Shown here: piece by piece, positions 1 to 64,000 of the stretch | Position numbering within the stretch: the stretch's first letter is position 1 | Layout of the letters: each line of letters begins with the position of its first letter | Assembly (NCBI RefSeq): GCF_021729015.1 | Contig: NZ_JAJQQZ010000005.1 | Coordinates: 62,001 to 126,000 of the forward strand | Length of the DNA stretch: 64,000 nt | Source of the DNA: Halobacterium rubrum | Lineage (GTDB): Archaea; Halobacteriota; Halobacteria; Halobacteriales; Halobacteriaceae | Direction of reading: 5' to 3' | Translations under genes and position numbers: made by a program | Notes under the pieces: model-generated | What the model was told of the DNA's origin: nothing | The model's database searches: none | Seen by the model: the letters and a program-made list of their open reading frames with translations, nothing else

Positions 1-247
1 CCCAGACCCGATACTCGCGCGGAAACACGCGGCGCGACTGCGGGAGCGGAGTCACCAGGAGAACGTCGAGGCGTTGTTCGATGACCTGACGCGGGACGGG
101 GCGGAGGTCTCGGAGGCTCTCGTCGAGCTTGCTCGGAAGAAGGTGAAGTCCGCGCTATCGGGGTGCGGGATGCCGCGTATCAACGTGCAGCGGGACGCAG
201 TCCAGTATTACCGGGAGAACCCGGAGGCTCTGGCAGTAGAGGAGTAA
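1..247 (+). CDS. C-terminal end of an unrecognised protein (partial)
   Basis: An open frame enters from the left edge in frame 2 and ends at TAA 245-247, leaving 81 residues. The visible part is helical and strongly charged, with a basic stretch (ELARKKVKSAL) near the middle and an acidic end (AVEEE). No start, domain or catalytic motif is visible. It runs in the same direction as the following operons, and the next promoter cassette begins 200 bases downstream. I do not recognise it. Confidence 0.55.
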   Translation, partial: PDPILARKHAARLRERSHQENVEALFDDLTRDGAEVSEALVELARKKVKSALSGCGMPRINVQRDAVQYYRENPEALAVEE

Positions 248-447
248 GGCGAGCTCGCGGCTGACTGGACGGTGGCTTTTTGCTGGCAGCCTCTGTAGTG
301 ACGGGTGACCGGTCGTTCGGGGGCAGCAATGATCCCTCCTTGCAGGGTGCTGAGTGCCCCAGGAATGACCGAGCCGGGTACTGCCGATTCTCCCGTCGTT
401 TGGTGGTGATAGTCGCGCGCTCGCTAGTCACTCCCGTTCCTATACAC

Positions 448-491
448 CCGGCGCGCCTGTATGCAAAAGCCTTAAGTCAATCCGGTCCCTT
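448..491 (+). promoter_or_regulatory. promoter cassette 1
   Basis: Contains all four boxes: CCGGCG at 448, TATGCAAAA at 460, CTTAAGT at 471 and GGTCCCTT at 484. The A/T box with the preceding CAAAAG looks like a haloarchaeal TATA box with BRE. The ATG follows at 510. Confidence 0.85.
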
Positions 492-509
492 GTATCGAGT
501 AGACGCACG

Positions 510-1448
510 ATGGCACACCCCAAGACCACCACCGTCGACAGCGACAACCTGCTCACCCCCAACGGCGAAACGCACCTCAACGACGTGACACCGGAGGCCT
601 GGGCGGTCGAGGAGTACGAACCGAACAACCAATCGAAGAGTCTCAGCGCGACCCTCCTACGCGACGATGGCGCGACCATCACTATCGGTTCCCTCGCCGT
701 CGCTGCCGACCGTCTGGAAGGGCACAGCGGCCAGAACACAGTCATCGTCCACCGAGTTGAGTATATGGGCCCCCAGACCGGCACCTCCGAGCTCGCAGGG
801 GCCGAAGACGGCTACGACGTGGAGCAGGCCGCTCAGGCAGCAATCGAACATGCGAAGGACCACGCAGAGACGGCGCTCTGTGATGACGAGGACCTCCGGC
901 GGCGGTTCTACCTCCTTCTGGGGGACCGCTTTGGTGAGACCATCGAACAGCAGCAGCGGAGCTTTGAGCAGGGCGGCCACGACCTCGGCCCTGTTGGGGC
1001 GCTCTACGAAACCGATGACCTCCCCGTGGAATCCGACGCGGACCTCTATGACGCGGCACGCCGCCTGGGGTCGAACGCCATGACTGTCCTGAACGACGAC
1101 CCGTGGAACTACGAGTTCCTGACGACGGAACGCGGAACGACGGTCGGGCTCAAGGACACATTCAACGACGAAGTGGTCGGCCGAACGGCCGATGCCACGG
1201 TCAACCAGTTCATTGACGCCGGTCTCTGCCACGAGAATGCGTTTACGCAGGTCGTGCTGGCGCAACTCGGCGAGCGGTACGGCGACCGGTTCGTGGAGAA
1301 GGCCGAGGAACTGGAGGACCAGCGCGGGTGGTTCGTCATTGCCGTGGCCCGGAACCACGGGGTCGAGAACAACGTCGAACGGAATCGCGTGGGTACGGTG
1401 GTAGAGGCGGTGGCCGAGGAGGTGTTCTCGGAGCTTCAGGCAGAGTAA
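510..1448 (+). CDS. acidic hypothetical protein, 312 aa
   Basis: The ATG is the one carried by promoter cassette 1, giving the N-terminus MAHPKTTTVDSD. The first 60 residues are polar and probably flexible. Residues 100-312 look mainly helical and very acidic, ending in a helix rich in E and A (VVEAVAEEVFSELQAE). There is no signal peptide, membrane segment, metal motif or ATPase motif. It is the only gene in its transcription unit, as a new cassette starts 16 bases after its stop. Function is unknown. Confidence 0.8.
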   Translation: MAHPKTTTVDSDNLLTPNGETHLNDVTPEAWAVEEYEPNNQSKSLSATLLRDDGATITIGSLAVAADRLEGHSGQNTVIVHRVEYMGPQTGTSELAGAEDGYDVEQAAQAAIEHAKDHAETALCDDEDLRRRFYLLLGDRFGETIEQQQRSFEQGGHDLGPVGALYETDDLPVESDADLYDAARRLGSNAMTVLNDDPWNYEFLTTERGTTVGLKDTFNDEVVGRTADATVNQFIDAGLCHENAFTQVVLAQLGERYGDRFVEKAEELEDQRGWFVIAVARNHGVENNVERNRVGTVVEAVAEEVFSELQAE

Positions 1449-1463
1449 CACCACCCAATCTTT

Positions 1464-1507
1464 CCGGCGTTCTCGTATGCAAAACTGTTAAGTGAACGGG
1501 GTCCTTT
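1464..1507 (+). promoter_or_regulatory. promoter cassette 2
   Basis: Boxes CCGGCG, TATGCAAAA, GTTAAGT and GGTCCTTT sit at the standard spacing. The start codon at 1523 lies in the variant start box CCGATGCCAACC, which is shared with cassette 3. Confidence 0.85.
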
Positions 1508-1522
1508 GTCTCAGGTAGGCCG

Positions 1523-2263
1523 ATGCCAACCGATACCGACCACACCAACCCGGACCCCACGACCATCGAAGACGGCGACCCCATCGAAGTCCGGTACGCG
1601 AGCGTATACGGCAAAAACGAGCAAATTCTCACCGGGACCGTCGACCACGTCGACCCACTCGAAAGCCGTGGGGAGACCGCCTCCGTGACGGTCTACGTCC
1701 GCCCCGACGACGAAGACGTCGACGAGGCCACCAACCGCGTCGAGTTCGACAACATGAGCGGCGGCTGGAAAGGGTACTCTGTCGAGACTCGCCACAACGG
1801 CGGCTGGAACCGAATCAGCCGCGTCCTTGCCATCAAGGGCTGGAGTGTTTCCCCGAAGAATGGGAGCGACGACGACGGCGAGCAGGGCAGCCAGGAGACG
1901 GCACACGAGCGGCCGAACGACGAGACGGAGGTGGCGACGGACGGAGGAACTACGGGCGTTGCGGAGGAGGCCAGCGGCATCACTGAGGCGATGATCCCAG
2001 ACGACGACCACGACGGCGAGACACAGACCACGGCAATTCAACTGACGCGCCGGTATCGGCGCGGCGTGACCGTGAGCGTTGAGGGCCCGACCCCGATTTC
2101 TGCGGCGGACCTTGAGCGGATTGCGGAACAGGTCACGGATGCCGTCGACGTCAGCGCCGCGCCGGACCTCGCGAACGGGGAACGGGTGGCGAGCGCCACT
2201 GTCGGGACTGTCGAGTATCTGGCTTCTGGCGAGCTCGTCGACGTCGAGGTGGAGGACGCGTGA
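1523..2263 (+). CDS. hypothetical protein with N-terminal beta domain, 246 aa
   Basis: It starts at the ATG of cassette 2 (MPTDTDHTNPD). Residues 15-110 look like a small all-beta domain (DPIEVRYASVY, ASVTVYVRP, ISRVLAIKGW) whose opening resembles that of the proteins at 8143 and 32043. A polar, acidic linker covers residues 110-175. A second small domain with alternating strands and one helix covers 175-246. Its stop overlaps the GTG of the next gene (GTGA), so the two are translationally coupled. No known family recognised. Confidence 0.8.
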   Translation: MPTDTDHTNPDPTTIEDGDPIEVRYASVYGKNEQILTGTVDHVDPLESRGETASVTVYVRPDDEDVDEATNRVEFDNMSGGWKGYSVETRHNGGWNRISRVLAIKGWSVSPKNGSDDDGEQGSQETAHERPNDETEVATDGGTTGVAEEASGITEAMIPDDDHDGETQTTAIQLTRRYRRGVTVSVEGPTPISAADLERIAEQVTDAVDVSAAPDLANGERVASATVGTVEYLASGELVDVEVEDA

Positions 2264-2553
2264 CCGACCAGGACACCGCAGCCGCGGCCGGGACGACGCG
2301 GGCGGCCAGCGATGGGGAGACGCGGTCCGGCAGCCGAGGGCCGGCGCTCCATCAGCCCCAGGGTCTGTCGGTCGGGATGGAACTGGAGTACCGTGGCGAC
2401 CCGGAGAAGGTGGACCACACGGAGATGGCGATAGTCGGGATGGCGGTCGAGGACGACACGGTCGTTCTCTCCTTCCCCGGGGACGACCAGGACACGCCGG
2501 CCCCGATGGGGAGGTTCTGGTCGCTCTTCCCGAACTGGGAAGTCGTGGAGTAG
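2260..2553 (+). CDS. hypothetical protein, 97 aa, coupled
   Basis: The GTG start overlaps the previous stop by four bases, an arrangement used many times in this element. The first 30 residues are polar and repetitive in T, A and R. Residues 32-97 look like a compact beta domain (LSVGMELEYRGD, MAIVGMAVEDDTVVLSFPG, WSLFPNWEVVE). It probably works with the upstream 246-aa protein. No family recognised. The next cassette begins 54 bases after the stop. Confidence 0.7.
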   Translation: MTDQDTAAAAGTTRAASDGETRSGSRGPALHQPQGLSVGMELEYRGDPEKVDHTEMAIVGMAVEDDTVVLSFPGDDQDTPAPMGRFWSLFPNWEVVE

Positions 2554-2607
2554 CGAGCCCGCCGGGTTCTGGGTTCGTCGCGACGGCCGAACCTCTCCCC
2601 TAACTAA

Positions 2608-2651
2608 CCGGCGTGTTCGTGTGCAAAACTGTTAAGTGGGTGGGGTCCCTT
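2608..2651 (+). promoter_or_regulatory. promoter cassette 3
   Basis: CCGGCG at 2608, GTGCAAAAC, GTTAAGT and GGTCCCTT at 2644 lie in the fixed spacing. The following start box, CCGATGCC at 2665, is the same variant as in cassette 2 and opens a short leader ORF rather than the main gene. Confidence 0.85.
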
Positions 2652-2666
2652 GTATCAAGTAGACCG

Positions 2667-2774
2667 ATGCCAACCGATACCGACCGACCACACCCGAACA
2701 CCACGACCACCCCAGCGAACGGCGCGGACGCTCCCAACGCGGTCGAGACGGAGGGGGGCAGCAATGCTCAGTAA
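2667..2774 (+). CDS. cassette leader ORF, 35 aa
   Basis: The cassette ATG at 2667 opens a 35-codon frame rich in T, P, N and A (MPTDTDRPHPNTTTT...). It stops at TAA 2772-2774, inside the start of the main gene at 2764. The first six residues match those of the protein at 1523, so this is the cassette's own coding start followed by a stop. It may act in translational coupling or be a relic of an older gene. It is one of seven such leaders in the window. Confidence 0.5.
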   Translation: MPTDTDRPHPNTTTTPANGADAPNAVETEGGSNAQ

Positions 2775-3081
2775 CGACCCGGGGAATAGCCCTGACCCGC
2801 GGGAGGAAGGCCAAAGGGAGTTGGTTCCCGTCCTGAAAGAATACGGGTTCAGTCCCGCAGGGCCTACCAACTGGGCACTACGAGACACCGTCGCCGTCAG
2901 TGTCCATTCCGACATGGTGGGGGGTAGTGTCCACACTGTCGAGGTCTACGCCGCAACCGAGGACGGACTGGTAGACCCTTCCAATCTGCTCGGATTTGCA
3001 CAGAACAGCTCCCACGACCAGGCCATTCGTGACGCGCTCGATGAAGCCGGCGTCGAACCGGTGGACGGTGACCAGTCGTGA
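2764..3081 (+). CDS. hypothetical protein, 105 aa
   Basis: I place the start at ATG 2764, which overlaps the leader stop, because an upstream TTG-initiated extension would read through the cassette itself. Residues 15-90 look like an alpha/beta domain: a helix (GQRELVPVLKEYGF), then strands (TVAVSVHSDM, VHTVEVYAA) and a closing helix (DQAIRDALDEAG). It is the first of a chain of six overlapping or abutting genes that runs to about 4529. No family recognised. Confidence 0.7.
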   Translation: MLSNDPGNSPDPREEGQRELVPVLKEYGFSPAGPTNWALRDTVAVSVHSDMVGGSVHTVEVYAATEDGLVDPSNLLGFAQNSSHDQAIRDALDEAGVEPVDGDQS

Positions 3082-3572
3082 CTGACGCAGACGCCGACAG
3101 GCCGGAGTTGACCGGCGCAGCAGCGGAAGTCTACGACCTCATCGCGCACAAGGAGCCAGTTCACAGCGACACGATCTTCGAGGAAATCCCGTCGTACCCC
3201 CGGGACGAGATGTCCCGGAGTCTCGAGGACCTGAAGCGGGACGGTCTGGTCGAGGAGGTCGAGGAGCCGATTCCGGAACTCGATGGCGCCACGCGGACGC
3301 TCGTCGCCACCGAGGGCTACGAACCGCAGTTCGACGAGGAGACGGGGGACAGTGCCGAGGCCGAACAGTCACCCGAGCAGGAAGACGACGAGGTAGTCCA
3401 CCAGGCCGAGGTCACTGACCAGTCGCTAGCTGTGGTTCGGAGAGCCCTCCGTAACCAGCAGCACAAGGCTGCGACCAGCGAGGAGTACGATGCGCTCGAG
3501 ACCGCGTTGGAGGAGCTCCCCGAGGAGACGCTGGCGAGCTCGGAGGAGTTCGCGAAGGGGGTGCTACCCTAA
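3078..3572 (+). CDS. winged-helix-like DNA-binding protein, 164 aa
   Basis: GTG start, overlapping the previous stop (GTGA). Residues 10-60 have a winged-helix pattern: a helix (AAEVYDLIAHKE), a second (HSDTIFEEIP), a recognition-type helix (RDEMSRSLEDLKRDGLVEEVEE) and a wing. This resembles haloarchaeal HTH regulators with the phrase LKRDGLVE. The rest is acidic, with a helical C-terminus. It is likely a transcription regulator, perhaps of its own operon, but no effector is apparent. The family assignment is inferred. Confidence 0.65.
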   Translation: MTDADADRPELTGAAAEVYDLIAHKEPVHSDTIFEEIPSYPRDEMSRSLEDLKRDGLVEEVEEPIPELDGATRTLVATEGYEPQFDEETGDSAEAEQSPEQEDDEVVHQAEVTDQSLAVVRRALRNQQHKAATSEEYDALETALEELPEETLASSEEFAKGVLP

Positions 3573-3763
3573 TGGCGAGCGAGCAGTCCACGGCAGGTAC
3601 GAATGTTGGCGACAGTGAAGAGAAGCACTGCCCGGACTGCGGTTCGGAAAACATCCGCCACGAACGCGAGCACGGCGACACCATCTGCATCGACTGTGGA
3701 TGGTTCACAGAGCAAGGAGGTCCGAACGAGGCTGTGGACTGGGGTGAGATTCATGCGGAGTGA
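3572..3763 (+). CDS. small zinc-ribbon protein, 63 aa
   Basis: ATG overlaps the preceding stop (TAATG). Residues 15-45 form a zinc ribbon, CPDC...CIDC with GSENIRHEREHGD between the knuckles, similar to the ribbon at the front of TFIIB-type factors but without cyclin repeats. Four cysteines are present and well spaced. The C-terminus is short and acidic. Such mini-ribbons are common in haloarchaeal elements, and the partner is unknown. The next gene starts inside its last codons. Confidence 0.7.
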   Translation: MASEQSTAGTNVGDSEEKHCPDCGSENIRHEREHGDTICIDCGWFTEQGGPNEAVDWGEIHAE

Positions 3764-4028
3764 GGCAGTGGACAACGAGGAGTCGCTGGAGGGAAAGGGA
3801 GTGGGCCGTGCAATCCATCGGTTCCGCCGATGGTTGGGCTACAAGATTCTGCCCGGTACGGACGCCGAACACGCCGCCCAAGCCCGGTTCATGGCACAGG
3901 GAGAACTCGAGCGTGCGTACAGGGAGATCGACGAGCCGGCGTTCGGAGAGGCGTACCGGGCTCTTAGCCGGTACGTCCCTGTCCCGCCGCACTGGGAGCG
4001 GGAGAACGACGAGGTGAGCGACGCGTGA
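3753..4028 (+). CDS. hypothetical protein, 91 aa
   Basis: I use ATG 3753 (MRSEAVDNEES), which overlaps the previous gene by 11 bases; an upstream start in the same frame would overlap it almost fully. Residues 15-40 are basic with aromatic residues (AIHRFRRWLGYKILPG) and may be an amphipathic helix. The remainder looks helical (ARFMAQGELERAYREIDE, FGEAYRALSRYV). It precedes a hydrophobic protein, so a membrane-peripheral role is possible. No family recognised. Confidence 0.6.
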   Translation: MRSEAVDNEESLEGKGVGRAIHRFRRWLGYKILPGTDAEHAAQARFMAQGELERAYREIDEPAFGEAYRALSRYVPVPPHWERENDEVSDA

Positions 4029-4246
4029 GGATTCTCCCAGGCTCTTCGCTTCGAGACGAGGCTAGAGAACGGTTTGCCCTGACTACGCGAGTCCGGTTCC
4101 GGCTGGCGAGCGCGGTCATGGCGGTCGCGTACTGGGTCACGCCGCCCGGACATACGGAGGTCACTCAGCAGCACGAGGCGCGACGAATCGCGGAACGTCA
4201 CGGACTGACCGTCGAGGAGGGCGGGGAGGTCTACGACCGTGAGTGA
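4025..4246 (+). CDS. small protein with possible membrane helix, 73 aa
   Basis: GTG start overlapping the preceding stop (GTGA). Residues 24-40 (FRLASAVMAVAYWVTPPG) are the only hydrophobic segment and could be a short membrane or amphipathic helix. The C-terminal half is polar and helical (HEARRIAERHGLTVEEGGE). It continues the overlapping gene chain that began at 2764. No family recognised. Confidence 0.55.
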   Translation: MRILPGSSLRDEARERFALTTRVRFRLASAVMAVAYWVTPPGHTEVTQQHEARRIAERHGLTVEEGGEVYDRE

Positions 4247-4529
4247 CGACGTCGATGGTGGCTGCGGCTGGAGCGAGCTCGAGTCTGCGGTTCGCGGTCC
4301 GCGTCCCGACATGTTTCCGCACGTCGACGCCGATTGTATCGGTCAGTTCCAGTGGGATGATGCCGAGGAGCAGCGTGTCATAGAAACGTTAGCAGGGTTG
4401 CCGGCTGTCAGCACAGATGGATGGGAAGGACTATCGATTCCTCAGGACAACGGTATTCCGAACTCCAAGAAAAGAGCGACCAATGCTAAGACGATACCGA
4501 CTAGTCCCGCGATACGGGCTATCGTTTGA
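4239..4529 (+). CDS. hypothetical protein, 96 aa, end of chain
   Basis: GTG start inside the end of the previous gene. Residues 1-65 have normal codon use and acidic character. The last 30 residues (NSKKRATNAKTIPTSPAIRAIV) are basic and fall in sequence that turns abruptly AT-richer. The C-terminus therefore looks like a former frame that continues into foreign sequence, possibly a truncation at a recombination joint near 4440. Function unknown. Confidence 0.45.
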   Translation: MSDDVDGGCGWSELESAVRGPRPDMFPHVDADCIGQFQWDDAEEQRVIETLAGLPAVSTDGWEGLSIPQDNGIPNSKKRATNAKTIPTSPAIRAIV

Positions 4530-4676
4530 CGTTCCATGACAACGTCCTATATTCTTATCTGATAGTAAAACCACGAGTACTGTTTCAGAGCCGGAAACTC
4601 CCGACGTATGTGGCTCGTTCTATGACACGCTGGGCTCCAATAGATTATTCACCCATGAACTGCGCAATTCCCGTGT

Positions 4677-4898
4677 ATGCCCTCCATTGCCGGCCTGATA
4701 CGCAACTTGAGCAGAGATGATATCGTGAGTATCGTAGTTATTGGCATAACTGTCGCGGTGTTCGCCTGGTATCAAACCAACATGACCGGGATACAACGAA
4801 TGACCAACGCTGTTATCGCTCTACTCGTAAGTGTTGGCTGTGCGACGGCTGTGACCGTAGTTCTGAAGAAACTGAATCCCATCTGGTATTCCTCGTGA
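4677..4898 (+). CDS. two-helix membrane protein, 73 aa
   Basis: ATG 4677, then two hydrophobic helices at residues 16-33 (IVSIVVIGITVAVFAWY) and 42-62 (NAVIALLVSVGCATAVTVVL), with a short positive tail. It lies in an AT-richer patch (4450-4930) unlike its surroundings, which suggests separate acquisition. No cassette precedes it; the nearest TATA-like sequence is around 4560 or 4645. Its TGA overlaps a GTG start of the next gene. Role unknown; small two-helix proteins can be toxins, holin-like or simply membrane anchors. Confidence 0.6.
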   Translation: MPSIAGLIRNLSRDDIVSIVVIGITVAVFAWYQTNMTGIQRMTNAVIALLVSVGCATAVTVVLKKLNPIWYSS

Positions 4899-5338
4899 CG
4901 GTATACAATCAACAACCCAAATTGCTTGAGACTGATTCTATGACACGCTTGAGGAGTGCTACATCTGCATCGTCTGCAGGGACCGGAGGCGATTCTATGA
5001 GTGGTGAGCAGGTCGAGGAGGCGAGCAGTACGAACAGCCAGGTCTCGGTGATCGAGGAGCCCCCCATCCCGACCTCGGTCGAGCGCGCGGCGGAGTTCCA
5101 GGCCGACCACCCGTCGTTCGACGAGCTCGATGAGCCGCTCCACCCTGACAAACTGTACGAGCGGTACGTCGAGGTCCTGGTGTCGACGCACGAGTGGCGG
5201 GTGTACGAGGTTCGGATTCACGGCTTCGAGAACGAGGTCTACATTTGGAATCATCAGGCGGGCCACGGAATCCGATTCACCGATTGCGACGGGTCGTTCC
5301 AGTCGTTCGTGCAGGCGATGGCGCTGCTTGAGGAGTAG
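4895..5338 (+). CDS. hypothetical protein, 147 aa (start uncertain)
   Basis: The GTG at 4895 gives a four-base overlap with the upstream stop. ATG 4940 and ATG 4997 (MSGEQVEEASS) are alternatives, and the last fits the codon bias better because the first 34 codons are atypical. Residues 60-147 form the conserved-looking part, a mixed alpha/beta domain (RYVEVLVSTHEWRVYEVRIH, NEVYIWNHQAGHGIRF) with a terminal helix (FVQAMALLEE). No family recognised. Confidence 0.6.
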   Translation: MTVYNQQPKLLETDSMTRLRSATSASSAGTGGDSMSGEQVEEASSTNSQVSVIEEPPIPTSVERAAEFQADHPSFDELDEPLHPDKLYERYVEVLVSTHEWRVYEVRIHGFENEVYIWNHQAGHGIRFTDCDGSFQSFVQAMALLEE

Positions 5339-5414
5339 CGGCCCGAGGGAACAGCCAGGGTGAGGCAGCATTTTCTTCGGTGGTTGGACGTCGCCGACCG
5401 CCGTCGCTATACTC

Positions 5415-5458
5415 CCGGCATTTTGGTATGCAAAAGTATTAAGTAAACTCGGTCCCTT
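5415..5458 (+). promoter_or_regulatory. promoter cassette 4
   Basis: CCGGCA at 5415, TATGCAAAAG, ATTAAGT and GGTCCCTT at 5451. The start codon follows at 5475 in a start box (CAATGACC) that has lost the usual GGCAC. Confidence 0.8.
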
Positions 5459-5474
5459 ACGTTGAGATAGACCA

Positions 5475-6353
5475 ATGACCGATGCCACCAACGCGAACGA
5501 CGGCGCTCGCGAACACGAACTCCCGAACGGCGACCTGGCAGTCGCCCACCTCTGGGTGGGGGCCACGAAGGCGACGACCGTCGACGCCGAGGACCGCCCG
5601 CTCTACGAACTCCTCTGCGACATCATCCCCACGGACGAGGTCCCCGACCTGATGCCGGCGCACATCGCGCGAACCTGCGACGACCTCGTCGACGCCCGCG
5701 ACACCCTCGGCGACGTCACCCGCGGCAGCGTGGACCTCGACGGCGGCTGCTACGGTATGGGCTACTGCCGGACGGCGAAAGCGGCCATCGTCGAGCACCG
5801 CGACCGCGACCCGCTGACGCTGGTGGCCGTTGGGTGCTCGTCCTCGAAACACCACGTCGACGACCCGGTCCCCGCCGCCGACCTCTACAAGCACTCCTAC
5901 TGGTCGTGCAAGCGGGACTACGGCGAGACCATCGGCGACGAGTACCGGATTCTCTCCGCGAAGCACGACATCCTCCACCCGGAGCGGGAGATCGACTACT
6001 ACGACCGGAGCGTCGACGACCTGGAGGGCATCCCCGTTGACCGTTCGGGGCGGCTTCCTGACGGTCGAGAGGTTCAGACGCTCCTAGACGAGTGGGCGCT
6101 CCGCGTCTACAACGGCCTTCAGACGTGGATTCACGAAGCCGCCGGCGGTGTCGACGCGCAGGACGTGGAACTGGAGGTCCTCCTGGGTCGGAACTACCGG
6201 TCGCGGCTGGAGGACCGCGGCGTGTTCGATGCGCTGCGGGGCCCCGGCGGTGTCTCGGTGTCGTTCCCCTTCCAGGAAGTCGAGCAGGCCCAGGGTGGCA
6301 ACGGCAACCAGATGGGGTGGATGACTGACGAGGTGGACCGCGTCGAGGCGTAG
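5475..6353 (+). CDS. DUF6884-type protein, 292 aa
   Basis: Starts at the cassette ATG. Residues 113-260 match the DUF6884 pattern: a strand ending in VAVGCSSSKH (116-126), the phrase PAADLYKHSYW (133-143), then YRILSAKHDILHPE (157-170) and a later YDRS and helical segment. These phage and plasmid proteins often sit near nucleotide or base-modification genes, and a YaaA/ArcS-like fold has been suggested by their GCSxSK...LSAKHG pattern. The catalytic role is not established. The N-terminal 110 residues are a separate acidic helical region. Sole gene of its unit. Confidence 0.7.
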   Translation: MTDATNANDGAREHELPNGDLAVAHLWVGATKATTVDAEDRPLYELLCDIIPTDEVPDLMPAHIARTCDDLVDARDTLGDVTRGSVDLDGGCYGMGYCRTAKAAIVEHRDRDPLTLVAVGCSSSKHHVDDPVPAADLYKHSYWSCKRDYGETIGDEYRILSAKHDILHPEREIDYYDRSVDDLEGIPVDRSGRLPDGREVQTLLDEWALRVYNGLQTWIHEAAGGVDAQDVELEVLLGRNYRSRLEDRGVFDALRGPGGVSVSFPFQEVEQAQGGNGNQMGWMTDEVDRVEA

Positions 6354-6411
6354 CGCGCCCACCAGAGGTTTCGGACGGTCGAGGGGAGTCATGGTTCTAT
6401 TTCTGCCGGCG

Positions 6412-6464
6412 TGGTGATCGTGGCGAGCTCGTCGATCCTCGAGCACGGCCGCGCCCGTAGTGGG
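6412..6464 (+). repeat. conserved intergenic element, copy a
   Basis: GTGATCGTGGCGAGCTCGTC leads to CGCGCCCGTAGTGGG at 6450-6464. Shared with copies at 7996, 13422 and 21589. It lies after a gene and before cassette 5, outside any convincing ORF. Confidence 0.5.
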
Positions 6465-6510
6465 AGGGGTGGGCAGTCGCTGGGTGTTGCCTCCGCCCAC
6501 CCCCACAATA

Positions 6511-6554
6511 CCGGCGTTCCTGTATGCAAAACACTTAAGTCGATGTGGTCCCTT
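6511..6554 (+). promoter_or_regulatory. promoter cassette 5
   Basis: CCGGCG 6511, TATGCAAAAC, CTTAAGT and GGTCCCTT 6547. The start box ACGATGGCACC gives the ATG at 6569. Confidence 0.85.
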
Positions 6555-6568
6555 CGCCAAAACAGACG

Positions 6569-7069
6569 ATGGCACCAGAAAGCGAGACCCAAGACCGAAG
6601 CCCAACCGGAGCAGCGTCCCCCCAAGTCGGGGCGAGCGTCGACGAGCGCACGCACTACGCTCACGCTCGGTACGCTGCGGCCGACAACCAGGGCGTTGTC
6701 TTCTTCGACCCTCGAGACGGCCGCGAGAGATTCAACCTGGAGAGTTCCAGCGACCAGCTTGAACGGATGGACGACCGGGTGATGACGAGCGCCGCCATCA
6801 AGCCGTTTCGCCCGGCTGACTTTGGCGAGCCAGCCGACCGGTACGTGGTGAAGCTCAACTACGCCGAGCTCGAGCTGTTCCCAGTCGGCGACGAATGTAC
6901 TCCGCCGCAGGTGTGGCCGAAGTCGCTCGGTGAATCGGAGGTCGTCGACGGCCTGGAGGAAGCGCGCGAGTACCTCCGTGAGCATGTCGAGGGCTACGAG
7001 GAAGCGCCGCGGCGGGATGCAATCGCCGAACGGCGGAGTGACATCAGCGTCAGCTTCGAGGACTCATAG
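6569..7069 (+). CDS. hypothetical protein, 166 aa
   Basis: Starts at the cassette ATG, MAPESETQDRSP. The first 25 residues are the polar cassette-type N-terminus. Residues 28-130 contain strand-rich sequence (HAEARYAAADNQGVVFFDPRDG-like region, YVVKLNYAELELFPVG). The C-terminus is helical (GLEEAREYLREHVEGYEEAPRRDAIAERR). No metal or catalytic motif is apparent. The next gene follows after 54 bases without its own cassette and is probably cotranscribed. Confidence 0.75.
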   Translation: MAPESETQDRSPTGAASPQVGASVDERTHYAHARYAAADNQGVVFFDPRDGRERFNLESSSDQLERMDDRVMTSAAIKPFRPADFGEPADRYVVKLNYAELELFPVGDECTPPQVWPKSLGESEVVDGLEEAREYLREHVEGYEEAPRRDAIAERRSDISVSFEDS

Positions 7070-7123
7070 CGATGCCTACGGCCCAGATGGACTTCTCAGG
7101 CGGCAGCCAGCGAGGGAAGAACG

Positions 7124-7474
7124 GTGAGTGAGGCCGACGTGAACGGGCCGGCCGGGTTCGAGCCCGCACCAGAGGTCGACGCGCCGACGCCCGTTTCCGC
7201 CGAGGAGGAGTTGGCGAACTGCGCGGGGCCGGACGCGTCGATTCCCGACGTGCTGTTCCCAGAGGAGCACGTCGCGGAACTCGGGGACTATACGGTGGTT
7301 CGGGCGGGCGTGAAGTGCCCGAGTTGCGGCGGGTGTCTGTTCTACCATCCGAAGTCCATCCGACCGCGGAACACCGTGTCGTGTTTCCAGTGTCAGTGGG
7401 CGGGGTACTCGGTGGCTTGGTGGGAGGATACTCGGCTCTCATCCTACGGTGACGACGTCGACGGCGACGAGTAG
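7124..7474 (+). CDS. zinc-ribbon protein, 116 aa
   Basis: GTG start at 7124 (MSEADVNGPAG). The first 60 residues are acidic and proline-rich. Residues 64-95 are a zinc ribbon, CPSCGGC...CFQC, followed by an aromatic patch (WAGYSVAWWEDTR). The four ribbon cysteines are intact. Likely a nucleic-acid or protein adaptor; the partner is unknown. It follows the 166-aa protein with a 54-base gap and no separate cassette. Confidence 0.65.
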   Translation: MSEADVNGPAGFEPAPEVDAPTPVSAEEELANCAGPDASIPDVLFPEEHVAELGDYTVVRAGVKCPSCGGCLFYHPKSIRPRNTVSCFQCQWAGYSVAWWEDTRLSSYGDDVDGDE

Positions 7475-7511
7475 CCCGTCGAGGCCCGGGCACGCCCGCT
7501 ACTCCACAATT

Positions 7512-7555
7512 CCGGCGTTTCTGTATGCAACACGCTTAAGTCGGTGTGGCCCCTT
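7512..7555 (+). promoter_or_regulatory. promoter cassette 6
   Basis: CCGGCG 7512, TATGCAACA, CTTAAGT and GGCCCCTT 7548. ATG at 7570. The central box carries a one-base change (CAACAC for CAAAAG). Confidence 0.8.
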
Positions 7556-7569
7556 CCACCATACACACC

Positions 7570-7920
7570 ATGACGGATGCCAGTGAGACGGACGGGATTC
7601 TCGCGGAGACGTGGGTCGACGTCGAGAACGAGCACGGTACGCGGAACGCCGACCTTCGAGATGCCTGGGAGGGCGAAGGCTTCGAACTGGTATCCGGGGC
7701 CCCGGCGGTAGAGATCGAGAACGAGGAGCCTCTGGCGGCCGAGTTGTTCGTGATGTCTGTCACGCCCGAGTGGCTAGCTAGCGCCGATGGGAGTATGTCC
7801 TACTCGTCGACGCTCTTTCAGAGCTACGAGCGGCGGCTTCATAGGGCGCAGAAGGGCGAGGTGCTGCGGCAGCATCGGAGTGGACAGACCGCGACACTCC
7901 AGGCGTTCGCCGAGGGGTAA
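7570..7920 (+). CDS. hypothetical protein, 116 aa
   Basis: Cassette ATG, MTDASETDGIL. Residues 10-60 have two or three strands (ETWVDVENEHG, FELVSGAPAVEIE). Residues 60-116 are helical with aromatic residues (LFQSYERRLHRAQKGEVLRQHRSG). Acidic overall, with no motif. Single-gene unit followed by a 150-base spacer that holds a conserved intergenic element. No family recognised. Confidence 0.7.
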   Translation: MTDASETDGILAETWVDVENEHGTRNADLRDAWEGEGFELVSGAPAVEIENEEPLAAELFVMSVTPEWLASADGSMSYSSTLFQSYERRLHRAQKGEVLRQHRSGQTATLQAFAEG

Positions 7921-7995
7921 CCGCTCAGTTCTGGGGGGACCGAAGGGCGTCGACGTCGTCGAGGCCCCGGCTGTTGTCAGCGGAGTTGTTCTGAG

Positions 7996-8036
7996 GGAGC
8001 TCGTGATCGACGACGGCCTGCCGCGCCCGTAATGGG
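7996..8036 (+). repeat. conserved intergenic element, copy b
   Basis: GAGCTCGTGATCGACGACGG followed by CGCGCCCGTAATGGG at 8022-8036. Same order of parts as copies at 6412 and 13422. Confidence 0.5.
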
Positions 8037-8080
8037 ACCACGGTCGGCCGTGGGAGCGCGCCCCGACAGTAGCAATATAC

Positions 8081-8124
8081 CCGGCGTTACTGTATGCAAA
8101 AGCCTTAAGTCAATTCGGTCCCTT
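8081..8124 (+). promoter_or_regulatory. promoter cassette 7
   Basis: A near-duplicate of cassette 1: CCGGCG 8081, TATGCAAAAGC, CTTAAGT, GGTCCCTT 8117, then TGTATCGAGTAGACGCACG to the ATG at 8143. Confidence 0.9.
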
Positions 8125-8142
8125 GTATCGAGTAGACGCACG

Positions 8143-8415
8143 ATGGCACGACAGAAGCCCTACAACGACCTCGAAGCCGACCAAGAACTGACGATTACCT
8201 ACGAGCGCCGACGCCACAACCGCAAGTACGAGGAGGACCCCGAGCGCGAGCTCGAAGTCGAAATTCAGGACATCTGCGAGCGCACCGGTTCGGTAACCCT
8301 CGCCAGCGAGGACGAGGAATTTCGCGTTCACGCCGATGGCGAGGTCTACGGGCGAGCGAAGGTGAGTGACGCTCGCCGCGTTCTCGTCGGCTTCGACGCC
8401 TCGTTCGCTACCTAA
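8143..8415 (+). CDS. small beta-domain protein, 90 aa
   Basis: Cassette ATG, MARQKPYNDLE. After ten residues comes a single compact beta domain: strands at ADQELTITYERRR, ELEVEIQDICERTGSVTLASED, FRVHADGEVYG and RRVLVGFD. The phrase EADQELTITY is like EDGDPIEVRY in the protein at 1523 and AGTEIEITYNG in that at 32043, so the three may share a domain. Single-domain, cytoplasmic, function unknown. Confidence 0.75.
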   Translation: MARQKPYNDLEADQELTITYERRRHNRKYEEDPERELEVEIQDICERTGSVTLASEDEEFRVHADGEVYGRAKVSDARRVLVGFDASFAT

Positions 8416-8455
8416 CTGCCCGCGTTTAAACCTGAGACCGGAGAACCAAGCCACC

Positions 8456-8902
8456 ATGAGCGACACACCGGTAACCGATGCGCGGTCCGCGAACCTCCCG
8501 GACCTCCCTTCGGGCTGGCAAGTCACGACCAGGACCGCGACCCACGTCGCGTGCTATTCTTCAGACACCGGGCGAGCCGTCGCGATCTTCCCGACCGGTT
8601 CAGGGAACAGCGGCGGTCGAGGATGGAGCGCCCTGGGACTATCGGGGTACGGCCCCGACTGTCCGCGGCTGGCGCGGAGGGCGGCGTTCGAGGACGCCGC
8701 CGCGGCCGCGGTCGAGGAGATGGCCGCAGTCAACCAGGGCAACCCCACGACGGCCGAGGACGTCGCCGAGCAGGATAGAGAGGAGACGGTTGCGGCCGGC
8801 AAGCAGCCCGCCGGGGCAGTCGACGAGGATCAGGACGAGCGTGGAGGGGTGAAGGAGGCGGACCAGGCGACACTATCCGTGTGGGGTTCGTCGTCAGAAT
8901 AG
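8456..8902 (+). CDS. hypothetical protein, 148 aa
   Basis: ATG 8456, preceded by its own TATA-like TTTAAA at 8425 rather than a cassette, at leaderless-type distance. Residues 14-80 form an alpha/beta domain (GWQVTTRTATHVACYSSD, RAVAIFPTG) ending in an alanine-rich helix (RRAAFEDAAAAAVEEMAAVNQG). The last 60 residues are acidic and low complexity. This small domain type is common in haloarchaeal plasmids. Function not known. Confidence 0.7.
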   Translation: MSDTPVTDARSANLPDLPSGWQVTTRTATHVACYSSDTGRAVAIFPTGSGNSGGRGWSALGLSGYGPDCPRLARRAAFEDAAAAAVEEMAAVNQGNPTTAEDVAEQDREETVAAGKQPAGAVDEDQDERGGVKEADQATLSVWGSSSE

Positions 8903-8917
8903 CCCGGTTCTAATGTA

Positions 8918-8961
8918 CCGGCGTTTTTGTATGCAAAAGTGTTAAGTGTAGCTGGTCCTTT
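8918..8961 (+). promoter_or_regulatory. promoter cassette 8
   Basis: CCGGCG 8918, TATGCAAAAGT, GTTAAGT and GGTCCTTT 8954. A short downstream spacer puts the ATG at 8972 (GATGGCACGTTCC). Confidence 0.85.
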
Positions 8962-8971
8962 GCTTTAGTCG

Positions 8972-9481
8972 ATGGCACGTTCCCCAACACTACCCCATCG
9001 AGGGACAGCACAGGGAGACAAGACCGGAATCCCCGCGCCGCCCGCACTCGCAGGGTTCCAACACGAGAGCCCGACCAAAGTCGAACTCGGCGGCGCGACC
9101 CGGACGCTCACCCACTGGCTGACCCCACAAGCGGCCGTCGACGCGCTGCGAGAGATGCACGCCGATAGCGACCACGTCGACGTCGAGGCCGTCCAGGAAC
9201 GCGTCCAGACGCTCCCGGAGACCTCGCGCGTCAGTATCGGCGGGACGCCGACCCCCGTGATGTACGTGTGGACGCGGTCGCCATCGCGTCTACAGCGGCT
9301 CGCTGGAACCGCGACCGACGGTCGAACCGTCGACATCGAGTCGGTCCCTCCGGAGACGCCGGCGGGCTGCGGCGAGCCCGTTCCATCAGAAACGGCCGCG
9401 CGGAGGCTTCGGCGGCTTCTGCCCTGGACCTCCGGCGACTATCGACTCTGCCGGGTGGCGTGGGCCGCCGTGATGGAGTAG
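8972..9481 (+). CDS. hypothetical protein, 169 aa
   Basis: Cassette ATG, MARSPTLPHRG. Residues 35-115 look like an alpha/beta domain with a helix (PQAAVDALREMHADSDHVDVEAVQERV) and strand (PVMYVWTRSPSRL). The phrase VMYVWTRSP resembles AIYVWSANP in the protein at 14452, and the two may be distant relatives. A basic, arginine-rich helix lies near the C-terminus (SETAARRLRRLLPWTSG). No recognised family. The next feature downstream is the tRNA-like gene. Confidence 0.7.
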   Translation: MARSPTLPHRGTAQGDKTGIPAPPALAGFQHESPTKVELGGATRTLTHWLTPQAAVDALREMHADSDHVDVEAVQERVQTLPETSRVSIGGTPTPVMYVWTRSPSRLQRLAGTATDGRTVDIESVPPETPAGCGEPVPSETAARRLRRLLPWTSGDYRLCRVAWAAVME

Positions 9482-9533
9482 GACAGGACGGAGACACCAT
9501 CAATCGACGACAGACGCTAGCCGGCACTCACGC

Positions 9534-9666
9534 GGGGCAGTAGCTCAGTCCGGCAGAGCATTAGGCGGTGGCTGCAGGGGTTGTCCCCTGATTCCGTCGA
9601 CGCGGGGACGCCCGCGGAAGACTACTGCGACCGCCTTGAGCGCGGGTTCAAATCCCGCTTGCCCCA
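9534..9666 (+). tRNA. tRNA gene with intron, anticodon unresolved
   Basis: Acceptor strands GGGGCAG (9534-9540) and TTGCCCC (9659-9665) pair, with discriminator A 9666. The D arm is GCTC/GAGC (9543-9559). The T arm is GCGGG/CCCGC around TTCAAAT (9642-9658). AGGCG (9563-9567) pairs with CGCCT (9632-9636) as the anticodon stem and is interrupted by about 57 bases holding two perfect hairpins (CAGGGG/CCCCTG and CGCGGG/CCCGCG). If T9569 is U33 the anticodon reads GGC (Ala). There are two extra bases before the anticodon stem, and a canonical splice motif is not clear, so it may be degenerate. TTTT follows. Confidence 0.6.
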
Positions 9667-9755
9667 CTTTTCACTTGTTAGCGAGCTCGTGAGCTACTGG
9701 AATCGACGGGGTCGACGCCGGCTCGTGATCGTGGCATTCGCCAGGCACTAGAAAC

Positions 9756-9799
9756 CCGGCGTTTCTGTATGCAAAAGGCTTAAGTGCAACCGGTCCCTT
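9756..9799 (+). promoter_or_regulatory. promoter cassette 9
   Basis: CCGGCG 9756, TATGCAAAAGG, CTTAAGT and GGTCCCTT 9792. Two ATGs follow (9808 and 9816); the second lies in the standard CGATGGCAC box. Confidence 0.85.
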
Positions 9800-9815
9800 A
9801 CGACAAGATGGAACG

Positions 9816-10088
9816 ATGGCACAACGACAACCCGCACCCCAAGACCGAACGATGCTCGCGACCGGCAACTACGACCCCGTCGACGACCTCCCGCGACTCG
9901 CGGAAGCCACAGTCGTCTGTCCACCCTGCGGCGACACGGACGTCGTCAGTCAGCCGGCCCACGACCTCAAGCCCGGCCGTGAAGCGAAGTGCAAGAACTG
10001 CGGCCACACCGGGCGCGTCAAGACGAATCAGTACGGCCGCGTGGAGTGGATTCAGGGCTTCAACTTCGCGGACGGTCAGGGTGAGTGA
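9816..10088 (+). CDS. zinc-ribbon protein, 90 aa
   Basis: Starts at ATG 9816 (MAQRQPAPQDRT); ATG 9808 is out of frame. Residues 33-63 are a zinc ribbon, CPPC...CKNC, with a basic strand after it (GHTGRVKTNQYGRVEWI). It is coupled to the next gene by a GTGA overlap. Likely nucleic-acid binding or an adaptor for the 186-aa partner. No specific family. Confidence 0.7.
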   Translation: MAQRQPAPQDRTMLATGNYDPVDDLPRLAEATVVCPPCGDTDVVSQPAHDLKPGREAKCKNCGHTGRVKTNQYGRVEWIQGFNFADGQGE

Positions 10089-10645
10089 AGATGGGCGAGC
10101 AACTCATTCTCGGCGCGTACAGCCCGCTCTCGGAGGAGGCTCCCGAACTCCTGGGCAAAGAGAGTATGGTGGGACCGTGGAGTCTCACGATTCGCACGGC
10201 GGACTATATGGACCTTGGAGAGGCCCACGTCAACCGAGAGGCTATCGGACTCGTTCTCGGAGAAGCCCCAGAGCTCTTCGAGGACGTCGAGGACGGCGCG
10301 GAGATCCGGATGCCTTCGGAGAAGGTGCTACTGACGCGGGCGCGCTCCCGAGCTCGCTACGAGGGGAACGGTGTCCTCGAGCCCGGGTCCGCGGAGGCCG
10401 AGGAGTCGATGTACCAGTGCTACCGCGATTCAACCGCACAGCTCACGCTCCGGTGGGAGAACGTCGAGGGTGCCGTTCGCCTGCTACTGAACGGCGACGA
10501 GTACGACCCCGAGGACTTTTCGCTAGTCGACCTGGGGCATCTGGGGTTCGTGTTAGTCCGGTGGTCGGGACCGGGCGAGCAGGCGGACCCAGAGGCTAGC
10601 CGGCCCGCGGCGGCGCTGATTGCTCCGGACCGGAAGCCAGCCTAA
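10085..10645 (+). CDS. hypothetical protein, 186 aa
   Basis: GTG start overlapping the stop of the zinc-ribbon gene. The protein looks like an alpha/beta domain beginning with a strand (EQLILGAYSP), then PWSLTIRTADYMDLG, a helix, and a second half with strands (AQLTLRWENVEGAVRLLLNGDEYD, HLGFVLVRWSG). No catalytic motif. The conserved coupling suggests that it works with the zinc-ribbon protein. Function unknown. Confidence 0.7.
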   Translation: MKMGEQLILGAYSPLSEEAPELLGKESMVGPWSLTIRTADYMDLGEAHVNREAIGLVLGEAPELFEDVEDGAEIRMPSEKVLLTRARSRARYEGNGVLEPGSAEAEESMYQCYRDSTAQLTLRWENVEGAVRLLLNGDEYDPEDFSLVDLGHLGFVLVRWSGPGEQADPEASRPAAALIAPDRKPA

Positions 10646-10661
10646 CAGCAGTCAAATATAC

Positions 10662-10705
10662 CCGGCGGTATTGTGTGCAAAAGGTTTATGTGCGTGCCGT
10701 CCTTT
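10662..10705 (+). promoter_or_regulatory. promoter cassette 10
   Basis: CCGGCG 10662, TGTGCAAAAGG, variant TATA TTTATGT and CGTCCTTT 10698. ATG at 10714; a second ATG at 10726 lies in the ATGGCACGTTCC box. Confidence 0.8.
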
Positions 10706-10713
10706 ACCCATAG

Positions 10714-11340
10714 ATGGAAGCAGAAATGGCACGTTCCACCCCCTCCCCCGACGACTCCGAACAGACGGCGACCTACGACACCGGCACCCTCCCGGTTTCC
10801 GACGACGTCGAGGGCCGCGAGCGCAAGGCTCGCGCCGAGCATATGGTCGTGGTCCCCCAGTTCGACAAGTGGGGCGACACCTTCGAGACCTACGAAGTGA
10901 CCACCGAGTCCGGCAGCACCTACGAGGTTGGCGCTCGCGAGGAGTGCGGGTGCCCCGACCGGATGTTCAACTCGCCCGCTGACGGCTGCAAGCACGAGCG
11001 CCGGCTCACCGACCGACTGAATGAGGGCGCTATCACGCCCCCAGATCACGACGTGACCGGCTACATCACCGAGACCGTCCCCCAGAAGGTCGACGCGTTC
11101 GCCGACGAGCTCGCAGGCCTCCGCACGGGCCTCGAGACCGCTCGCGAGGAGGACGCGAACCCGGCCGACTACGAGGAGGCCATCGGCGAGGTGGAGACGT
11201 TCATCACGACGCTTGCGGACGCCTACGCGGAGTACCGCGACAAGGTGGACGACTCGGTCCCCCCGCTTCAGGAGGCGCTTCGCACCGACACCGACCTCAC
11301 TGGCATCCTGCCGGCGGCCACGGAGGCGGGCGACGAATGA
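10714..11340 (+). CDS. SWIM zinc-finger protein, 208 aa
   Basis: The start could be ATG 10714 or ATG 10726 (MARSTPSPDD); the latter matches the cassette start box. Residues 65-95 form a SWIM-type finger: a strand (GSTYEVGAREE) followed by CGCPDRMFNSPADGCKHERR, giving the C-x-C-x(n)-C-x-H ligands. The rest is helical and acidic with coiled-coil tendency (residues 110-195). SWIM domains bind DNA or proteins and occur in many haloarchaeal plasmid genes. A paralogue lies at 12830. ATGA overlap with the next gene. Confidence 0.8.
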   Translation: MEAEMARSTPSPDDSEQTATYDTGTLPVSDDVEGRERKARAEHMVVVPQFDKWGDTFETYEVTTESGSTYEVGAREECGCPDRMFNSPADGCKHERRLTDRLNEGAITPPDHDVTGYITETVPQKVDAFADELAGLRTGLETAREEDANPADYEEAIGEVETFITTLADAYAEYRDKVDDSVPPLQEALRTDTDLTGILPAATEAGDE

Positions 11341-11669
11341 CGACGCTCGCCCACCCCATCGGTGGCATCGAGCGGTTCCTGGTCAGCCTCACCGCCGACC
11401 AGCGGCAGCGGTACATGGACGCTGTCGACCGGCGGCTCTCGGGGGCGCTCCCAATGGCGTTCAGCCCGGAGGCACAGCCGAGCCACGCCCGGCGGTACTT
11501 CGAGGAGACGACGACCGAGTCGCCGGACGGTATCGTGACGGTCGACGTCGAGCAGGGCGGGCAGACGGTGGCGACCCTCGCGGTGGCGACCGCGAGCGAG
11601 CAAGCGAAGCAGGCAGAGTCGACGCCGAGCGCGCACAAGCCGACGCCGGCCACGGGGGTTGGTTTCTGA
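11337..11669 (+). CDS. hypothetical protein, 110 aa
   Basis: ATG overlaps the previous stop (ATGA). Residues 8-60 are helical (IGGIERFLVSLTADQRQRYMDAVDRRLSG). Residues 60-90 are strand-like (GIVTVDVEQGGQTVATLAVATA). The tail is low complexity with A, S, K and P. It lies between a SWIM protein and a small beta protein in one operon. No family recognised. Confidence 0.65.
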   Translation: MTTLAHPIGGIERFLVSLTADQRQRYMDAVDRRLSGALPMAFSPEAQPSHARRYFEETTTESPDGIVTVDVEQGGQTVATLAVATASEQAKQAESTPSAHKPTPATGVGF

Positions 11670-11908
11670 TGTGGGTACTGCGGCTGGAGGAGGGCGCTAC
11701 GTACCTGGCGGATGCGGAGGTAGACCAGCCCGAGGACGGGGAGATTCGGACGGTGCGATACCTGGGGCCGAGCGTGAAGTACGACCCTGAGGCGCTGTCA
11801 GGACGCCCGAACGGGCCGGAGGAGAACAAGCCTGCGTACAAGTGCAAGACCGGGTACGGGAAGGTCTACGTCCGGGAGGACGACGTCGAGGAAATCGTGT
11901 GGGTGTGA
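11669..11908 (+). CDS. small beta-rich protein, 79 aa
   Basis: ATG 11669 overlaps the TGA of the preceding gene (TGATG). The sequence is nearly all strand and turn (MWVLRLEEGATYLADAEVD, IRTVRYLGPSVKYD, GYGKVYVREDDVEEIVWV), like a small barrel. Acidic, cytoplasmic, function unknown. Last gene of the SWIM operon. Confidence 0.65.
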   Translation: MWVLRLEEGATYLADAEVDQPEDGEIRTVRYLGPSVKYDPEALSGRPNGPEENKPAYKCKTGYGKVYVREDDVEEIVWV

Positions 11909-11963
11909 GGCGGCGGTAGCCGCGCGCTGTTTTCGGTCGAGCACGCCGGCCTTACCTGTAATA

Positions 11964-12007
11964 CCGGCGTTTTTGTATGCAAAACGCTTAAGTCGGGGCG
12001 GGCCCTT
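11964..12007 (+). promoter_or_regulatory. promoter cassette 11
   Basis: CCGGCG 11964, TATGCAAAACG, CTTAAGT and GGGCCCTT 12000. Start box TACGATGGCACC with the ATG at 12023. Confidence 0.85.
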
Positions 12008-12022
12008 ACGTTCAACTGTACG

Positions 12023-12427
12023 ATGGCACCAGCAGACACCCACTCCGAGACCACCGACGACGACCCCGCCGCCCCGGAAGCAGATGCCACGATGCAGCCC
12101 GGAAGCGGCGGCATCGGAGACCTCGACCCCGAGCGGCTGGAAACGGCGAGCGGAGACAGCCCGCTCCCCGAGGACTACGAAGAAAGCGAGCGGCGTGTCG
12201 AGTTCGTGGAGGGTGAGACGATGGCCGTGGTTCGCGCAGGGCCGTACAAGTGGACGTACAAGCGCCGGCGTCGGTCCCGTCCGCCCGCGTTCACGAACCA
12301 GACCGAGGTGCGGTTCTACGACGACGAGCTCGTGGTGTTCGTCGAGATTCCCGAGCGCGACCACAGCGACGAGGTGGAGTTCGTTCAGGTGGATGTCAGT
12401 CGGGTCGAGGCCGCGGAGGGCAGCTAG
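12023..12427 (+). CDS. hypothetical protein, 134 aa
   Basis: Cassette ATG, MAPADTHSETTDDD. Residues 1-60 are acidic and low complexity. Residues 62-134 look like a small domain with strands (RRVEFVEGETMAVVRAGPY, TEVRFYDDELVVFVEIPE, VEFVQVDVSRVE) and a basic loop (YKWTYKRRRRSRPP) that could contact nucleic acid. Its stop is followed at once by the ATG of the next gene. No family recognised. Confidence 0.7.
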   Translation: MAPADTHSETTDDDPAAPEADATMQPGSGGIGDLDPERLETASGDSPLPEDYEESERRVEFVEGETMAVVRAGPYKWTYKRRRRSRPPAFTNQTEVRFYDDELVVFVEIPERDHSDEVEFVQVDVSRVEAAEGS

Positions 12428-12724
12428 ATGGCGGCAGCAGAGACCGACGCCCCGGAGGTTCCGAACTGGGAGCGTGTTGGCGGTCTGGAGTTTCGGTTCG
12501 CGGGGAGTTGCGCCGGGGAGGTGCGGCTGACGGCGACGCGTCGGAACGCGCTCAGTAACGCGCGTTGCCCGATGTGGTTCATCGAGATCTCTCTGCCGAG
12601 CGCCGAATCTCAGGACGGTCAGACCGTCGAGGAGGTGGACCGAGCGCGGAGCCACGGTGCCGCTCGCCGGAAGATGATGGAGTGGATGCGCGAGCACGAC
12701 CAGGTACCTTCGGCAGCGGTGTAG
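12428..12724 (+). CDS. hypothetical protein, 98 aa
   Basis: ATG immediately follows the previous TAG. Residues 15-55 are strands (LEFRFAGSCAGEVRLTATRR, MWFIEISLPSA). Residues 62-90 form a basic helix (DRARSHGAARRKMMEWMREHDQ). It has the look of the small beta-then-helix domains common in haloarchaeal plasmids. Function unknown; cotranscribed with the 134-aa protein. Confidence 0.65.
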   Translation: MAAAETDAPEVPNWERVGGLEFRFAGSCAGEVRLTATRRNALSNARCPMWFIEISLPSAESQDGQTVEEVDRARSHGAARRKMMEWMREHDQVPSAAV

Positions 12725-12770
12725 TTCTCCGAGTCAGGCCGCAACCGCCAGCCACCAGCTTACTATAATC

Positions 12771-12814
12771 CCGGCGTTTTTGTATGCAAAAGACTTAATG
12801 CCAGCCAGTCCCTT
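12771..12814 (+). promoter_or_regulatory. promoter cassette 12
   Basis: CCGGCG 12771, TATGCAAAAGA, CTTAATG and AGTCCCTT 12807. Downstream ACGTTCGAGTGTACGATGGC leads to the ATG at 12830, as in cassettes 24 and 25. Confidence 0.85.
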
Positions 12815-12829
12815 ACGTTCGAGTGTACG

Positions 12830-13363
12830 ATGGCCCACTCCGAGACCACCCACCCACCGACCAGCGCGGCCGACGGAAAGCCCTCCGGCACACTCCCGCA
12901 CCCCGACGACACAGACCTCTCGGGCCGGGCAGCAGCCGCCCGGGACGAACAGATGGTCGTCATCCCCATCATCGGGAGCGACGGCAAGGGCACAGGGATG
13001 TACCACGTCGAGTCCGCGTCCGACGAGACGTACCGAGTTTTCCTCCCTCAGGGCCGCTGCGATTGCCCCGACTGGCACCACCGTGATGTGACGTGCAAGC
13101 ATATCCGGCGAGTCGCGGTCGAGCGCACGAAGTTCGACCTTCCAGGCCGCGGCGACCCCGTCGACCCCTACTACCGGGAGCGCCTCAAGCCGCTCCTGAC
13201 CGCGTTCAAGACCGAGGTCCGGGAGCTAGTGTTCAACCCCGGTGGTCGGCGGAGCCACCCGGCGGCCGACCAGGCCGTGAGCCGCGCGAAGATGTTTGCT
13301 GACACCGTCCGGGAGGCGGTCTCAGAGTGGGAGCAACGAGCAGACACCGACGTCGACGCTTGA
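12830..13363 (+). CDS. SWIM zinc-finger protein, 177 aa
   Basis: Cassette ATG, MAHSETTHPPT. A strand pair (EQMVVIPIIGSDG, MYHVESASDETYRVFLP) leads into a SWIM finger CDCPDWHHRDVTCKHIRR at residues 76-93, with all C-C-C-H ligands. The second half is helical and mixed charge (LLTAFKTEVRELVFNPGG, SRAKMFADTVREAVSEW). It is a paralogue of the protein at 10714: the order of strand, SWIM finger and helical tail is the same, and both carry the phrase MVV(V/I)P(Q/I). Probably DNA- or protein-binding. Confidence 0.8.
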   Translation: MAHSETTHPPTSAADGKPSGTLPHPDDTDLSGRAAAARDEQMVVIPIIGSDGKGTGMYHVESASDETYRVFLPQGRCDCPDWHHRDVTCKHIRRVAVERTKFDLPGRGDPVDPYYRERLKPLLTAFKTEVRELVFNPGGRRSHPAADQAVSRAKMFADTVREAVSEWEQRADTDVDA

Positions 13364-13421
13364 GCGCCTCGCTGTTTCTGTTGCGGTTCGCGTGAGTCCT
13401 CGAGTCCTGGTGCGGGAGCTT

Positions 13422-13472
13422 CGCGAGCTCGTCGACGATCCCGCGCCCACCGCGCCCGTAGTGGGGGCGCGG
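13422..13472 (+). repeat. conserved intergenic element, copy c, with hairpin
   Basis: GCGAGCTCGTCGACGATC at 13423, then CGCGCCCGTAGTGGG at 13451-13465. In this copy the end forms an 8-bp hairpin, CCGCGCCC (13450-13457) with GGGCGCGG (13465-13472). Confidence 0.5.
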
Positions 13473-13510
13473 CTGCTACGCTATGGGCCGCGCAAATGCC
13501 TATAACATAG

Positions 13511-13553
13511 CCGGCGTATTCGTATGCAAAGGCTTAATTCAGTCCGGTCCCTT
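13511..13553 (+). promoter_or_regulatory. promoter cassette 13
   Basis: CCGGCG 13511, TATGCAAAGG, CTTAATT and GGTCCCTT 13546, with one base fewer between the first and third boxes. ATG at 13568. Confidence 0.85.
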
Positions 13554-13567
13554 CTACCGAGTGTACG

Positions 13568-14380
13568 ATGGCACTAGCGAATCCAGACCAGAGCCGACCG
13601 TTCTACCCGCCGACCACACCCGCTACTGACGAACAGGGCCGCCCGAAGCCCGTCGACATCGGCGACCTAATCGACGCCGCCCTCCGCTGGTGGGAGACCG
13701 CAAAAGACAACGTCTCCCTCGAGTTCAGTCGAGACCCGGACAGTCACACGGAGCGTGACCCGTACACGTTCCATCCGAGCCAGCTCGGGAAGTGCAAGCG
13801 GCAGGCGTACCTCAGCAAGACCGGCCTCTCGTCGGTCCCGACCGGGAAAGTTCTCCCCGGGGTGCTCATTCACGCGGTCCTCGAGGCCTACGTGCGGGAG
13901 AAATTCGAGACGTCGCCCCGAGACATTCGCGCGGAGAACCTCGTTCAGGCCGACCTCGGTGGCGGCATCCAGTTAGTCGGGACGACCGACTTCTACGACG
14001 CCGACTTGGGACTGGTGGCGGACTTCAAGACCCGTGGAGACGACTACTTCAACGGGTTCCACTTCTACAACGGCGCAGACCAGCACCAGATGGACCAAGT
14101 GTGGCTCTACCTCCACGCGACCGGGGCGGACCACGCGCAGGTAGCGTCGGTGAGCAAGACGGACCTCAGTTTTCAGAAGGTGTGGCCGGCACACGTACCG
14201 GAGATTCCCAGCGACTATCTCAAGGCGAGTCCGCGGCGTGTGTCGTGGCTGGTCGAGAACCGCGCGAAGCCCATCCGCGACGAAATCGACGCACACGGTG
14301 TGGCGGCTGAACCGTCGGAGATTCCGTTCGAGAAGTGCGACTGCTGGATGTGTGACTACGAGAGGCTGACGTTCGAGTAA
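13568..14380 (+). CDS. Cas4/RecB-like PD-(D/E)XK nuclease, 270 aa
   Basis: Cassette ATG. The fold reads as a RecB-family exonuclease with an iron-sulfur cluster: C76 in HPSQLGKCKRQAYL, then C257, C259 and C262 in KCDCWMCDY. The active-site order is H102 (GVLIHAVLEAY), D141 (TTDFYD) and D152-F-K154 (LVADFKTRG), followed by a QxxxY-like segment (HQMDQVWLYL). These are the ligands of Cas4-type 5'-to-3' single-strand DNA nucleases. There is no CRISPR array or cas gene nearby, so it probably serves replication or recombination of the element. Single-gene unit. Confidence 0.85.
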   Translation: MALANPDQSRPFYPPTTPATDEQGRPKPVDIGDLIDAALRWWETAKDNVSLEFSRDPDSHTERDPYTFHPSQLGKCKRQAYLSKTGLSSVPTGKVLPGVLIHAVLEAYVREKFETSPRDIRAENLVQADLGGGIQLVGTTDFYDADLGLVADFKTRGDDYFNGFHFYNGADQHQMDQVWLYLHATGADHAQVASVSKTDLSFQKVWPAHVPEIPSDYLKASPRRVSWLVENRAKPIRDEIDAHGVAAEPSEIPFEKCDCWMCDYERLTFE

Positions 14381-14393
14381 CGCAAATATACTA

Positions 14394-14437
14394 CCGGCGT
14401 TTCTGTATGCAAAAGACTTAAGTCGGTGTGGTCCCTT
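14394..14437 (+). promoter_or_regulatory. promoter cassette 14
   Basis: CCGGCG 14394, TATGCAAAAGA, CTTAAGT and GGTCCCTT 14430. Spacer CTACCGAGTGTACGATGG, as in cassette 13. ATG at 14452. Confidence 0.9.
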
Positions 14438-14451
14438 CTACCGAGTGTACG

Positions 14452-15102
14452 ATGGCTCCAACCGAGACCACTACTCCGGCCGACCGCACCGTCCTTTCCG
14501 CAGACGCGCTAGAAGTCCTCGATAGAATCGGTGGCGAGAAACCCCCGATATACGACGGTGTCGACCACAGCACCGAGTACGACGACGAAGGGACTCATGC
14601 AAATTACCGACCCGAGGACTTCGATGAGTCGTCGCAGTTAATTTCGGACGTTCAAGACGCCTTCTGCGACGGATTCGACAGTGACGGACCCTCCGGGTAT
14701 CTCGCGGACTGCCTCCGCCTCGGTACGGGCTACTTCCATACAGAGTGGCTTGCGAAGGGCGAAGCGGCTGACGCTGTCGCTGCGTTGCCGGAGATGGCTT
14801 CGTTCGAGTTCTATCCGAATCGTGTCGCCGAGCAAATCCGAGGATTAGCGCCCAACGCTTTAGTGGCAATTGCCCGGGAAGTCGTCGACCGGATGGTTGT
14901 TCCTGCAATCTATGTGTGGTCGGCGAACCCCGCGGAGACCCACATGTTCTGTCACGCAAGCCCGAACAGTCACTCGCTATACTTTGACGTGGGCAACACA
15001 TACCCACTTATCAACGATTCGGGACCGGTGGGTTGCGAGCACGTACTCGCAATGCCACGGGAGTGGTCGGTCAGTCGAGTCCTGTTCGTGAGTCCGCACT
15101 AG
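14452..15102 (+). CDS. hypothetical protein, 216 aa
   Basis: Cassette ATG, MAPTETTTPADRT. Residues 20-110 are helical (LEVLDRIGGEKPP, QLISDVQDAFCDG, WLAKGEAADAVAALPEM). Residues 120-216 look alpha/beta with strands (VVPAIYVWSANP, SLYFDVGNTYP, VSRVLFVSPH). The phrase AIYVWSANP echoes the protein at 8972. There are scattered cysteines but no clear metal site. Codon use is slightly less GC-rich than that of its neighbours. Function unknown. Confidence 0.7.
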   Translation: MAPTETTTPADRTVLSADALEVLDRIGGEKPPIYDGVDHSTEYDDEGTHANYRPEDFDESSQLISDVQDAFCDGFDSDGPSGYLADCLRLGTGYFHTEWLAKGEAADAVAALPEMASFEFYPNRVAEQIRGLAPNALVAIAREVVDRMVVPAIYVWSANPAETHMFCHASPNSHSLYFDVGNTYPLINDSGPVGCEHVLAMPREWSVSRVLFVSPH

Positions 15103-15145
15103 CGGGCCTAGCGCTCCCACCGCGGCGAACCGCTTTTCTATATTC

Positions 15146-15189
15146 CCGGCGTTTTCGTATGCAAAAGGTTTAAGTCAACCCGGTCCCTT
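15146..15189 (+). promoter_or_regulatory. promoter cassette 15
   Basis: CCGGCG 15146, TATGCAAAAGG, TTTAAGT and GGTCCCTT 15182, then CTATCGAGTAGACGCACG to ATG 15208, which opens a leader ORF. Confidence 0.9.
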
Positions 15190-15207
15190 CTATCGAGTAG
15201 ACGCACG

Positions 15208-15267
15208 ATGGCACGGCCCCTTCCCGAGACCGAGGCACCGCACCCGAACACCATCCGCAGTCACTAA
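15208..15267 (+). CDS. cassette leader ORF, 19 aa
   Basis: The cassette start box ATGGCACGG opens a 19-codon frame (MARPLPETEAPHPNTIRSH) ending at TAA 15265-15267, ten bases before the ATG of the real gene. The peptide is proline-rich, like the N-termini of other first genes. Either a coupling leader or the stub of a replaced gene. Confidence 0.45.
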   Translation: MARPLPETEAPHPNTIRSH

Positions 15268-15277
15268 CCACACACCA

Positions 15278-15973
15278 ATGCGCTACCCAACCGACTCCGA
15301 GTTCGACGCCCAATTCACGACCGACGACCTCACCGACGAGGAAATCGACAACACCGACCTCGCCGACAAGATGAACCTCGAATCCGGCGACCAGTACCTC
15401 ACCCCCAACGGAAGCGCCCGCGACGTGGTCAAGGTCGCCGGTCACAGGAACAGCGTCACAGTCACCAACCCATTCAAAGCCCACCCGCAAGCAGCGATGT
15501 CTGGCAACTGGAGTGAAGACCTCACGGAACTCTATGTCGAGTGGCGAAAGGGCAACATCACGCCAGCCAACCTCTCTATCGAGGCGGAAACCGCCGGCGA
15601 GGAGGCAGCTTTCGCCTCCGACACGAACGCGGCTCTTCAGGACCTCCAAGCCAAAGCTGACGACACCCCGGAGTTCCTGAGCGCGGTCAAGGAGGTCATC
15701 AACACCCGGTTCGAGCAGGCCACTATCGGGTTCGGCTGCGAGTTCGTCCACGTCAACTTCCCGCCGGCCGAGACAGGCGGAGAGCCGGCGGTCAAAGCAA
15801 CGTTCTCGATTCCCGAGGCCGGCTCAGTCTGCAAGAATGGTAACGTTCGGGTCCTGTTCGAGTCATCCGAGAGCGAGTGGCAGCGCGAGGAGACAGAAAT
15901 TCTCGCAAGCGACAGCCTCTACGAGGCCCTCAAAGAGACCCTAGCTCCCGAGACAGAGGCGCGGCTCGCCTAG
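15278..15973 (+). CDS. hypothetical protein with YxxWRKG domain, 231 aa
   Basis: ATG 15278, ten bases after the leader stop. The acidic N-terminus covers residues 1-25. Residues 28-95 are a small domain (ESGDQYLTPNG, VVKVAGHRNSVTVTNP, ELYVEWRKGNITP) that matches the domain of the protein at 30405 in order and key residues (GD, strand, Y-x-x-W-R-K/R-G). Residues 100-231 are alpha/beta (FEQATIGFGCEFVHVNFPPA, VKATFSIPEAG, VRVLFESSESEW). Function unknown. Confidence 0.7.
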   Translation: MRYPTDSEFDAQFTTDDLTDEEIDNTDLADKMNLESGDQYLTPNGSARDVVKVAGHRNSVTVTNPFKAHPQAAMSGNWSEDLTELYVEWRKGNITPANLSIEAETAGEEAAFASDTNAALQDLQAKADDTPEFLSAVKEVINTRFEQATIGFGCEFVHVNFPPAETGGEPAVKATFSIPEAGSVCKNGNVRVLFESSESEWQREETEILASDSLYEALKETLAPETEARLA

Positions 15974-16255
15974 CGGCGGACCGCGGTTGACGAGGTCTAG
16001 AGACCCAACCCTGAGCCCTTGGTTCTCTCCGTTCCGCAGGCCCAGAACCCGCCGGCGACGCGCTTGGACATCGAAAGAAGGCCAGAGAGACCATCCAGAC
16101 AAGGGAGAAGGAGATAGCTATTGCGCGCGGGTTACGACGGCGTCGACGTCGACCGCGGTCGCGGGAGGGGCGGCTTGGTCCCGAGCGGCGGTTTTGCGGC
16201 GGGGTGGCTGGTTGAGTGCGAGCTCGGCAGGGAGTGTTTTGCCGTCGCTAGTCTC
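15974..16255. other. intergenic stretch without a gene
   Basis: About 280 bases after the 231-aa gene. It is GC-rich with a GAGCTC at 16220. I see no convincing ORF, hairpin or promoter here. It leads into a decayed cassette at 16256. Confidence 0.5.
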
Positions 16256-16305
16256 CCGGCATTTTCGTGTGCTAAATTTTTTGATGGGGTCGTTCGTCGT
16301 GGCCA
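16256..16305 (+). promoter_or_regulatory. decayed promoter cassette (relic)
   Basis: CCGGCATTTTCGTGTGC at 16256 matches the first half of the cassette. The next part (TAAATTTTTTGATGGGGTCG) has lost the TATGCAAAA and TTAAGT boxes. The start box AATGGCACGGTTCC at 16305 is still intact. It lies directly in front of an intact cassette at 16357, so it looks like a superseded copy. Confidence 0.55.
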
Positions 16306-16356
16306 ATGGCACGGTTCCGTTATGGAGTCAGTCTCGATTCTCCGGGTTCTATAATA

Positions 16357-16400
16357 CCGGCAGTAGTGTATGCAAAACTTTTAAGTGCTGGCGGTCCCTA
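16357..16400 (+). promoter_or_regulatory. promoter cassette 16
   Basis: CCGGCA 16357, TATGCAAAACT, TTTAAGT and GGTCCCTA 16393. ATG at 16418. Confidence 0.8.
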
Positions 16401-16417
16401 CCCTGAGTCAGACACCA

Positions 16418-17569
16418 ATGAGCGACACCGAGAACGAAACCACCCCCGACTGGCAGGACCAGAAGGTCCTCGAGGAGCACGTCGACGAGGGACTCACCTA
16501 CGACGAAATCGCAGAACGGTATGAAAACGCCACCCCGTACCAAGTCGGCAAGTTCGTCCGACGGTACAACATCACGCCGGTCCACAACCGACCGAAGTAC
16601 CAAGACGGCGAGGTCCCCGTGCGGCTCATCGACGGCATGAACGTCGAGCACCCCATCCCCGTCGACGTCGCGGAGAAGTACGGCATCGACGACGGCACCC
16701 CCCTCCGATACATCGCGAACCCCGATGTGATGGACCTCTCCGTCATCATCGAGACCGGCGACCAGGTCACCGGCGACCTGAGCAACGAACGGCGAGCCAC
16801 AAAGCGGGGCACCACGTACCCGACGGCTCGATACCCGATGACACTCGGGCACGCGTTCGGACTCGTCGACCAGTTCAGCACGGCCAACGCCGACGACGAC
16901 GGCGTCGAGGCCCCGGATGATGCTGGTGGGTTTGAGGAGGATGCCGAGTTCAGCGGCGGAATCTTCGGCGGTGACTCCACGGACGAAGACGGAGGCGGTG
17001 GCGTCGAGTGGGGCGAGAGTGACGACAGCGACCAGGACGGCCAGTCGGAGGTTACTGCGGAGTTCGAGGAGATCGACGACACTCGGTTCCGGGTGCGGTT
17101 CAGTCCCTCCCCGACTGTGTGGACCCCGAGCGGCGTGGCGAAGGCTCCCAGCGAGCTCGCGACTATCAGCAAGAAGCTGACTGGGCTCTACCAGGGAGAC
17201 ACCGACCGGGCAGGAACGATGCCCGCACGATACCAGTTGGCGGTTCCTCTGGACTGGGGCGAGGAGTACGACCTGGATGACGTGGAGACGGTGACCCAGC
17301 GGCTGGGCCTCTTCGAGGACGAGAACGGAGAGACGCATTACGGAGTGGTGCTGGTGTTCGGTGAAGCTGAGGGAGCTCACCCCGGACTGCAGACTGGCGT
17401 CCACGACTCCCAGAAGGGTGTGCCGGGCGATGCGGAAGTGACGGTCGACGTCATCTACCCAGTGAAGGCGCTGCTGCATTCGGTCGGGATCGCGGCGGGG
17501 ACCTCGGCGAAGGAAATGAACGTGAACCTGGTTCCCGGCGCCGGCTGGATAGGTCTCACTGCGAAGTGA
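16418..17569 (+). CDS. HTH/AbrB-like DNA-binding protein next to the origin, 383 aa
   Basis: ATG 16418. Residues 10-45 form a helix-turn-helix (VLEEHVDEGLTYDEIAERY, TPYQVGKFVRRYNI). Residues 62-105 look like an AbrB-type swapped hairpin (VPVRLIDGMNVEHPIPVDVAEKYG, GTPLRYIANP). A glycine- and aspartate-rich linker covers 150-215. A C-terminal alpha/beta domain covers 220-383. Its position just before the iteron region, pointing into it, suggests a replication, copy-number or partition role. That role is inference. Ordinary length for no family I know. Confidence 0.65.
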   Translation: MSDTENETTPDWQDQKVLEEHVDEGLTYDEIAERYENATPYQVGKFVRRYNITPVHNRPKYQDGEVPVRLIDGMNVEHPIPVDVAEKYGIDDGTPLRYIANPDVMDLSVIIETGDQVTGDLSNERRATKRGTTYPTARYPMTLGHAFGLVDQFSTANADDDGVEAPDDAGGFEEDAEFSGGIFGGDSTDEDGGGGVEWGESDDSDQDGQSEVTAEFEEIDDTRFRVRFSPSPTVWTPSGVAKAPSELATISKKLTGLYQGDTDRAGTMPARYQLAVPLDWGEEYDLDDVETVTQRLGLFEDENGETHYGVVLVFGEAEGAHPGLQTGVHDSQKGVPGDAEVTVDVIYPVKALLHSVGIAAGTSAKEMNVNLVPGAGWIGLTAK

Positions 17570-17594
17570 GGTCGAGGTCAGGTCACGAGCACCG

Positions 17595-17680
17595 ACCAGC
17601 GTTTCATGCGGTTCATGCGTTTCATTCGGACACCATCGCTTCATGCTCTTCATGCAGGGGGACCATCGTTTCAAGCGGCG
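17595..17680 (-). repeat. origin iterons, left cluster
   Basis: Five or so units of the type (CA)GCGTTTCATGC, spaced about 12-30 bases: ACCAGCGTTTCATGCGG, TTCATGCGTTTCATTCGG, ACCATCGCTTCATGC, TTCATGCAGG and ACCATCGTTTCAAGCGG. Read on the minus strand they are GCATGAAACGxTGGT, the same as the right cluster. Confidence 0.75.
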
Positions 17681-17743
17681 GGATTCGTCAGGTCACGATA
17701 CCCCCCGAACCGCAAGACTGGAACGGGAAGCCGCGATTCGGGA

Positions 17744-17766
17744 CCCTCTCTCTCCAGTATTTCATA
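17744..17766 (+). repeat. 23-bp perfect inverted repeat, left arm
   Basis: Runs from CCCTCTCTCTCC to AGTATTTCATA and is exactly complementary to 17941-17963. The arm ends with an iteron-like TTTCATA. Confidence 0.85.
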
Positions 17767-17940
17767 GCAAGCGCGAGAAGAGTGGAGGGAGCTCAGAGAT
17801 CGCCCTATAGAGAGGGGCAAGAACTAAGTTAGAGATAGCATAACGATACCCGCAAACCACCTTTCCAGCACAAGATTCGTAGTGGTGTGGTTGGGAATTA
17901 ACTCGTGCTGGCGGAGCTCTCCTTGCCCTTTCTCGAGCCG

Positions 17941-17963
17941 TATGAAATACTGGAGAGAGAGGG
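17941..17963 (-). repeat. 23-bp perfect inverted repeat, right arm
   Basis: TATGAAATACT followed by GGAGAGAGAGGG, the exact reverse complement of 17744-17766. A shorter inverted pair, CCAGCAC (17869) and GTGCTGG (17904), sits between the arms. Confidence 0.85.
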
Positions 17964-18030
17964 TGGTGTTCAGCGCCAATCTCGTAGCTGTCCCGCGATT
18001 CTCTCTTGCTTTCCCTAACCGCGTCGTGGC

Positions 18031-18330
18031 CGCATGAAACGACGGTCGGCCTATTCGGGCCGCATGAAACGTCGGCCCCCCTGCATGAACCGCATGAAAT
18101 ACTGGTGTCCCCTCAAACCAGCAAATCCCACCGCCCGAACCGCATGAAATGGTGGACCTTGCGTGAACCGCATGAAACGCGTGAACCGCATGAAACGCTG
18201 GTCACCCGGAACACAACCTGGGGAAATCCCACCAGACGCGTTCAGCCGTCACAGGCCCTCTCTTCCGCGTTCTCCCCCGGTGGCTTGAAACGATGGCTCC
18301 CGCATGAACCGTATGAAACGCTGGTCTCGG
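18031..18330 (+). repeat. origin iterons, right cluster
   Basis: At least eight units of GAACCGCATGAAACGxTGGT or close variants, at 18031, 18061, 18083, 18091, 18140, 18168, 18184, 18284 and 18302. Two of them are in direct tandem with 16-bp spacing (18168-18195). Orientation is opposite to that of the left cluster. Confidence 0.8.
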
Positions 18331-18530
18331 CACCTTTAAGTGACGGACCGCGTGAATGGAAAAACAACGGAGCCAGATACCGACCACCCGTCACAGAACG
18401 GCTGACTACCGTTCACCACGACCACCATGACCCGCTGTAAGCCCGAAACCACGACCACCGAAGGGGGGTCGCCGTTGACTACGGCAGACCACCCCGCGCA
18501 CAGTACGCCAACCACGGGGGCGCCCCTCCC

Positions 18531-20078
18531 ATGACCAACCCCTTTGACGACATCGGTCCTGACGTCTTCCAGGACCGGGACCGCCTCCGGGAGGACTACA
18601 TCCCCAAGGAGATTGTGGAGCGCGATGAGGAGATCGACGAGCTCATCCACGGACTCGCGCCGGTAGTCAACGGTTACTCGCCGGACCACATGTTCACCGC
18701 AGGCCCACATGGCTCCGGCAAAACCGTCTGTGCTTCCTTCGTCCTGGATCAACTCGAGGACCAAATCTCTCACAACAATCAGCTACGGGAGGTAAAGGAA
18801 ACTGTCCACGACCGGCTTCAAGAAGAATGCCAGGGCGGCGCGTTCGCAGACCAGTACGACTCTGCCGACGAACTACTTGCTGCCTACAGCATCCAGTCGG
18901 ACTCCGAGACCGAGTCACGACGCCTCCTCGAAGACTACGAGTCGACAGTCGGGGAGCCCCTCTCGGCGGCCGTCCCTGTGGATGTCCTCCCACCCGGGAC
19001 AACTGATGCGGAGGACACGATAATCGAGGCACTCGGGAAATCGCTGCCGGACAAGCACATCGACCTGACGGTGAAGTGGGTGAACTGTGCCGGCGTATCG
19101 ACCGGATACCAGTTAGCCATCCGCATCGCGAACGCCTTCCGGTCGTCAGAAGACAAGGAGAAGATAAAGAACACCGGCCACGCGGAACAGCGCGTCTACG
19201 ACGAGATGTTCAAAGAGATCGAGCGGACCGCGAGCACGAACCAGGAGGACCGCCAGAAAACGGTCCTCCTAGTGCTGGACGAAATCGGCATCGTCCGGAA
19301 GCTCGACACGCTCTTCTACAAGCTGACGCGTGCCCGAGGGAAGGGTGGCGACCTGGAGAACGCGAAACTCGGCACCATCTGTCTCTCGAACAATACGACG
19401 TTCCGGGACCAGTTCACCACGCGGACGGAGTCCTCGCTCACCGCGAAACACATCGACTTCGACGCGTACGACGCTAACGAGCTCCAGTCGGTGCTCCGCG
19501 CTCGCGCTGACAAGGCGTTCCGTGGGGAAGCCCTGGAAGAGGACGTGATCCCGCTGTGTGCAGCGATGGCGACGAAACGCGGTGGTGACGCACGGTTCGC
19601 GCTCCAACTCTTGCTCAAGGCTGGGGACATAGCGAACCGCGCGAACAGTTCGATGGTCTGCAAAGAACACGTTGAGGAGGCCGAAGAGAAACTCGAGCAG
19701 GAGAACGTCGAGAGTATCGTGGGGCGGTATCAGTCGGGGCCACAGGTCGAGTTAGTGGCGCTGGTGAACTTACGGGACCAGTCGGACGAACCGGTGACGA
19801 CCAGAGAGCTCTTCGATCACTACGAGGAGTTGGCTGGTCGAGAAAAGCATGACTCGGTGGGCTTCAGGCAGTTCATGAACCACCTCAAAATGTTCGAGGA
19901 GGATGGGATTATCGTGAAGGAGGGGACGAGGGCGAACGCTCCCGAGATTGTGGTGCCGGAGTATCCGACCGACCACATTCGGGGGGCGCTTCAGGACGAC
20001 ATCATCCAGCGGTATCTGGGAGAGAACGCGGATACTGGTCCTCAGGTCGGGAGCGGTTCTGCAATGCAGGTGGACTAA
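18531..20078 (+). CDS. orc1: Orc1/Cdc6-type replication initiator, 515 aa
   Basis: AAA+ initiator. Walker A GPHGSGKT at residues 58-65, Walker B TVLLVLDEIG at 244-252, sensor-like LGTICLSNNTTFRD near 285, and arginine-rich lid region. A C-terminal winged helix (GPQVELVALVNLRDQ, FRQFMNHLKMFEEDGIIVKEG) covers 400-475. A segment of about 90 residues (88-178) is inserted between Walker A and the strand IDLTVKWVNCAG, where typical Orc1/Cdc6 proteins have a short link, so it is longer than the usual 380-420 aa. No cassette precedes it; it is read from the origin region and presumably binds the iterons. Confidence 0.9.
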   Translation: MTNPFDDIGPDVFQDRDRLREDYIPKEIVERDEEIDELIHGLAPVVNGYSPDHMFTAGPHGSGKTVCASFVLDQLEDQISHNNQLREVKETVHDRLQEECQGGAFADQYDSADELLAAYSIQSDSETESRRLLEDYESTVGEPLSAAVPVDVLPPGTTDAEDTIIEALGKSLPDKHIDLTVKWVNCAGVSTGYQLAIRIANAFRSSEDKEKIKNTGHAEQRVYDEMFKEIERTASTNQEDRQKTVLLVLDEIGIVRKLDTLFYKLTRARGKGGDLENAKLGTICLSNNTTFRDQFTTRTESSLTAKHIDFDAYDANELQSVLRARADKAFRGEALEEDVIPLCAAMATKRGGDARFALQLLLKAGDIANRANSSMVCKEHVEEAEEKLEQENVESIVGRYQSGPQVELVALVNLRDQSDEPVTTRELFDHYEELAGREKHDSVGFRQFMNHLKMFEEDGIIVKEGTRANAPEIVVPEYPTDHIRGALQDDIIQRYLGENADTGPQVGSGSAMQVD

Positions 20079-20148
20079 CAGTTCTGTTTCCGGGTCGTGT
20101 TTTTGCTCCGGGTGGTCTACGCTCGTGAGCCAACACTGGCCTCTACTA

Positions 20149-20192
20149 CCGGCGTATTGGTATGCAAAATACTTAATACGGTGGGGTCCCTT
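20149..20192 (+). promoter_or_regulatory. promoter cassette 17
   Basis: CCGGCG 20149, TATGCAAAATA, CTTAATA and GGTCCCTT 20185. Start box CACGATGGCACACC with the ATG at 20205. Confidence 0.85.
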
Positions 20193-20204
20193 GCATCATT
20201 CACG

Positions 20205-21077
20205 ATGGCACACCCGGACGCCGAGACCCACCCATTCGCCGGCCCCACGGTCCACGATGCCGACGAGCTCGCCACCGAACTCGCGGACAACACCTTCCGC
20301 GGGTCGTGCATCCAGCAACCGGCGGACGCACGCAAAATCCGCGTGCTGGACCTCTGTTCCGGCCCAGGCGGCGTCGGCGTCGCCCTCCGAACAATCTTCC
20401 ACCAGCCCAACGTCGACGGTTGGTTCCTGGGCGTCGACGTCGACGACTACACCGACACCTATCCTGGGGAGTTCCGCCAGATGGACTTCCGGAACCTAAC
20501 GCTGGACGCTCTTGGACTCGAGGAGCGCGTCGACCTCGTCTGGGTGAGCTTCCCGTGTCTGGCGTACACGCGGCTCTCGCACATCCACCACGACGACCCG
20601 ACCGAAGCCCACCAGACCATCCCCGAGTACAACGTTCGCGAGGTCTGCGAACGTCTTGGCCACGAGTACGTCATCGAGAACGTCGAGACCTGCCACGACC
20701 TCATCGAGGAGCGCACGGTCAAGGTCAACGGCCAGCCGTTCGGTCGTCCCCTGAACTACCCTCGGAAGTTCGAGACCAGCTTCCACGACCAGTTCGAGGA
20801 CGACCACTTCACCGGGCCGACGAAGAACGCGGAGACGGTCGCCGTCGCGACCGCGACGAGCGAGGAGCTCGCCGAAGCGAAGCAGATTCCAGAAGCCGCA
20901 GCGTGGACCGAGCAGGAAGCGAAGTCCGCGATTCCACCACAGTACGTGGCGTTCATCCTCTCGCACTGTCCAGCGCTCCCCGAGGTCCGCCCGCCAGGCG
21001 GCACGGGCGAGTGGTACAAGACGAGCCGCGAAGACGGCCAGGAGTCCATCTGGTCGTACACGGAGGCAACTCCTTGA
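20205..21077 (+). CDS. short cytosine-5 DNA methyltransferase-like protein, 290 aa
   Basis: Cassette ATG, MAHPDAETHPF. Class I methyltransferase with motif I RVLDLCSGPGG (46-56), acidic motif II GVDVDD, the PC motif IV VSFPCLAYTRLS with C118, and ENV motif VI (YVIENVETC, about 160). It lacks an obvious target-recognition domain and a GN motif IX/X, so it is shorter than standard C5 enzymes and resembles compact phage cytosine methyltransferases. No endonuclease partner is present, which suggests an orphan modification enzyme. A TTGA overlap couples it to a small ORF. Confidence 0.75.
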   Translation: MAHPDAETHPFAGPTVHDADELATELADNTFRGSCIQQPADARKIRVLDLCSGPGGVGVALRTIFHQPNVDGWFLGVDVDDYTDTYPGEFRQMDFRNLTLDALGLEERVDLVWVSFPCLAYTRLSHIHHDDPTEAHQTIPEYNVREVCERLGHEYVIENVETCHDLIEERTVKVNGQPFGRPLNYPRKFETSFHDQFEDDHFTGPTKNAETVAVATATSEELAEAKQIPEAAAWTEQEAKSAIPPQYVAFILSHCPALPEVRPPGGTGEWYKTSREDGQESIWSYTEATP

Positions 21078-21295
21078 CCGAGACGCGGTCGGTCACGCTT
21101 CGGTGTCCAGAGGGTCACTTCGAGATCGACGTGACTGTGACGGCGGCCGTCACCGACCCGGAGGTGAGCGGGCCGCTTCGAGGCGACCGGTCGCGACCGC
21201 GTGCGCCGGTGGCCTCTCCCGAAGAGTTCGTCGACCTTGCGCCAGGTGACGAATGTCTTGTCTGTGACCAGACGATTGAGAGCGCGGTTCGCTAG
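21074..21295 (+). CDS. small cysteine-containing protein, 73 aa
   Basis: The TTG at 21074 overlaps the methyltransferase stop by four bases, matching the coupling style of the element. The frame has good codon bias to TAG 21293-21295. The protein starts with strands (RSVTLRCPEGHFEIDVTVTAAV) and ends with FVDLAPGDECLVCDQTIESAVR. Cys and His in CPEGH and CLVC could form one zinc site. Function unknown. Confidence 0.55.
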   Translation: MTETRSVTLRCPEGHFEIDVTVTAAVTDPEVSGPLRGDRSRPRAPVASPEEFVDLAPGDECLVCDQTIESAVR

Positions 21296-21831
21296 TTCTG
21301 TCCGGCGGGCTGGTGTGGAGTCGAGGCTGTCCACCTAGGGGAAGCTAGGCGCTGTCCGGTTTGTGAGAGCGAGGTCCGCCGATGACCAGCCGGCGGCGTT
21401 GAGGTGAGCATTGAAGCCCGATACGTGGCTTCGACCCGGACGGTTCAGGCCGCGAATCGTGCGAATACCGACGACCACCGTCGGTGTACGACCTGTAGCC
21501 GCCGTAGGACCATGCCGGTCACGGCGACAGCACACCGACACCCCACGATTCTGGTTCCTCATCGTAAAACCCCACGCTGTACGGCACTGCGCCCATAGTG
21601 GGAACACCGCAAACGAGCTCGACGACCAGACGACGAGGAGTAGGTGTGAGGGAGAAGTTTCAACTAGTCACCCCCCGCAACCGCGAACAACGGGACGACG
21701 ACCGAGACCTCGTCCCTTCGACGAATCCGTCGCTGACCACGACGGAAGCCGACCATCCAGTAACCCGATACCACCCGCTATCACGGCCAGCTCCCCGCCG
21801 AGTGTGGAGACGCCGAGCGGGCAGACCACTC
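21296..21831. other. intergenic stretch, 536 bases, no firm gene
   Basis: No cassette. The frame of the next gene is open from GTG 21598, but that extension is arginine- and proline-rich with poor codon bias, so I do not include it. A conserved intergenic element sits at 21589-21630. A possible TATA-like TTTCAACTA is at 21658. Confidence 0.45.
21589..21630 (+). repeat. conserved intergenic element, copy d
   Basis: GCGCCCATAGTGGG at 21589-21602 with GAGCTCGACG downstream at 21615. The order of the two parts is reversed compared with copies a to c. Confidence 0.35.
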
Positions 21832-23058
21832 ATGACCCAACACGACCGTTCGAGCACTCCCCAGGCATCAACAGACGAGGAACCACGCGAGCAGGCCACC
21901 AGGTTCCCGGTAACCGGCGCGATCCCGCGAATCGAACGCCAGCAGTCGCACTACGAATTTCTGTGGGCTGTCCGGCCGCCAGCAGCCATGACGAACCTCG
22001 TTCACGCCCGCCGGATGCTGATGCACGACGAATCCGCCCAGGACTTCTTCCCCCCCGAGACCACAGTCCTGGTCACGTCGACCATCCCCGACGAGGACCT
22101 CCGCGAGTTTTCCTTCGAGGAGGAGCTTCGGCTCGTCCGCCAGTTCGACCCGGACCACTACCTCCCGTTCGACTTCCCCGTCTACGGCGACATGGACGCC
22201 GATACCCGGGCTGAACATGTCCGGCAGGTGGCCGCCGGCACACTGGACATGGACCACGTCCTCAGTCGGCTTTCAGCAGCGGAGGCAAGCCGGGTCGCGA
22301 ACGACTTGTCGCTCCCGCGTGAGCTCGTCATCGGCGAGTCGGATACTGGAGTGCTGCCTCTCATCAAGGGGACCTCGCGCGGCGAACGGGCAGTCATGGA
22401 GCGAACCGCCCGCGACGTCGACGCGCCGCTGATGGCGAAGTACGCTACCCAGTACATGACGGTGCCCGGGAGCGGGAACTACCCCGCGCTTCGCGACGAT
22501 CTCGAGGCGATCTACGAGGAGACCGCCGGCTACCCGATGCTGGTTGTCGGCCTGCTATCGCCGTCCGGCCGCTACTCGTTAGAAGGCCTCCCTAACAACG
22601 TGGTCGCGGCGGCTGGGGGGAGCCAGTGGCGGGAGCGCGTAAGCCCAGGGTCGAGCACGCCGGAAGAGATGCGAGAAGCGTACCACGAGCTCGCCACGGA
22701 GGTAGCGGAGGCACTCAAAGTTCCCCTCCGGTATGACCTGGACGCAGCGGCGAACTCCCGAGACACACCACCTGGCCCGCTGGATACGAGCCCTGGAAAC
22801 GCGGCGACTCTCGGCGAGGGACCAGCCGTCGCAGGATGCGCTGGTGATACAGCGTACGCCTGGGGTGGCCGGAAGCGACCAGACGATGCCATCAGCCCCA
22901 TCGAGGCACGAAACCGTCGAGGAGGCGGCGAGTCTAGCGATGCCGCCCCGAAGACAGAGAATGCCGGCGTGACGGCAGAGGAGGTCGCCCGAACCCGTCG
23001 ACGCGAAGCCACAGCAGAGGGGGGAGAACCGACCGGAGATGGAGACGGAGGAGTGTAG
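21832..23058 (+). CDS. hypothetical protein, possible TIM-barrel-like domain, 408 aa
   Basis: ATG 21832 (MTQHDRSSTPQ) is preferred over the longer GTG start. Residues 30-270 look like an alternating alpha/beta domain (ETTVLVTSTIPDEDL, YLPFDFPVYGDMD, VLPLIKGTSRGERAVMERTA, PMLVVGLLSPSGRYSLEGLP, NNVVAAAGGSQWRERV). The rhythm is reminiscent of TGT-type barrels, but no diagnostic residue set is visible, so this is a guess. Residues 290-408 are low-complexity acidic sequence. The next gene starts directly after its stop; the pair lacks a cassette and is probably one unit. Confidence 0.65.
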   Translation: MTQHDRSSTPQASTDEEPREQATRFPVTGAIPRIERQQSHYEFLWAVRPPAAMTNLVHARRMLMHDESAQDFFPPETTVLVTSTIPDEDLREFSFEEELRLVRQFDPDHYLPFDFPVYGDMDADTRAEHVRQVAAGTLDMDHVLSRLSAAEASRVANDLSLPRELVIGESDTGVLPLIKGTSRGERAVMERTARDVDAPLMAKYATQYMTVPGSGNYPALRDDLEAIYEETAGYPMLVVGLLSPSGRYSLEGLPNNVVAAAGGSQWRERVSPGSSTPEEMREAYHELATEVAEALKVPLRYDLDAAANSRDTPPGPLDTSPGNAATLGEGPAVAGCAGDTAYAWGGRKRPDDAISPIEARNRRGGGESSDAAPKTENAGVTAEEVARTRRREATAEGGEPTGDGDGGV

Positions 23059-24399
23059 ATGGGCGGTGGCAACCGGAAGCCGAGCTCGCAGGAAACGAGT
23101 GAGGCGGACGCCGAGGACTTCTCCAGCCGGTTCACGGACGCTACGGAGGAGACCCAGCAGAACGTCGAAGACTACGACGACGTCGACGAAGATGAAGACG
23201 GCCCGCTCCAGGAGTTCGAGGAGGACAGCGAGGACGGTGGGATTCCTGACTTCGAGGAGTTCCGCAAGGGCGAAGCAAGCCTCCCCAGTGACGACGAGGG
23301 CGAGGACGACGAGGAGGCGGTAGAGTCGACGGATGACGCCGGGGCAGCATCGGCTGGGGCAGCAGCGGGTGGTGGCGCCTCACTGGACGCACCCACACCT
23401 CCATCCGACCCCGAGCAAGAGGCGGAGAGCGGCTCGTCGGGACGGGGGGTTGACCAGTACGACGTCGACGTGCCTGACGAGGTGGTTGACGCCAACGGCG
23501 CCGGCGACTTCGCGACGACGATGTTCTCGAGTGGAGCTGTAGCGGACCGCCACCTCAAAGACCAGGCCGACGGAGAAGTTCGAGCGACCGACCCGGAGGA
23601 TGATGCTGATGGTCGACTCGGGGGTTGGTCGGAGTTTGACGAGGACAACGTCACCCGGTGGCTATCCCTGAAGGCGGCCGGAGGAGAGGCCGGTGTGACG
23701 AAGGACTACATGGAGGTTGCAGAACTGAGGGGGGAGGACGCGGACTCCTATCGGGCGTACCTTACGAACTACGACCACGGCGACAAGCATTCGAGGGCGC
23801 CGGAAATGTGGCAGGCCCACTCTCAGATGGCCGCGTACGCGTTCACGGACTCCCTCGGCGTCCGCGTTCCTGACCATACGTATGACCAGGAAGAGGGATA
23901 CGTCGCTGTTGCAGGTGTCGAGACTCCGAGCAGGGCGTCGACGGAGCCAGCAAAACGTGTACCCCGGGAAGCGGCGGAACAAGTCGACAGTCAGGAGTTC
24001 GTCGACATCATGGCGACTCAGGTCCTGGCTGGTAACGCGGACCTCCACGGGGAGAACGTTCGAATTGGTGAGGATGGCCAGGTCCACTGCATCGACTACG
24101 ACCGAGCCAAACGAGAGTACGGGAGCCTGAAAGATCTGGAGCGGAACTGCCGGAAAGCAAGTCGGACAGCGGAGACGATTGACCGGCGCCGGGACAGCTC
24201 CTTTGATGTGTCGAATGAGGACGTGGTGAGGCGAGCTCAGGAAATTGCCGTGGGACTCGAGGAGTCGGGTGAGACGGAGAGAGTCGTTGAATCGGTAGCC
24301 CAGTACGACCAGGTGTTCAGTGACGAAACGGGTCGGAGGATGGCGGAGCGGATTCGGGTGAACATCGAAGTAGCCGCTGCTTCCGCACGGAAGGAATGA
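23059..24399 (+). CDS. acidic kinase-like protein, 446 aa
   Basis: Residues 1-150 are extremely acidic and low complexity (runs of D, E, S, A). Residues 160-446 form the folded part. The phrase VLAGNADLHGENVRIGEDGQVHCIDYD (322-348 region) has the layout of a HipA or PI-kinase-like catalytic loop (N-x-D-x-H-x-x-N) followed by an I-D metal-binding motif. A lysine-bearing nucleotide loop is not obvious to me, so activity is uncertain. It directly follows the 408-aa protein. It could be a protein or small-molecule kinase acting on that partner. Confidence 0.55.
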   Translation: MGGGNRKPSSQETSEADAEDFSSRFTDATEETQQNVEDYDDVDEDEDGPLQEFEEDSEDGGIPDFEEFRKGEASLPSDDEGEDDEEAVESTDDAGAASAGAAAGGGASLDAPTPPSDPEQEAESGSSGRGVDQYDVDVPDEVVDANGAGDFATTMFSSGAVADRHLKDQADGEVRATDPEDDADGRLGGWSEFDEDNVTRWLSLKAAGGEAGVTKDYMEVAELRGEDADSYRAYLTNYDHGDKHSRAPEMWQAHSQMAAYAFTDSLGVRVPDHTYDQEEGYVAVAGVETPSRASTEPAKRVPREAAEQVDSQEFVDIMATQVLAGNADLHGENVRIGEDGQVHCIDYDRAKREYGSLKDLERNCRKASRTAETIDRRRDSSFDVSNEDVVRRAQEIAVGLEESGETERVVESVAQYDQVFSDETGRRMAERIRVNIEVAAASARKE

Positions 24400-24475
24400 A
24401 CTCGGAAACCTACGACCCCCTGGGACGGCTTAAGTGGGAAGCGGGCGTACATCTGACTACGGAGGCACGTCTACT

Positions 24476-24808
24476 ATGAGCCCGACTCAGACTACGGACG
24501 GCGGCGAGGTGGACCCGAGTGAGGCGATTGGAGTGTACTACCTCGCAGGGGAGGAGTTGACAAAGGACCCGGCGGACCGGACCTACGTGCAGGACGCGCT
24601 CTGGACTCCGGAGGGCTGGGTAGAGACGAGCAACGGTGAGACGGTTGAGGACGCACCGGAGGAGCAGACGCTCGAGGCCTTCGAAGAGTTCTGGGGCGAC
24701 TCCCGCCACTTCTTCGTGTACCGCCCGGACGAGGTTCCGGGCGAGATCGAGGAGTCAGAGCCGGTCGTGTCCGCGGGCGACATCGGCCTGGAAGACGAGA
24801 TCCGCTGA
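24476..24808 (+). CDS. acidic hypothetical protein, 110 aa
   Basis: ATG 24476 has a clear ribosome-binding site (GGAGG at 24461, ten bases upstream) and a TATA-like GGCTTAAGT at 24427, so unlike most genes here it has a leadered transcript. The protein is acidic, with a small alpha/beta core (AIGVYYLAGEEL, TLEAFEEFWGDSRHFFVYRPDE). No motif, no family. Confidence 0.65.
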   Translation: MSPTQTTDGGEVDPSEAIGVYYLAGEELTKDPADRTYVQDALWTPEGWVETSNGETVEDAPEEQTLEAFEEFWGDSRHFFVYRPDEVPGEIEESEPVVSAGDIGLEDEIR

Positions 24809-24976
24809 ATCGGTGGGAGTCGGGCAGTAAACTTATTGTCGTGTATTCGGTACTCTCAGATGGGTTTGGGAGTCATCTCCCCCGCTTTCGGGGTGGTGAC
24901 CTCCTTTGACGTAATTGCGTAGCCGTGCGTCTGTTCTCGGGTTGGTTAGACGGCCACGAGACTAACGACAACCATA

Positions 24977-25018
24977 CCGGCAGTCTTGTATGCAATAGGT
25001 TAAGTGAGTGTGGTCCTT
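24977..25018 (+). promoter_or_regulatory. promoter cassette 18
   Basis: CCGGCA 24977, TATGCAATAG, GTTAAGT and GGTCCTTA 25012, with 23 bases between the first and third boxes. ATG at 25027 without the GGCAC box. Confidence 0.75.
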
Positions 25019-25026
25019 AGGGGTAA

Positions 25027-25161
25027 ATGGAGTCAGAGATGACTCCCAAACCCACGAGGAACCAACTCAAGTACGCCCGATTGGTGTTGGAGGTCGTCTC
25101 CCTCACAATCGGCATCGTACTTGGGACGGTAAAACTCGCACGAGCGGTCGGCCTCATCTGA
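25027..25161 (+). CDS. single-helix membrane peptide, 44 aa
   Basis: ATG 25027 to TGA 25159-25161. A basic, polar N-terminus (MESEMTPKPTRNQLKYAR) is followed by one hydrophobic helix, residues 19-35 (LVLEVVSLTIGIVLGTV), and a short basic end. It has a proper cassette in front, so it is likely expressed. A GC hairpin (25173-25188) follows within 12 bases. Role unknown; membrane peptides of this size include toxin-like and regulatory ones. Confidence 0.6.
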   Translation: MESEMTPKPTRNQLKYARLVLEVVSLTIGIVLGTVKLARAVGLI

Positions 25162-25172
25162 GGCCGGAATCT

Positions 25173-25188
25173 CCCCGATTTATCGGGG
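25173..25188. terminator. short GC hairpin after the 44-aa gene
   Basis: CCCCGATTTATCGGGG can fold as a 5-7 bp stem. There is no clear T run after it, so terminator function is a guess. Confidence 0.25.
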
Positions 25189-25258
25189 CTACGAGACTGT
25201 GGGTGGATACTTGCAGCCGGCATTTATCTGCCGGGCTGCCGTAGAGCGAGGTAACACC

Positions 25259-25483
25259 ATGTCAGAGGCACGGTCCACCGACACCGTCGACGACGCAGGC
25301 CAGAGAGGCCGACAGAGTCACGGCGTCGTCTCGCTCGCGGTCTTGTTCGCCGCAGTGTTCGCGATCCCCGCTCTCGAGGCGGCGGGCTACGAACGCGCGT
25401 CGGCAGGTGTTGCGGCTGCAGTCGTCCTGGTCGGCGCGGTTTTCCTCACTCGGCGAGTTTGCGAGTTCGTAGCAACGTCGTAG
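25259..25483 (+). CDS. two-helix membrane protein, 74 aa
   Basis: ATG 25259, with GCGAGGTAA as a possible ribosome-binding site nine bases upstream. Polar residues 1-21, then hydrophobic helices at 23-40 (VVSLAVLFAAVFAIPALEA) and 47-64 (SAGVAAAVVLVGAVFLTR). It follows the single-helix peptide by about 100 bases. No family recognised. Confidence 0.65.
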   Translation: MSEARSTDTVDDAGQRGRQSHGVVSLAVLFAAVFAIPALEAAGYERASAGVAAAVVLVGAVFLTRRVCEFVATS

Positions 25484-25505
25484 CAATCCAACCGCCCATA
25501 TACTA

Positions 25506-25548
25506 CCGGCGCGGCTGTATGCAAAAACTTAAGTTAGCACGGTCCTTT
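25506..25548 (+). promoter_or_regulatory. promoter cassette 19
   Basis: CCGGCG 25506, TATGCAAAAA, CTTAAGT and GGTCCTTT 25541. ATG at 25558 in ATATGGCACGTTCC. Confidence 0.85.
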
Positions 25549-25557
25549 CTAACGAAT

Positions 25558-25863
25558 ATGGCACGTTCCCCTACCGAAGGAGCCGCAGAACCCACAGAGA
25601 GCATCCTCGAAACCCTCCACATCCCAGACGTCTGGTCACGCAACCGCGAGGAAGAAGCTCGAGCAGAGATGCTCGCGATCTACGAGCACGACGAGAAACC
25701 GATTGATGTCGCGGTATCCGAGGAAGTCCAGCTTCCAGGCACGGCGTGGACGGTCGGCCTGGATTCAGAACCAGGGGCAGACGTCGAGGAGCGGTTTGCT
25801 GAGTGCGATGGCCGGAGAGAAGCCCTCCAGCGGGCGGAAGACTGGTTGAACGCCTACGAGTAA
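25558..25863 (+). CDS. hypothetical protein, 101 aa
   Basis: Cassette ATG, MARSPTEGAAEPTES. Residues 18-101: a helix (REEEARAEMLAIYEHD), then strands (PIDVAVSEEVQLP, TAWTVGLDSEPG) and a C-terminal helix (ALQRAEDWLNAYE). The beta-then-helix end is like other small proteins in this window (63111, 46206). Single-gene unit. Function unknown. Confidence 0.7.
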   Translation: MARSPTEGAAEPTESILETLHIPDVWSRNREEEARAEMLAIYEHDEKPIDVAVSEEVQLPGTAWTVGLDSEPGADVEERFAECDGRREALQRAEDWLNAYE

Positions 25864-25946
25864 GGCGTTCCGAGTGCGTTTTCTCGGTGTTCTGATTCAA
25901 TGCTTAGTGACAAATAATTACTTTGCGAGTATTGAGACTATATAAA

Positions 25947-25989
25947 CGGCGGATTTATGTGCAAAAGAATTAAGTCGCTGACGTACCTC
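25947..25989 (+). promoter_or_regulatory. promoter cassette 20, divergent (TFB gene)
   Basis: CGGCGG, TGTGCAAAAGA and ATTAAGT are kept, but the fourth box is CGTACCTC instead of GGTCCCTT. An AT-rich stretch with TATATAA (25939) lies upstream. The downstream spacer differs too (CACCACCACCTGAAC). ATG at 26004. Confidence 0.7.
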
Positions 25990-26003
25990 ACCACCACCTG
26001 AAC

Positions 26004-27554
26004 ATGGCACGTTCCGAGACCCAGTCCCAGTCTGTTAACCTACAGGCCCGGGATGGAAACGACGGCAGTTCCGGTCGTCTCGTCGACGCCCAGACGGACC
26101 AGAACGGCGAAGAAACCACGTCTACCGGCGAGAAAACGCGCTCAGAGTGCGACGAGTGCGGTGGCGCCCTCGTAACCTACACAGACGAGGTCCGCTGCGG
26201 CGACTGTGGCCTCGTTCACGAAGAGCAGCGAGTCGACCACGGAGCAGAGTGGCGAGGCTGCATCGCCCGTTCCGAGGGTGAAACGGGGCAGAACCTCGTT
26301 CGGTGCAACGGCGGTTCCCGGAACCCGACTGTCCACGACCACGGACTCGGCTCCGAGATCGGCTACGACGGAGGGGGCAACGCGCAGCTCTCCCGGATGC
26401 GGAAAATGAACCAGCGCCACAAGTTCGAGAGCAAGGCCGAACGCAACCTGGGCTTCGCCTTCGGAGAGGTGAAACGCGTGACGTCCGCGCTGGACCTCGG
26501 CTACCAGGTCCAGGAACGCGCCTGCTCGATCCTCCGGAACGCACAGGAAGAGGGTGCGTTCAAAGGCGACACCATCGAGGAGCTCGTCGGCGGGAGCGTC
26601 TACGCTGCCTGTCGCGAACTCTCGCTCGCGCGCCTGCCTGAGGAAATTGCAGAGGTGCTCCGGTACACGGCCGCCGACACGCAGGGCGACTTCGGCGTGT
26701 CGAAGGCTATCCAGAACGCCTACGGGAAGCTCTGTCGGACGCTCGGCCTGGGTATTGCACCGCTGAAGCCAGCCGACCACATCCCCCGCGCAGCCCAGGA
26801 ACTCGAGTTGGACAAAGAGACGCGGGCGTACGCGCTCACCCTCGCTCGCCACATCGAGGACGCAGAGGGGTTCGTCGGCACTGGCCGTTCTCCGAGTGGG
26901 ATGGCCGCCGGCTGCATCTACTACGCGACGCAGCAGGTCGGCTCGTTCATCTCGCAGACGGAGGTCAGCGAGGCTGCCAACGTCTCCGCGAAGACCTCCC
27001 GAGACACCTACAAGGACCTCGACGAGCTCGATTCGCTCCCGCCCGCTCCCCAGCCTGACGAGGAAGAGTCCACGACCGAGTCGGCCAGCCCGGAGCCGGC
27101 GTCGACGAGCTCGTCGGTCGAGGCCGACCAGGTCGAAGCCGAGTCTGTCGAGCCAGCGCCAGCCGCAACCGAGACGGCGGGCGCGGGTGCCACAGACCTT
27201 CAGGTCGAGGACGGCCAGGCGGCGTCCGTCCCCTCGGAGGCCACGACCTCCGCAAGCAACTCTGTGGTGGCACAGGCCGACGAGTCGACAGCCACAGCCT
27301 CCCCACACGGGGGCGATCAGGAGATGGGGTACATCCAGGAGGAGCTTCCTGGACCTCGGGACGACGTCGACGTCGAAGCAGACCCGCCCATGAAGGAGGA
27401 ACCACGGGAGGGTTCGCCCCCGTCTGCCGACGAGGTCAGCCATCGCGGTGCGAGCACAGAACAGACCTATCTCTGGGAGTACGACACGAGACGGTCGGTG
27501 TCGCCGGAGTCTGATTCCAGTCCAGACGCAACGGTGGCTGGTGCGGATACCTAG
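26004..27554 (+). CDS. tfb: transcription initiation factor B (TFIIB family) with long tail, 516 aa
   Basis: Cassette ATG, MARSETQSQS. Zinc ribbon CDEC...CGDC at residues 49-68, B-finger region with AEWR (81-84), then two cyclin-like repeats, about 145-235 (NLGFAFGEVKRVTSALDL onward) and 245-340 (AAQELELDKETRAYALTLARHIEDA, GMAAGCIYYATQQVGSFISQTEVSEAANVS). A typical archaeal TFB is about 300-330 aa; here an acidic, low-complexity tail of some 165 residues (350-516) follows. It recruits RNA polymerase at BRE/TATA promoters. Its own promoter is a variant cassette, which fits a specialised factor for the element's genes, though this is inference. Confidence 0.9.
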   Translation: MARSETQSQSVNLQARDGNDGSSGRLVDAQTDQNGEETTSTGEKTRSECDECGGALVTYTDEVRCGDCGLVHEEQRVDHGAEWRGCIARSEGETGQNLVRCNGGSRNPTVHDHGLGSEIGYDGGGNAQLSRMRKMNQRHKFESKAERNLGFAFGEVKRVTSALDLGYQVQERACSILRNAQEEGAFKGDTIEELVGGSVYAACRELSLARLPEEIAEVLRYTAADTQGDFGVSKAIQNAYGKLCRTLGLGIAPLKPADHIPRAAQELELDKETRAYALTLARHIEDAEGFVGTGRSPSGMAAGCIYYATQQVGSFISQTEVSEAANVSAKTSRDTYKDLDELDSLPPAPQPDEEESTTESASPEPASTSSSVEADQVEAESVEPAPAATETAGAGATDLQVEDGQAASVPSEATTSASNSVVAQADESTATASPHGGDQEMGYIQEELPGPRDDVDVEADPPMKEEPREGSPPSADEVSHRGASTEQTYLWEYDTRRSVSPESDSSPDATVAGADT

Positions 27555-27652
27555 CCGCGGTAGGGCGTCGGGACAAGCGGCATCTGGGCCCGAGAGGTTG
27601 GCATCGGTGTTGAGAGCCCCTACTGAGGAGCCCGAACCGCAACACAACATAC

Positions 27653-27695
27653 CCGGCGTATTTGTATGCAAAGGCTTAAGTCAGTGGGGCCCTTT
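27653..27695 (+). promoter_or_regulatory. promoter cassette 21
   Basis: CCGGCG 27653, TATGCAAAGG, CTTAAGT and GGCCCTTT 27688. ATG at 27705 (ATATGGCACGTTCC). Confidence 0.85.
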
Positions 27696-27704
27696 CCTTC
27701 GCAT

Positions 27705-28118
27705 ATGGCACGTTCCGAGACAGATTCCACAACCGAGGCGTCGAACGACCACAACCACCGTCCGGGGACATTCGCCCGCCTGGCCCCAGAGTCGGAGATA
27801 GTCTGCATCGTCGATACCCCAGATGCCACTGCCGGCGACTACGAGATCGACGAGCTCGCCGGACGGACGGTCGCGGAGGCGAACGCAGACAACCCCCAGG
27901 TCTCCCCGGAGGACGACGTGGTCGAGGTCGTGTTCCCGAGCTCGGTCAACTACTATGCGGAGTCACTGAACCGGCTGGACGGGTGGACGCCCAGTTCGCT
28001 CGCCGGGATGCAGGTGGCCGGGTCTCTGGAGGAGACGCCGGTGACGGTGTACGCCTACCCGGCGTCGCTGATCGAGCCGACCCCCGCGAACGTGGGCGGC
28101 CAGGAGACTTCCCGGTGA
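27705..28118 (+). CDS. hypothetical protein, 137 aa
   Basis: Cassette ATG, MARSETDSTTEAS. The first 28 residues are polar. Residues 32-120 look like an alpha/beta domain with strands (SEIVCIVDTPDA, VVEVVFPSSVNYYA, TPVTVYAYPASLIEP) and a helix (GRTVAEANADN). The first gene of a unit that continues with a 28-codon ORF and a 123-aa protein. No family recognised. Confidence 0.65.
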   Translation: MARSETDSTTEASNDHNHRPGTFARLAPESEIVCIVDTPDATAGDYEIDELAGRTVAEANADNPQVSPEDDVVEVVFPSSVNYYAESLNRLDGWTPSSLAGMQVAGSLEETPVTVYAYPASLIEPTPANVGGQETSR

Positions 28119-28125
28119 GCGCGTA

Positions 28126-28212
28126 ATGAACGGGAGTCGACTGCAGTCCATAGCGGCGGCTCTGCCGGGAGTCCAGGACGGCGAGCGCAGCGGTCGCAGG
28201 GGTGGGAGGTGA
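28126..28212 (+). CDS. possible 28-aa ORF in operon
   Basis: ATG 28126 eight bases after the previous stop; the frame ends at TGA 28210-28212. The end contains the GGGAGGTGA that serves as ribosome-binding site for the next gene. Basic, glycine- and arginine-rich. It may be real, or only a spacer with an open frame. Confidence 0.25.
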   Translation: MNGSRLQSIAAALPGVQDGERSGRRGGR

Positions 28213-28219
28213 CCGCCAG

Positions 28220-28591
28220 ATGCCGCCCTCTGACGACGAGGACTCCGAGCGCCCTCCCGAGAGTGGCCGGCTGGACCCCGAGGAGCTCGTCACGTACACG
28301 GGTGGAGACTACGTGCGGGTCAGCACGGAGGACACCGATGCAGAGGTCTCCCGAGCGGAGCACGACGTCGGCGACGGCGATCTCTACTGTGTCACGCAGG
28401 TCGCGTATCGGAGCGAGATTCCGGACCTCGTCGTGAAGCCGGTGTCAGCGGTGGGCGAGTGGCCGGAGGAGGATGTGCCGTCGTTCGTGATCCTGGCGAC
28501 GGAGTACGGTGTGGCGCTCGCGAAGGAGGGGGATGCGGTGCTCGAGTTCGTCCAGCCCGTCGACGAGCTCACCCTGGTCGAGACCGAGTAG
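28220..28591 (+). CDS. hypothetical protein, 123 aa
   Basis: ATG 28220 with a strong ribosome-binding site (GGGAGGTGA, 28204-28212). Acidic N-terminus of 25 residues, then an all-beta-looking domain (ELVTYTGGDYVRVSTED, DLYCVTQVAYRSEIPDLVVKPV, SFVILATEYGVALAKEGDAVLEFVQP). The internal ribosome-binding site marks it as an operon gene. Function unknown. Confidence 0.65.
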   Translation: MPPSDDEDSERPPESGRLDPEELVTYTGGDYVRVSTEDTDAEVSRAEHDVGDGDLYCVTQVAYRSEIPDLVVKPVSAVGEWPEEDVPSFVILATEYGVALAKEGDAVLEFVQPVDELTLVETE

Positions 28592-28610
28592 CCACACCAC
28601 TGCTATCATC

Positions 28611-28654
28611 CCGGCGTTACTGTATGCAAAAAGGTTAAGTGTGGGCGGTCCCTT
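28611..28654 (+). promoter_or_regulatory. promoter cassette 22
   Basis: CCGGCG 28611, TATGCAAAAAG, GTTAAGT and GGTCCCTT 28647. Spacer ACCACAAAACAGACG as in cassette 5. ATG 28670 opens a leader ORF. Confidence 0.9.
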
Positions 28655-28669
28655 ACCACAAAACAGACG

Positions 28670-28744
28670 ATGGCACCCAAGACCCCCACCGAGACGCGAC
28701 CCATTCCCGCATACGACCAGACTGCCCGGACGCGGCACCACTAA
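28670..28744 (+). CDS. cassette leader ORF, 24 aa
   Basis: The cassette start box ATGGCACCC opens 24 codons (MAPKTPTETRPIPAYDQ...), ending at TAA 28742-28744, seven bases before the ATG of the main gene. Proline- and threonine-rich, like the fused N-termini elsewhere. Confidence 0.45.
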   Translation: MAPKTPTETRPIPAYDQTARTRHH

Positions 28745-28751
28745 CAGCGCC

Positions 28752-30278
28752 ATGTCGCTCTCAGCATTCCTCGGAGACGACGGCGCCGCCAACACAACGG
28801 CTCCGGACGCACAGCCGACCGCCGCGCAGGCCACGAGCCCGACGGCTGGGTCGGCTGTCGGCGAGCTCGCCCCGGGCGACGTGGTATTCTTCAGCCACCA
28901 GCATGTCCACGCGCTGCTCCGCGAGGCAGGCGACTACTCCGACGACGCGGCCGACGCCCCTCTCCGACCGGTTCGCATGGACATCGAGTGGCTGGACGGT
29001 TACTCGGTCGGCGGCCGGACCCGTAACGTCCGCCGCGAGGACCTCGAGGCGCTCGCGGCTGACGGCAAGGTCCGCCTCATCGCCGAAGGGGTCGCCAACC
29101 GACACTCCCGCTGGGCGGCGACGGGAGCCCGCCACCCCGACCAACACGCGCAGGACCAGCCAGTCGAGCCGAAGCCCCGGGTACGAGCAGACAAGACGAC
29201 CTTCACCCGGGAGTTTTCCCGTGACCGCGTGAACGGGTTTCTCCGGCATCCTGTCGTCGACCACAAACACGGCCGAGTGGCGAAGGCCAAGGCGATGTTC
29301 ACGGCACGACGGCCGGACGACGAACTCTCCGCGGTCGCGACCGTGAACGTCCCAAACGCTCGGCAGGCCTGCGACCGCCACACCGTCGAGATCACGCGGT
29401 ACGCGAGCCATCCTGAGGACGCCGTCGACCGAGATGCCCTCCCGAACAACACCGGGACGCGGATGCTCGCCCGAATCTATGAGTGGGCCGCCCTGGAAGG
29501 GTTCGAGAACGTCCGTGCCCTGGCTGGCACCGACGGCAATGACGGCGGCATCTATCAGGGCGCGAACTTCCAGAACGACGGCACAGCGTGCTCGACAGGG
29601 TCGCACAACCGAAATGGCCGGTCGAACCACGACCACACTCGCGAGCTCACGAGGTACCTCCGGTCGGTCGACGTCGACGGGGAGGACGGTTCCCCGGGCG
29701 TTCCCCGCCGGGTCGAGGGACGGCTTGGCAACGGGCCCGGCGGCACGGTGACGGCCCAGGCGGGCCTGGCGTCGTTCTCCGGGTACGACGGGGACGCACG
29801 GCCGGCCGAGTTCGGTTTCGTCCGCGAGGATGTCACGGACACCAAGTTCGCACGGGACGACGCTCACGCGCCGTACAGCGGGCGAGCACGCGACCTCTTC
29901 GCGGCCGAGGGGCGAGACGGTGCCCGGGAGGCGCTGGCCGGCGAGGCGACCGGGCGCGGTCGGTACGCGCCGGCAGCCGTGTTCGGGGCCGACGTGGACG
30001 GGACGCTGGTGGCGGCGCTGGCGGTCACGGGCAACCCGCGGTCGCCGTACAGCGAGGCCCGGGTGCTCGAGTACGCGAGTCGAGAGACGGCGTTCCCCGG
30101 CGCGACAGCCCGGTGGTTGCTGACGCGAGCACGCGACTGGGCGGAGTTGGAGGGGTACGACGTGATGGCGGTCCCGGAGGGTGTGTTCTCCGCGACGGAC
30201 GGTGTCCAGTCGTCTCTCCCCGCTGGTCTGGGGTTCGAGGCGGTCGAGGGTGGAGGCTACCGGATGCTGTTCGGCTAA
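28752..30278 (+). CDS. tandem GNAT / Mom-like acetyltransferase, 508 aa
   Basis: ATG 28752 after the leader. Residues 40-120 are a small beta domain (LAPGDVVFFSHQHVHALLRE). Residues 155-300 are GNAT-like: strands (DDELSAVATVNVPN, HTVEITRYASHP), a helix after NNTGTRMLARIYEWAALEG, and the loop GGIYQGANFQNDG at about 264-276, as in the phage Mu Mom family. A second GNAT-like unit lies at 375-508 (FGADVDGTLVAALAVTGNP, LLTRARDWAELEGYDVMAVP, GLGFEAVEGGGYRMLFG). Mom modifies adenine in DNA; the substrate here is not proven. Neighbouring methyltransferases favour a DNA-modification role. Confidence 0.65.
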   Translation: MSLSAFLGDDGAANTTAPDAQPTAAQATSPTAGSAVGELAPGDVVFFSHQHVHALLREAGDYSDDAADAPLRPVRMDIEWLDGYSVGGRTRNVRREDLEALAADGKVRLIAEGVANRHSRWAATGARHPDQHAQDQPVEPKPRVRADKTTFTREFSRDRVNGFLRHPVVDHKHGRVAKAKAMFTARRPDDELSAVATVNVPNARQACDRHTVEITRYASHPEDAVDRDALPNNTGTRMLARIYEWAALEGFENVRALAGTDGNDGGIYQGANFQNDGTACSTGSHNRNGRSNHDHTRELTRYLRSVDVDGEDGSPGVPRRVEGRLGNGPGGTVTAQAGLASFSGYDGDARPAEFGFVREDVTDTKFARDDAHAPYSGRARDLFAAEGRDGAREALAGEATGRGRYAPAAVFGADVDGTLVAALAVTGNPRSPYSEARVLEYASRETAFPGATARWLLTRARDWAELEGYDVMAVPEGVFSATDGVQSSLPAGLGFEAVEGGGYRMLFG

Positions 30279-30296
30279 CGGAACCCGCCCACACAC

Positions 30297-30339
30297 CCGG
30301 CGCGTTAGTATGCAAAAGCTTAAGTCGGGCCGGTCCCTT
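30297..30339 (+). promoter_or_regulatory. promoter cassette 23
   Basis: CCGGCG 30297, TATGCAAAAG, CTTAAGT and GGTCCCTT 30332, then ACGTTCGAGTGTACGATGG. ATG 30355 opens a leader ORF. Confidence 0.9.
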
Positions 30340-30354
30340 ACGTTCGAGTGTACG

Positions 30355-30408
30355 ATGGCTCAACTCCAAGACGACAACCGACCGCGCCTGCACGGAGGCC
30401 AGAAATGA
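30355..30408 (+). CDS. cassette leader ORF, 17 aa
   Basis: Seventeen codons (MAQLQDDNRPRLHGGQK) from the cassette ATG to TGA 30406-30408, which overlaps the ATG of the main gene as ATGA. The overlap is the same coupling used between adjacent genes of the element. Confidence 0.5.
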   Translation: MAQLQDDNRPRLHGGQK

Positions 30409-30773
30409 ACACGACCGCCGACCCCTCGGCCGACTTCGGGCTTCAGGGAGGTGCCTACATGACGCGACGAGAGCTCGTCGACACCGCCCCACGCCCCGAG
30501 GAGATGGTCGCGCAGATGGGGATTGAGGTCGGGGATGTCATCCAGGACACGGAGGATGGGGTCTGCCACGTCGTTACCGACTTCTCCAACTACGGCGAGC
30601 ATGGGTCTATCCTGTTGGACTCCCCGACGGCGTCGAACGTCGACGAGCTCGAGGAGGGCGGGATTTCAGCGACCCTCACTGACTACTACGCGAAGTGGCG
30701 GCGAGGCACCCTCATCCAGCGCGCTCACTGGGAAAACTGGCCGACCACGGTAACGGGCGCGGGCAGCCACTGA
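30405..30773 (+). CDS. hypothetical protein with YxxWRRG domain, 122 aa
   Basis: ATG 30405 overlaps the leader stop. Residues 35-110 match the small domain seen in the protein at 15278: VGDVIQDTEDG, a strand VCHVVTDFSNYGEHGSILLDSP, and LTDYYAKWRRGTLIQ. This is probably a beta-barrel-like fold present in paralogues. No enzymatic motif. Confidence 0.7.
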   Translation: MNTTADPSADFGLQGGAYMTRRELVDTAPRPEEMVAQMGIEVGDVIQDTEDGVCHVVTDFSNYGEHGSILLDSPTASNVDELEEGGISATLTDYYAKWRRGTLIQRAHWENWPTTVTGAGSH

Positions 30774-30875
30774 CTGCCAGAATCGTCGACGGTTTCACCG
30801 CAGCGGGGTGGCCGTGGCCGCGGTGTTCTCGTCCAGTTCCGCTTCTGGCGAACCGCCCACCCCACGGCAATATAC

Positions 30876-30919
30876 CCGGCGCGTTAGTATGCAAAAGCTT
30901 TAATTCGCCCCGGTCCCTT
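30876..30919 (+). promoter_or_regulatory. promoter cassette 24
   Basis: CCGGCG 30876, TATGCAAAAGC, TTTAATT and GGTCCCTT 30912. Nearly identical to cassette 23 through the spacer and start box. ATG at 30935. Confidence 0.9.
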
Positions 30920-30934
30920 ACGTTCGAGTGTACG

Positions 30935-31975
30935 ATGGCCCACTCCGACGACCACAGCCCGACCGCGCAGGACGCAGCCGCCGGCGACAGCGACCAGGAA
31001 GCGTTCGGCGGCATGAACCTCGCCGACGCCCGCGCCGACGACCGCGCCGAAAAGGAACGCGACTCCCGACCCACGCCAGTCCCGCTCGCCCGCGAGCTCA
31101 AGCGCGCCGTCGGCGGCACCTTCGACGTCGACCCGTGTTCCGGCTGCGAGCCGATGCCGATAGCCGAAACGCGGTACACGGCGGCAGACGACGGTCTCTC
31201 CGACCGTTCCCCCTGGTACGGGAGCGTGTTCGTGAACCCGCCGTACTCCAACATCGAACCGTGGGCAGCGAAGGCCGTCCGTTCGACCGAGCGGGGCGAC
31301 GCGGACCACGTCGTCATGCTCATCCCATCCTACTCGGCATCCTCTGGCTGGTTCCACGAGCACGCCAGCAGCGCCGAATACCTCTGTGTGATAGACGGCC
31401 GCCTGAAGTTCCACGGCGCGGACTCAAGCGCCCCGTTCGCGTCGCTACTCGTCGTGTTCGCGGCGGACTCCGCGGACGTGCCCGAGTCACTGCTGGCGAC
31501 GCTGGAGCAGCGCGGGGAAGTCTGGGGCGCTGAAGAGATTGAAGCCCACCACGAGCAGGCTGGCTTCGGCCAGTTCCTCGCGGAGGGGAAGGCCCAGGAC
31601 GTCGAAGCCGCTGAGGGCCAGCAGGCAACGCCGGACCATCCCCGTGACCCGCCGCTGGCAGGGCTGGCTGTTGGCGACCTCGTCAGCGTTCAGTACGACG
31701 ACCAGGCAATCGGGTTCCCCTCGGACTTGGAGGCAACCCCGACGCTCCGTGTGCTGACGGGCCAGGAGCGCAACGGTCGCGTGGAGGTTCTCTGCCTCGC
31801 GCCGGACGTGCCCTGGAACGAGGGCGAGCAGTACCACCTTCTGTCCTACGCGCAGGACGACCCGTTCGAGGTTCGGGCGGCCGTCGAGGACTCCGGCTGG
31901 CAACACCTGCCCCTGAAGAACGTGACTCCGGTCGCAGAGACGGGCGGGGTCGCCCCCGCTGACTCGCACGCCTAA
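30935..31975 (+). CDS. Dam-type DNA N6-adenine methyltransferase, 346 aa
   Basis: Cassette ATG, MAHSDDHSPTA. Residues 45-185 match the phage Dam family (PF05869 type): PTPVPLARELKRAVGGTFDVDPCSGCEP (47-73), WYGSVFVNPPYSNIEPWAAKA (94-114) with catalytic NPPY 101-104, then VVMLIPSYSASSGWFHE and FASLLVVFA. The C-terminal 130 residues (200-346) add an acidic linker and a small beta domain (GDLVSVQYDDQAIGF, VEVLCLAPDVPW). It methylates adenine in DNA. No paired nuclease is visible, so it is probably protective or regulatory. Confidence 0.85.
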   Translation: MAHSDDHSPTAQDAAAGDSDQEAFGGMNLADARADDRAEKERDSRPTPVPLARELKRAVGGTFDVDPCSGCEPMPIAETRYTAADDGLSDRSPWYGSVFVNPPYSNIEPWAAKAVRSTERGDADHVVMLIPSYSASSGWFHEHASSAEYLCVIDGRLKFHGADSSAPFASLLVVFAADSADVPESLLATLEQRGEVWGAEEIEAHHEQAGFGQFLAEGKAQDVEAAEGQQATPDHPRDPPLAGLAVGDLVSVQYDDQAIGFPSDLEATPTLRVLTGQERNGRVEVLCLAPDVPWNEGEQYHLLSYAQDDPFEVRAAVEDSGWQHLPLKNVTPVAETGGVAPADSHA

Positions 31976-31979
31976 CTAT

Positions 31980-32023
31980 CCGGCGTATTGGTATGCAAAA
32001 AGCTTAAGCTAGAGCGGTCCTTT
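31980..32023 (+). promoter_or_regulatory. promoter cassette 25
   Basis: CCGGCG 31980, TATGCAAAAAG, CTTAAGC and GGTCCTTT 32016. It starts five bases after the methyltransferase stop. ATG at 32043. Confidence 0.85.
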
Positions 32024-32042
32024 GTCTCGGGTAGACCCGACG

Positions 32043-32885
32043 ATGGCACGTACCACCGAGCTCGAGACCCGCGACGGCGACCGAATCACGACCGACACGC
32101 CCGCCGGCACCGAAATCGAGATAACCTACAACGGCTCGCGAGGCTCCCGCACCGTTACCGCATACGTCACCCAGGGGTTCGACCCGTACCCAAACACGGA
32201 CCAGCTATCCAGTCTCAGGGTGTACGCGGCCGAACCCGATGCCCGCCACGCCAGATTCCTGAACTTCAGCGTCAGTGAGAACGGCCCGCGCTGTCTCGAG
32301 GCCATCCAGAATCTCGGTCTCATCGAGGAGGTGGCCCTCACCGGAGAAGTGAACGAGACCTACGCAGCGTTCGGGGACTTCTACGCCTCGAGAGAGGGCG
32401 ACGTGGTCCGGCTGAATGGCGACACCTACACTGTCATCGACGCGAACCAGAAGCGGAACCGCACTCTGGCTGACGTTGACGGCAATCGGGAGAAGGTCTC
32501 CGCGAGACCCACGGGCCTCTCCTACACCTACACGAACGAGCGCGAGGACACGGCTATCGACGAGTACGAGCGTACGGGAGAACGGAACATCAACGCAGAC
32601 GCGGACATGGTGTTCGCAGCGATTGAGGGCTACGGGCACGACCACGACCAGGGGAAGGTCGAGGCAGTGGAGATCGACGGGGCCCGGTACGAAGTCGTGT
32701 TCCGCAACGATGCGGAGGAGAACGGGATTCGGCTTTCTGACGGAGATGTAGGGCGAGACCACCGCGACTACAACACCATCCTGAAGGCAGACCCTCTCGG
32801 TCTGCGGCTTACGACGGCGCTCTGGGGCGAGACTGAACGGCAACGAATCTCGGTGGAGGACGTGACGCTACTCAGGGGGCAGTAA
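32043..32885 (+). CDS. hypothetical protein, two beta domains, 280 aa
   Basis: Cassette ATG, MARTTELETRDGD. Residues 8-60 form a beta domain (DRITTDTPAGTEIEITYNGSRG, RTVTAYVTQGF) resembling those at 1523 and 8143. Residues 75-115 contain a helix and strands (CLEAIQNLGLIEEVALTGEV). Residues 190-280 are a second beta-rich part (VEAVEIDGARYEVVFRNDAEENG, LGLRLTTALWGE). Single-gene unit. No recognised family. Confidence 0.7.
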   Translation: MARTTELETRDGDRITTDTPAGTEIEITYNGSRGSRTVTAYVTQGFDPYPNTDQLSSLRVYAAEPDARHARFLNFSVSENGPRCLEAIQNLGLIEEVALTGEVNETYAAFGDFYASREGDVVRLNGDTYTVIDANQKRNRTLADVDGNREKVSARPTGLSYTYTNEREDTAIDEYERTGERNINADADMVFAAIEGYGHDHDQGKVEAVEIDGARYEVVFRNDAEENGIRLSDGDVGRDHRDYNTILKADPLGLRLTTALWGETERQRISVEDVTLLRGQ

Positions 32886-32899
32886 CCCCGAATAGTTTG

Positions 32900-32943
32900 C
32901 CGGCGTGTCTGTATGCAAAAGCCTTAAGTCAAACCGGTCCCTT
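32900..32943 (+). promoter_or_regulatory. promoter cassette 26
   Basis: CCGGCG 32900, TATGCAAAAGC, CTTAAGT, GGTCCCTT 32936 and TGTATCGAGTAGACGCAAA. A close copy of cassettes 1 and 7. ATG at 32962. Confidence 0.9.
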
Positions 32944-32961
32944 GTATCGAGTAGACGCAAA

Positions 32962-33150
32962 ATGGCACGTTCCGACGACCTCGAAAACCTCAACGATGAG
33001 GAACTGATCGAGAAGTACAACGACGTCATTGACGAAGGTGTCGCGCTCGGAAGCCGCCGCATGAGCATCGGCCCGGCAGTGATGAAGGCCGGCCCCATCA
33101 AGCGCGAGCTCCGCAGTCGAGACATCGACCCCCAGGAGGCGAAGCGATGA
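32962..33150 (+). CDS. small helical protein, 62 aa
   Basis: Cassette ATG, MARSDDLENLND. Helical throughout (DEELIEKYNDVIDEG, MKAGPIKRELRSRDIDPQEA). First gene of a four-gene chain ending with an amino-methyltransferase; its stop overlaps the next ATG. Could be a small adaptor. No family recognised. Confidence 0.65.
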   Translation: MARSDDLENLNDEELIEKYNDVIDEGVALGSRRMSIGPAVMKAGPIKRELRSRDIDPQEAKR

Positions 33151-33419
33151 CCGATTCCCGCACCCTCCGCCTGGTGAAGGTCACGGAGGTTGCAGAGGAC
33201 CCGGACCACCGGAACTGCGACCGCTGCAACTACGGGACGCCTGCGGACCGGCGGTTCCTGCTCGCCGTCGACGAACAGGATGCGGCCGACCAGTACGACC
33301 CGGACCAGGAACGCGAGGGGCAGACGGGCCTCTGCGGGAGCTGTGTCGTCGACCACATCCGAGAACACGAGATGGTCGTCACGGAGGCGACCGACGCCGT
33401 CGGCGAGGGGGTGGCCTGA
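33147..33419 (+). CDS. zinc-binding small protein, 90 aa
   Basis: ATG overlaps the previous stop (ATGA). Cysteine pairs CDRC (24-27) and CGSC (62-65) bracket an acidic region, giving a probable zinc site. It ends with a helix (VVDHIREHEMVVTEATDAVG). Similar short proteins with YGTPADRRFLLAVDEQDA-like sequence occur in haloarchaea. Role unknown. Confidence 0.65.
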   Translation: MTDSRTLRLVKVTEVAEDPDHRNCDRCNYGTPADRRFLLAVDEQDAADQYDPDQEREGQTGLCGSCVVDHIREHEMVVTEATDAVGEGVA

Positions 33420-33769
33420 TGGCCTACTCTCCCCCTTCGGCGGTAGACGTCGAGACGGCGCCGGAAAGTGTCGTAGCGGACCCGGAGGACCCGCCGGCCG
33501 AGACTGTGGTTCGAATCCTCGCGAGCATCGGGGAGTCTGAAAGCCCACAGGTCCTGGCTGTTGAGACAAGCCAGTCAGGGAAGACAGCGACCATCGGACG
33601 GAACTCGGGCCCACAGCACCGTCTCGATGCCTCTACGCTCTTCGCTGGTGAGCGAATCGAGCGTGGCGGCTACTGGTACGAACTATACACCCCAGAGCGG
33701 TTTACAGAGCTACTCGGGTCGGAGCGCAACGCGGGCGACCTCCCCGAGCCCACCCACCGGCCTGCCTGA
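33419..33769 (+). CDS. hypothetical protein, 116 aa
   Basis: TGATG overlap with the previous gene. Acidic first 30 residues, then a helix (AETVVRILASIGES) and a small beta domain (QVLAVETSQSGKTATIGRNSG, IERGGYWYELYTPERFTELLG). It precedes the methyltransferase by 12 bases. Function unknown. Confidence 0.65.
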   Translation: MAYSPPSAVDVETAPESVVADPEDPPAETVVRILASIGESESPQVLAVETSQSGKTATIGRNSGPQHRLDASTLFAGERIERGGYWYELYTPERFTELLGSERNAGDLPEPTHRPA

Positions 33770-33781
33770 ATACCTCCACCA

Positions 33782-34702
33782 ATGCCAGCAGAGAACGGCT
33801 ACGTTCCCACGCCCGAACCGGCGGCCGAATACGCGGTCGGTGATCTCTTCGAGGTCGAACGCCCCGGCTCGCCGAGCTCGCCGCGGCTGCTACTGCCGGG
33901 CTTAGGGACGGGCAACCTCTACGACGCTGTTGTCCGGTACTGCACCCCAGGCGAGGGGCACCGCGACCATCGGAAGGCGGACTATCCGGTTCCCGACTGC
34001 GTCGGTGTGGAGAACGACCCGAACAACGTGGGCGCGTTCGAGATGACCCACCCCGACCACGACGTCGACGTCCAGCAAGCGGACTTTCTCTTGAACCCGC
34101 CGCAGGGCCCGTTCGACTGGGTGTTGGCGAACCCGCCGTACACACGGTATAGCCGCCTCAACACGGAGAAACGGACAGCGTACGGTGAGAAGTTCGAGAC
34201 GGCCGAGGGGAAGTTCCCGGTGTTCGCGCCGTTCGTCGAGCAGGCCCTGGAGCTACTGAAGCCCGACGGGTGGGCTACATTCATCCTGCCGGTGCAGGCG
34301 CTTACCGTCAGCGTGTGTGAGCCTCTTCAGGACCTCCTTGCCGGCCGTCGTCTCGGTCGGATCGCCCTGCTACCCGAGCCGACGTTTGACCGGCAAGTCC
34401 AGACGATTGTGGTCACTCTGAAGAATACCGCGAATGAGCCCCGTGAGGAGCCGTTTTGGATAGAACGGCCGTATTTCTGGGACTGTGCGATGGAGCGGTA
34501 TCTCGAGGGCGTCGGAGTCGATGACGTCGAGGAGGCCGACCAGAGGTACGAGCGCGAATTTGCGGCCCGGAAGGCGGAGTTACGGGGGAGCACTGGAAGG
34601 GCGATGTTGGAATGGATGAAGGAACCGACGCACTCGGATGCGGGGGACCAGGTGGCGGACTCGTCGACGAGCATGGAGACGACTCTGGACCAGTTCGTCT
34701 AG
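33782..34702 (+). CDS. class I amino-methyltransferase (NPPY), 306 aa
   Basis: ATG 33782. S-adenosylmethionine site LLLPGLGTGNLYDAV (36-50), acidic loop VGVENDP (74-80), QQADFLL (98-104) and catalytic NPPY (117-120) in WVLANPPYTRY. The later part (WATFILPVQALTVSVCEPLQDLL, IALLPEPTFDRQVQTIVVTLKN) is typical of HsdM/Eco57I-like adenine methyltransferases. There is no target-recognition domain of usual size and no restriction subunit in the chain. Last gene of the four-gene unit. Confidence 0.8.
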   Translation: MPAENGYVPTPEPAAEYAVGDLFEVERPGSPSSPRLLLPGLGTGNLYDAVVRYCTPGEGHRDHRKADYPVPDCVGVENDPNNVGAFEMTHPDHDVDVQQADFLLNPPQGPFDWVLANPPYTRYSRLNTEKRTAYGEKFETAEGKFPVFAPFVEQALELLKPDGWATFILPVQALTVSVCEPLQDLLAGRRLGRIALLPEPTFDRQVQTIVVTLKNTANEPREEPFWIERPYFWDCAMERYLEGVGVDDVEEADQRYEREFAARKAELRGSTGRAMLEWMKEPTHSDAGDQVADSSTSMETTLDQFV

Positions 34703-34725
34703 CTGGGTCTGCCGGCAATATTCTA

Positions 34726-34769
34726 CCGGCGGACTTGTGTGCAAAAGCCTTAAGTCGAACCAGTCCCTT
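34726..34769 (+). promoter_or_regulatory. promoter cassette 27
   Basis: CCGGCG 34726, TGTGCAAAAGC, CTTAAGT and AGTCCCTT 34762, then ACCTCTGAGTGTACGATGGC. ATG 34785 opens a leader ORF. Confidence 0.85.
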
Positions 34770-34784
34770 ACCTCTGAGTGTACG

Positions 34785-34829
34785 ATGGCACCAGAACCCA
34801 GCCCCACGGCGGAGGTGGCGGCCGCATGA
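34785..34829 (+). CDS. cassette leader ORF, 14 aa
   Basis: Fourteen codons (MAPEPSPTAEVAAA) ending with TGA 34827-34829 that overlaps ATG 34826 of the main gene (ATGA). The shortest leader of the seven. Confidence 0.5.
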   Translation: MAPEPSPTAEVAAA

Positions 34830-35092
34830 GCGGCACCCAACAGGACCTCACGGAATCGGCCACAGACGCCCGGCATCGAGGCGACGTGACCGCACTGGAC
34901 GCCTGGTTCGCAGACGACCTCCCGAGTGTCGACCAGGCCCTCGCATTCGCCGAGTTCGTCGTCCTGGGGATGGACGCCCAACATTTCGCTGACTACGACA
35001 TCGGTTGCAGCTACCTTCAGGCGTTCGAGGAATACTACACCGCCGAACTGCCCCGCACAACCGGCCAGACGAACCTCGAGAGGTGGGTTTGA
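34826..35092 (+). CDS. small helical protein, 88 aa
   Basis: ATG 34826 overlaps the leader stop. Acidic and helical (TESATDARHRGDVTALDAWFADDLP, SVDQALAFAEFVVLGMDAQHFADYD, YLQAFEEYYTAELP). The next gene's ATG overlaps its stop (TGATG). First of three coupled genes. No family recognised. Confidence 0.65.
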   Translation: MSGTQQDLTESATDARHRGDVTALDAWFADDLPSVDQALAFAEFVVLGMDAQHFADYDIGCSYLQAFEEYYTAELPRTTGQTNLERWV

Positions 35093-35481
35093 TGCCGAAG
35101 ATCGACGAATCCGTCCTTGACCTCGTCGAGGCCAACCCCAGCGAATGGGTCATCCGAGTCGACGGGTACTACGGGCGTCATGGTCGCGTCGACGGCGAGA
35201 CGCCACGGTGGTACTTCCAGAGAGGAGCCGCGGGGACCTGGTACTACATCACCGACTCCCCGACCGGTCAGACCCGGCGAACGGGGACCTCTCGATGGGA
35301 CTTGGAGCCAGCGACCCTGAACAAGACCAGCGAGCGCTGCCGGGTAGGCGAACTCGTCCACATTTCGTGCGTTCGCGAAGATGTCCAGATGTGGGCGGCC
35401 GGGTTCCGTCCCGGGTTCGAGGAGATGGATGAACTCCGAGAGAGCGGCGGGAAGCAGGAAGACCTCGCGGGGTGGGTGTGA
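35092..35481 (+). CDS. hypothetical protein, 129 aa
   Basis: TGATG overlap at the start. Residues 12-75 are strand-rich with aromatic residues (EWVIRVDGYYGRHGRVDGE, RWYFQRGAAGTWYYITDSP), suggesting a small beta domain. A C-terminal acidic helix follows. The coupled neighbour has a C-terminal zinc finger, so a nucleic-acid complex is possible. Function unknown. Confidence 0.65.
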   Translation: MPKIDESVLDLVEANPSEWVIRVDGYYGRHGRVDGETPRWYFQRGAAGTWYYITDSPTGQTRRTGTSRWDLEPATLNKTSERCRVGELVHISCVREDVQMWAAGFRPGFEEMDELRESGGKQEDLAGWV

Positions 35482-36182
35482 TGTCGGGGTTTTTCCAGCA
35501 CGTCGACCTCCCGGAGACGACTTGCGGTTTCGGCGAGGATCACGCGCTTGATGGGCCGGACGTCCGCGTGATGCGGTCGGGAGCCGGTCACTTCATCCTC
35601 GCCTGCACCTGTTCAGAAGAGTCGCTGTCGCAGGTGACCGAGCCCGAATATCCCAGCCAGCACCGCGTCGGGACGCTGTCGGAGTCGGCCGGGCCTGAGG
35701 AACCGACGCGACGCCACATCGGGTCGCTGTCGACCGCAACCGAGCCACGGCACCGGACGGAGCAGCATATCGGGTTCATCAACGGGAAATGGCCGACCTC
35801 AGAGCAGTGGCTGGCGCTAGACGACCTAACGGACGGGTGGTATGACGAGCGGCCTCACGTCCCCGTCGACGACCCCGAGCACGTCGGGACACCCGCACAG
35901 CTACGTAGCGGCATGCGCGAGAAGATCGAGGACCTCGCGGACACGCAGGACTCGAACAAATCCGGTGGGGCGGACAGAGAAGACGAGAAGGCGCGGCAGG
36001 TGCCGTGTCCATCGTGCGGTGCGGGGGTTGGACGGAAGTGCCAGCGTCCGGGCGGGCACCGGGTTCGGAAATCGCACGTCGACCGGAAGGATGCTGCGCG
36101 GGAGGCTGGAATCCTCGAGTCCGAGCAGGAGGAGCCGGAGACGCCGGGGGAGCAGGCGAGCATCGGGCAGTGGTCGGCATAA
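35481..36182 (+). CDS. protein with C-terminal phage-type zinc finger, 233 aa
   Basis: ATG 35481 overlaps the preceding TGA. Residues 1-70 are a small domain with scattered Cys and His (TTCGFGEDH, FILACTCSEE). Residues 55-95 hold three near repeats, each ending in HRVG, HIGS or HIGF (TLSESAGPEEPTRRHIGSLSTATEPRHRTEQHIGF-like pattern). Residues 175-205 are a finger CPSCGAGVGRKCQRPGGHRVRKSH of the type in phage and actinobacterial DNA-binding proteins. Likely binds DNA; role unknown. Confidence 0.65.
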   Translation: MSGFFQHVDLPETTCGFGEDHALDGPDVRVMRSGAGHFILACTCSEESLSQVTEPEYPSQHRVGTLSESAGPEEPTRRHIGSLSTATEPRHRTEQHIGFINGKWPTSEQWLALDDLTDGWYDERPHVPVDDPEHVGTPAQLRSGMREKIEDLADTQDSNKSGGADREDEKARQVPCPSCGAGVGRKCQRPGGHRVRKSHVDRKDAAREAGILESEQEEPETPGEQASIGQWSA

Positions 36183-36197
36183 GCTTCTACAACATAC

Positions 36198-36241
36198 CCG
36201 GCTCGCTTGTATGCAAAAGTCTTAATACGGCACGGTCCCTT
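36198..36241 (+). promoter_or_regulatory. promoter cassette 28
   Basis: CCGGCT 36198, TATGCAAAAGT, CTTAATA and GGTCCCTT 36234, then TGTATCGAGTGTACGATGGC. ATG at 36256. Confidence 0.85.
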
Positions 36242-36255
36242 GTATCGAGTGTACG

Positions 36256-37557
36256 ATGGCCCGTTCCTCAACCCACCTTCCGGCGGTCCCGCACCCGGCC
36301 GGAGAGACCACGGTCGAAACCGACGCCGGCGAGAAGCGAGTCCCGACTGCAATCGAGATGCCGAGCGGATGCGGCGGAGGCTCCCTCGGGATGCAGCACA
36401 TCGGCTACAACGTCCTCGCGGGCTTCGACATCGACATCGCCGCGTGGTACTCCTACCACGGGAATCTCCACGGTACGGAGGCGGTCAACCACGACATGAC
36501 GGACGTCGACCCGAACATCGTCGCCCGTCTCGCCGCCGAGCACGACCCCGAGTACACTATCGAGGCAGAGGGGGCCCGGCCAAAGATTCCCCGTGAGGAC
36601 TACGCCGAGATCGGGCCGGAGGGCCCGGGCGTCATCGACATGGCGCTGTTCGGGACGCCTTGTCAGGACGCGTCGATGGCGGGCAAGAAGCAGCGTGACG
36701 GCGAGCGGAACGAGCTCCTGTTTACTGCGACCGAGTGGGTCGACGAGCTCGCGCCGGGCGTGGTGGTGATGGAGAACGTCCCGGGCCTGAAGAAGAACCA
36801 CGAGAACCTCCACAGCGCCGTCGAGGAGTCGCTCCGTGAGGCAGGGCCCGGCTATCAGGTGTCGACGGTCATCCTGACGGCAGCGGACTACGGAGTGCCG
36901 CAGCGCCGTGACAGGCTGTTCATTCTCGGCGTGCGTGAGGACCTTCCGACCCCGGACCAGTGGGAGCCGACGCCGTCGTGTGCGGTGGAGCCCCAGCAGA
37001 CACTCACCGGCCGCCGGCTCGAGGGCTACGAAACCGCCGGCGCGGCTCTGGGTGACCTCCCGGACCCGCTTCCGCCGCAGCCCCCGGCCGAGGACCCCGT
37101 CCATATGGTGTCGCGGGCGGACGAGAACCGCGTCATCCCGGATACCGTCCCTCAGTTCGTCGACGTCGAGGACCGGTCGGTGCGGATGCCGCCGAACCAC
37201 GTTGAGGCCGACCATTCGGACGAGTACCGCGAGGAGAAGGCAGACCTTCCGCTCGGGTATCCGGGGCAGCCGGCGACTGACCGGCGGTTGGACCCCGGGG
37301 AGGCTGCGCCGACGATGACGGTCTCGCAGGGGACGCCGCCGTGGCACTACGCGGGGCGTGCGCCGTCGAAGCCGGAGGCGTCCACCGAGCGGGTGCGTCG
37401 CATGACGGTTCGAGAGGTGGCGCGGATTCAGGGGTTCCCGGATTCGTTCACGTTCAGCGGGACGAAGGCCGAGCAGTTCCGGCAGGTGGGGAACGCGATT
37501 CCGCCGCTGCTGGCGGCCCACATCACGAGCCACCTCGGGTCGACCTCGCTGTACTAA
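36256..37557 (+). CDS. DNA cytosine-5 methyltransferase, 433 aa
   Basis: Cassette ATG, MARSSTHLPAV. Full set of C5 motifs: motif I region AIEMPSGCGGGSLGM (32-46), acidic GFDIDI (56-61), motif IV ALFGTPCQDAS with C136, ENV motif VI VVMENVPGL (170-178), motif VIII YGVPQRRDRLFILG (about 212-225), and motifs IX-X MTVREVARIQGFPDSF and RQVGNAIPP (390-420). A target-recognition region lies between 240 and 380. It methylates cytosine in a specific DNA site. No linked restriction gene, so an orphan enzyme. Single-gene unit. Confidence 0.92.
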   Translation: MARSSTHLPAVPHPAGETTVETDAGEKRVPTAIEMPSGCGGGSLGMQHIGYNVLAGFDIDIAAWYSYHGNLHGTEAVNHDMTDVDPNIVARLAAEHDPEYTIEAEGARPKIPREDYAEIGPEGPGVIDMALFGTPCQDASMAGKKQRDGERNELLFTATEWVDELAPGVVVMENVPGLKKNHENLHSAVEESLREAGPGYQVSTVILTAADYGVPQRRDRLFILGVREDLPTPDQWEPTPSCAVEPQQTLTGRRLEGYETAGAALGDLPDPLPPQPPAEDPVHMVSRADENRVIPDTVPQFVDVEDRSVRMPPNHVEADHSDEYREEKADLPLGYPGQPATDRRLDPGEAAPTMTVSQGTPPWHYAGRAPSKPEASTERVRRMTVREVARIQGFPDSFTFSGTKAEQFRQVGNAIPPLLAAHITSHLGSTSLY

Positions 37558-37572
37558 CCTAATTCAATATAC

Positions 37573-37616
37573 CCGGCGGTATTGTATGCAAAAGACTTAA
37601 TTCTGGGCGGTCCTTC
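37573..37616 (+). promoter_or_regulatory. promoter cassette 29
   Basis: CCGGCG 37573, TATGCAAAAGA, CTTAATT and GGTCCTTC 37609. ATG at 37626 (ACATGACGGAGCGTTCC), where CGTTCC of the start box is kept. Confidence 0.8.
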
Positions 37617-37625
37617 TATCCAGAC

Positions 37626-38069
37626 ATGACGGAGCGTTCCACCCAACTCACCGAGTGGGCACAACTCGCCGACTACACCGTCGACGCGAACCCCGAGGAC
37701 CACACCGCCGACATCGAGCAGGACGGCCACACGGTCACCGTCATGCTCGCGGACCTCCTAGCGATGCAGGACGACCTCCCGGACCCGAGCGAGGCAGACG
37801 CCAGTATCAGCACGTCGTGGCAGTCTACCGCCCGCGGCCTACAGTACCGCCTCCCGGGGTTTCAGGCGCTCACCGAGGACAACGACCGCCGTCCCCAGCT
37901 TCAAATCCGCGGGGAAGACGACCGCGTGACCGACACCGTCTCAATCCTCATCTCCGACCTCGCCGACCTCGTCGACGCCTGCCCCCTACCCCCGGCGTCC
38001 GAGGACAACACGTCCACGGCCACCGCCAGCCCGTCGGCTAACTCCACGGAGACCCCCCAGACGGCATGA
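37626..38069 (+). CDS. hypothetical protein, 147 aa
   Basis: Cassette ATG, MTERSTQLTEWAQ. Residues 8-50 look like a small beta domain (LADYTVDANPEDHTADIEQDGHTVTVMLADLLAM) and residues 60-115 a second copy-like part (QLQIRGEDDRVTDTVSILISDLADLV). So the protein may be an internal duplication. The tail is low complexity. ATGA overlap with the methyltransferase-like gene, so probably its partner. Confidence 0.65.
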   Translation: MTERSTQLTEWAQLADYTVDANPEDHTADIEQDGHTVTVMLADLLAMQDDLPDPSEADASISTSWQSTARGLQYRLPGFQALTEDNDRRPQLQIRGEDDRVTDTVSILISDLADLVDACPLPPASEDNTSTATASPSANSTETPQTA

Positions 38070-39505
38070 CCCGGCCCGTCCCGCTCTTCCGCGCCCCCGA
38101 ACTGGTAACGCTCATCCAGCCGGGGCCACTGACGGACGACCCCGGTGCTCACGGCGACTACCTCGAGCAGCACATCGGCGGCGCCGTGTTCATCATCGGT
38201 CGCGACCCCGGTCGCGTGGCCCGACTCGGAGCGTTCGCCGCCGCGTCCCCCGCCGTCGACCGCGTCGAAACGTGCATCAACGACACCGGGAACGACGCCC
38301 AGATTCGAGACCACGACCTCGGCATCCCCGCCGGCGAGACTTTCGACACCATCATCTACAGCAAGGAAACGACATCGTGGTTCGGGCGGTCGAACGACTA
38401 CCAGCGGCTTACGCCCCACCTCGCGCCGGGAGGAACGCTGCTGACGAAGAGCAAGTGGGTCCCGGATAGCAACCGCGTCCGACTTGATGAAATCGCTGTC
38501 GCCGGCGCGTTCGACTTCCACCACCCAGAGGTCTACCTCCGGTACACGAAGACGAAGACCCAGTCCTCCCTGACGGACGGAGCCTTCGGCGGGGTGGAAT
38601 CCGCAGCGACCGGCCCCGGTCGAGACTACGCGCCCCGCGACCAGGCGGTCAGAGTCCAGGGCTTCGAGTCCCAATTCCCCGAGGACGCTCGGAAGACGGA
38701 GTTCACGCCGGGGTGGTCGTGGCACAGCCGCCTCACCGACCACGTCGAGAGCGAGCTCGTCGACGTCGACGGCACGGTGGCGAACCTCTGTTGTGGGTCG
38801 AGCACGCTCGGTGACGTTCGCGTCGACAAGCTCACCCAGTACCAGGACGACGAGGAGACCAAGGAGACGGCGGCCACCCACCGCGCTGATGCGACTGCCC
38901 TTCCCTTCGACAACGACCAGTTTGGCGCTGTTGTCACCGACCCGCCCTGGAAAATCGCCCCAGACACCCGTGCCCGGCTGTTCAGCGAAGCCGTCCGCGT
39001 GGTCGAGCCAGGCGGCCAGGTGGTCCAGAACTCTTGGTGGATACCCCACCATCCCTACGCGGACCTCACCTCACTCCGGCCGGTCGTCGCGAACGTGACC
39101 GACGACTCCCTCGGCGGTCCGGGCGGTCTGTCGTTCCTCTCCACGTTCACGGTCGGCCAGCAGCCGGACCTCGGCGAGGCGACGTACACGCTCGCCGACC
39201 ACCTGGATGTCGTCGGTGTCGACCGTCTCGATGCGTACCGGGAATGGCGGCATCCTCAGCCAACCGCACAGCCGGCGCTAGACCCCCGGTTCGTCGCACA
39301 CCCCGAGTACACCTGCGCCCACTGCGGACACAGGACGTTAACGCCGAGGAACCACGAACGAGAGACCCCCGTCTACGAGTGTACGCGGTGCGGGTATCGG
39401 AACCTCGCGGGTGAGGTCGAGGTCGAGGCCGACGACGTCCAGGACGCCGCGGCCGACGACCGCCAGAGCTCGCCAGCAGCGAGTCGGCCTTCCGGCGTTC
39501 CGTAA
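38066..39505 (+). CDS. methyltransferase-like protein (DPPW) with zinc ribbon, 479 aa
   Basis: ATGA-coupled start. Residues 1-160 look like a Rossmann-type domain with a degenerate cofactor site (GGAVFIIGRDPGRVARLG, FDTIIYSKETTSWF, LAPGGTLLTKSKWV). Residues 225-385 are a second class I domain with VDGTVANLCCGSSTLGD, RADATALPFDNDQFGAVVTDPPW (catalytic-type DPPW about 292-295) and RVVEPGGQVVQNSWW. A zinc ribbon CAHC...CTRC closes the protein (415-445). DPPW points to an amino-group methyltransferase on DNA or RNA. The substrate is not known. Confidence 0.7.
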   Translation: MTRPVPLFRAPELVTLIQPGPLTDDPGAHGDYLEQHIGGAVFIIGRDPGRVARLGAFAAASPAVDRVETCINDTGNDAQIRDHDLGIPAGETFDTIIYSKETTSWFGRSNDYQRLTPHLAPGGTLLTKSKWVPDSNRVRLDEIAVAGAFDFHHPEVYLRYTKTKTQSSLTDGAFGGVESAATGPGRDYAPRDQAVRVQGFESQFPEDARKTEFTPGWSWHSRLTDHVESELVDVDGTVANLCCGSSTLGDVRVDKLTQYQDDEETKETAATHRADATALPFDNDQFGAVVTDPPWKIAPDTRARLFSEAVRVVEPGGQVVQNSWWIPHHPYADLTSLRPVVANVTDDSLGGPGGLSFLSTFTVGQQPDLGEATYTLADHLDVVGVDRLDAYREWRHPQPTAQPALDPRFVAHPEYTCAHCGHRTLTPRNHERETPVYECTRCGYRNLAGEVEVEADDVQDAAADDRQSSPAASRPSGVP

Positions 39506-39890
39506 TCCTCTCGTCTTCCACGTCACGCCGTTTACCACGCCTCTCTCCCCTCATAGCGGGGCTTCCGAGGGTATTATAGGGGTGGCAGAATTATTTTCAG
39601 ATGCCCCCACCGGGGAGCACCCACAGTACGTGGCCTGATGGCCACGACCGGCCACGCTTAGTCACCGTGGCCGACGTGAAAGCCGAATCCTCCATTTGGT
39701 CGTGGTGGGATTCGGGACAGCCCACATCACCTTGGTCGGTATCTGGGCAACTTCACCGGCTCGCCGAACTCGGTGGGAAGCTGGAGTCCCCCCTCAGGGG
39801 GACGCCTTTTCCGAAGAACCGTCGTGCCTTACAGCGATACGGCCGCCGTTCTTGTCGCTGCCTGGGGAGGAATTAACTACCCCCGGGGCG
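39506..39890. other. intergenic stretch, 385 bases, hairpin-rich
   Basis: No convincing gene; an open frame from 39601 has poor codon bias. It contains the perfect hairpin CGTGGCCTGATGGCCACG (39629-39646) and a terminator-like hairpin at 39786-39803. Composition is AT-richer around 39570-39600. Confidence 0.5.
39786..39810 (+). terminator. hairpin followed by T run
   Basis: GTCCCCC pairs with GGGGGAC around a CTCA-type loop (39786-39803) and is followed by GCCTTTT. It resembles an intrinsic terminator. It lies 280 bases after the nearest upstream stop and 80 bases before the next gene. Confidence 0.35.
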
Positions 39891-40976
39891 ATGGAATCTA
39901 ACACAGACACCCGATACCGACCAATGGACTCCGGTGAATTTCGAGGCCGTACGCCGTCCGGCGACCCGTCCACCGGCGACCACCCTGAGAGTCAGGAGAA
40001 ACCGGCTGCTGACCACAGCCAGGACTCCTGTACCATCGTCTGCCGATACGACCAGGATGGAGTCGCCGCACAACGACGGGAAGTCAGCAACGGGTCACTT
40101 CCGACGAGAGCATCCGGCGAGCTCGCCGCGCCAGTGACCTTCGCCCCGAGCAGCGCCAGCGTTCGCGGACACTTCCGGTTCTGCGTTCACAACGCTCAGA
40201 TGGACGCCCTCTCCGAGTACCTCGATGCACTCGGGAAGGTCGAGGCTGTTCAAAGGCTTGAGGCGACGGACGGATATTTCACGGTCGCTGGCCGCTCAGA
40301 AGCAACGGCTGGAACCAACCTCAGCACGTTCCGAGACCGCGTAACCGACCGAATCCTGACCTCCCCCGCTCGCGAGACGACTCAGTCCAAGGCGGGACAG
40401 GCAGCTTTCATCGCACACGGCGCGGGTGACACCATCACAAACGTGGTTGTCGTCGTCGCGCCGTCGTCGAGGGGGAACATCCAGATCGCGGGCGGTGTTC
40501 TACTCTCCGAGACGTGCTCGTCTATACCCGGGCTGCTTGCGGCCGCGAACGACCTCCCGGTCGACGTCACCAGACCGAAGCCAGTCAGCCCGACGACAAC
40601 CGCGCTGGAGGACCACAACGCCCTGAAATGGATTACACACGTAATTGAGTCCTCGGACTACTCGGCGCTCAGTAGTGAGGCACCCGAGGAGGCCGTGGTG
40701 CCGAATCCCTACTATGCAAGAGCCGACCAGCTAGCCCGCGATCTCGGCTACGCCCCGTCCAGGGTCACGCCGGAGGACATGGCGAAGTGTCGGTCGGTCG
40801 CGTCGGTCCGATTCATCCGCGTCCATGCTGACAGTGACCAGGACGACGGTCGAGGGAGTGGCCACGACGGCAGCGGTGGGTCGGCGTCGTTCGAGCTCAC
40901 CGACTGGTCGCCAGTCCTGCCGTTCGGGACGGCGCTGAACGTGTCTCTCTCTGTCGACTCCGGAGTGCTCGGATAG
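39891..40976 (+). CDS. hypothetical protein, 361 aa
   Basis: ATG 39891 (MESNTDTRYRP). The first 80 residues are polar. Residues 80-300 form the main domain with a helix (NAQMDALSEYLDALGKVEAVQRL), strands (DTITNVVVVVAPSSRGNIQIAGGVLL) and further helices (NALKWITHVIESSDY). A glycine-rich linker (about 320-330) leads to a last beta segment. There is no cassette, so a different promoter is used. No family recognised. Confidence 0.65.
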   Translation: MESNTDTRYRPMDSGEFRGRTPSGDPSTGDHPESQEKPAADHSQDSCTIVCRYDQDGVAAQRREVSNGSLPTRASGELAAPVTFAPSSASVRGHFRFCVHNAQMDALSEYLDALGKVEAVQRLEATDGYFTVAGRSEATAGTNLSTFRDRVTDRILTSPARETTQSKAGQAAFIAHGAGDTITNVVVVVAPSSRGNIQIAGGVLLSETCSSIPGLLAAANDLPVDVTRPKPVSPTTTALEDHNALKWITHVIESSDYSALSSEAPEEAVVPNPYYARADQLARDLGYAPSRVTPEDMAKCRSVASVRFIRVHADSDQDDGRGSGHDGSGGSASFELTDWSPVLPFGTALNVSLSVDSGVLG

Positions 40977-41002
40977 GCCGGAGAAGAACGGTTCCGCGTT
41001 AG

Positions 41003-41110
41003 TCAGTGCTCGCCTTCGGCTTCTTCTTCCTCTTCGAGGTCCGGGTGTTCGTCCCGGATTTGGTCTGCGTCACGCGGCCGGAACTCGTCCTCACTGTCGC
41101 TATCTCCCAT
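41003..41110 (-). CDS. small acidic protein, 35 aa
   Basis: ATG complement at 41110, TGA complement at 41003. The sequence (MGDSDSEDEFRPRDADQIRD..., ending EEEEEAEGEH) is highly acidic with typical haloarchaeal codon use. It follows the membrane protein gene on the same strand by 10 bases and is probably cotranscribed with it. Function unknown. Confidence 0.45.
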   Translation of the reverse strand: MGDSDSEDEFRPRDADQIRDEHPDLEEEEEAEGEH

Positions 41111-41120
41111 AGCCGCCCTG

Positions 41121-41612
41121 TTAGACGGCGTACACTAAAAACCAGGCTGAAAATAGGACGATGGAACCGGCATATGCGGCGAGGGAGCCTTTGAGGCAGA
41201 ATCGCTTTCGGCTGATAGACTGGTGTGTTCTGTCGATCCCGTTCGGGTAGACGGTTAGAATCAGCCATGTCACCAACTCGTTCTTGCTGTAGTCTCTCTC
41301 AATTGCTTCTTCGAGGACCGCTTGGCCGGTTCCTTGGTGGAGCCATGCAGTCCAGTAGCCCGCCACCCCGAACACCAGTGACCCGACCAGACCAGCGAAC
41401 GGAACCACCAGGAGTGTGGAGCTGGGGAACAGCCGGACCTGAAAGGCAGTAGCCAGCGCGGCCAGGGTCGCGACGTTGAGGTAAAGAATCCTATCGGCCT
41501 TCCGCGACAACTCCCGGAACGTCTTGTTCTTCTGGTCGAGCGTCCGCCGGTTTTCTTCGAGAGCCGTCTCCAGCATCTCGCCATCGAAGTCGTCGTGGTC
41601 CGTATCCGGCAT
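41121..41612 (-). CDS. membrane protein with N-terminal helix, 163 aa
   Basis: Start at ATG 41612 (MPDTDHDDFDGE). Residues 8-45 form a charged helix likely to coil (LETALEENRRTLDQKNKTFRELSRKAD). Three hydrophobic segments follow at about 48-63, 68-90 and 135-160 (GSLAAYAGSIVLFSAWFLVYAV). One of the few minus-strand genes, divergent from the HerA operon. It resembles small SLATT-like or stress membrane proteins in layout, but I cannot assign a family. Confidence 0.65.
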   Translation of the reverse strand: MPDTDHDDFDGEMLETALEENRRTLDQKNKTFRELSRKADRILYLNVATLAALATAFQVRLFPSSTLLVVPFAGLVGSLVFGVAGYWTAWLHQGTGQAVLEEAIERDYSKNELVTWLILTVYPNGIDRTHQSISRKRFCLKGSLAAYAGSIVLFSAWFLVYAV

Positions 41613-41693
41613 ACTCCGGGTTGGATAGGGCTCGCAGAAAGTCGTTCCCCCGAGCGGCATCTCTGACCGAGGAGAAGGGGCCTGGATAGATAA

Positions 41694-41737
41694 CCGGCGG
41701 TTCTGTAAGCAAAAGTTATACGGTGCTGCGGTCCTTC
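41694..41737 (+). promoter_or_regulatory. promoter cassette 30, divergent (HerA operon)
   Basis: CCGGCG 41694 and CAAAAG are kept, but the second box is TAAGCAAAAG, the TATA box reads TTATACG and the fourth box is GGTCCTTC 41730. ATG 41747 (CATGGCGCGTTCC) opens a leader ORF. Confidence 0.7.
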
Positions 41738-41746
41738 CCCACAGGC

Positions 41747-41878
41747 ATGGCGCGTTCCAGACACAATAACCACCCCAGGGGCGTCACACGAGGAGGTCCG
41801 GTCTACCAACGCTTTACCCGGGAGACCGCTCTACAGAACACAACGACCCGATCCGCGAGGAACCCCACCTATGAGTGA
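41747..41878 (+). CDS. cassette leader ORF, 43 aa
   Basis: Starts at the cassette box ATGGCGCGTTCC and reads 43 codons (MARSRHNNHPRGVTRGG...) to TGA 41876-41878, overlapping the start of the HerA-like gene at 41871 by eight bases. Basic and polar. It may couple translation of the ATPase. Confidence 0.45.
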   Translation: MARSRHNNHPRGVTRGGPVYQRFTRETALQNTTTRSARNPTYE

Positions 41879-43925
41879 CGCCCAGTCGACCCACGACGAC
41901 GGCACCAACTATCCCGACGCCATCCACGTCGGGACGTACAAAGAGCCGACGCTCGCGACCGGAGACGAGGACACAGACGCGGGCGAGGCCATGCTGCCCC
42001 TTCGAGGCGACCAGTCCGTTCTCACCAGCCGCGCCTTCCTCACCGGAAAGAGCGGCGCCGGGAAATCGAACACGGCCAACGTCGTCATCGAAGAGATCCT
42101 CCGCGCGGGCCGACCGCTCGCCATCATCGACACCGAGGGCGAATACTTCGGCCTCAAGGAGGAGTTCGAGATGCTGCACGTCGGCGGCGACACGGAAGTC
42201 GACGTCCAGGTCGGCCCCGAGCACGGCGAGAAACTCGCGGAACTCGCGCTCGAACGCAGCGTCCCCCTAATTATCGACGTGTCCGGGTACATCGACAAGG
42301 ACACGGCCGATGAGCTGCTGTTGAACTTCGTTCGGGCGCTGTTCGCGAAGGCGAAGAAGCTCAAGCGACCCTTCCCGCTGTTCGTCGAAGAAGCTCACGA
42401 GTATCTTCCCGAATCCGGCGGGAGTAGCGACTTGGAGGAGTTATTCATCAAACTCGGGAAGCGCGGCCGCAAACACGGTCTCGGGGTCGTCGCGATCAGT
42501 CAGCGACCGGCCGACGTCCGCAAAGCGTTCATCACGCAGTGCAACTGGGTGGTCTGGCATCGCCTCACCTGGGACAACGACACGAACGTCGTCGGGCGAA
42601 TCGTCGGGTCCGACTACAAGCGCAGCGTCACGGACCTGGAGAATGGCGAGGCGTTCCTCTCCGCCGACTGGGAAGACGACTCTCGTCGTGTGAAGTTCCG
42701 TCGTCAGGACACCTACGACGGCGGGGCGACACCGACGCTCGCCGACGAGGACGCGGCGGAGGTGCCGGACCTGAAGACGGTTGGCGACGAGCTCGCGGGG
42801 GAACTGGAGGCCGTCAGTGACCGGCACCAGTCTCTTGAGGACGAGAACGAATCGCTCCGGGAGAAGCTAGACGACCGCGAGGACACCATCGACGCGCTCC
42901 GCGAGCAGTTGGAAACCCGGGACTACGTCACGGAGGAGGTCGAGGAACGCTTCGAGGCGACCGCCGAGACGTTCGCCGACGCTGTCGAGGCTGCGATGTC
43001 CCCCGGGAGACTCAGCGAGGTTGAGGTGGCGGAAGGTGGCGAAGGAGGGGTCGAAGTGCAGTTGCCGGATGAACTCCGGGCGGAGGTCATGGAGGTCGTG
43101 GAGAGTGACCTCGGCGAGCGGGTCGCCGACTTGGAGGCGTCTCTGGAGGCGAAGGAGACGGAACTCAGGGACGCCCGCAGCCGTGTGGAGGAGCTGGAAG
43201 CCACGCTCGAAACCCGGAACGCCCGCGTCGAGGAGTTGGAAGCGGAGAAAGAGGAGCTCGCGGAGCGTGTCGAGGACAAAGAGCGGGTGGAAGCGAAGCT
43301 GGATGAAATCCGCGAGATTCGGGACCGCCTCACGTCGATCCTCGGCGAACGGGACGCGGATACTCAGGACCTGCGTGACCGCGCGGGCAAGGAGCGCGAC
43401 CGTGCAGAGGAGGCCGAGGACCGTGTGGCGGACTTGGAGGCCGTTCTCAGTGGGGAGAAGGCCCCAGAAGAGGTCGGTCTCGAGGCGGAGGCCCTCGCGG
43501 TGCCTGGAGACCAGCCTGGAGTCGGTGGAGTGCAGCCGGGCGAGTACGTTGCGACGGTAGAAGGCCGACCGGATGCCCTCCAGACGCTCGTCGACGAGGC
43601 GGTCGCGACGACGGCCCTCAGTAGCACGCACTTCTGGGCGGTCCTCCACGAGCTCGCCGAGGTCGCGGACGGCACCCACCCTGAGTGGGACCAGACCGGG
43701 GAGAACCGGCCGACCAGGGATGGCATCGAGGACCGCGTGGAGGTGGGGAGTACGTCCGTCTCGGAGATTCTGAACGCGCTCGCGGAGCCCATCGCACTCG
43801 TTGAAATCGACCAGACAGGGCATCGAGAGAAGAATCGGTACACGCTGAACATGGAGACGTTCGAGGACTTGGACGCTCGCGCAGCGTACTACAAGCGCCG
43901 CGAGCAGACCAAAACAGACGGGTAG
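41871..43925 (+). CDS. HerA-type ATPase with long coiled coil, 684 aa
   Basis: HerA/FtsK-superfamily motor. Walker A GKSGAGKS at residues 59-66, Walker B PLFVEEAHE at 169-177, and conserved GLGVVAISQRPADV (203-216) with the downstream WHRLTWDNDT. Residues 300-510 are a long heptad-type coiled coil rich in E, R and L. A C-terminal domain (515-684) ends in a winged-helix-like part (VSEILNALAEPIALVEIDQTGHREKNRYTLN). The N-terminal HAS barrel of true HerA is short or absent. DNA translocation during recombination, partition or packaging is possible; no NurA-like nuclease is adjacent. Confidence 0.85.
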   Translation: MSDAQSTHDDGTNYPDAIHVGTYKEPTLATGDEDTDAGEAMLPLRGDQSVLTSRAFLTGKSGAGKSNTANVVIEEILRAGRPLAIIDTEGEYFGLKEEFEMLHVGGDTEVDVQVGPEHGEKLAELALERSVPLIIDVSGYIDKDTADELLLNFVRALFAKAKKLKRPFPLFVEEAHEYLPESGGSSDLEELFIKLGKRGRKHGLGVVAISQRPADVRKAFITQCNWVVWHRLTWDNDTNVVGRIVGSDYKRSVTDLENGEAFLSADWEDDSRRVKFRRQDTYDGGATPTLADEDAAEVPDLKTVGDELAGELEAVSDRHQSLEDENESLREKLDDREDTIDALREQLETRDYVTEEVEERFEATAETFADAVEAAMSPGRLSEVEVAEGGEGGVEVQLPDELRAEVMEVVESDLGERVADLEASLEAKETELRDARSRVEELEATLETRNARVEELEAEKEELAERVEDKERVEAKLDEIREIRDRLTSILGERDADTQDLRDRAGKERDRAEEAEDRVADLEAVLSGEKAPEEVGLEAEALAVPGDQPGVGGVQPGEYVATVEGRPDALQTLVDEAVATTALSSTHFWAVLHELAEVADGTHPEWDQTGENRPTRDGIEDRVEVGSTSVSEILNALAEPIALVEIDQTGHREKNRYTLNMETFEDLDARAAYYKRREQTKTDG

Positions 43926-43933
43926 GTGGTTCG

Positions 43934-44353
43934 ATGCCAGACAACGAGGACGCCAGCAGCAGCGGCGATGTGGCGGCGAGTCGGCAGGAGATCTATCACG
44001 GGCTTCTGTCGAGCATCGGGCGGTACAACCTCGTCAGTGCGCGGACCAGCGACGTGTCGGAGCGCCTGTCGCGACGAGGCGAGGTGTCGCCCCAGGAAGC
44101 GGGGATGGTCGACGTCGGCGACGAGCACGCGCTTCGGACCATCGTGGACTGGGCGGCGGCCGGAGAGGAGGTCGTCGTGCTGGCCCACCACGTCTGGGGC
44201 GTCGGGCAGGCAGCGGGTGCGCCGCGTGGAACGCCGGCGTACGACTACGTGAAGGACCGCCACCTCCGGTGGCATCCCGACGAGGAGGCCTGGACGGTCG
44301 AGGAGTCGGAACGCCGCCCCATCAACGACGACCAGGGCCACGCACGGGCGTAG
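43934..44353 (+). CDS. hypothetical protein, 139 aa
   Basis: ATG 43934, eight bases after the HerA-like gene, so in the same unit. A helical middle (QEIYHGLLSSIGRYNLVSARTSDVSERLSRRG, EHALRTIVDWAAAGEEVVVLAHHVWGVG) and an acidic tail. It may be an accessory factor of the ATPase. No motif recognised. Confidence 0.65.
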   Translation: MPDNEDASSSGDVAASRQEIYHGLLSSIGRYNLVSARTSDVSERLSRRGEVSPQEAGMVDVGDEHALRTIVDWAAAGEEVVVLAHHVWGVGQAAGAPRGTPAYDYVKDRHLRWHPDEEAWTVEESERRPINDDQGHARA

Positions 44354-44536
44354 CCGGTCATGTATCGACGGTTCGCTCCTCTGTCCGGCTTCGTACATCC
44401 CATGACGCTTTACATTCTCGTCAGGCCTGCCTCCCTGGAATTTGCGGTGAGGAACGGCGAAAGGTCAGGGTTGTAGACCGAGCGAGTAACCCCTCCGCGT
44501 CGTAGCGTTAAATGGAGGGAGGGCAGACGCATTGAT

Positions 44537-44854
44537 ATGACCGAGTCTGTAGGGTCCGAGGACCTCACGCTGCGGGAGTCAGTGGGGGGATACTCGATAC
44601 TCGTCGATGGAGAGCATATTGGTATGATCGAGGCTGTGCCCGGGCACATGGAGTATATCGAACTAGAGCTAAACTGGGAGGGGAAAGGTGCAGGGCGGGC
44701 AGCGGTTCAAGAGTTTGTCCGATTGAGCAGGAGAGCGGGGGAGAGTGAGGTTCGGACGAACAACGCCACCAGTGAGGCGATGGAGCACATTCTGGAGACA
44801 GAGGGCTTCGAGAGACGGGACGACGGTTCGGGTTGGACGAAGCAGCTCAACTAA
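44537..44854 (+). CDS. GNAT family N-acetyltransferase-like protein, 105 aa
   Basis: ATG 44537. Compact GNAT core: strands YSILVDGEHIGMIEAVPG and EYIELELNW, the acetyl-CoA loop GKGAGRAAVQEFVRLSR (R/Q-x-x-G-x-G/A type, about 52-68), a strand EVRTNNATSEAM, and the final GFERRDDGSGW. The substrate is unknown. The upstream region has no cassette, and codon use is less biased than in neighbours. Confidence 0.75.
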   Translation: MTESVGSEDLTLRESVGGYSILVDGEHIGMIEAVPGHMEYIELELNWEGKGAGRAAVQEFVRLSRRAGESEVRTNNATSEAMEHILETEGFERRDDGSGWTKQLN

Positions 44855-44908
44855 CCGACTACCAACCATCGACGCGACGATTGTGGTGGTCTCGAGTCCG
44901 TTCTTCGG

Positions 44909-45295
44909 TCACTCCCAGGGAGGGTTTTCCATGTCCGGAGTACACCAGGGGCCGCCGCGAACCCGCTCCCAGCCCTTCTCTCGCATATACTCGAGTGTCA
45001 CTTCTCGCTCAAGCTTCAGGGCGTCGGCCAACTCGTCGGTATCAGCAATCTCGTCACGTACTTCGGCCACTCCCACGGGCTTGTGCTGTTCAGTCCAATC
45101 GGTAGACCGATCTCCGGTCGTGTGCTCTTTCAGCCGCTTCTCTGGGCAGGTCGTTATCCCGACGTAGTAGCAGGCGTCCTGCAGTTTTAGAACGTAGAGG
45201 CTCCAGTAGTCGTTCCGCGTGGTCGCGCATTCATCACAGTATTTCATCCCGATGCGCTTGTCCTCCGTACACCCCTCGCCATCGCACTCGGCCAT
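44909..45295 (-). CDS. GIY-YIG domain protein, 128 aa
   Basis: Start at ATG 45295 (MAECDGEGCTED). The N-terminal 30 residues hold a possible zinc knuckle (CDGEGC...CDEC). Residues 35-110 are a GIY-YIG nuclease domain: LYVLKLQDACYYVGIT with the (L)YV...YYVG core, then PEKRLKEHTTG with the conserved R and H, and a later E. Free-standing GIY-YIG domains can be homing- or repair-type nucleases. Minus-strand gene, convergent with the GNAT. Confidence 0.8.
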   Translation of the reverse strand: MAECDGEGCTEDKRIGMKYCDECATTRNDYWSLYVLKLQDACYYVGITTCPEKRLKEHTTGDRSTDWTEQHKPVGVAEVRDEIADTDELADALKLEREVTLEYMREKGWERVRGGPWCTPDMENPPWE

Positions 45296-45444
45296 CGTTC
45301 CCAGGCGGGCGGCCAGAATGGATAACAGTAGTGGTGAGCTCACCTCTCCCCCGAGGGAGCGCCTACGTCCACTTCTCTCCGTAGCATTTGGGTTCCAGAA
45401 GGGTCGCCGATACCTTCAGCACCCTACACATCAAACACGCTCGT

Positions 45445-46140
45445 ATGTGTGGGCGTACCAGTCTCGCGGTCGATCCAAGCGTTCTCAGCGACATCTTCGA
45501 CGTCACCGTGACCCAGGGCGTCGAGGACTACGTCCCGCAATACAACATCGACCCGAGCGATGGCCTGGTCGCTGTCCGGAACACGGACCCTGAGGTGGCA
45601 GTCGTTATCGACTGGGGCTTCATCCCCGAATGGGCCGACGACCCCGACGAGGTAGCGACCCCGATTAACGCCCGCTCGGGGAGCGTGATGGAGTCGGGAA
45701 TGTTCCGCCAGTCGTTCAAGTCGAAGCGGTGCCTCCTGATTGCGGACGGATTCTACGAGTGGAAGGGGCGGCGGGGAAGCAAGCAGCCATACCGTATCCT
45801 GAGAGCTGACGGAAATCCGTTCGCCTTCGCTGGCATCTGGAGTCGGTGGGAGGAAAACGGGACCACGCGTGACACAGCGGCCATCCTCACCACGGAGCCG
45901 AACAACGTCGTCGGGGACATTCACGACCGGATGCCGGTGATGCTGGCTCGGGACGAGCACGAGGCCTGGCTGAACGGGGACACGGAGACCGCGAGGGAGC
46001 TTCTCGATGCGTTCCCGGCGGACGAGGTGGAGGCGTACCCGGTGTCGAAGCGAGTGAATAATCCCGGCTTCGAGTCGCCGGAGCTGTTCGAGGCGATTGA
46101 TATTGGCGACCAGTCGGAGCTCGGGGAGTTCGGTTCCTAA
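45445..46140 (+). CDS. SRAP / HMCES-type protein, 231 aa
   Basis: Start at ATG 45445 so that Cys2 becomes the exposed catalytic residue after Met removal (MCGRTSL). Conserved features are YNIDPSDGLVAVRN, WGFIPEWADDP, INARSGSVMES, the glutamate in ADGFYEWKGR, and the histidine in DIHDRMPVML. These proteins crosslink to abasic sites in single-strand DNA and shield them; here it would protect the replicating element. Length is normal for the family. No cassette. Confidence 0.9.
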   Translation: MCGRTSLAVDPSVLSDIFDVTVTQGVEDYVPQYNIDPSDGLVAVRNTDPEVAVVIDWGFIPEWADDPDEVATPINARSGSVMESGMFRQSFKSKRCLLIADGFYEWKGRRGSKQPYRILRADGNPFAFAGIWSRWEENGTTRDTAAILTTEPNNVVGDIHDRMPVMLARDEHEAWLNGDTETARELLDAFPADEVEAYPVSKRVNNPGFESPELFEAIDIGDQSELGEFGS

Positions 46141-46152
46141 CTCCTTACTTTA

Positions 46153-46196
46153 CCGGCGTTTCTGTATGCAAAACAGTTAATACGGGCCGGTCCTTT
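46153..46196 (+). promoter_or_regulatory. promoter cassette 31
   Basis: CCGGCG 46153, TATGCAAAACA, GTTAATA and GGTCCTTT 46189. ATG at 46206 (GTATGGCACC). It begins 13 bases after the SRAP gene. Confidence 0.85.
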
Positions 46197-46205
46197 TCGT
46201 TGAGT

Positions 46206-46679
46206 ATGGCACCGACCAAGACCGAGGACTCGGCGACTCCGGAGTGCGATGAACAGGCGAGCGACCAGGACACCGAGTTAGACTGGAATCCCTCGTCGAG
46301 CGTCGACGGCCGCGGGTATTCGTCGACGGACTTCGCGGACGAGCTCGCCGACCACCTCCCAGACGAGTGGGAGGTCGTCGAGTTCGACATCTGGGGTCCC
46401 CGTGAGGTGAACCACGGCGGGAAGGGTGGCTACGACGCGACGGTCGAACACGTCTCGGGAGCGACAGTGGCGATCTCGCCCGCGAGCACGTTCCCACCAC
46501 GGGACGGGTCGAAGACGGTCTACAATAGTCACTGTGTGGTTCGGGAGCTCGCTGATGGAACGTCGACGGAGGTGGCGGATGCTCGCGAGATGGCGTCGAA
46601 GGAGGACCCGTCGGAGGCGTTCGGGGTATTGGTGGCGGCGGCTCAGGAGTTCCACGACCGCTGGTCCATTTTCTATTAA
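46206..46679 (+). CDS. hypothetical protein, 157 aa
   Basis: Cassette ATG, MAPTKTEDSATPE. The acidic N-terminus covers about 50 residues, then comes an alpha/beta domain (EWEVVEFDIWGPREV, YDATVEHVSGATVAISPAS, TVYNSHCVVRELADG) and a C-terminal helix (EAFGVLVAAAQEFHDRW). The beta-then-helix arrangement is as in 25558 and 63111. Single-gene unit. Function unknown. Confidence 0.7.
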   Translation: MAPTKTEDSATPECDEQASDQDTELDWNPSSSVDGRGYSSTDFADELADHLPDEWEVVEFDIWGPREVNHGGKGGYDATVEHVSGATVAISPASTFPPRDGSKTVYNSHCVVRELADGTSTEVADAREMASKEDPSEAFGVLVAAAQEFHDRWSIFY

Positions 46680-46683
46680 CTAA

Positions 46684-46727
46684 CCGGCGGTTTTGTGTGC
46701 AAAAGAATTAAGTGTGGGTGGGCCTTT
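46684..46727 (+). promoter_or_regulatory. promoter cassette 32
   Basis: CCGGCG 46684, TGTGCAAAAGA, ATTAAGT and GGGCCTTT 46720. ATG 46742 opens a leader ORF. Confidence 0.85.
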
Positions 46728-46741
46728 ACTTTCAATTGACG

Positions 46742-46888
46742 ATGACGCACACCGGCCCCATCACGGCGACGCAGCCCACCACGACCTGCAACCGGACCGA
46801 CCGCCGACGCAGGCCGGACCAGAAAAGCCCACACCTAAACCCGGGCACGAGAGACAAACATGATAGACACGATGGCACGTCACCCTGA
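46742..46888 (+). CDS. cassette leader ORF, 48 aa
   Basis: The longest leader: MTHTGPITATQPTTTC... to TGA 46886-46888, overlapping the main gene start (46860) by 29 bases in another frame. Basic and threonine-rich. Interestingly the main gene has its own copy of the start box (ATGGCACGTCACCC at 46872). Confidence 0.4.
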   Translation: MTHTGPITATQPTTTCNRTDRRRRPDQKSPHLNPGTRDKHDRHDGTSP

Positions 46889-48344
46889 CAACAACAGCAG
46901 CGACGAACCAACCCCCGTCGAAGCAGTCGACGTCGACGTAGACGATACGGACCCCCGCAGCGGCCGGTTCTCCGGCAGCGGGACCCAGGCCTTCCCGGAC
47001 GGCGTGATAGCCCTTCGCTCGCGGAAGAACAACAACCAGTTCTACATCTCGATCACCGACGTCGTCGATGAGCTCGGCTACGACGCCGGCGAAGACTACC
47101 TCCACTGCATGTTCGAGGCCGGGGGCGACAACAAGCCCCCCGCGCTGGCCTTCGAGCACATCCCGAACCCCACGAAGCCAGACAAGCAGAACGACCGGTC
47201 GCGGAAGATCGTCGACAACCAGACGAGCGCCCGCCTCATCCTCCCGAAGGGCGAGCTCGGTGAGTACGGTGTCGGCATCGACCTCGAGAACTACGACAAC
47301 GACGACCCGTATCTGTTCGACCCAGTCTTCGTCGAGTCCAGCGAGGTGTTCTATCTCGTCCCGCTCGGGCACGTCAGTGAGGTCTTCCGATACGACGAGC
47401 GGAACGTAGATCTCTACCCGGACAGCCTGACGGCGGGTATCGCGAAGGAGATCGGCGTCGACGTCGAGGCGGTCGAGAAGACGCTCGACATGGTGTCGAA
47501 GACCCTCAGCGTGGAGACGTTCACGTCCGCGGGCATCCCCATCGGGGACGACCCGACTGTCGTCTCGGTCGCCGGGCAGCGTCTCGCGATCTACGACGCA
47601 CCGAACCAACGGGGCAGGAGTGCGTTCCAGGACGCTCTCATGTCTATCTACGATGCGTCGCCAGAGGTTGCCGAGGCTGTCTGGAGTGTTCACCAGGAGT
47701 ACGCCGACCACCTACTTTCCCAGCTCGGGACCGTGGACGACGCAGACGCAGAGAGACCGGAGGGTGACCCCGTCGCCGCGTCGAACCAGGAGGCGGTGAT
47801 CGTCCCGCTGGACCCGCCCCAGGAAGCGGCTGGGACAGTCGACGAGGAAGCCGAGACGGATTCTGGAGCCGAGGGCAACCCGGATGGCGCGTCGACGCAG
47901 TCCTCGCTCACCGACCACGGTGGCGTGGAGCGGTCGCTCGGAGTGCCCGTGCAGCCGTCCGTGGAGCGGCTCGCGAGCCAGACCCAAGGCATCGAGCAGG
48001 ACACACTCCACGATGCTCTCGAGACCGTTGCGAAGCGAGTGACGGTCGACTCCCTCCAGGAAGCCGATGTGCTTTCGGACAGGGAGGCTGTCCGGATTCC
48101 GTTCGAAACGGACCATGAGGAGCCAGTGACCTATTCCTCGGTGGACGTAGTGTTCGTCGAGGAGGGGGCGCTTCCCGAGCTCACCGCGGACCTGGACGTC
48201 GAGGAGGACGTTGGAGAGGCGGTCCAGCAGGCGCACAACAAGCAGGCGGAGGAGCTGGTCAAGCAGCGGCCGGATGCGCCGGCGGAGTATCGGCGGTTCC
48301 GCCAGGAAAGTGACGCGGTGGTCGTGCCTGTACTCGAGGACTGA
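46860..48344 (+). CDS. hypothetical protein, 494 aa
   Basis: ATG 46860 (MIDTMARHPD), or ATG 46872 giving MARHPDNNSS, which fits the cassette N-terminus. Residues 35-190 look like a beta-rich domain (GVIALRSRKNNNQFYISITDVVDELGYDAGEDY, SARLILPKGELGEYGVGIDLE, VFYLVPLGHVSEVF). Residues 195-280 are helical, an acidic linker follows to about 360, and a second domain (365-494) is alpha/beta. No catalytic motif. It may be a viral- or plasmid-specific DNA-associated protein; I cannot name a family. Confidence 0.7.
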   Translation: MIDTMARHPDNNSSDEPTPVEAVDVDVDDTDPRSGRFSGSGTQAFPDGVIALRSRKNNNQFYISITDVVDELGYDAGEDYLHCMFEAGGDNKPPALAFEHIPNPTKPDKQNDRSRKIVDNQTSARLILPKGELGEYGVGIDLENYDNDDPYLFDPVFVESSEVFYLVPLGHVSEVFRYDERNVDLYPDSLTAGIAKEIGVDVEAVEKTLDMVSKTLSVETFTSAGIPIGDDPTVVSVAGQRLAIYDAPNQRGRSAFQDALMSIYDASPEVAEAVWSVHQEYADHLLSQLGTVDDADAERPEGDPVAASNQEAVIVPLDPPQEAAGTVDEEAETDSGAEGNPDGASTQSSLTDHGGVERSLGVPVQPSVERLASQTQGIEQDTLHDALETVAKRVTVDSLQEADVLSDREAVRIPFETDHEEPVTYSSVDVVFVEEGALPELTADLDVEEDVGEAVQQAHNKQAEELVKQRPDAPAEYRRFRQESDAVVVPVLED

Positions 48345-48365
48345 CTCGTCGCCAGGTCCGACGAT

Positions 48366-48428
48366 TTAAGTACAAGCACCGGATAAATCGGGTTGCGGGG
48401 GCGGTGGCTTGGTCTTGGAACGTGCCAT
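48366..48428 (-). CDS. orphan leader-type ORF, 20 aa (minus strand)
   Basis: On the minus strand TACGATGGCACGTTCC (start box) opens 20 codons, MARSKTKPPPPQPDLSGACT, ending at the complement of 48366-48368. The upstream sequence is not the main cassette but contains TTCAAAGGCGG (complement of 48455-48465), like promoters at 62403 and 63078. No gene follows on that strand, so it is a remnant or a free small peptide. Confidence 0.35.
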   Translation of the reverse strand: MARSKTKPPPPQPDLSGACT

Positions 48429-48597
48429 CGTACTAAGGTTCAGCCACCCTTCTCCCGCCTTTGAACTGTACTTCTGAGCGGCAGCCTCGGCGCCGTGATC
48501 CCTGGGGTCGAGTGGTGGAATCTCGCTGGGAGAGCCGCCGAATTAGCAGTTATGGACTTAACTTTATAACCCGGCGCGGCAGAACCCTGATTGTCCC

Positions 48598-49605
48598 ATG
48601 ACCATCCTATCGGACGGCATCGAGGATGCTGAACAGACCGAAGCCGAGTTCATCGACGCACTCGGCGGAGACCCCGACCAGAACAACCCGTTCGGCCAGG
48701 AGACTGACGAAGGCCGCGACATCCCAGAGGACCTCTACGTCACCCAGGACACGGACCTTCTGGGCTGGATTAAGAGCAACATCACCCGCAAGCCTCTCGG
48801 TCTGTTCTCCCCGGTCGGCACCGGGAAGACCACCCTCTCGCTCATTCTCGAACGCGAGCTCTCCGAGGACCAATTCGTCATCGCGACCCTCCGGGGAGAC
48901 TCCCGTCACACGACCAAACGGCAGGTGTGTGAGCTCGTCATCAAGCGCGCCCTCGAGTACGGCTACGAGATCGACGAGGACCGCTACACTGCCATCCGGG
49001 ACGGTGTTCCCCACGCGACCTCGGAAGCCGAAGCCGCCGTAGAGGAAGTCATCTCCGACATCAACGACAACGGTCAGCGCCTGCTCTTCATCGTCGACCA
49101 GGTCGAGAAGTGTAACCCTGAACTGTTCGACGTGATTCAGCAACTCGGCGACAAGGGCGCGCTGCTGTTCCTCACTGGGACGCCGGCCGGCAAAGAGCAT
49201 CTGCAGGAGGCGGGCGAACGCGCGGGCCATGTGAAGGATGCGGCCCTCTACGACCGTCTGGAGGTCTACCCCTACGAAATCAAGGTGTTCTCAGAGGAGG
49301 ACATCAGCGATTTCCTCGGCCGGTCGTTCCTGTACGCCGCGGGAGAGGACGCCACGAAGCAGAGTCCGGACGACCGGCAGGAGGCGCGAAAGCAGTACGT
49401 GAGCGACGACGCGGTCGCAGCCATCGCCGACGTGACCGGCGGCCGCCCACGTCGCGTGCGGCAGCTCTGCCAGGATCTGTTCCTCCGTGCCGCCACCCAG
49501 TACGAGGAGAAGGGAGGCCTCGGCGCGGTCGAGATCACGGCCGAAGACGTCCGCGAGGAGGTTGAGACGAGTGACCACCTGCAGGAATCCGACATCACCG
49601 TCTAG
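48598..49605 (+). CDS. AAA-type ATPase, 335 aa
   Basis: ATG 48598, preceded by a TATA-like TTTATAA at 48564 rather than a cassette. Walker A SPVGTGKTT (71-79), Walker B LLFIVDQVEKC (about 161-171), sensor-like GALLFLTGTPAGKE and a lid with GGRPRRVRQLCQDLF (285-295), as in Orc/ExeA/TniB-type AAA proteins. It lacks a clear winged helix. Followed after nine bases by a small protein, so the pair may form a DNA-loading or partition module. Confidence 0.8.
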   Translation: MTILSDGIEDAEQTEAEFIDALGGDPDQNNPFGQETDEGRDIPEDLYVTQDTDLLGWIKSNITRKPLGLFSPVGTGKTTLSLILERELSEDQFVIATLRGDSRHTTKRQVCELVIKRALEYGYEIDEDRYTAIRDGVPHATSEAEAAVEEVISDINDNGQRLLFIVDQVEKCNPELFDVIQQLGDKGALLFLTGTPAGKEHLQEAGERAGHVKDAALYDRLEVYPYEIKVFSEEDISDFLGRSFLYAAGEDATKQSPDDRQEARKQYVSDDAVAAIADVTGGRPRRVRQLCQDLFLRAATQYEEKGGLGAVEITAEDVREEVETSDHLQESDITV

Positions 49606-49614
49606 GCCAACTGA

Positions 49615-49971
49615 ATGAGCAACAGTAGTGAACACGCCGGCCAGCAGAACCGAACGGACGACAGCGACACGGAGAGCGCCTCCGACGAAACGGCAGACGG
49701 ACGGTCGCTACTCCCACGACCACGGGAGTCTGACGACCGCCCGCCCTCTCTCCCCGAGAAGTACACGGAGGAGGGCTCGTCGCCCGAGAGCGTCGGCGCC
49801 CGGGTCCCACCTGGAAACAAGCGGTTCATCGAGGACCTCGTTGAGGTGCATCCTCACTTCGAGTCGACGAACAGCCTCATCAACGCCTGGATTGCCGAAC
49901 TGCGCGACGAGCACGCTGAATACGTCGCGGAACGCCTGGACCAGATCGAGGACGCTCGCGGCGAGTTCTAA
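49615..49971 (+). CDS. small protein with C-terminal helical domain, 118 aa
   Basis: ATG 49615. The first 65 residues are polar and acidic. Residues 66-118 are helical (PPGNKRFIEDLVEVHPHFESTNSLINAWIAELRDEHAEYVAERLDQI), like the ends of haloarchaeal ribbon-helix-helix-type or plasmid partition partners. It follows the AAA ATPase directly, which supports a ParA/ParB-like or regulator role. This is inference only. Confidence 0.65.
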   Translation: MSNSSEHAGQQNRTDDSDTESASDETADGRSLLPRPRESDDRPPSLPEKYTEEGSSPESVGARVPPGNKRFIEDLVEVHPHFESTNSLINAWIAELRDEHAEYVAERLDQIEDARGEF

Positions 49972-50110
49972 CCCCCGGGCCTTCGACGGCTTACGACACC
50001 TTCTCGCGGGCGAGACCGCCCAGTAGCTGCCGGTACGACGGAACCCTGGGGTGGCTGGTGAGTGGCGACGGCTTAAACGATGGGACGACGCACGCGGACA
50101 CAGACGGAGC

Positions 50111-50986
50111 ATGTCTGACCACGACCCACCCGATACCGACCACCCGTCGAGTTCCGCCACTGACCAGGCGGACCTCGATTCCCCGTGGGGCTTCATCTGC
50201 CCCGACTGCAGTTTCCCCGCCCCGTTCTCGGACCCAGAGGAGACCGACCTCGAGCAGGCGATGGAGGAATGGACCTGTCCGGACTGTGGCCACAGTGATA
50301 CGCCGGCGGTCGCACCGACCAACCCCGGCACCGGCTACGACGACCACGAGGCCATCCGGCAGATGGAGCGCGCGTTCTACACGCACCCCTGCTCACGATG
50401 CGCTGCCCCACTCGTCGTGTACGGAACTCCCTCCGAGCTCACCGAGGACACATCGACATGCGAATCCTGTGGCACTGGAACAGAGCTGTCCTCCGAAGAA
50501 CTGACCGAGGCGACACTGGGGTTCAACACGATCTCGAAAGACGACCTCCATCTCTGGCGGACAGAGGACAGAGGAGGCGTAATGGCCGGCCTCCACGTCC
50601 TCTACGGCGACAAGGAGGAAACGAAGGCCCGGATTCGCGACCGACGCCTCAGGAACCAACACGGTCACGGCCCGATGGGTTCGTTACACCCCGGCCGCGA
50701 CTACGACGACGTCGAGTACCTCGGAACGCTCGCCGAACACGCCGCGAAACCCCACGACGAGCCGCTCATAACCCGGCCCGGACTGCCGGAGTTCTCGGAC
50801 CTACTGTCGAACCCGGCTCGTCGCGAAGTGCGGGCCAACCTCGCAGAGTTCGTGACCGGCTGTCTCAAGGTCAACTGCGACGAGTGCAGCCGAACCTACG
50901 CGTACTTCGGCATCATCGGGGACGTCGAATCTCCGCAATGCGGGGAGTGCGGGTCCGAGAAAGTCATCCTTCGAGACGAACGGTAG
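50111..50986 (+). CDS. multi-zinc-ribbon protein, 291 aa
   Basis: ATG 50111 (MSDHDPPDTD), with TATA-like GGCTTAAACG at 50074. Three zinc ribbons: CPDC...CPDC (35-65), CSRC...CESC (95-125) and CDEC...CGEC (262-288). The middle part is basic and histidine-containing (RIRDRRLRNQHGHGPMGSLHPGRDYDDVEY). Likely binds nucleic acid or assembles a complex. No close family known to me. Confidence 0.75.
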   Translation: MSDHDPPDTDHPSSSATDQADLDSPWGFICPDCSFPAPFSDPEETDLEQAMEEWTCPDCGHSDTPAVAPTNPGTGYDDHEAIRQMERAFYTHPCSRCAAPLVVYGTPSELTEDTSTCESCGTGTELSSEELTEATLGFNTISKDDLHLWRTEDRGGVMAGLHVLYGDKEETKARIRDRRLRNQHGHGPMGSLHPGRDYDDVEYLGTLAEHAAKPHDEPLITRPGLPEFSDLLSNPARREVRANLAEFVTGCLKVNCDECSRTYAYFGIIGDVESPQCGECGSEKVILRDER

Positions 50987-51050
50987 CCGGAGGGACACGC
51001 CGGAAAACACCACGCGACCGACCGAGCAGACCACGAGATTCGAGACTACG

Positions 51051-51593
51051 ATGTTCGAGGCCGTCAACACGGACGCGCTGGAAACAGCGTTTACGACCGC
51101 TCGCAGGCGAATCGACACCGACGACTCCACCGAACCAGAGGAGGAGGCCCCATTTCTTCCAGACGGACTCCCGAGACTCACGTTACGGGCTCGCAACGCG
51201 AGCGAGACGACGACCGTGGAGGCGACCACTGCCGAGGTGTACCTGACCGCCCGGGAGTACGACCCAGTCGGGACCGAGCTCGCCCTCGCGGTGTTCTACA
51301 CGGCCCGACACACCCCGGAGAGTGACGAGGAGGCACTGTCGAGGGTGCTCGCGCGACTCCTGATGCTGGAACATCAGGCGTCGGAGGGCAACCGGTGTGG
51401 AATCTGCGGGTCGTCGACCATCGCGACCGGCGAGGACGAGCGCGCCGAGTGCCAGGACTGCGGGCATCAGTGGAGCCAACGGCCGGGCGAAACGGTCGCG
51501 TCGACGGAAGCCCAGTGGCAGACCATCTACGACCGCGGCCGCGAGCACGCCCCTGGCCGCGACTCGCCGCCACGCTGGGTTCTAGCGCCGTGA
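51051..51593 (+). CDS. hypothetical protein with zinc ribbon, 180 aa
   Basis: ATG 51051. An acidic start, a beta segment (LPRLTLRARNASETTTVEATTAEVYLTAREYDP), a helix (ALSRVLARLLMLEHQASEG), and a zinc ribbon CGIC...CQDC at residues 118-140 followed by GHQWSQRP. It follows the multi-ribbon protein by 64 bases and converges with the TGT/DpdA-like gene. Function unknown. Confidence 0.7.
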   Translation: MFEAVNTDALETAFTTARRRIDTDDSTEPEEEAPFLPDGLPRLTLRARNASETTTVEATTAEVYLTAREYDPVGTELALAVFYTARHTPESDEEALSRVLARLLMLEHQASEGNRCGICGSSTIATGEDERAECQDCGHQWSQRPGETVASTEAQWQTIYDRGREHAPGRDSPPRWVLAP

Positions 51594-51645
51594 GGGCCCA
51601 GAACGAGTCGCGAGGGTGGACGTCTAGAAGGAGCGGCCGGAGGTG

Positions 51646-52962
51646 TCAGTCGCTGGTAGCGGCCGCGGACAGTGCGTCGCCGGCGTCGTCGTTGGCCCAG
51701 TCCTGAATCTCCCGCTGCGGGTCCTCACTCGCAGGTTCGGCCTCTTCTTCGTCGTCGTAGGAGTCGAGCACCTCCCCGTAGGTGTCCTCGGCGTTGCAGA
51801 GCGGGGAGAGCATCTGTGCGGTCTCGAGGGCGACCATGACGGAGGCCGCGCCGCGGAGCGTCGACGCGTGGGTGCCACGGGGGAAGAAGTGACGTGTCTG
51901 CTCTCCGGAGGCGTCCGGGATTTTGTCGTTGCCGGGGGCCTGCTCGGGAGTGGAGTTGTCGAGGGAGTCGATTAGGTCCGGGTGGTCCTGAAGTTCAGCC
52001 ATCATGGCCGGGTCACGGCCGGGTGCAAGGGCGTGAATCTTGTAGTCGTCGCCGAGGCGGTCACGGACGGTGTGGAGCGCCTTGATACGGTCCTGTACGT
52101 CGTCGATGGTGAGGAGGCCGCCGACAGAGACGTAGTCGACGCGGTCGAGCCAGCCACGGCGTTCGCAGGCGTCCATGAAGTCGTCGTAGGGCGGCTGGAG
52201 CGGGAGGATAACGCGGTGGTCGATGCCCAACTCGTCAGCGCGTTCCATGAACCGCTGGATGCCTTCGAGTGCGGCGTCCTGTTGCGTCTCGATACCAGGG
52301 TCGTCCGTCGACGGCATCGCTGGGTTGTGGTCGCGCTTCTCGGGGTCCTCCAGACCAGTCACGTCCGTGGCCATGACGTAGGTGGCGTCGGTCTTGGCGG
52401 CCGCTGCAAGCACGTCGTCGGGCGACCCCCACCGGTTGAACCCAGAGTCGATAATCAGAGTCTCGCAGGATTCCGCGGCGCCGGGACGCGCCTCGTAGTA
52501 CGACATTAGTTTGTGAGGCCACCCCCATGCGGGGTTAATGGACGAGCAGTAGATGTCTATCGGGCAGGCGTCGATAACGGCTTCTCGGCGAGTGAGTTCT
52601 TCCGCGTAGTACGCGGGGAGGCTTTTGGTGAGGTCCGGGCCGAGGGTTTTGACCGTCCGGTCGCTCGGCAGTTCGAGGTCGATGTAGGAGACCGTCACGG
52701 GGTCCTCGAACTGGGAGTGGGTGATTTCGGCTTCGCCCTGGAGGTAGCCGTCCGGGTCGACTCCGAAAGTGAAGGCATTGAGGACCGACACGAAGTCACC
52801 GTCGTAGATGGCGCCTTTTCGTTCAAGTTCCTCGGCGACGGTTTCGCCGGGGTCGCGTGCGCCGCGGGTGCCGTGTTTCTGGTATGCGGAGAGGTTTTCC
52901 CGGAGTTCTTCGGGGTCGCGTGGGTCGAGTTCGGGAACGGGAGTGGAACGTGCCAAGCTCAT
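51646..52962 (-). CDS. TGT/DpdA-like enzyme, 438 aa
   Basis: Start at ATG 52962 (MSLARSTPVPELD), from a minus-strand cassette. The TIM-barrel rhythm resembles tRNA-guanine transglycosylases and their DNA-acting relative DpdA: LIIDSGFNRWG (169-179; compare DSGGFQ of TGT), YVMATDVTG (195-203), VILPLQPP (251-258), VDYVSVGGLLT (275-285) and KIHALAPG (308-315). DpdA inserts 7-deazaguanines into DNA and is known from halovirus HVTV-1. The family is inferred from these patterns. An acidic tail of 60 residues is added. The only preQ0-related candidate here is the DUF6884 protein; synthesis genes are absent. Confidence 0.6.
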   Translation of the reverse strand: MSLARSTPVPELDPRDPEELRENLSAYQKHGTRGARDPGETVAEELERKGAIYDGDFVSVLNAFTFGVDPDGYLQGEAEITHSQFEDPVTVSYIDLELPSDRTVKTLGPDLTKSLPAYYAEELTRREAVIDACPIDIYCSSINPAWGWPHKLMSYYEARPGAAESCETLIIDSGFNRWGSPDDVLAAAAKTDATYVMATDVTGLEDPEKRDHNPAMPSTDDPGIETQQDAALEGIQRFMERADELGIDHRVILPLQPPYDDFMDACERRGWLDRVDYVSVGGLLTIDDVQDRIKALHTVRDRLGDDYKIHALAPGRDPAMMAELQDHPDLIDSLDNSTPEQAPGNDKIPDASGEQTRHFFPRGTHASTLRGAASVMVALETAQMLSPLCNAEDTYGEVLDSYDDEEEAEPASEDPQREIQDWANDDAGDALSAAATSD

Positions 52963-52974
52963 CGTATCTCAAGC

Positions 52975-53018
52975 AAGGGACCGGACTGGCTTAATTCTTT
53001 TGCATACGAATACGCCGG
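52975..53018 (-). promoter_or_regulatory. promoter cassette 33 (minus strand)
   Basis: The only intact cassette on the minus strand: CCGGCG complement at 53013-53018, then TATGCAAAAG, AATTAAG and GGTCCCTT (complement of 52975-52982). It drives the TGT/DpdA-like gene, whose start keeps GGCACGTTCC. It shares the space with the divergent gene at 53098. Confidence 0.85.
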
Positions 53019-53097
53019 GTATCTATTACGGGCGTAGCACGGGCAGTCCGCACCTGGCGAGAGTTGAAATACGGGGGCGAAGCAACCCGGCAACAAG

Positions 53098-53499
53098 ATG
53101 ACAGACGCACCCCCATCGCCGACCCCCGGCGACGTTCCAATTGCCCCCGACACACCCGAGGCGGAGACCGCCCTGGAGCGCGAAGAAGACCAGCTCTCCG
53201 ACCGAGTCCAGGATATGGACTGGAAGTCCTCTCGCGTCCGCCTGACCACCCACACGGCAATGCTGGCCATCCAGCGGTACGCTCGTGTTCCCGGAGCCTA
53301 TGACGCGCTATCGGCGGCAATCCGCGAGGCTGCTGGGGAGCTCGTCGACGAAAACGCACCGGTCGACGTCAGTACGATAGAGGAAGACGCCACCCGGATT
53401 CTCGCGAAGGCGGGCGTGGACTTCTCGTCCCCGGAGCCGGTCGTCAGCTACCTCGGTCAACCAGATCCGGAGGCGACCTTCTCCGGGGGAAACCTATGA
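53098..53499 (+). CDS. hypothetical protein, 133 aa
   Basis: ATG 53098. Acidic N-terminal 40 residues. A helical core (SSRVRLTTHTAMLAIQRYARVPGAYDALSAAIREAAGELVDEN, STIEEDATRILAKAGVDF) follows. Divergent from the TGT/DpdA-like gene with an 80-base spacer. ATGA overlap with the next gene. No family recognised. Confidence 0.65.
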   Translation: MTDAPPSPTPGDVPIAPDTPEAETALEREEDQLSDRVQDMDWKSSRVRLTTHTAMLAIQRYARVPGAYDALSAAIREAAGELVDENAPVDVSTIEEDATRILAKAGVDFSSPEPVVSYLGQPDPEATFSGGNL

Positions 53500-54158
53500 C
53501 TCAAGGAGACGTGGAATCCGTCGGTACGACCCTGGACGGCGAAGAACTCCCGCCCGAGGAAGACCCGCACTACGACGACGAGGACGAGGACGGAGGGACT
53601 AGCATCTACCCCATCGAGACGACTGTGGCGATGTCCGCGGTGTTCGACCAGCACTCTCGGCAGCCGTTTCAGTTCACCCCCGCAGTCCGGCATCCCGTAG
53701 ATAGTCAGGTCCCGTCAGCGAGAACGTCCGAGGTGATCGAATCACTCAGTGAGCGATTCGCGGATACCATCCCGCCAGTCGGCGAGGTCGGGACAGTCAC
53801 CATCACCGAGGACGACCACCACATCGAACTGGACGTCGACCGGCAGGACGGCAACACCGGCCCGCAACCGTTCTCGGAATGGGCCGTCGAGATGTTCTAC
53901 AAGACGCTCTCGATGGATGGAGACATAGAGGAAGTCCAGGGAGCCGGGTGCAGCGAGGAAGACCTCGCGGAGATTCGCGAGAACGCGCTGTCGATGCTCC
54001 CCGGTGAGATAGTCGAGTGCGGCGGTCGCTGTAAGAAGTGCGGCAGTGAGGTTCGGGAGGAAGTGTATCTCCGACCCGGCCAGGAGAAGGCATCTATCAT
54101 GTGTGACTGTGGCGTCGGTACTGGGTATCCACCAATCGAAGGCGACCGAGGCGATTAG
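53496..54158 (+). CDS. hypothetical protein with zinc ribbon, 220 aa
   Basis: ATGA-coupled to the previous gene. Residues 35-150 look alpha/beta (YPIETTVAMSAVFDQHSRQPF, VGTVTITEDDHHIELDVDRQDG, WAVEMFYKTLSMDG). A ribbon CGGRCKKC...CDC follows at 172-205. The last residues are acidic. It may act with the 133-aa protein. Function unknown. Confidence 0.65.
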   Translation: MTQGDVESVGTTLDGEELPPEEDPHYDDEDEDGGTSIYPIETTVAMSAVFDQHSRQPFQFTPAVRHPVDSQVPSARTSEVIESLSERFADTIPPVGEVGTVTITEDDHHIELDVDRQDGNTGPQPFSEWAVEMFYKTLSMDGDIEEVQGAGCSEEDLAEIRENALSMLPGEIVECGGRCKKCGSEVREEVYLRPGQEKASIMCDCGVGTGYPPIEGDRGD

Positions 54159-54270
54159 TCGACGACGTTGCGAGCGACCGAGTCGCCGGCAGAACCGGGG
54201 CGAGAGGTTTCTATCTTGGTTCGGGAGAGAGAAACAAGTAAGCCCCCGGGATTCCCAATTCTCGGACGAT

Positions 54271-54864
54271 ATGAGCGAGTTCGAGGCCGACGGCGAGCGG
54301 TTCTCCTATAACATCATCGCAGCGGCCGACGCGGAGTCGGAGTTCGTTTTGGAGATTGAGTATTCGGGTGGTGAGGAGGACGGGCCTGCGACGACGACCG
54401 TCTCATTGGGGGTGTCCGAGCGGGGGAATGCTACAAAGGAGGTGGTCGTCGGGCGGTTGAAGGAGTGGTCGGGGAACAATCCAGGCCTGGAAGTCGAGTC
54501 GTTCGAGGTGACAGAGCGCCAGGTGTGTCGCTCGGGGAAGCATCTCGGGTCTGTCGAACAGGAAGAGGAGGTGGAGATAGAGGTAGAGGAACTCGAGCCA
54601 GGTGTGGTGCCTGCTGATGTGAGTACCGGTGATAGGGTGGCGTACTACGTTCAGGGGCCAGGGAGTACCGTTTACGGGTACCTCACGGAAGGCGTGGTTG
54701 AGGCCGTATCTCCGAATCGCGAGCATCCGAAGGTGGAGTCTCCGGGGTTGGTCGAGCTTGATGTTGGCGAGCAGACGAAGGAGGTGCCGCTTGCGTGGGT
54801 GGTAGGGGATGCGACGAAGCCGGCGGTTCAGGATGCTATCGACCGTCCTCGCCCCTCGTTGTAA
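54271..54864 (+). CDS. hypothetical protein, 197 aa
   Basis: ATG 54271, about 110 bases after the previous stop, with no cassette. Residues 8-75 look like a beta domain (RFSYNIIAAADAESEFVLEIEYSGG, ATTTVSLGVSERG). Residues 110-197 are a second beta domain of SH3-like character (VSTGDRVAYYVQGPGSTVYGYLTEGVVEAV, VELDVGEQTKEVPLAWVVG). No recognised family. The region after it turns AT-richer. Confidence 0.65.
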   Translation: MSEFEADGERFSYNIIAAADAESEFVLEIEYSGGEEDGPATTTVSLGVSERGNATKEVVVGRLKEWSGNNPGLEVESFEVTERQVCRSGKHLGSVEQEEEVEIEVEELEPGVVPADVSTGDRVAYYVQGPGSTVYGYLTEGVVEAVSPNREHPKVESPGLVELDVGEQTKEVPLAWVVGDATKPAVQDAIDRPRPSL

Positions 54865-54985
54865 GCAAGCGAAGACCGCCGTTCAGTCAAATCCCCAATA
54901 ACTGCTTGTCTCGGGCCCACATACGCCAAATTTCACCGTAACCTATTAGACCGAAAACTACTATGGAACTATCACAGTCTGGACT

Positions 54986-55951
54986 ATGAGGAACTCTTCT
55001 CTTCAACAAGAGAGCCAAGCGCAGTCCGAAATGGAGGCTGCGCTCACCCGCTTGAAAGAGAAGGGGAGTACGGTTCTCGTCGCGGGAGAAGCCCCGGAGG
55101 CGACCTATCAGCAAGCCGCTCGCGAACTCCACGGTACCACCGAGAAGCGGCGACTCAGGATTCACGCAATCACCGGGGAGGAGGAGCAAACCGAACACGC
55201 CGCCTGGGTTCCTAGCGGTATCTCACCCGAATCTGAGCACACGCGCTTTATCGACTTCCGAACGGAGCACCGGGGGGCAGCGGCCGGCACTCCACAGGGC
55301 CAAGACGACGACGTCATCAGTCCGATGCGAGCCGGCCCGTCCTTCCCGCCTGTCAGCGGTCGAGCGTCGACTGTTGAACAGGACGAGCTCTCCTACGAAG
55401 AACGGTATAGCGTGCCCGTCGAGAGGGACAAAATCAACTGGGACGCCGTGGCGCGGCCAGTTCCGAGTCTCCGCGGAAAGCGGTCGCGGAAAGTCAAACC
55501 CGAGGGCGCCACGCCCGACCCGACAGAGAAGGAGGTCGAAGAGCTCGAGACCCTCCGGAAGACCCTCATCAACCACGTAAACGAGTTCGGCGACCAAGTG
55601 GAAGAGACGGGTGAACTCCGCCTCGGTATCAGTTCTATCGCCCCACTGGTCCGCACCTTCGGCGAATGCCGAATCCAGTCCTTCCTGGACCGCCTGGACC
55701 ACCACGTCACCCGCCACGACGGCTTGATGTTCTGCCAGTTCCCGCATCCAATCAACTCCCCGGAAGGCAGGTATCTCCGCGAGCAGTTCGACACCATCGT
55801 GATCGTGCGGCGATCTCTGGAGAGTGGGATTCCTCACGTCTACATGCGGTACGTAATTCCGACTCAGGAGGGGGTGACAGACGAGACAATCATCAGCGAG
55901 TGGATTCCCTACGGCCCCAATAGACGAGAGCATACCTTCCGAGGGAAATGA
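54986..55951 (+). CDS. hypothetical partner of the CHAT protease, 321 aa
   Basis: ATG 54986 (MRNSSLQQES). Residues 12-65 resemble haloarchaeal DUF7504-type phrases (EAALTRLKEKGSTVLVAGEAPEATYQQAARELHG), a P-loop-less Rossmann-like unit. Residues 175-321 are a second domain with a helix (VEELETLRKTLINHVNEFGDQVEETGELRLGI) and strands (HDGLMFCQFPHPINSP, DTIVIVRRSLESGIPHVYMRYVIP). Similar two-part proteins accompany regulators in haloarchaea. ATGA overlap with the CHAT gene argues for a joint function. Confidence 0.65.
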   Translation: MRNSSLQQESQAQSEMEAALTRLKEKGSTVLVAGEAPEATYQQAARELHGTTEKRRLRIHAITGEEEQTEHAAWVPSGISPESEHTRFIDFRTEHRGAAAGTPQGQDDDVISPMRAGPSFPPVSGRASTVEQDELSYEERYSVPVERDKINWDAVARPVPSLRGKRSRKVKPEGATPDPTEKEVEELETLRKTLINHVNEFGDQVEETGELRLGISSIAPLVRTFGECRIQSFLDRLDHHVTRHDGLMFCQFPHPINSPEGRYLREQFDTIVIVRRSLESGIPHVYMRYVIPTQEGVTDETIISEWIPYGPNRREHTFRGK

Positions 55952-58287
55952 CCATCTTCTTCCACCAGACGGAGTCTGGTCTACTGGTCAGAGACCCGGT
56001 TGAAAACGCGGAGTATCCTATCGAGGTCGACGGTGGCGGGGAAGCGAACGCGGGTCCCGCCTCCAGTGACGCGTTCTCTGTGCCTGTTGATGCCGCCTCC
56101 GAGGTAGAAGCCCAGCAGTTCACGTTCCCGACGCTCGTGAACATCTTTGTCCGAGAGCAGGCCTCAGGAGACGCAATCGCCACTGCCAGCCCAGGTGACG
56201 ATACAGTTGTCCCGGCCGGCGCTTACGAGGTCGAGATCGCCTCCGCTCCCATCAAGTTGTACTTCTCCTGCACCGGAACATCGTTGACCGTCAACCACCG
56301 GCCCGGCCACGACGAGACCGAAATCCGGTTCGACAACCGAGCAACGGTCCAGATAGCCGGTCGCTCCCACCATGAGCAGCCCGCGGGAACCATCACGACG
56401 ACCGACTCACCGCGGGACCTGATGGAGGCAGTCTCCACGTTCGGGTCCGCACTCAAGACGCAGTCGCCGGAGCGTTCCTTTCCGACTCTCCGCGGCCACC
56501 CGCCGCTTATCGAGCAGGGACCGGCTCTTTCAATCCCCGACCACCTCGAGTCCCCGGATACAGGCCTCACAATTCGTGTCCCTCCCCGGCGCCCCGCCGT
56601 GTTCGCGGTCACTCCGCTGGCGTACTACCTGGGGGCGACGGTCGAACCGGCGGCGGACAACAGCGCACACCTGGAAGTCGAGCCGACCGATTCAACCATC
56701 CCTCTCACGGCCTCAGACGATGGATACCCTCCTGCGACTAACTGGAGACAGCCGTCGACGAGTGGCGACACGGCGCCGGAGATCGCGGATGCTGCGAACC
56801 GCGTCCTCACTCATATCTTCACCCTGGATTGCGCGGTCCGCACCGAGGGTCTGTACGAGGTAGACCTCGATACTCGGTCGAAGGTGGACGCCCGTCTGGA
56901 ACATGTCCTTCCAGCCGACCCGGAGTCGGACAGCATTCTCCCCATCCGGCCGACCACCTCGGGTGCGGGAGGCGAGCTCGCCGGTGAACCCACCCGCGCT
57001 ATCGACTACGAGGCGCTGTATCAGATGCCGCTCGCGGAGCGAACGGCAGCGTACCTGGAACTCCCCCGTGACGTGCTCTCGGACGTGTTGAGTTGGCCGT
57101 TCGGGGCGGGATTAGCGGATATTGCGGAGAACACGCGGTTACTCTCGCCGACCGCGTACAAGCTTGCGCATGTATTCTCGCCACCACGTAGCACCGCGCC
57201 GCCGGTCGAGGAACAGGCCAGTGAAGCGGTAATCGACGCTGTCGACGCGTTCCACCGGTCGGGGAGACCGTCGACGGGCAATTCAGGCGGGGAAAGTGGG
57301 ACGACCGCGGCGTTCCCCGGATTGTCGACAGACACGATTCTATCGCCAGCAGCCGGGTATCTCGGCCATCTATGGGCTGCCGACGGCGTCCCAGTGGGAA
57401 GCGTGAAACCGTCTCCTATCGCCCACCAGCGGTCGCTGGAACGAGACCCGTCGGAAGCTGCGATTCGGATTCTCGTCGTCTGCAACGACGACCTGATGGA
57501 CGCGGAAGCGACGGACCTCTACGGCGTCCGGGAGCTACTCTCGTTCGACATCACGGTCACTCACAACCTGACGTGTGCGGAACTCCGTGACGAGCTCCGG
57601 TCGGACTACGACCTCCTGCACTACATCGGCCACATCGACGACGAAGGTGTCCTCTGTGAGGACGGCCGCCTGGATATTCGAGACGTCGAGGACGTCGGCG
57701 TCGACGCATTCCTGTTGAACGGGTGTCGAAGCTACGACCAGGGCGCGGCGCTGATCGAGCAGGGTAGCTGCGGAGGGTTTGTGACAACTGAACGGGTCGG
57801 CAACCGTGTTGCGACCCGTGCCGGGCGGACGCTGGCGCCCCTCCTAGACGCGGGCTTCCCGCTCTACGGGTCGTTGGACGTAATCCGGTCCGAGTTGGCT
57901 CTGGGGAGTCGATACTCCGTGTTCGGCGACGGGTTGGTGACTCTGTCGCCGGCAAGTGGCGTTCCGACCCTGAATAGCATCGACGGAGTCCGGGATGGGG
58001 AGGTTGAGGTGACCGCGTTGACGTACCCGACTCGGCAGGTCGGCCTGGGGTCAATGTGCTCGCCGGCCTTCGGCTCGAGCCAGATGTACCTCGCTACAGG
58101 GGCCCTCGAGACGACGACGCTTCCGGTGGAAGATGCGGTCGTGGCGTTGCAGCGGGACCAGAACCCGATACTGGTCGGGGGGGAGCTCGTCTGGGCGGAC
58201 GATGCGGATTTAGAGTCCGTGCTTCGGGCAGCCGATTCGACCACGGACGGGACTGTCCAGGATGTTCTGTCGGCACCTGAGAAGTAG
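55948..58287 (+). CDS. CHAT-domain caspase-like protease, 779 aa
   Basis: ATGA overlap with the upstream gene. Residues 1-150 are a beta-rich unit and 170-400 are mixed alpha/beta with acidic linkers. Residues 500-779 form the CHAT domain: IRILVVCNDDLMDAE, VTHNLTCAELRDELRSDYDLLHYIGHID (catalytic-type His about 561), then VDAFLLNGCRSYDQG with the Cys about 592. Both residues of the caspase-like dyad are present. CHAT proteases act in defence, signalling and cell-death modules by cleaving partners; here the coupled 321-aa protein is the first candidate partner. No cassette. Confidence 0.8.
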   Translation: MTIFFHQTESGLLVRDPVENAEYPIEVDGGGEANAGPASSDAFSVPVDAASEVEAQQFTFPTLVNIFVREQASGDAIATASPGDDTVVPAGAYEVEIASAPIKLYFSCTGTSLTVNHRPGHDETEIRFDNRATVQIAGRSHHEQPAGTITTTDSPRDLMEAVSTFGSALKTQSPERSFPTLRGHPPLIEQGPALSIPDHLESPDTGLTIRVPPRRPAVFAVTPLAYYLGATVEPAADNSAHLEVEPTDSTIPLTASDDGYPPATNWRQPSTSGDTAPEIADAANRVLTHIFTLDCAVRTEGLYEVDLDTRSKVDARLEHVLPADPESDSILPIRPTTSGAGGELAGEPTRAIDYEALYQMPLAERTAAYLELPRDVLSDVLSWPFGAGLADIAENTRLLSPTAYKLAHVFSPPRSTAPPVEEQASEAVIDAVDAFHRSGRPSTGNSGGESGTTAAFPGLSTDTILSPAAGYLGHLWAADGVPVGSVKPSPIAHQRSLERDPSEAAIRILVVCNDDLMDAEATDLYGVRELLSFDITVTHNLTCAELRDELRSDYDLLHYIGHIDDEGVLCEDGRLDIRDVEDVGVDAFLLNGCRSYDQGAALIEQGSCGGFVTTERVGNRVATRAGRTLAPLLDAGFPLYGSLDVIRSELALGSRYSVFGDGLVTLSPASGVPTLNSIDGVRDGEVEVTALTYPTRQVGLGSMCSPAFGSSQMYLATGALETTTLPVEDAVVALQRDQNPILVGGELVWADDADLESVLRAADSTTDGTVQDVLSAPEK

Positions 58288-58341
58288 CGGCGGAACGGAG
58301 TGCGGCGCTGGGTAGTCGGTGGTTTCTCGTCTGTGCTGGGG

Positions 58342-58497
58342 TCAGGGGCCGGCGACGCTCGGGGTGCCGGCTGCGGCGGCCTGACCGGTGATCGCGACGA
58401 GGTACATGACGAAGAAGGCGCCGCCCATGAGGCGCGGGTGGTTGGCGAAGAACTGTTCGAGGGCGCTCTTCTCGGCGTCGGAGTTGGCGTCAGCCAT
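58342..58497 (-). CDS. DUF7503-like small membrane protein, 51 aa
   Basis: Start at ATG 58497 (MADANSDAEKS). The pattern of a short helix, ANHPRLMG, one hydrophobic segment (GAFFVMYLVAITGQAAAAG) and a final GP is that of haloarchaeal DUF7503 peptides. Single transmembrane helix; function of the family not known. Minus strand, converging with the CHAT gene. Confidence 0.7.
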   Translation of the reverse strand: MADANSDAEKSALEQFFANHPRLMGGAFFVMYLVAITGQAAAAGTPSVAGP

Positions 58498-58599
58498 AGG
58501 AATTACTGCAGGCCCATGCTCTGTGAACTTTTCTGACGGAATCCGACACATCAGCCGCTGAGGCGGCCGAACCCACTCCGCCTGCAGAACACACAATTA

Positions 58600-58643
58600 C
58601 CGGCGGTTTTGTATGCAATAGTGTTAAGTGCGTGCGGTCCCTT
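58600..58643 (+). promoter_or_regulatory. promoter cassette 34
   Basis: CCGGCG 58600, TATGCAATAG, GTTAAGT and GGTCCCTT 58636, then ACACCATACTGTACGATGGC. ATG at 58659. The last intact cassette of the window and one of only two after 48 kb. Confidence 0.85.
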
Positions 58644-58658
58644 ACACCATACTGTACG

Positions 58659-59204
58659 ATGGCACTAGCAAGCAGACCCCCGATGACCAAGCCCGTCGAC
58701 GACTTCCCGGACCCGCTATCCGAGGAGGGCGCAAACGAACTGACCAGCACCCTTGAAGAAACCGCCCTCGCCACCGAAGCCACCGTCGAGCACACGGGCG
58801 ACCCCGACACTCCGGTCAAATTCACTGTCCACTACAGGAACGAGGACAGAATGTACCCAACGAGCCCGAGCAGCGCCCTCGCGATGGACACCCACAACGG
58901 CTGGATTCCGCTTCCATACGAGAAAGTCCCCGACGAACCCGCAATCGAGGTCTCCCTCGCGATAGCCCGAGCCACCATCCGAGACCACGACACGAACAGC
59001 CTCTTTGCGGTGTCTGGAATGGACACCTACCGAGGTCGCCCAGCACTCCGCGCGACTCTCACAGAGCAGGGGCACGGCGACCCCGACTACGTCGGCCGCC
59101 AGCGGCATTGGCCCCGGGAAGACCTGACAGACGATTTGGTCTATCGGCATTTCACCGGGACAGAGATCTCGGCCGACAGACTCTGGGAGTACATGAGTAG
59201 TTAA
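58659..59204 (+). CDS. hypothetical protein, 181 aa
   Basis: Cassette ATG, MALASRPPMTKP. Residues 20-110 contain a helix (ANELTSTLEETALATEATVEHTG) and strands (PVKFTVHYRNEDRMYP). Residues 110-181 have EVSLAIARATIRDHDTNSLFAVSGMDTYRG and a final helix. No motif recognised. Single-gene unit followed by a long gene-poor stretch. Confidence 0.7.
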   Translation: MALASRPPMTKPVDDFPDPLSEEGANELTSTLEETALATEATVEHTGDPDTPVKFTVHYRNEDRMYPTSPSSALAMDTHNGWIPLPYEKVPDEPAIEVSLAIARATIRDHDTNSLFAVSGMDTYRGRPALRATLTEQGHGDPDYVGRQRHWPREDLTDDLVYRHFTGTEISADRLWEYMSS

Positions 59205-59899
59205 GTACGCTACCAGGGCAATTCGTAGGTTAAAAATTCTACCGGCGACTGACGGCCTTTTCGACTGTCTGGACCGTCCGGATGTCCAAAAGACGCCGGA
59301 CAGAGCCGATAAGGCAATATTCCCGGCCAGTCAACTGATGACAAAAGAAACCTTCATAAGTGTCGAATATATACTCAGGGATGTTCCGCCGTAGGTTAAC
59401 AGGTGAGCCGTTACCTGACCCGGCGGAACAACAGGCCCGAAAAACAATCGGGAACGTGCGGAAACCCGGCCGGGGCGCAGCCGGCCTTCCAGCGGCTATC
59501 CCGGCCCGCTCCCAGACAGCCCCCTCGCCGGCCGAAGAGCGGCTGACCACCGCTCGCGTGTGGCTCACCGAGGACGTCTGTGGGGCACAGATACCGACCA
59601 CGACCGGCCCGAACCGGACTGACCACCCGGGTTCCGTCACCGCGGCGGGCCGGCTTTGACCGCTCCCTGGGGAACATTCCATCCCTCGGAATCAGTCCTG
59701 ACTGGTTACTGATTCTAGGGCTTGGAGCGTGTGACTCTCCCCCCCCCCCCCCTCGTTCCTCAGGCTGAGTTCCCCGGCCCCGGGAGGGGCTATCGGCTCA
59801 CTTCGGTGTCAGAGGCACCACCACAGCGCCCTGAATTGCCCTCTCGCTGGCGAACCTGTAGCCGACGCCTTATACCAGAAGGCAGGGAAGAAGTGACCA
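59205..59899. other. gene-poor stretch, 695 bases
   Basis: An open frame at 59360-59659 (99 codons) has poor codon bias and I do not accept it. The stretch holds AT-rich patches (59225-59245, 59350-59380), an inverted pair GTCCGG/CCGGAC (59276-59301), a run of 14 C (59739-59752) and a TATA-like CTTATAC at 59868 that likely serves the DUF5821-like gene. Confidence 0.5.
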
Positions 59900-60781
59900 A
59901 TGCCGTTGAGTCACGCAGAGAGTAGCACTGATTCGTCGACTGAGGTAGACGACTCCGTCCGGGCTCTCGATGCAGCACTCAAGGATGCCACGGAGTCAGT
60001 ATTCCTCATCGGGCCGTCCGTCTCCCTCATCCGCGAGCTCGCCAAACGCTTCGGCCGAGCGAACGACGAACTCTCGGGTTCCAGTGTTCGGGTTCTTGCC
60101 GAGGAATCGGTCCTCGACACCGCCACGGACGATACGCTCACAGAGTACCGACTAGCCGCCCCTGTAGAGGAGGGGAGTCTCGAAATCCGGTCCTCCGAAC
60201 CTGCAACCCAGACTCCCGGTTCGCAGAACACGCTACCGAGCGTCATCCTCACAGAATCCAAGATACTGGCCGTCATCAACCCCGGATACATCGCAGACTC
60301 ATCGTCGGACTACGTCGATCAGGTGACTGCCCGGTACGACGGCCTCTGGGAAGACGCCGAGCCCTACGGGTCGTTCTCCAAGACTGCCACGTTCGACGTG
60401 ATCGAGGAGGTCGCTCGGGAGAAGTTCTCGTTCGCGTTCGTCGACGACCTCTGGGAGGTGTTCCTGACCGTCGACACACTTGGGACCCGAGACGACCCCA
60501 TCGGGGTCGAAGACGTCGTGTTCGCCATCGCTACTCAGCACGAGGAGACCCAGTACCAAGTCGGGAAGTTCTGTGAGGATACCCAAATCGTCTCGCCGGC
60601 GACAGTCTCCCGAGTCAAGCGGTTCTACGACGATGTCGAGGCAATCGAAACGTCGCGGGTTCCCCAGGACCGCGGGCGTCCGCGAGACCGCCTGTTCTTC
60701 GCTGACGACGACCTAGCAAGTGCTGATGCTGAAACCTTGGTTCGACGGCTTCGAGAAATCCGAGAAACGCGGTCGCTGTAA
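59900..60781 (+). CDS. DUF5821-like regulator, 293 aa
   Basis: ATG 59900 (MPLSHAESSTD), leaderless-type distance from CTTATAC at 59868. Residues 20-150 are alpha/beta (VFLIGPSVSLIRELAKRFGRAN, VRVLAEESVLDTA, VILTESKILAVINPGYIAD). The middle FSFAFVDDLWEVFLTVDTLG and C-terminal helix-turn-helix-like part (QEETQYQVGKFCED-type, ATVSRVKRFYDDVEAIETSRV, 205-250) match haloarchaeal DUF5821 proteins. Probably a DNA-binding regulator; the effector is unknown. Confidence 0.7.
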   Translation: MPLSHAESSTDSSTEVDDSVRALDAALKDATESVFLIGPSVSLIRELAKRFGRANDELSGSSVRVLAEESVLDTATDDTLTEYRLAAPVEEGSLEIRSSEPATQTPGSQNTLPSVILTESKILAVINPGYIADSSSDYVDQVTARYDGLWEDAEPYGSFSKTATFDVIEEVAREKFSFAFVDDLWEVFLTVDTLGTRDDPIGVEDVVFAIATQHEETQYQVGKFCEDTQIVSPATVSRVKRFYDDVEAIETSRVPQDRGRPRDRLFFADDDLASADAETLVRRLREIRETRSL

Positions 60782-60795
60782 GGCGGCTGTTCTGC

Positions 60796-60963
60796 CTACA
60801 GGTCGCGCGGCTGGACCGTCTTACGGCCGTTCTTGTCCGCTCGCTCGGCGGCCTCTTCGAGGACCTCGCCGACCTTTTCGTCGAGCTCGGCGTAGAAGTC
60901 AGAGGCGACGTTCTTGTCGTCGAGTTGCTCTTTCACGGCTGCCTTGGTAATCAGGTCCGCCAT
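60796..60963 (-). CDS. histone-fold protein (DUF1931 type), 55 aa
   Basis: Start at ATG 60963 gives MADLITKAAVKEQL, the usual haloarchaeal start. The motif VKEQLDDKNVASDFYAELDEKVGEVLEEAAERADKNGRKTVQPRDL is that of small DUF1931 histone-like proteins, with the short end helix replaced by the stop after RDL. Likely a nucleoid or regulatory DNA-binding protein. Minus strand, convergent with the DUF5821-like gene; promoter TATATA at 60991. Confidence 0.85.
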   Translation of the reverse strand: MADLITKAAVKEQLDDKNVASDFYAELDEKVGEVLEEAAERADKNGRKTVQPRDL

Positions 60964-61030
60964 TGCAGGCCGACGTACCTCGTGCCGTGGTATATATGTA
61001 CCGCCTCTACAGCCCCCAGAATCGCCCGAC

Positions 61031-61168
61031 ATGGAGGTCACAGGAACCATCTTCAAGCCGCGACCGGGGGTGGTGAGTTGCTTCTTCGCGATGCCGGAAT
61101 CCATCTGGTATCCTCACAGCGAGACGACAGGCAGCGACGGTGTGAAGGAGGCTGAATCCTCGGAGTAA
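61031..61168 (+). CDS. small protein, 45 aa
   Basis: ATG 61031 (MEVTGTIFKPRPGV) to TAA 61166-61168. A strand-rich start with VVSCFFAMPESIWYP and an acidic end. Codon bias is good. Divergent from the histone-fold gene, sharing the TATATATGTA region at 60990-61000. The next gene starts 11 bases on with a ribosome-binding site (GGGAG). Function unknown. Confidence 0.5.
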   Translation: MEVTGTIFKPRPGVVSCFFAMPESIWYPHSETTGSDGVKEAESSE

Positions 61169-61179
61169 GGTAACGGGAG

Positions 61180-61449
61180 ATGACGGACACACCTGAACCA
61201 GGTGACCCCGAAACCAGCCCGCATACCGTTCAGTACGTCGACGAACAGCCGGTAGTCCTCTGCGAGATGGATGGCGCATGGTACGGACAGGGCGGCGACC
61301 GAGCGCCGCTCTACTGCCCGTACTGCGGCGGCAGTGCCCGGGGAGATGGCCACGAGCTTGAACGCGGAACCCGGACGGTCGAGTGTACGTTCACGCCCGA
61401 GGCGGACATCCAGAACTGCCCTGGGTGTGGCGAGCCCATCGAGAGGTAG
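61180..61449 (+). CDS. zinc-ribbon protein, 89 aa
   Basis: ATG 61180 preceded by GGGAG. A polar start, then strands (HTVQYVDEQPVVLCEMDGAWYG) and a zinc site CPYCGG...CPGCGE (46-84). Cotranscribed with the 45-aa protein. Probably binds nucleic acid or a protein partner. Confidence 0.65.
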   Translation: MTDTPEPGDPETSPHTVQYVDEQPVVLCEMDGAWYGQGGDRAPLYCPYCGGSARGDGHELERGTRTVECTFTPEADIQNCPGCGEPIER

Positions 61450-61552
61450 GACCACGCCAGTGCCGAGTGCTCGCACGGCTGGTAGGACAGTGGGTAGCCG
61501 GCCCGCAACGCCTCTTTTTACGGGAAGCCGGAGTATCCCGTATCAGACCACG

Positions 61553-62335
61553 ATGACTCCAACCACCGACACGGAACAGACGGGAGCCACGGAGACCCGC
61601 GTGGGCCACACGAAGGCAGACGTGACCGACGAGTACGCCGGTCGTGGGCCTGAGAAGCGAGACATGACGGAGACTCCAATAGGCGACCGTGGCTGGCTTG
61701 GCAACCCGTTCACGGTCGACGAGTACAGCCGCGAGGAATCCATCGAACGGTTCCGGGAGACGTTCGAGGAGCGGCTGGAATCCGACGAGGAGTTCCGCGA
61801 TGCCGTCCGCGAACTCCACGGCCAGGTCCTCGGCTGCTGGTGCCAGCACCTGGAAGACGAGTCGCCTGCCTGCCATGCAGAGGTCGTCGCAGAGTGGGCA
61901 GACAAACTCGCTCGCGAGACGGAGCCGGAGACCGAATCCCCCTCACCCGATCCTATCCACCTGCGAGACCACGCCGAAATCGACCGAATCACCGACCTTG
62001 TCCTGCTATTTGCCAACCAGGACGAGGCGACCTACGAGACGATGCAACGGCAACTTGAGGCGCTGGACCTCTCGCAGTACCCCGTCGACCAGGATGTGAC
62101 CGTCGACGAACCCATCCGGCAGGACGACGTCCAGCCGCCGAAGCGACAGCCCCACACCTCGCTGGGAATACTCGTCACCGTGGGCTACGTCGAGGAGTTC
62201 CACATCCCAGTGGACGAAACCGAACAGATCGAGCTCAACAAGGAAGGGAAGCAAGCGGCGGCTGCTCTCCGCGACTCGTTCTCAGAACCGCAGGAAGATG
62301 CGTTCCAGGCGGCGCTTTCGCCGGGCTCACAGTAG
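61553..62335 (+). CDS. DUF4326-containing protein, 260 aa
   Basis: ATG 61553. Residues 14-110 are a DUF4326 domain: a short strand, GDRGWLGNPFTVDEYSREE, a helix with FRETFEERL, ELHGQVLGCWCQ and the ending PACHAEVVAEW. This small domain is common in phages and plasmids and has a cysteine-rich GCWC...CHAEV site; its biochemical role is unproven. Residues 125-260 are helical with a HTH-like end (SLGILVTVGYVEEFHIPVDE, LNKEGKQAAAALRDSF). No cassette. Confidence 0.75.
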   Translation: MTPTTDTEQTGATETRVGHTKADVTDEYAGRGPEKRDMTETPIGDRGWLGNPFTVDEYSREESIERFRETFEERLESDEEFRDAVRELHGQVLGCWCQHLEDESPACHAEVVAEWADKLARETEPETESPSPDPIHLRDHAEIDRITDLVLLFANQDEATYETMQRQLEALDLSQYPVDQDVTVDEPIRQDDVQPPKRQPHTSLGILVTVGYVEEFHIPVDETEQIELNKEGKQAAAALRDSFSEPQEDAFQAALSPGSQ

Positions 62336-62402
62336 AGACCGCAGGGCCAACGACGCCACTCCGGTCAGTTCGCTGCTTGTGGTCTCGGGGATGGCGTCTC
62401 CG

Positions 62403-62434
62403 CATTCAAAAGGCGGCACGCAGCAGACGAGAAC
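62403..62434 (+). promoter_or_regulatory. second promoter family, copy 1
   Basis: ATTCAAAAGGCGGCACGCAG followed by CAGACGAGAAC up to ATG 62435. The same sequence with four or five changes lies before ATG 63111, and a weaker relative is on the minus strand at 48455. Confidence 0.55.
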
Positions 62435-63016
62435 ATGGGCCCCGAACAAACCGACCGACAGCGCCCCATCGGCAGTGAGGGCGGCATCACGGCGACTCTC
62501 GGCAAGACCATTCGCGACGAGAGCACGGTAGCCCTCGCGGCTGCCATCGCCCCCGGCGCCGTCACCACGACGGCAGAAATCACGACAACCAGACTCTCCG
62601 CCGTCATCGAGACCGTCACCGAAGACAGCGAGTACCAGACCGTGTGGACGCACATCGAGGAGTCCGGCCCGGTGGTGTTCACGGACCACCGAAGGCCCGC
62701 CCGCGACGAAGACGCCGCGGCTTTCCCTGAATCGGGTGTTCACTACGAGCCGACCGTCCAGACGCCAGCGCAGCGTCCAAGCCAGACACTCATCAACACG
62801 TCCTATCTCGCTACGGCCGCCGACGAGCTCGCCGGCGAAGGACCCGTCATCACCGTCTACGTGGATGATGCCGGCCTACTCGCGCTCGTCCCGGACTCGG
62901 GTCCCGGTATCGTCGTTGCGCCAACGGTCACCGCGAGCCACCCGACGGTTTCCCTGGAGGACCTCTCCGAAGCGGAACTGAACGACACCCTCGCGCGGAA
63001 CGAGGAGCGAGCCTGA
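62435..63016 (+). CDS. hypothetical protein, 193 aa
   Basis: ATG 62435. Residues 15-100 have strand-rich sequence (GGITATLGKTIRDESTVALAAAI, YQTVWTHIEESGPVVFTDH). Residues 115-193 are alpha/beta (TLINTSYLATAADELAGEGPVITVYVDDAGLLALVPD, HPTVSLEDLSEAELNDTLARNEE). Preceded by the second promoter family. No recognised family. Confidence 0.65.
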   Translation: MGPEQTDRQRPIGSEGGITATLGKTIRDESTVALAAAIAPGAVTTTAEITTTRLSAVIETVTEDSEYQTVWTHIEESGPVVFTDHRRPARDEDAAAFPESGVHYEPTVQTPAQRPSQTLINTSYLATAADELAGEGPVITVYVDDAGLLALVPDSGPGIVVAPTVTASHPTVSLEDLSEAELNDTLARNEERA

Positions 63017-63079
63017 TGTCGACCACACACGGTCAGGGGGAGACCGACGCGGACGATGCCTTCGCCCACCCCTGGGGAG

Positions 63080-63110
63080 CTTGAAAAGGCGGAACGCAGC
63101 AGACAGGCAC
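63080..63110 (+). promoter_or_regulatory. second promoter family, copy 2
   Basis: CTTGAAAAGGCGGAACGCAG followed by CAGACAGGCAC to ATG 63111. Matches the copy at 62403 in all central positions. Confidence 0.55.
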
Positions 63111-63569
63111 ATGGCAGAGCAGAACCACGATGAAGAATCGGAGTCCCCGTCACAGACACCCTCCGGCGAGACGGAGGGTGAGCCACTCGGCTACGCCTAC
63201 GAGGGCCAGGAACTCGTCGCTCGCCTCCACAGCGAGCACGCGCTCGAGGACATGCAGAACCGCGAGACGTGGACGGTCATCCCGGGGGCAGCCCTCCCCG
63301 AGTGGGAAATCTGCATCGAGGCCTGGGGCCACGACGACGACCCCGGAGAGTCCGAGTGGGAGCACTACCATCCGACCGCCGAGACAAAGGAGGAAGCCAT
63401 CGAGAAGGCGGAGGACGAGGCGACCGGCGTCGGCCTGGATCCCATCGTCGGAGTCGGTGACTCCTACGACGTGAAGAACGTCGACGGCCCGTTCGCACAG
63501 GACAACGCGACCACGGCGACCGATGGCGGGCGAGTCGGAACTGCAGGTTCTGAGGAGGAAGTCCAGTGA
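63111..63569 (+). CDS. hypothetical protein, 152 aa
   Basis: ATG 63111 (MAEQNHDEES). Acidic ends. Residues 25-105 form an alpha/beta domain (GYAYEGQELVARLHSEHALED, ETWTVIPGAALPEWEICIEAWGHDDDP, EEAIEKAEDEATGVGLDPI), a beta-then-helix layout seen also in 25558 and 46206. Coupled by a GTGA overlap to the next gene. Function unknown. Confidence 0.7.
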   Translation: MAEQNHDEESESPSQTPSGETEGEPLGYAYEGQELVARLHSEHALEDMQNRETWTVIPGAALPEWEICIEAWGHDDDPGESEWEHYHPTAETKEEAIEKAEDEATGVGLDPIVGVGDSYDVKNVDGPFAQDNATTATDGGRVGTAGSEEEVQ

Positions 63570-63871
63570 CGGTCTCTGCGGGCGGCCCATCGGAGAAGAC
63601 TTGTCCGACCTGCGGGCGGGACGTGGACCCCGAGGACTACAACCAGGACGCCGGCGAGTGCGACCGGTGCCAAGACACGAGGCGGGACGACGACGAGAGT
63701 ACGGCCAGCGCCGCGTACAGCGCCGGCCGGGATGCCTCGGAGCATGTGGAGGAGGAGCGGCACAGCACGGCAGCCACGGCCGTCAGGGCGGCCGCCAAGA
63801 GGCACGCCGAGGAGGTCAATGCCGGCGAGAAATCCCCCGGTGGCACCGCCGGAGAAGAGATGGATGGCTGA
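63566..63871 (+). CDS. zinc-ribbon protein, 101 aa
   Basis: GTG start overlapping the previous stop. Zinc ribbon CPTCGRDVDPEDYNQDAGECDRC at residues 12-34, then an alanine-rich helical region (STAATAVRAAAKRHAEEVNAG). Partner of the 152-aa protein; the next gene begins inside its end. Confidence 0.65.
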   Translation: MTVSAGGPSEKTCPTCGRDVDPEDYNQDAGECDRCQDTRRDDDESTASAAYSAGRDASEHVEEERHSTAATAVRAAAKRHAEEVNAGEKSPGGTAGEEMDG

Positions 63872-64000
63872 ACCAGCTACCCAAGCACCTGCGGCGGACG
63901 ACTACATCCGGTTCGACCACCCAAACGTCGGGTACGTCATCGACGGCGTCGAGGACGCGACCGTCCGCTACGGGTTCGACCGTGACCTCCAGACGGGAGA
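63864..64000 (+). CDS. unrecognised protein, N-terminal part (runs off the window)
   Basis: ATG 63864 overlaps the end of the zinc-ribbon gene and stays open to the edge, giving 45 residues. MAEPATQAPAADDY is followed by strand-like RFDHPNVGYVIDGVEDATVRYGFD. Too short to assign. Confidence 0.55.
   Translation, partial: MAEPATQAPAADDYIRFDHPNVGYVIDGVEDATVRYGFDRDLQTG

Follow-up and report, generated by a model that had tools for sequence, protein, structure and literature searches.

A diverged plasmid-encoded TFB and a replicon-specific promoter cassette as a candidate dedicated initiation system in a haloarchaeon

The haloarchaeal plasmid analysed here encodes its own fast-evolving alternative TFB, which most likely (we put the probability at about 0.45) drives or strongly favours transcription from a replicon-wide set of gene-start cassettes in concert with host TBP and RNA polymerase. 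In the mechanism we propose the plasmid TFB would bind the cassettes, and a conserved downstream box (GGTCCCTT) would make a promoter depend on this TFB or on a partner. The promoter of the TFB gene itself, without a full GGTCCCTT, would be readable by host TFBs when the plasmid enters the cell and so would start the programme, while the disordered tail of the protein may recruit a partner. Among the observations behind this reading, a near-invariant BRE-like block runs through the replicon-specific promoters, and the downstream box has decayed in just one cassette, that of the TFB gene. The initial annotation had proposed a dedicated initiation factor, and a replicon TFB with diverged promoter-reading parts beside replicon-specific promoters agrees with it; CCGGCG and GGTCCCTT, conserved outside the promoter core, nevertheless call for something besides TFB.

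The plasmid and its promoter cassette

The window, by which we mean the whole 64,000-nt stretch that was analysed, comprises bases 62001–126000 of contig C5 (169,024 bases) in a haloarchaeal genome of 3.07 Mb. Because the two ends of C5 are identical over 5,274 bp at an offset of 161,750 (in a comparison that took the contig from base 2,001 on), the simplest reading is that C5 is apparently a circular replicon of 161,750 bp. It encodes an Orc1/Cdc6-type initiator (Table 1), with no cassette within 100 nt upstream, and at contig positions 43–55 kb a type IV secretion-type transfer cluster with a VirB4-like ATPase, and thus has the features of a haloarchaeal T4SS-type plasmid. Initiator, VirB4-like cluster and end overlap therefore identify C5 as a plasmid with a transfer system. 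Besides the plasmid copy, the host genome has five or more complete TFB genes and also fragments. Only one TBP gene was found in it, on contig C1 and not on C5, and a search for a second, plasmid-borne TBP found none. With a single TBP found, any basal-factor specificity would have to come from TFB.

Table 1. Positions of features in the window
Feature	Window position	Strand	Basis or detail
Cassette span	441..58660	+	33 strict, one weak (41708); one strict on - (53004)
tRNA-Arg(ACG); second tRNA	8615-8709; 9534-9666		ARAGORN; 133-nt Rfam match; both between cassettes
Genes with methyltransferase, Mom-like and PD-(D/E)XK matches	36256-37554, 28509-30275, 13568-14377, 38066-39505		Cassette region
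Orc1/Cdc6-type initiator	18531..20078	+	Pfam Cdc6_lid 1.8e-22
Regular cassette before TFB cassette	25499..25562	+	TGCAA at 25520
TFB cassette	25939..26006	+	AT box + ACGGCG, GTGCAAAAG 25959-25967, TTAAGT 25970-25975, CGTACCTC 25982-25989, ATG 26004
TFB (TFIIB-family) gene, 516 aa	26004..27554	+	ORF, Pfam, PHROG, phmmer
Zinc ribbon CxxC...CxxC, residues about 49-85	26148..26258	+	Pfam 49-84, alignment
B-reader/B-linker region, diverged	26259..26370	+	Alignment, 31-TFB comparison
10-residue insertion, first cyclin repeat, around TAADTQGDFGVSKAIQ	26671..26730	+	Alignments
BRE-recognition helix VSAKTSRDTYKDL (host TFBs mostly VSEVTIRNRY)	26973..27011	+	Alignments
C-terminal low-complexity tail, 171 aa, residues 346-516	27039..27551	+	Alignment, composition
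Regular cassette after TFB gene	27646..27706	+	TGCAA at 27667
TbsP-like transcription regulator	59900..60781	+	Pfam TbsP 1.2e-21; host-like TATA

The cassette reads CCGGCG-GTATGCAAAAG-TTAAGT-GGTCCCTT-ATG and is present in about 38 copies on the replicon. Its elements follow in the order AT box, CCGGCG, GTATGCAAAA, TTAAGT and GGTCCCTT, with the ATG 27–40 nt past TTAA and with an AT-rich box (consensus about CTATATACC) directly before CGGCG in every copy. Strict cassettes number 36 on C5 (35 on the plus strand) and have near-fixed spacing; scoring added a strong one at contig position 23185 and a weak one at window position 41708. Within the window TGCAAAAGNNTTAAGT is matched 28 times with up to three mismatches, against 0.58 expected. 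Every match in the host genome lies on C5, and a stricter form of the pattern is absent from the 390 other haloarchaeal genomes searched, so the earlier claim that the replicon has a promoter set of its own holds. Blastn found no match to the cassette among plasmids. A pattern match in one AT-rich contig (L024) among the viral and genome contigs was judged to be chance after reading through, and matches in three bacterial contigs were taken as chance given their organisms.

As the bases between the conserved boxes vary, the likeness of the cassettes points to constraint and not to recent duplication. The upstream unit stands 5 nt from TTAA in 30 copies and 4 nt in 6, and GGTCCCTT is fixed relative to TTAA; on these spacings we describe the cassette as two rigid modules joined by a 1-nt hinge. 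CCGGCG together with the hinge suggests that another DNA-binding protein is involved, and the TbsP-like regulator encoded on the plasmid is a candidate for this second cassette factor. We rejected a hairpin or dyad (TTTTG-TATG-CAAAA), as the T run is ∼60–70% conserved against ∼100% for the A run.

Host upstream regions have TATA near -28 and A+T at -11/-10, in a profile that was TATA-anchored (a fixed-width motif search gave mainly CG-rich words). Given this TATA position, transcripts from the cassettes would be expected to start ∼28 nt past TTAA and to have short leaders, and GGTCCCTT would span about -16 to -9 relative to that start, with its TT on the haloarchaeal -10 WW element. The cassette core, an A-rich BRE adjoining TTAAGT, is close to the published haloarchaeal consensus of CGAAA and TTWT, with TGCAAAA a variant of the A-rich BRE CGAAA (PMC4983044). 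GCAAAA itself is absent from all 37 host promoters whose TATA is clear, a rough set that was drawn from host genes called by a simple script.

Several features of the genes behind the cassettes are recorded here as side observations. Many begin MARS- or MA[PHL]-, their likeness reaching a few codons into the coding sequence (e.g. window 8932, 25520, 26004, 27667 and 32914). Genes in the cassette region include a DNA methyltransferase (phrog_116, 3.3e-67) and weak matches to Mom-like (1.6e-4) and PD-(D/E)XK (1.5e-4) families as well as to methyltransferase, and are a possible anti-restriction or establishment set. The sole minus-strand cassette gene (51646-52962) encodes a 438-aa product without a Pfam or PHROG match that is 37–44% identical to proteins encoded on Halobaculum halophilum and Salinigranum marinum plasmids; the Halobaculum halophilum record also carries terminase and head-tail genes. 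The length of the 133-nt tRNA match suggests that it holds an intron.

Divergence of the plasmid TFB

The assignment of the gene as an element-encoded TFB, and its extent, are confirmed by its TFIIB repeats, zinc ribbon and ORF on C5. Pfam PF00382 matches in two stretches, both above cut-off (4e-25, 88.1 bits), and together with the alignment to the archaeal TFB 1d3u_B (phmmer, 2e-24, residues 144–341) this gives the two cyclin repeats of the TFB/TFIIB family. The Pfam zinc-ribbon model scores 9.6e-7 and 28.7 bits, just below its cut-off of 29, and the four cysteines of the N-terminal ribbon (CDEC...CGDC) line up with those of other TFBs. The protein also matches PHROG 20431 at 2.4e-42, its frame is open over all 516 codons with coding base composition (GC3 0.82 in the core and 0.75 in the tail), and the zinc ligands and the R286-equivalent residue are retained.

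Beyond this framework the protein is highly diverged. Its best match anywhere is 44% identical, over the core; screening 242 genomes of the class turned up matches at E≤1e-54 in five other genomes, and no close relative was found in the collections searched, viral contigs included. Among 32 TFBs placed in a tree, its terminal branch is long (1.7 changes per column, where the median is 0.07) and joins another long branch without a supported grouping, either inside the haloarchaeal plasmid-TFB clade or elsewhere. VirB4 and TFB identities run opposite between plasmid pairs: C5 and Halorubrum trapanicum pCBA1232-02 are 45% identical in VirB4 and 37% in TFB, pCBA1232-02 and pNG600 39% and 71%. Taking the window TFB as the counterpart of the others, this suggests that the TFB, and not the plasmid as a whole, is accelerated.

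In the B-reader ETGQNLVRCNGGSRNPTVHDHGLGSEIG replaces ERTGAPLTAARHDRGLSTEIG, with a 5-residue insertion followed by a 7-residue gap. The R-x-G-A/P-P (GAP/GPP) motif of canonical archaeal TFBs, present in 30 of the 31 TFBs compared, is here RCNGGSRNP, and the one other TFB without it is that of a tailed virus (AGTAV); its loss could reduce initiation activity. In the BRE helix KTSR stands where four of the five tested host TFBs have VTIR. At the two positions scored, which we take to be the equivalents of human V283 and R286, the arginine is kept and the valine has become lysine, at a site that varies among plasmid TFBs (V, T, S, A, K). The second cyclin fold of archaeal TFBs touches the BRE, and their B-reader/linker goes into the polymerase (PMC7289017). 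On this alignment the plasmid TFB differs in its promoter-reading and start-site-reading parts, which fits a dedicated factor.

The tail beyond the second cyclin repeat had been singled out as unusual and acidic. Its length is indeed unusual (171–174 aa, vs 0–9 aa in 31 other TFBs), but its acidity is ordinary, as a D+E content of 22.8% is ∼1.1 SD above that of replicon proteins (18.4 ± 4.0%). The oddity is its low complexity, at the 0.9th percentile, which with a hydrophobic content at the 0.6th percentile suggests that the tail is disordered. It has no match in the plasmid collection when searched with the low-complexity filter on.

The TFB promoter and alternative readings

The TFB cassette is, as the initial annotation had it, divergent: with 37.4 bits it is the lowest of 36, the next scoring 52.4. 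Its upstream, BRE and TATA modules are normal and the whole deficit lies in the downstream box, where it scores -6.3 bits and the lowest other copy +5.8. This box had been called lost; it is degraded yet not wholly gone, as CGTACCTC keeps 5/8 positions of GGTCCCTT. The reported extra TATATAA (25939–25945) turns out to be the ordinary AT box carrying a CC-to-AA change, and such a box is present in every cassette. The idea of early expression by host factors therefore cannot rest on an additional TATATAA, and has only the degraded GGTCCCTT module as a basis. In the strongest form of the dedicated-factor reading, which we regard as possible but rather unlikely, the BRE helix and B-reader of the TFB would have co-evolved with an extended BRE (TGCAAAAG) and GGTCCCTT into a private transcription class, self-started from a host-readable promoter.

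With the core so near the haloarchaeal consensus, it is also conceivable that a host TFB may read the cassettes itself. The cassettes would then be strong ordinary promoters for host TBP/TFB, with another plasmid regulator binding CCGGCG and/or GGTCCCTT, the TFB being separate cargo whose promoter escapes the regulator by having no downstream box. We consider this a serious if tentative contender. The early genes of SIRV2 provide a precedent, as they share a strong BRE/TATA core set in sequence specific to the virus, are read without a virus TFB and are likely repressed by Aca8, a predicted wHTH protein; in other archaeal viruses this core is flanked by different sequences (PMC11065993). The likeness to C5 extends to one element-specific sequence before many small genes. 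In contrast to SIRV2, where the predicted repressor is Aca8, the C5 set includes a TFB gene and has its conserved boxes at other positions. A repressor would be expected to act between TATA and the start site, and GGTCCCTT lies there. At least one possible regulator, the TbsP-like protein, is encoded on the replicon, and the methyltransferase with the weak Mom-like and PD-(D/E)XK matches fits an establishment/anti-defence set. What host-TFB reading leaves unexplained is that the TFB alone has diverged, in its promoter-reading parts, and that a near-invariant TGCAAAA block is missing from the 37 host promoters; moreover, the boxes lack the inverted-repeat form that many repressor sites have. 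Sequence alone cannot choose between a dedicated TFB and host TFBs, because the cassette pattern to be expected is the same under both.

The lost GAP motif, the 5-residue insertion and the shortened linker would also suit a decoy or repressor-type TFB that binds TBP and promoter DNA, initiates poorly and damps host or plasmid transcription. This is improbable, as the zinc ribbon, which docks RNAP, and both cyclin repeats are kept, and a decoy has no need of a private promoter set. Least probable is a decaying or recently captured TFB whose tail and altered regions are drift, since the long branch and the failure to find a close relative in the collections searched are set against an open frame of coding composition, the retained zinc ligands and R286 equivalent, and a conserved promoter cassette directly upstream.

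Comparison with other elements and implications

Plasmid TFBs are common (254 plasmid records with a TFB), which, together with the lack of such cassettes in the six related plasmids described below, weighs against the dedicated-factor reading. Like C5, pNG600, pCBA1232-02, pHALXA02 and XH14 unnamed1 have a TFB-family gene on a 100–180 kb plasmid, and in the regions inspected pNG600, pCBA1232-02 and XH14 have VirB4-like matches as well. Each of their TFB genes is preceded by that plasmid's own gene-start element or by a close variant. These TFBs are tailless, retain the B-reader and share 50–91% mutual identity; the window TFB is 35–40% identical to them. Unlike the BRE/TATA/GGTCCCTT cassette of C5, the gene-start element of these four is a hairpin. 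No C5 cassette was found in the TFB surroundings of six TFB plasmids, those of Halobaculum XH14, Halorussus limi, pNG600, pHALXA02, Natronosalvus rutilus and pCBA1232-02 (L058 and L060–L064). Since these six carry the hairpin element instead, a TFB accompanied by gene-start cassettes across the whole element may be a more general arrangement, of which the C5 cassette is a type of its own.

The hairpin element consists of a recurring GTTTTTC/GTTTATT box, a stem of 5–8 bp and a loop containing GA.GGGGTG, in most cases 50–60 nt ahead of the ATG (e.g. L061:12099-12128 and L064:22701-22729), and four of the six plasmids have a clear copy in front of the TFB gene. Its 36 copies have 22 distinct stems, and swapped arms are 45% complementary, in a biased test on copies picked for complementarity. 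Rfam scans of two loci (L061, L064) gave no match, and the element occurs 0 times in C5 and once in 200 kb of host chromosome.

Haloarchaea have multiple TFB/TBP sets, and their alternative TFBs confer some promoter specificity (PMC7289017). The C5 host likewise has several TFBs; what differs is that this TFB is carried by a mobile replicon that has private promoters of its own, and that only one TBP was found. The Halorubrum tailed virus DL1 (OP630574) similarly places a TFB on a haloarchaeal mobile element, one that is 25% identical to the window TFB and has no tail. Phage-encoded sigma factors (e.g. SPO1 gp28) are initiation factors that an element expresses from a host-type promoter and that then read element-specific promoters. 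The logic would be the same here with an unrelated protein family, the role of the plasmid TFB being read from its sequence.

If true, the private transcription class would be an archaeal counterpart of these phage sigma-factor programmes. With ∼38 near-identical promoters, one diverged TFB and one TBP, the plasmid offers a natural and compact test of TFB-based specialisation, in which the TFB's own promoter is a built-in mutant. Such a class, if real, would also provide an orthogonal TFB/promoter pair for archaea, and would bear on the role of the many haloarchaeal TFBs.
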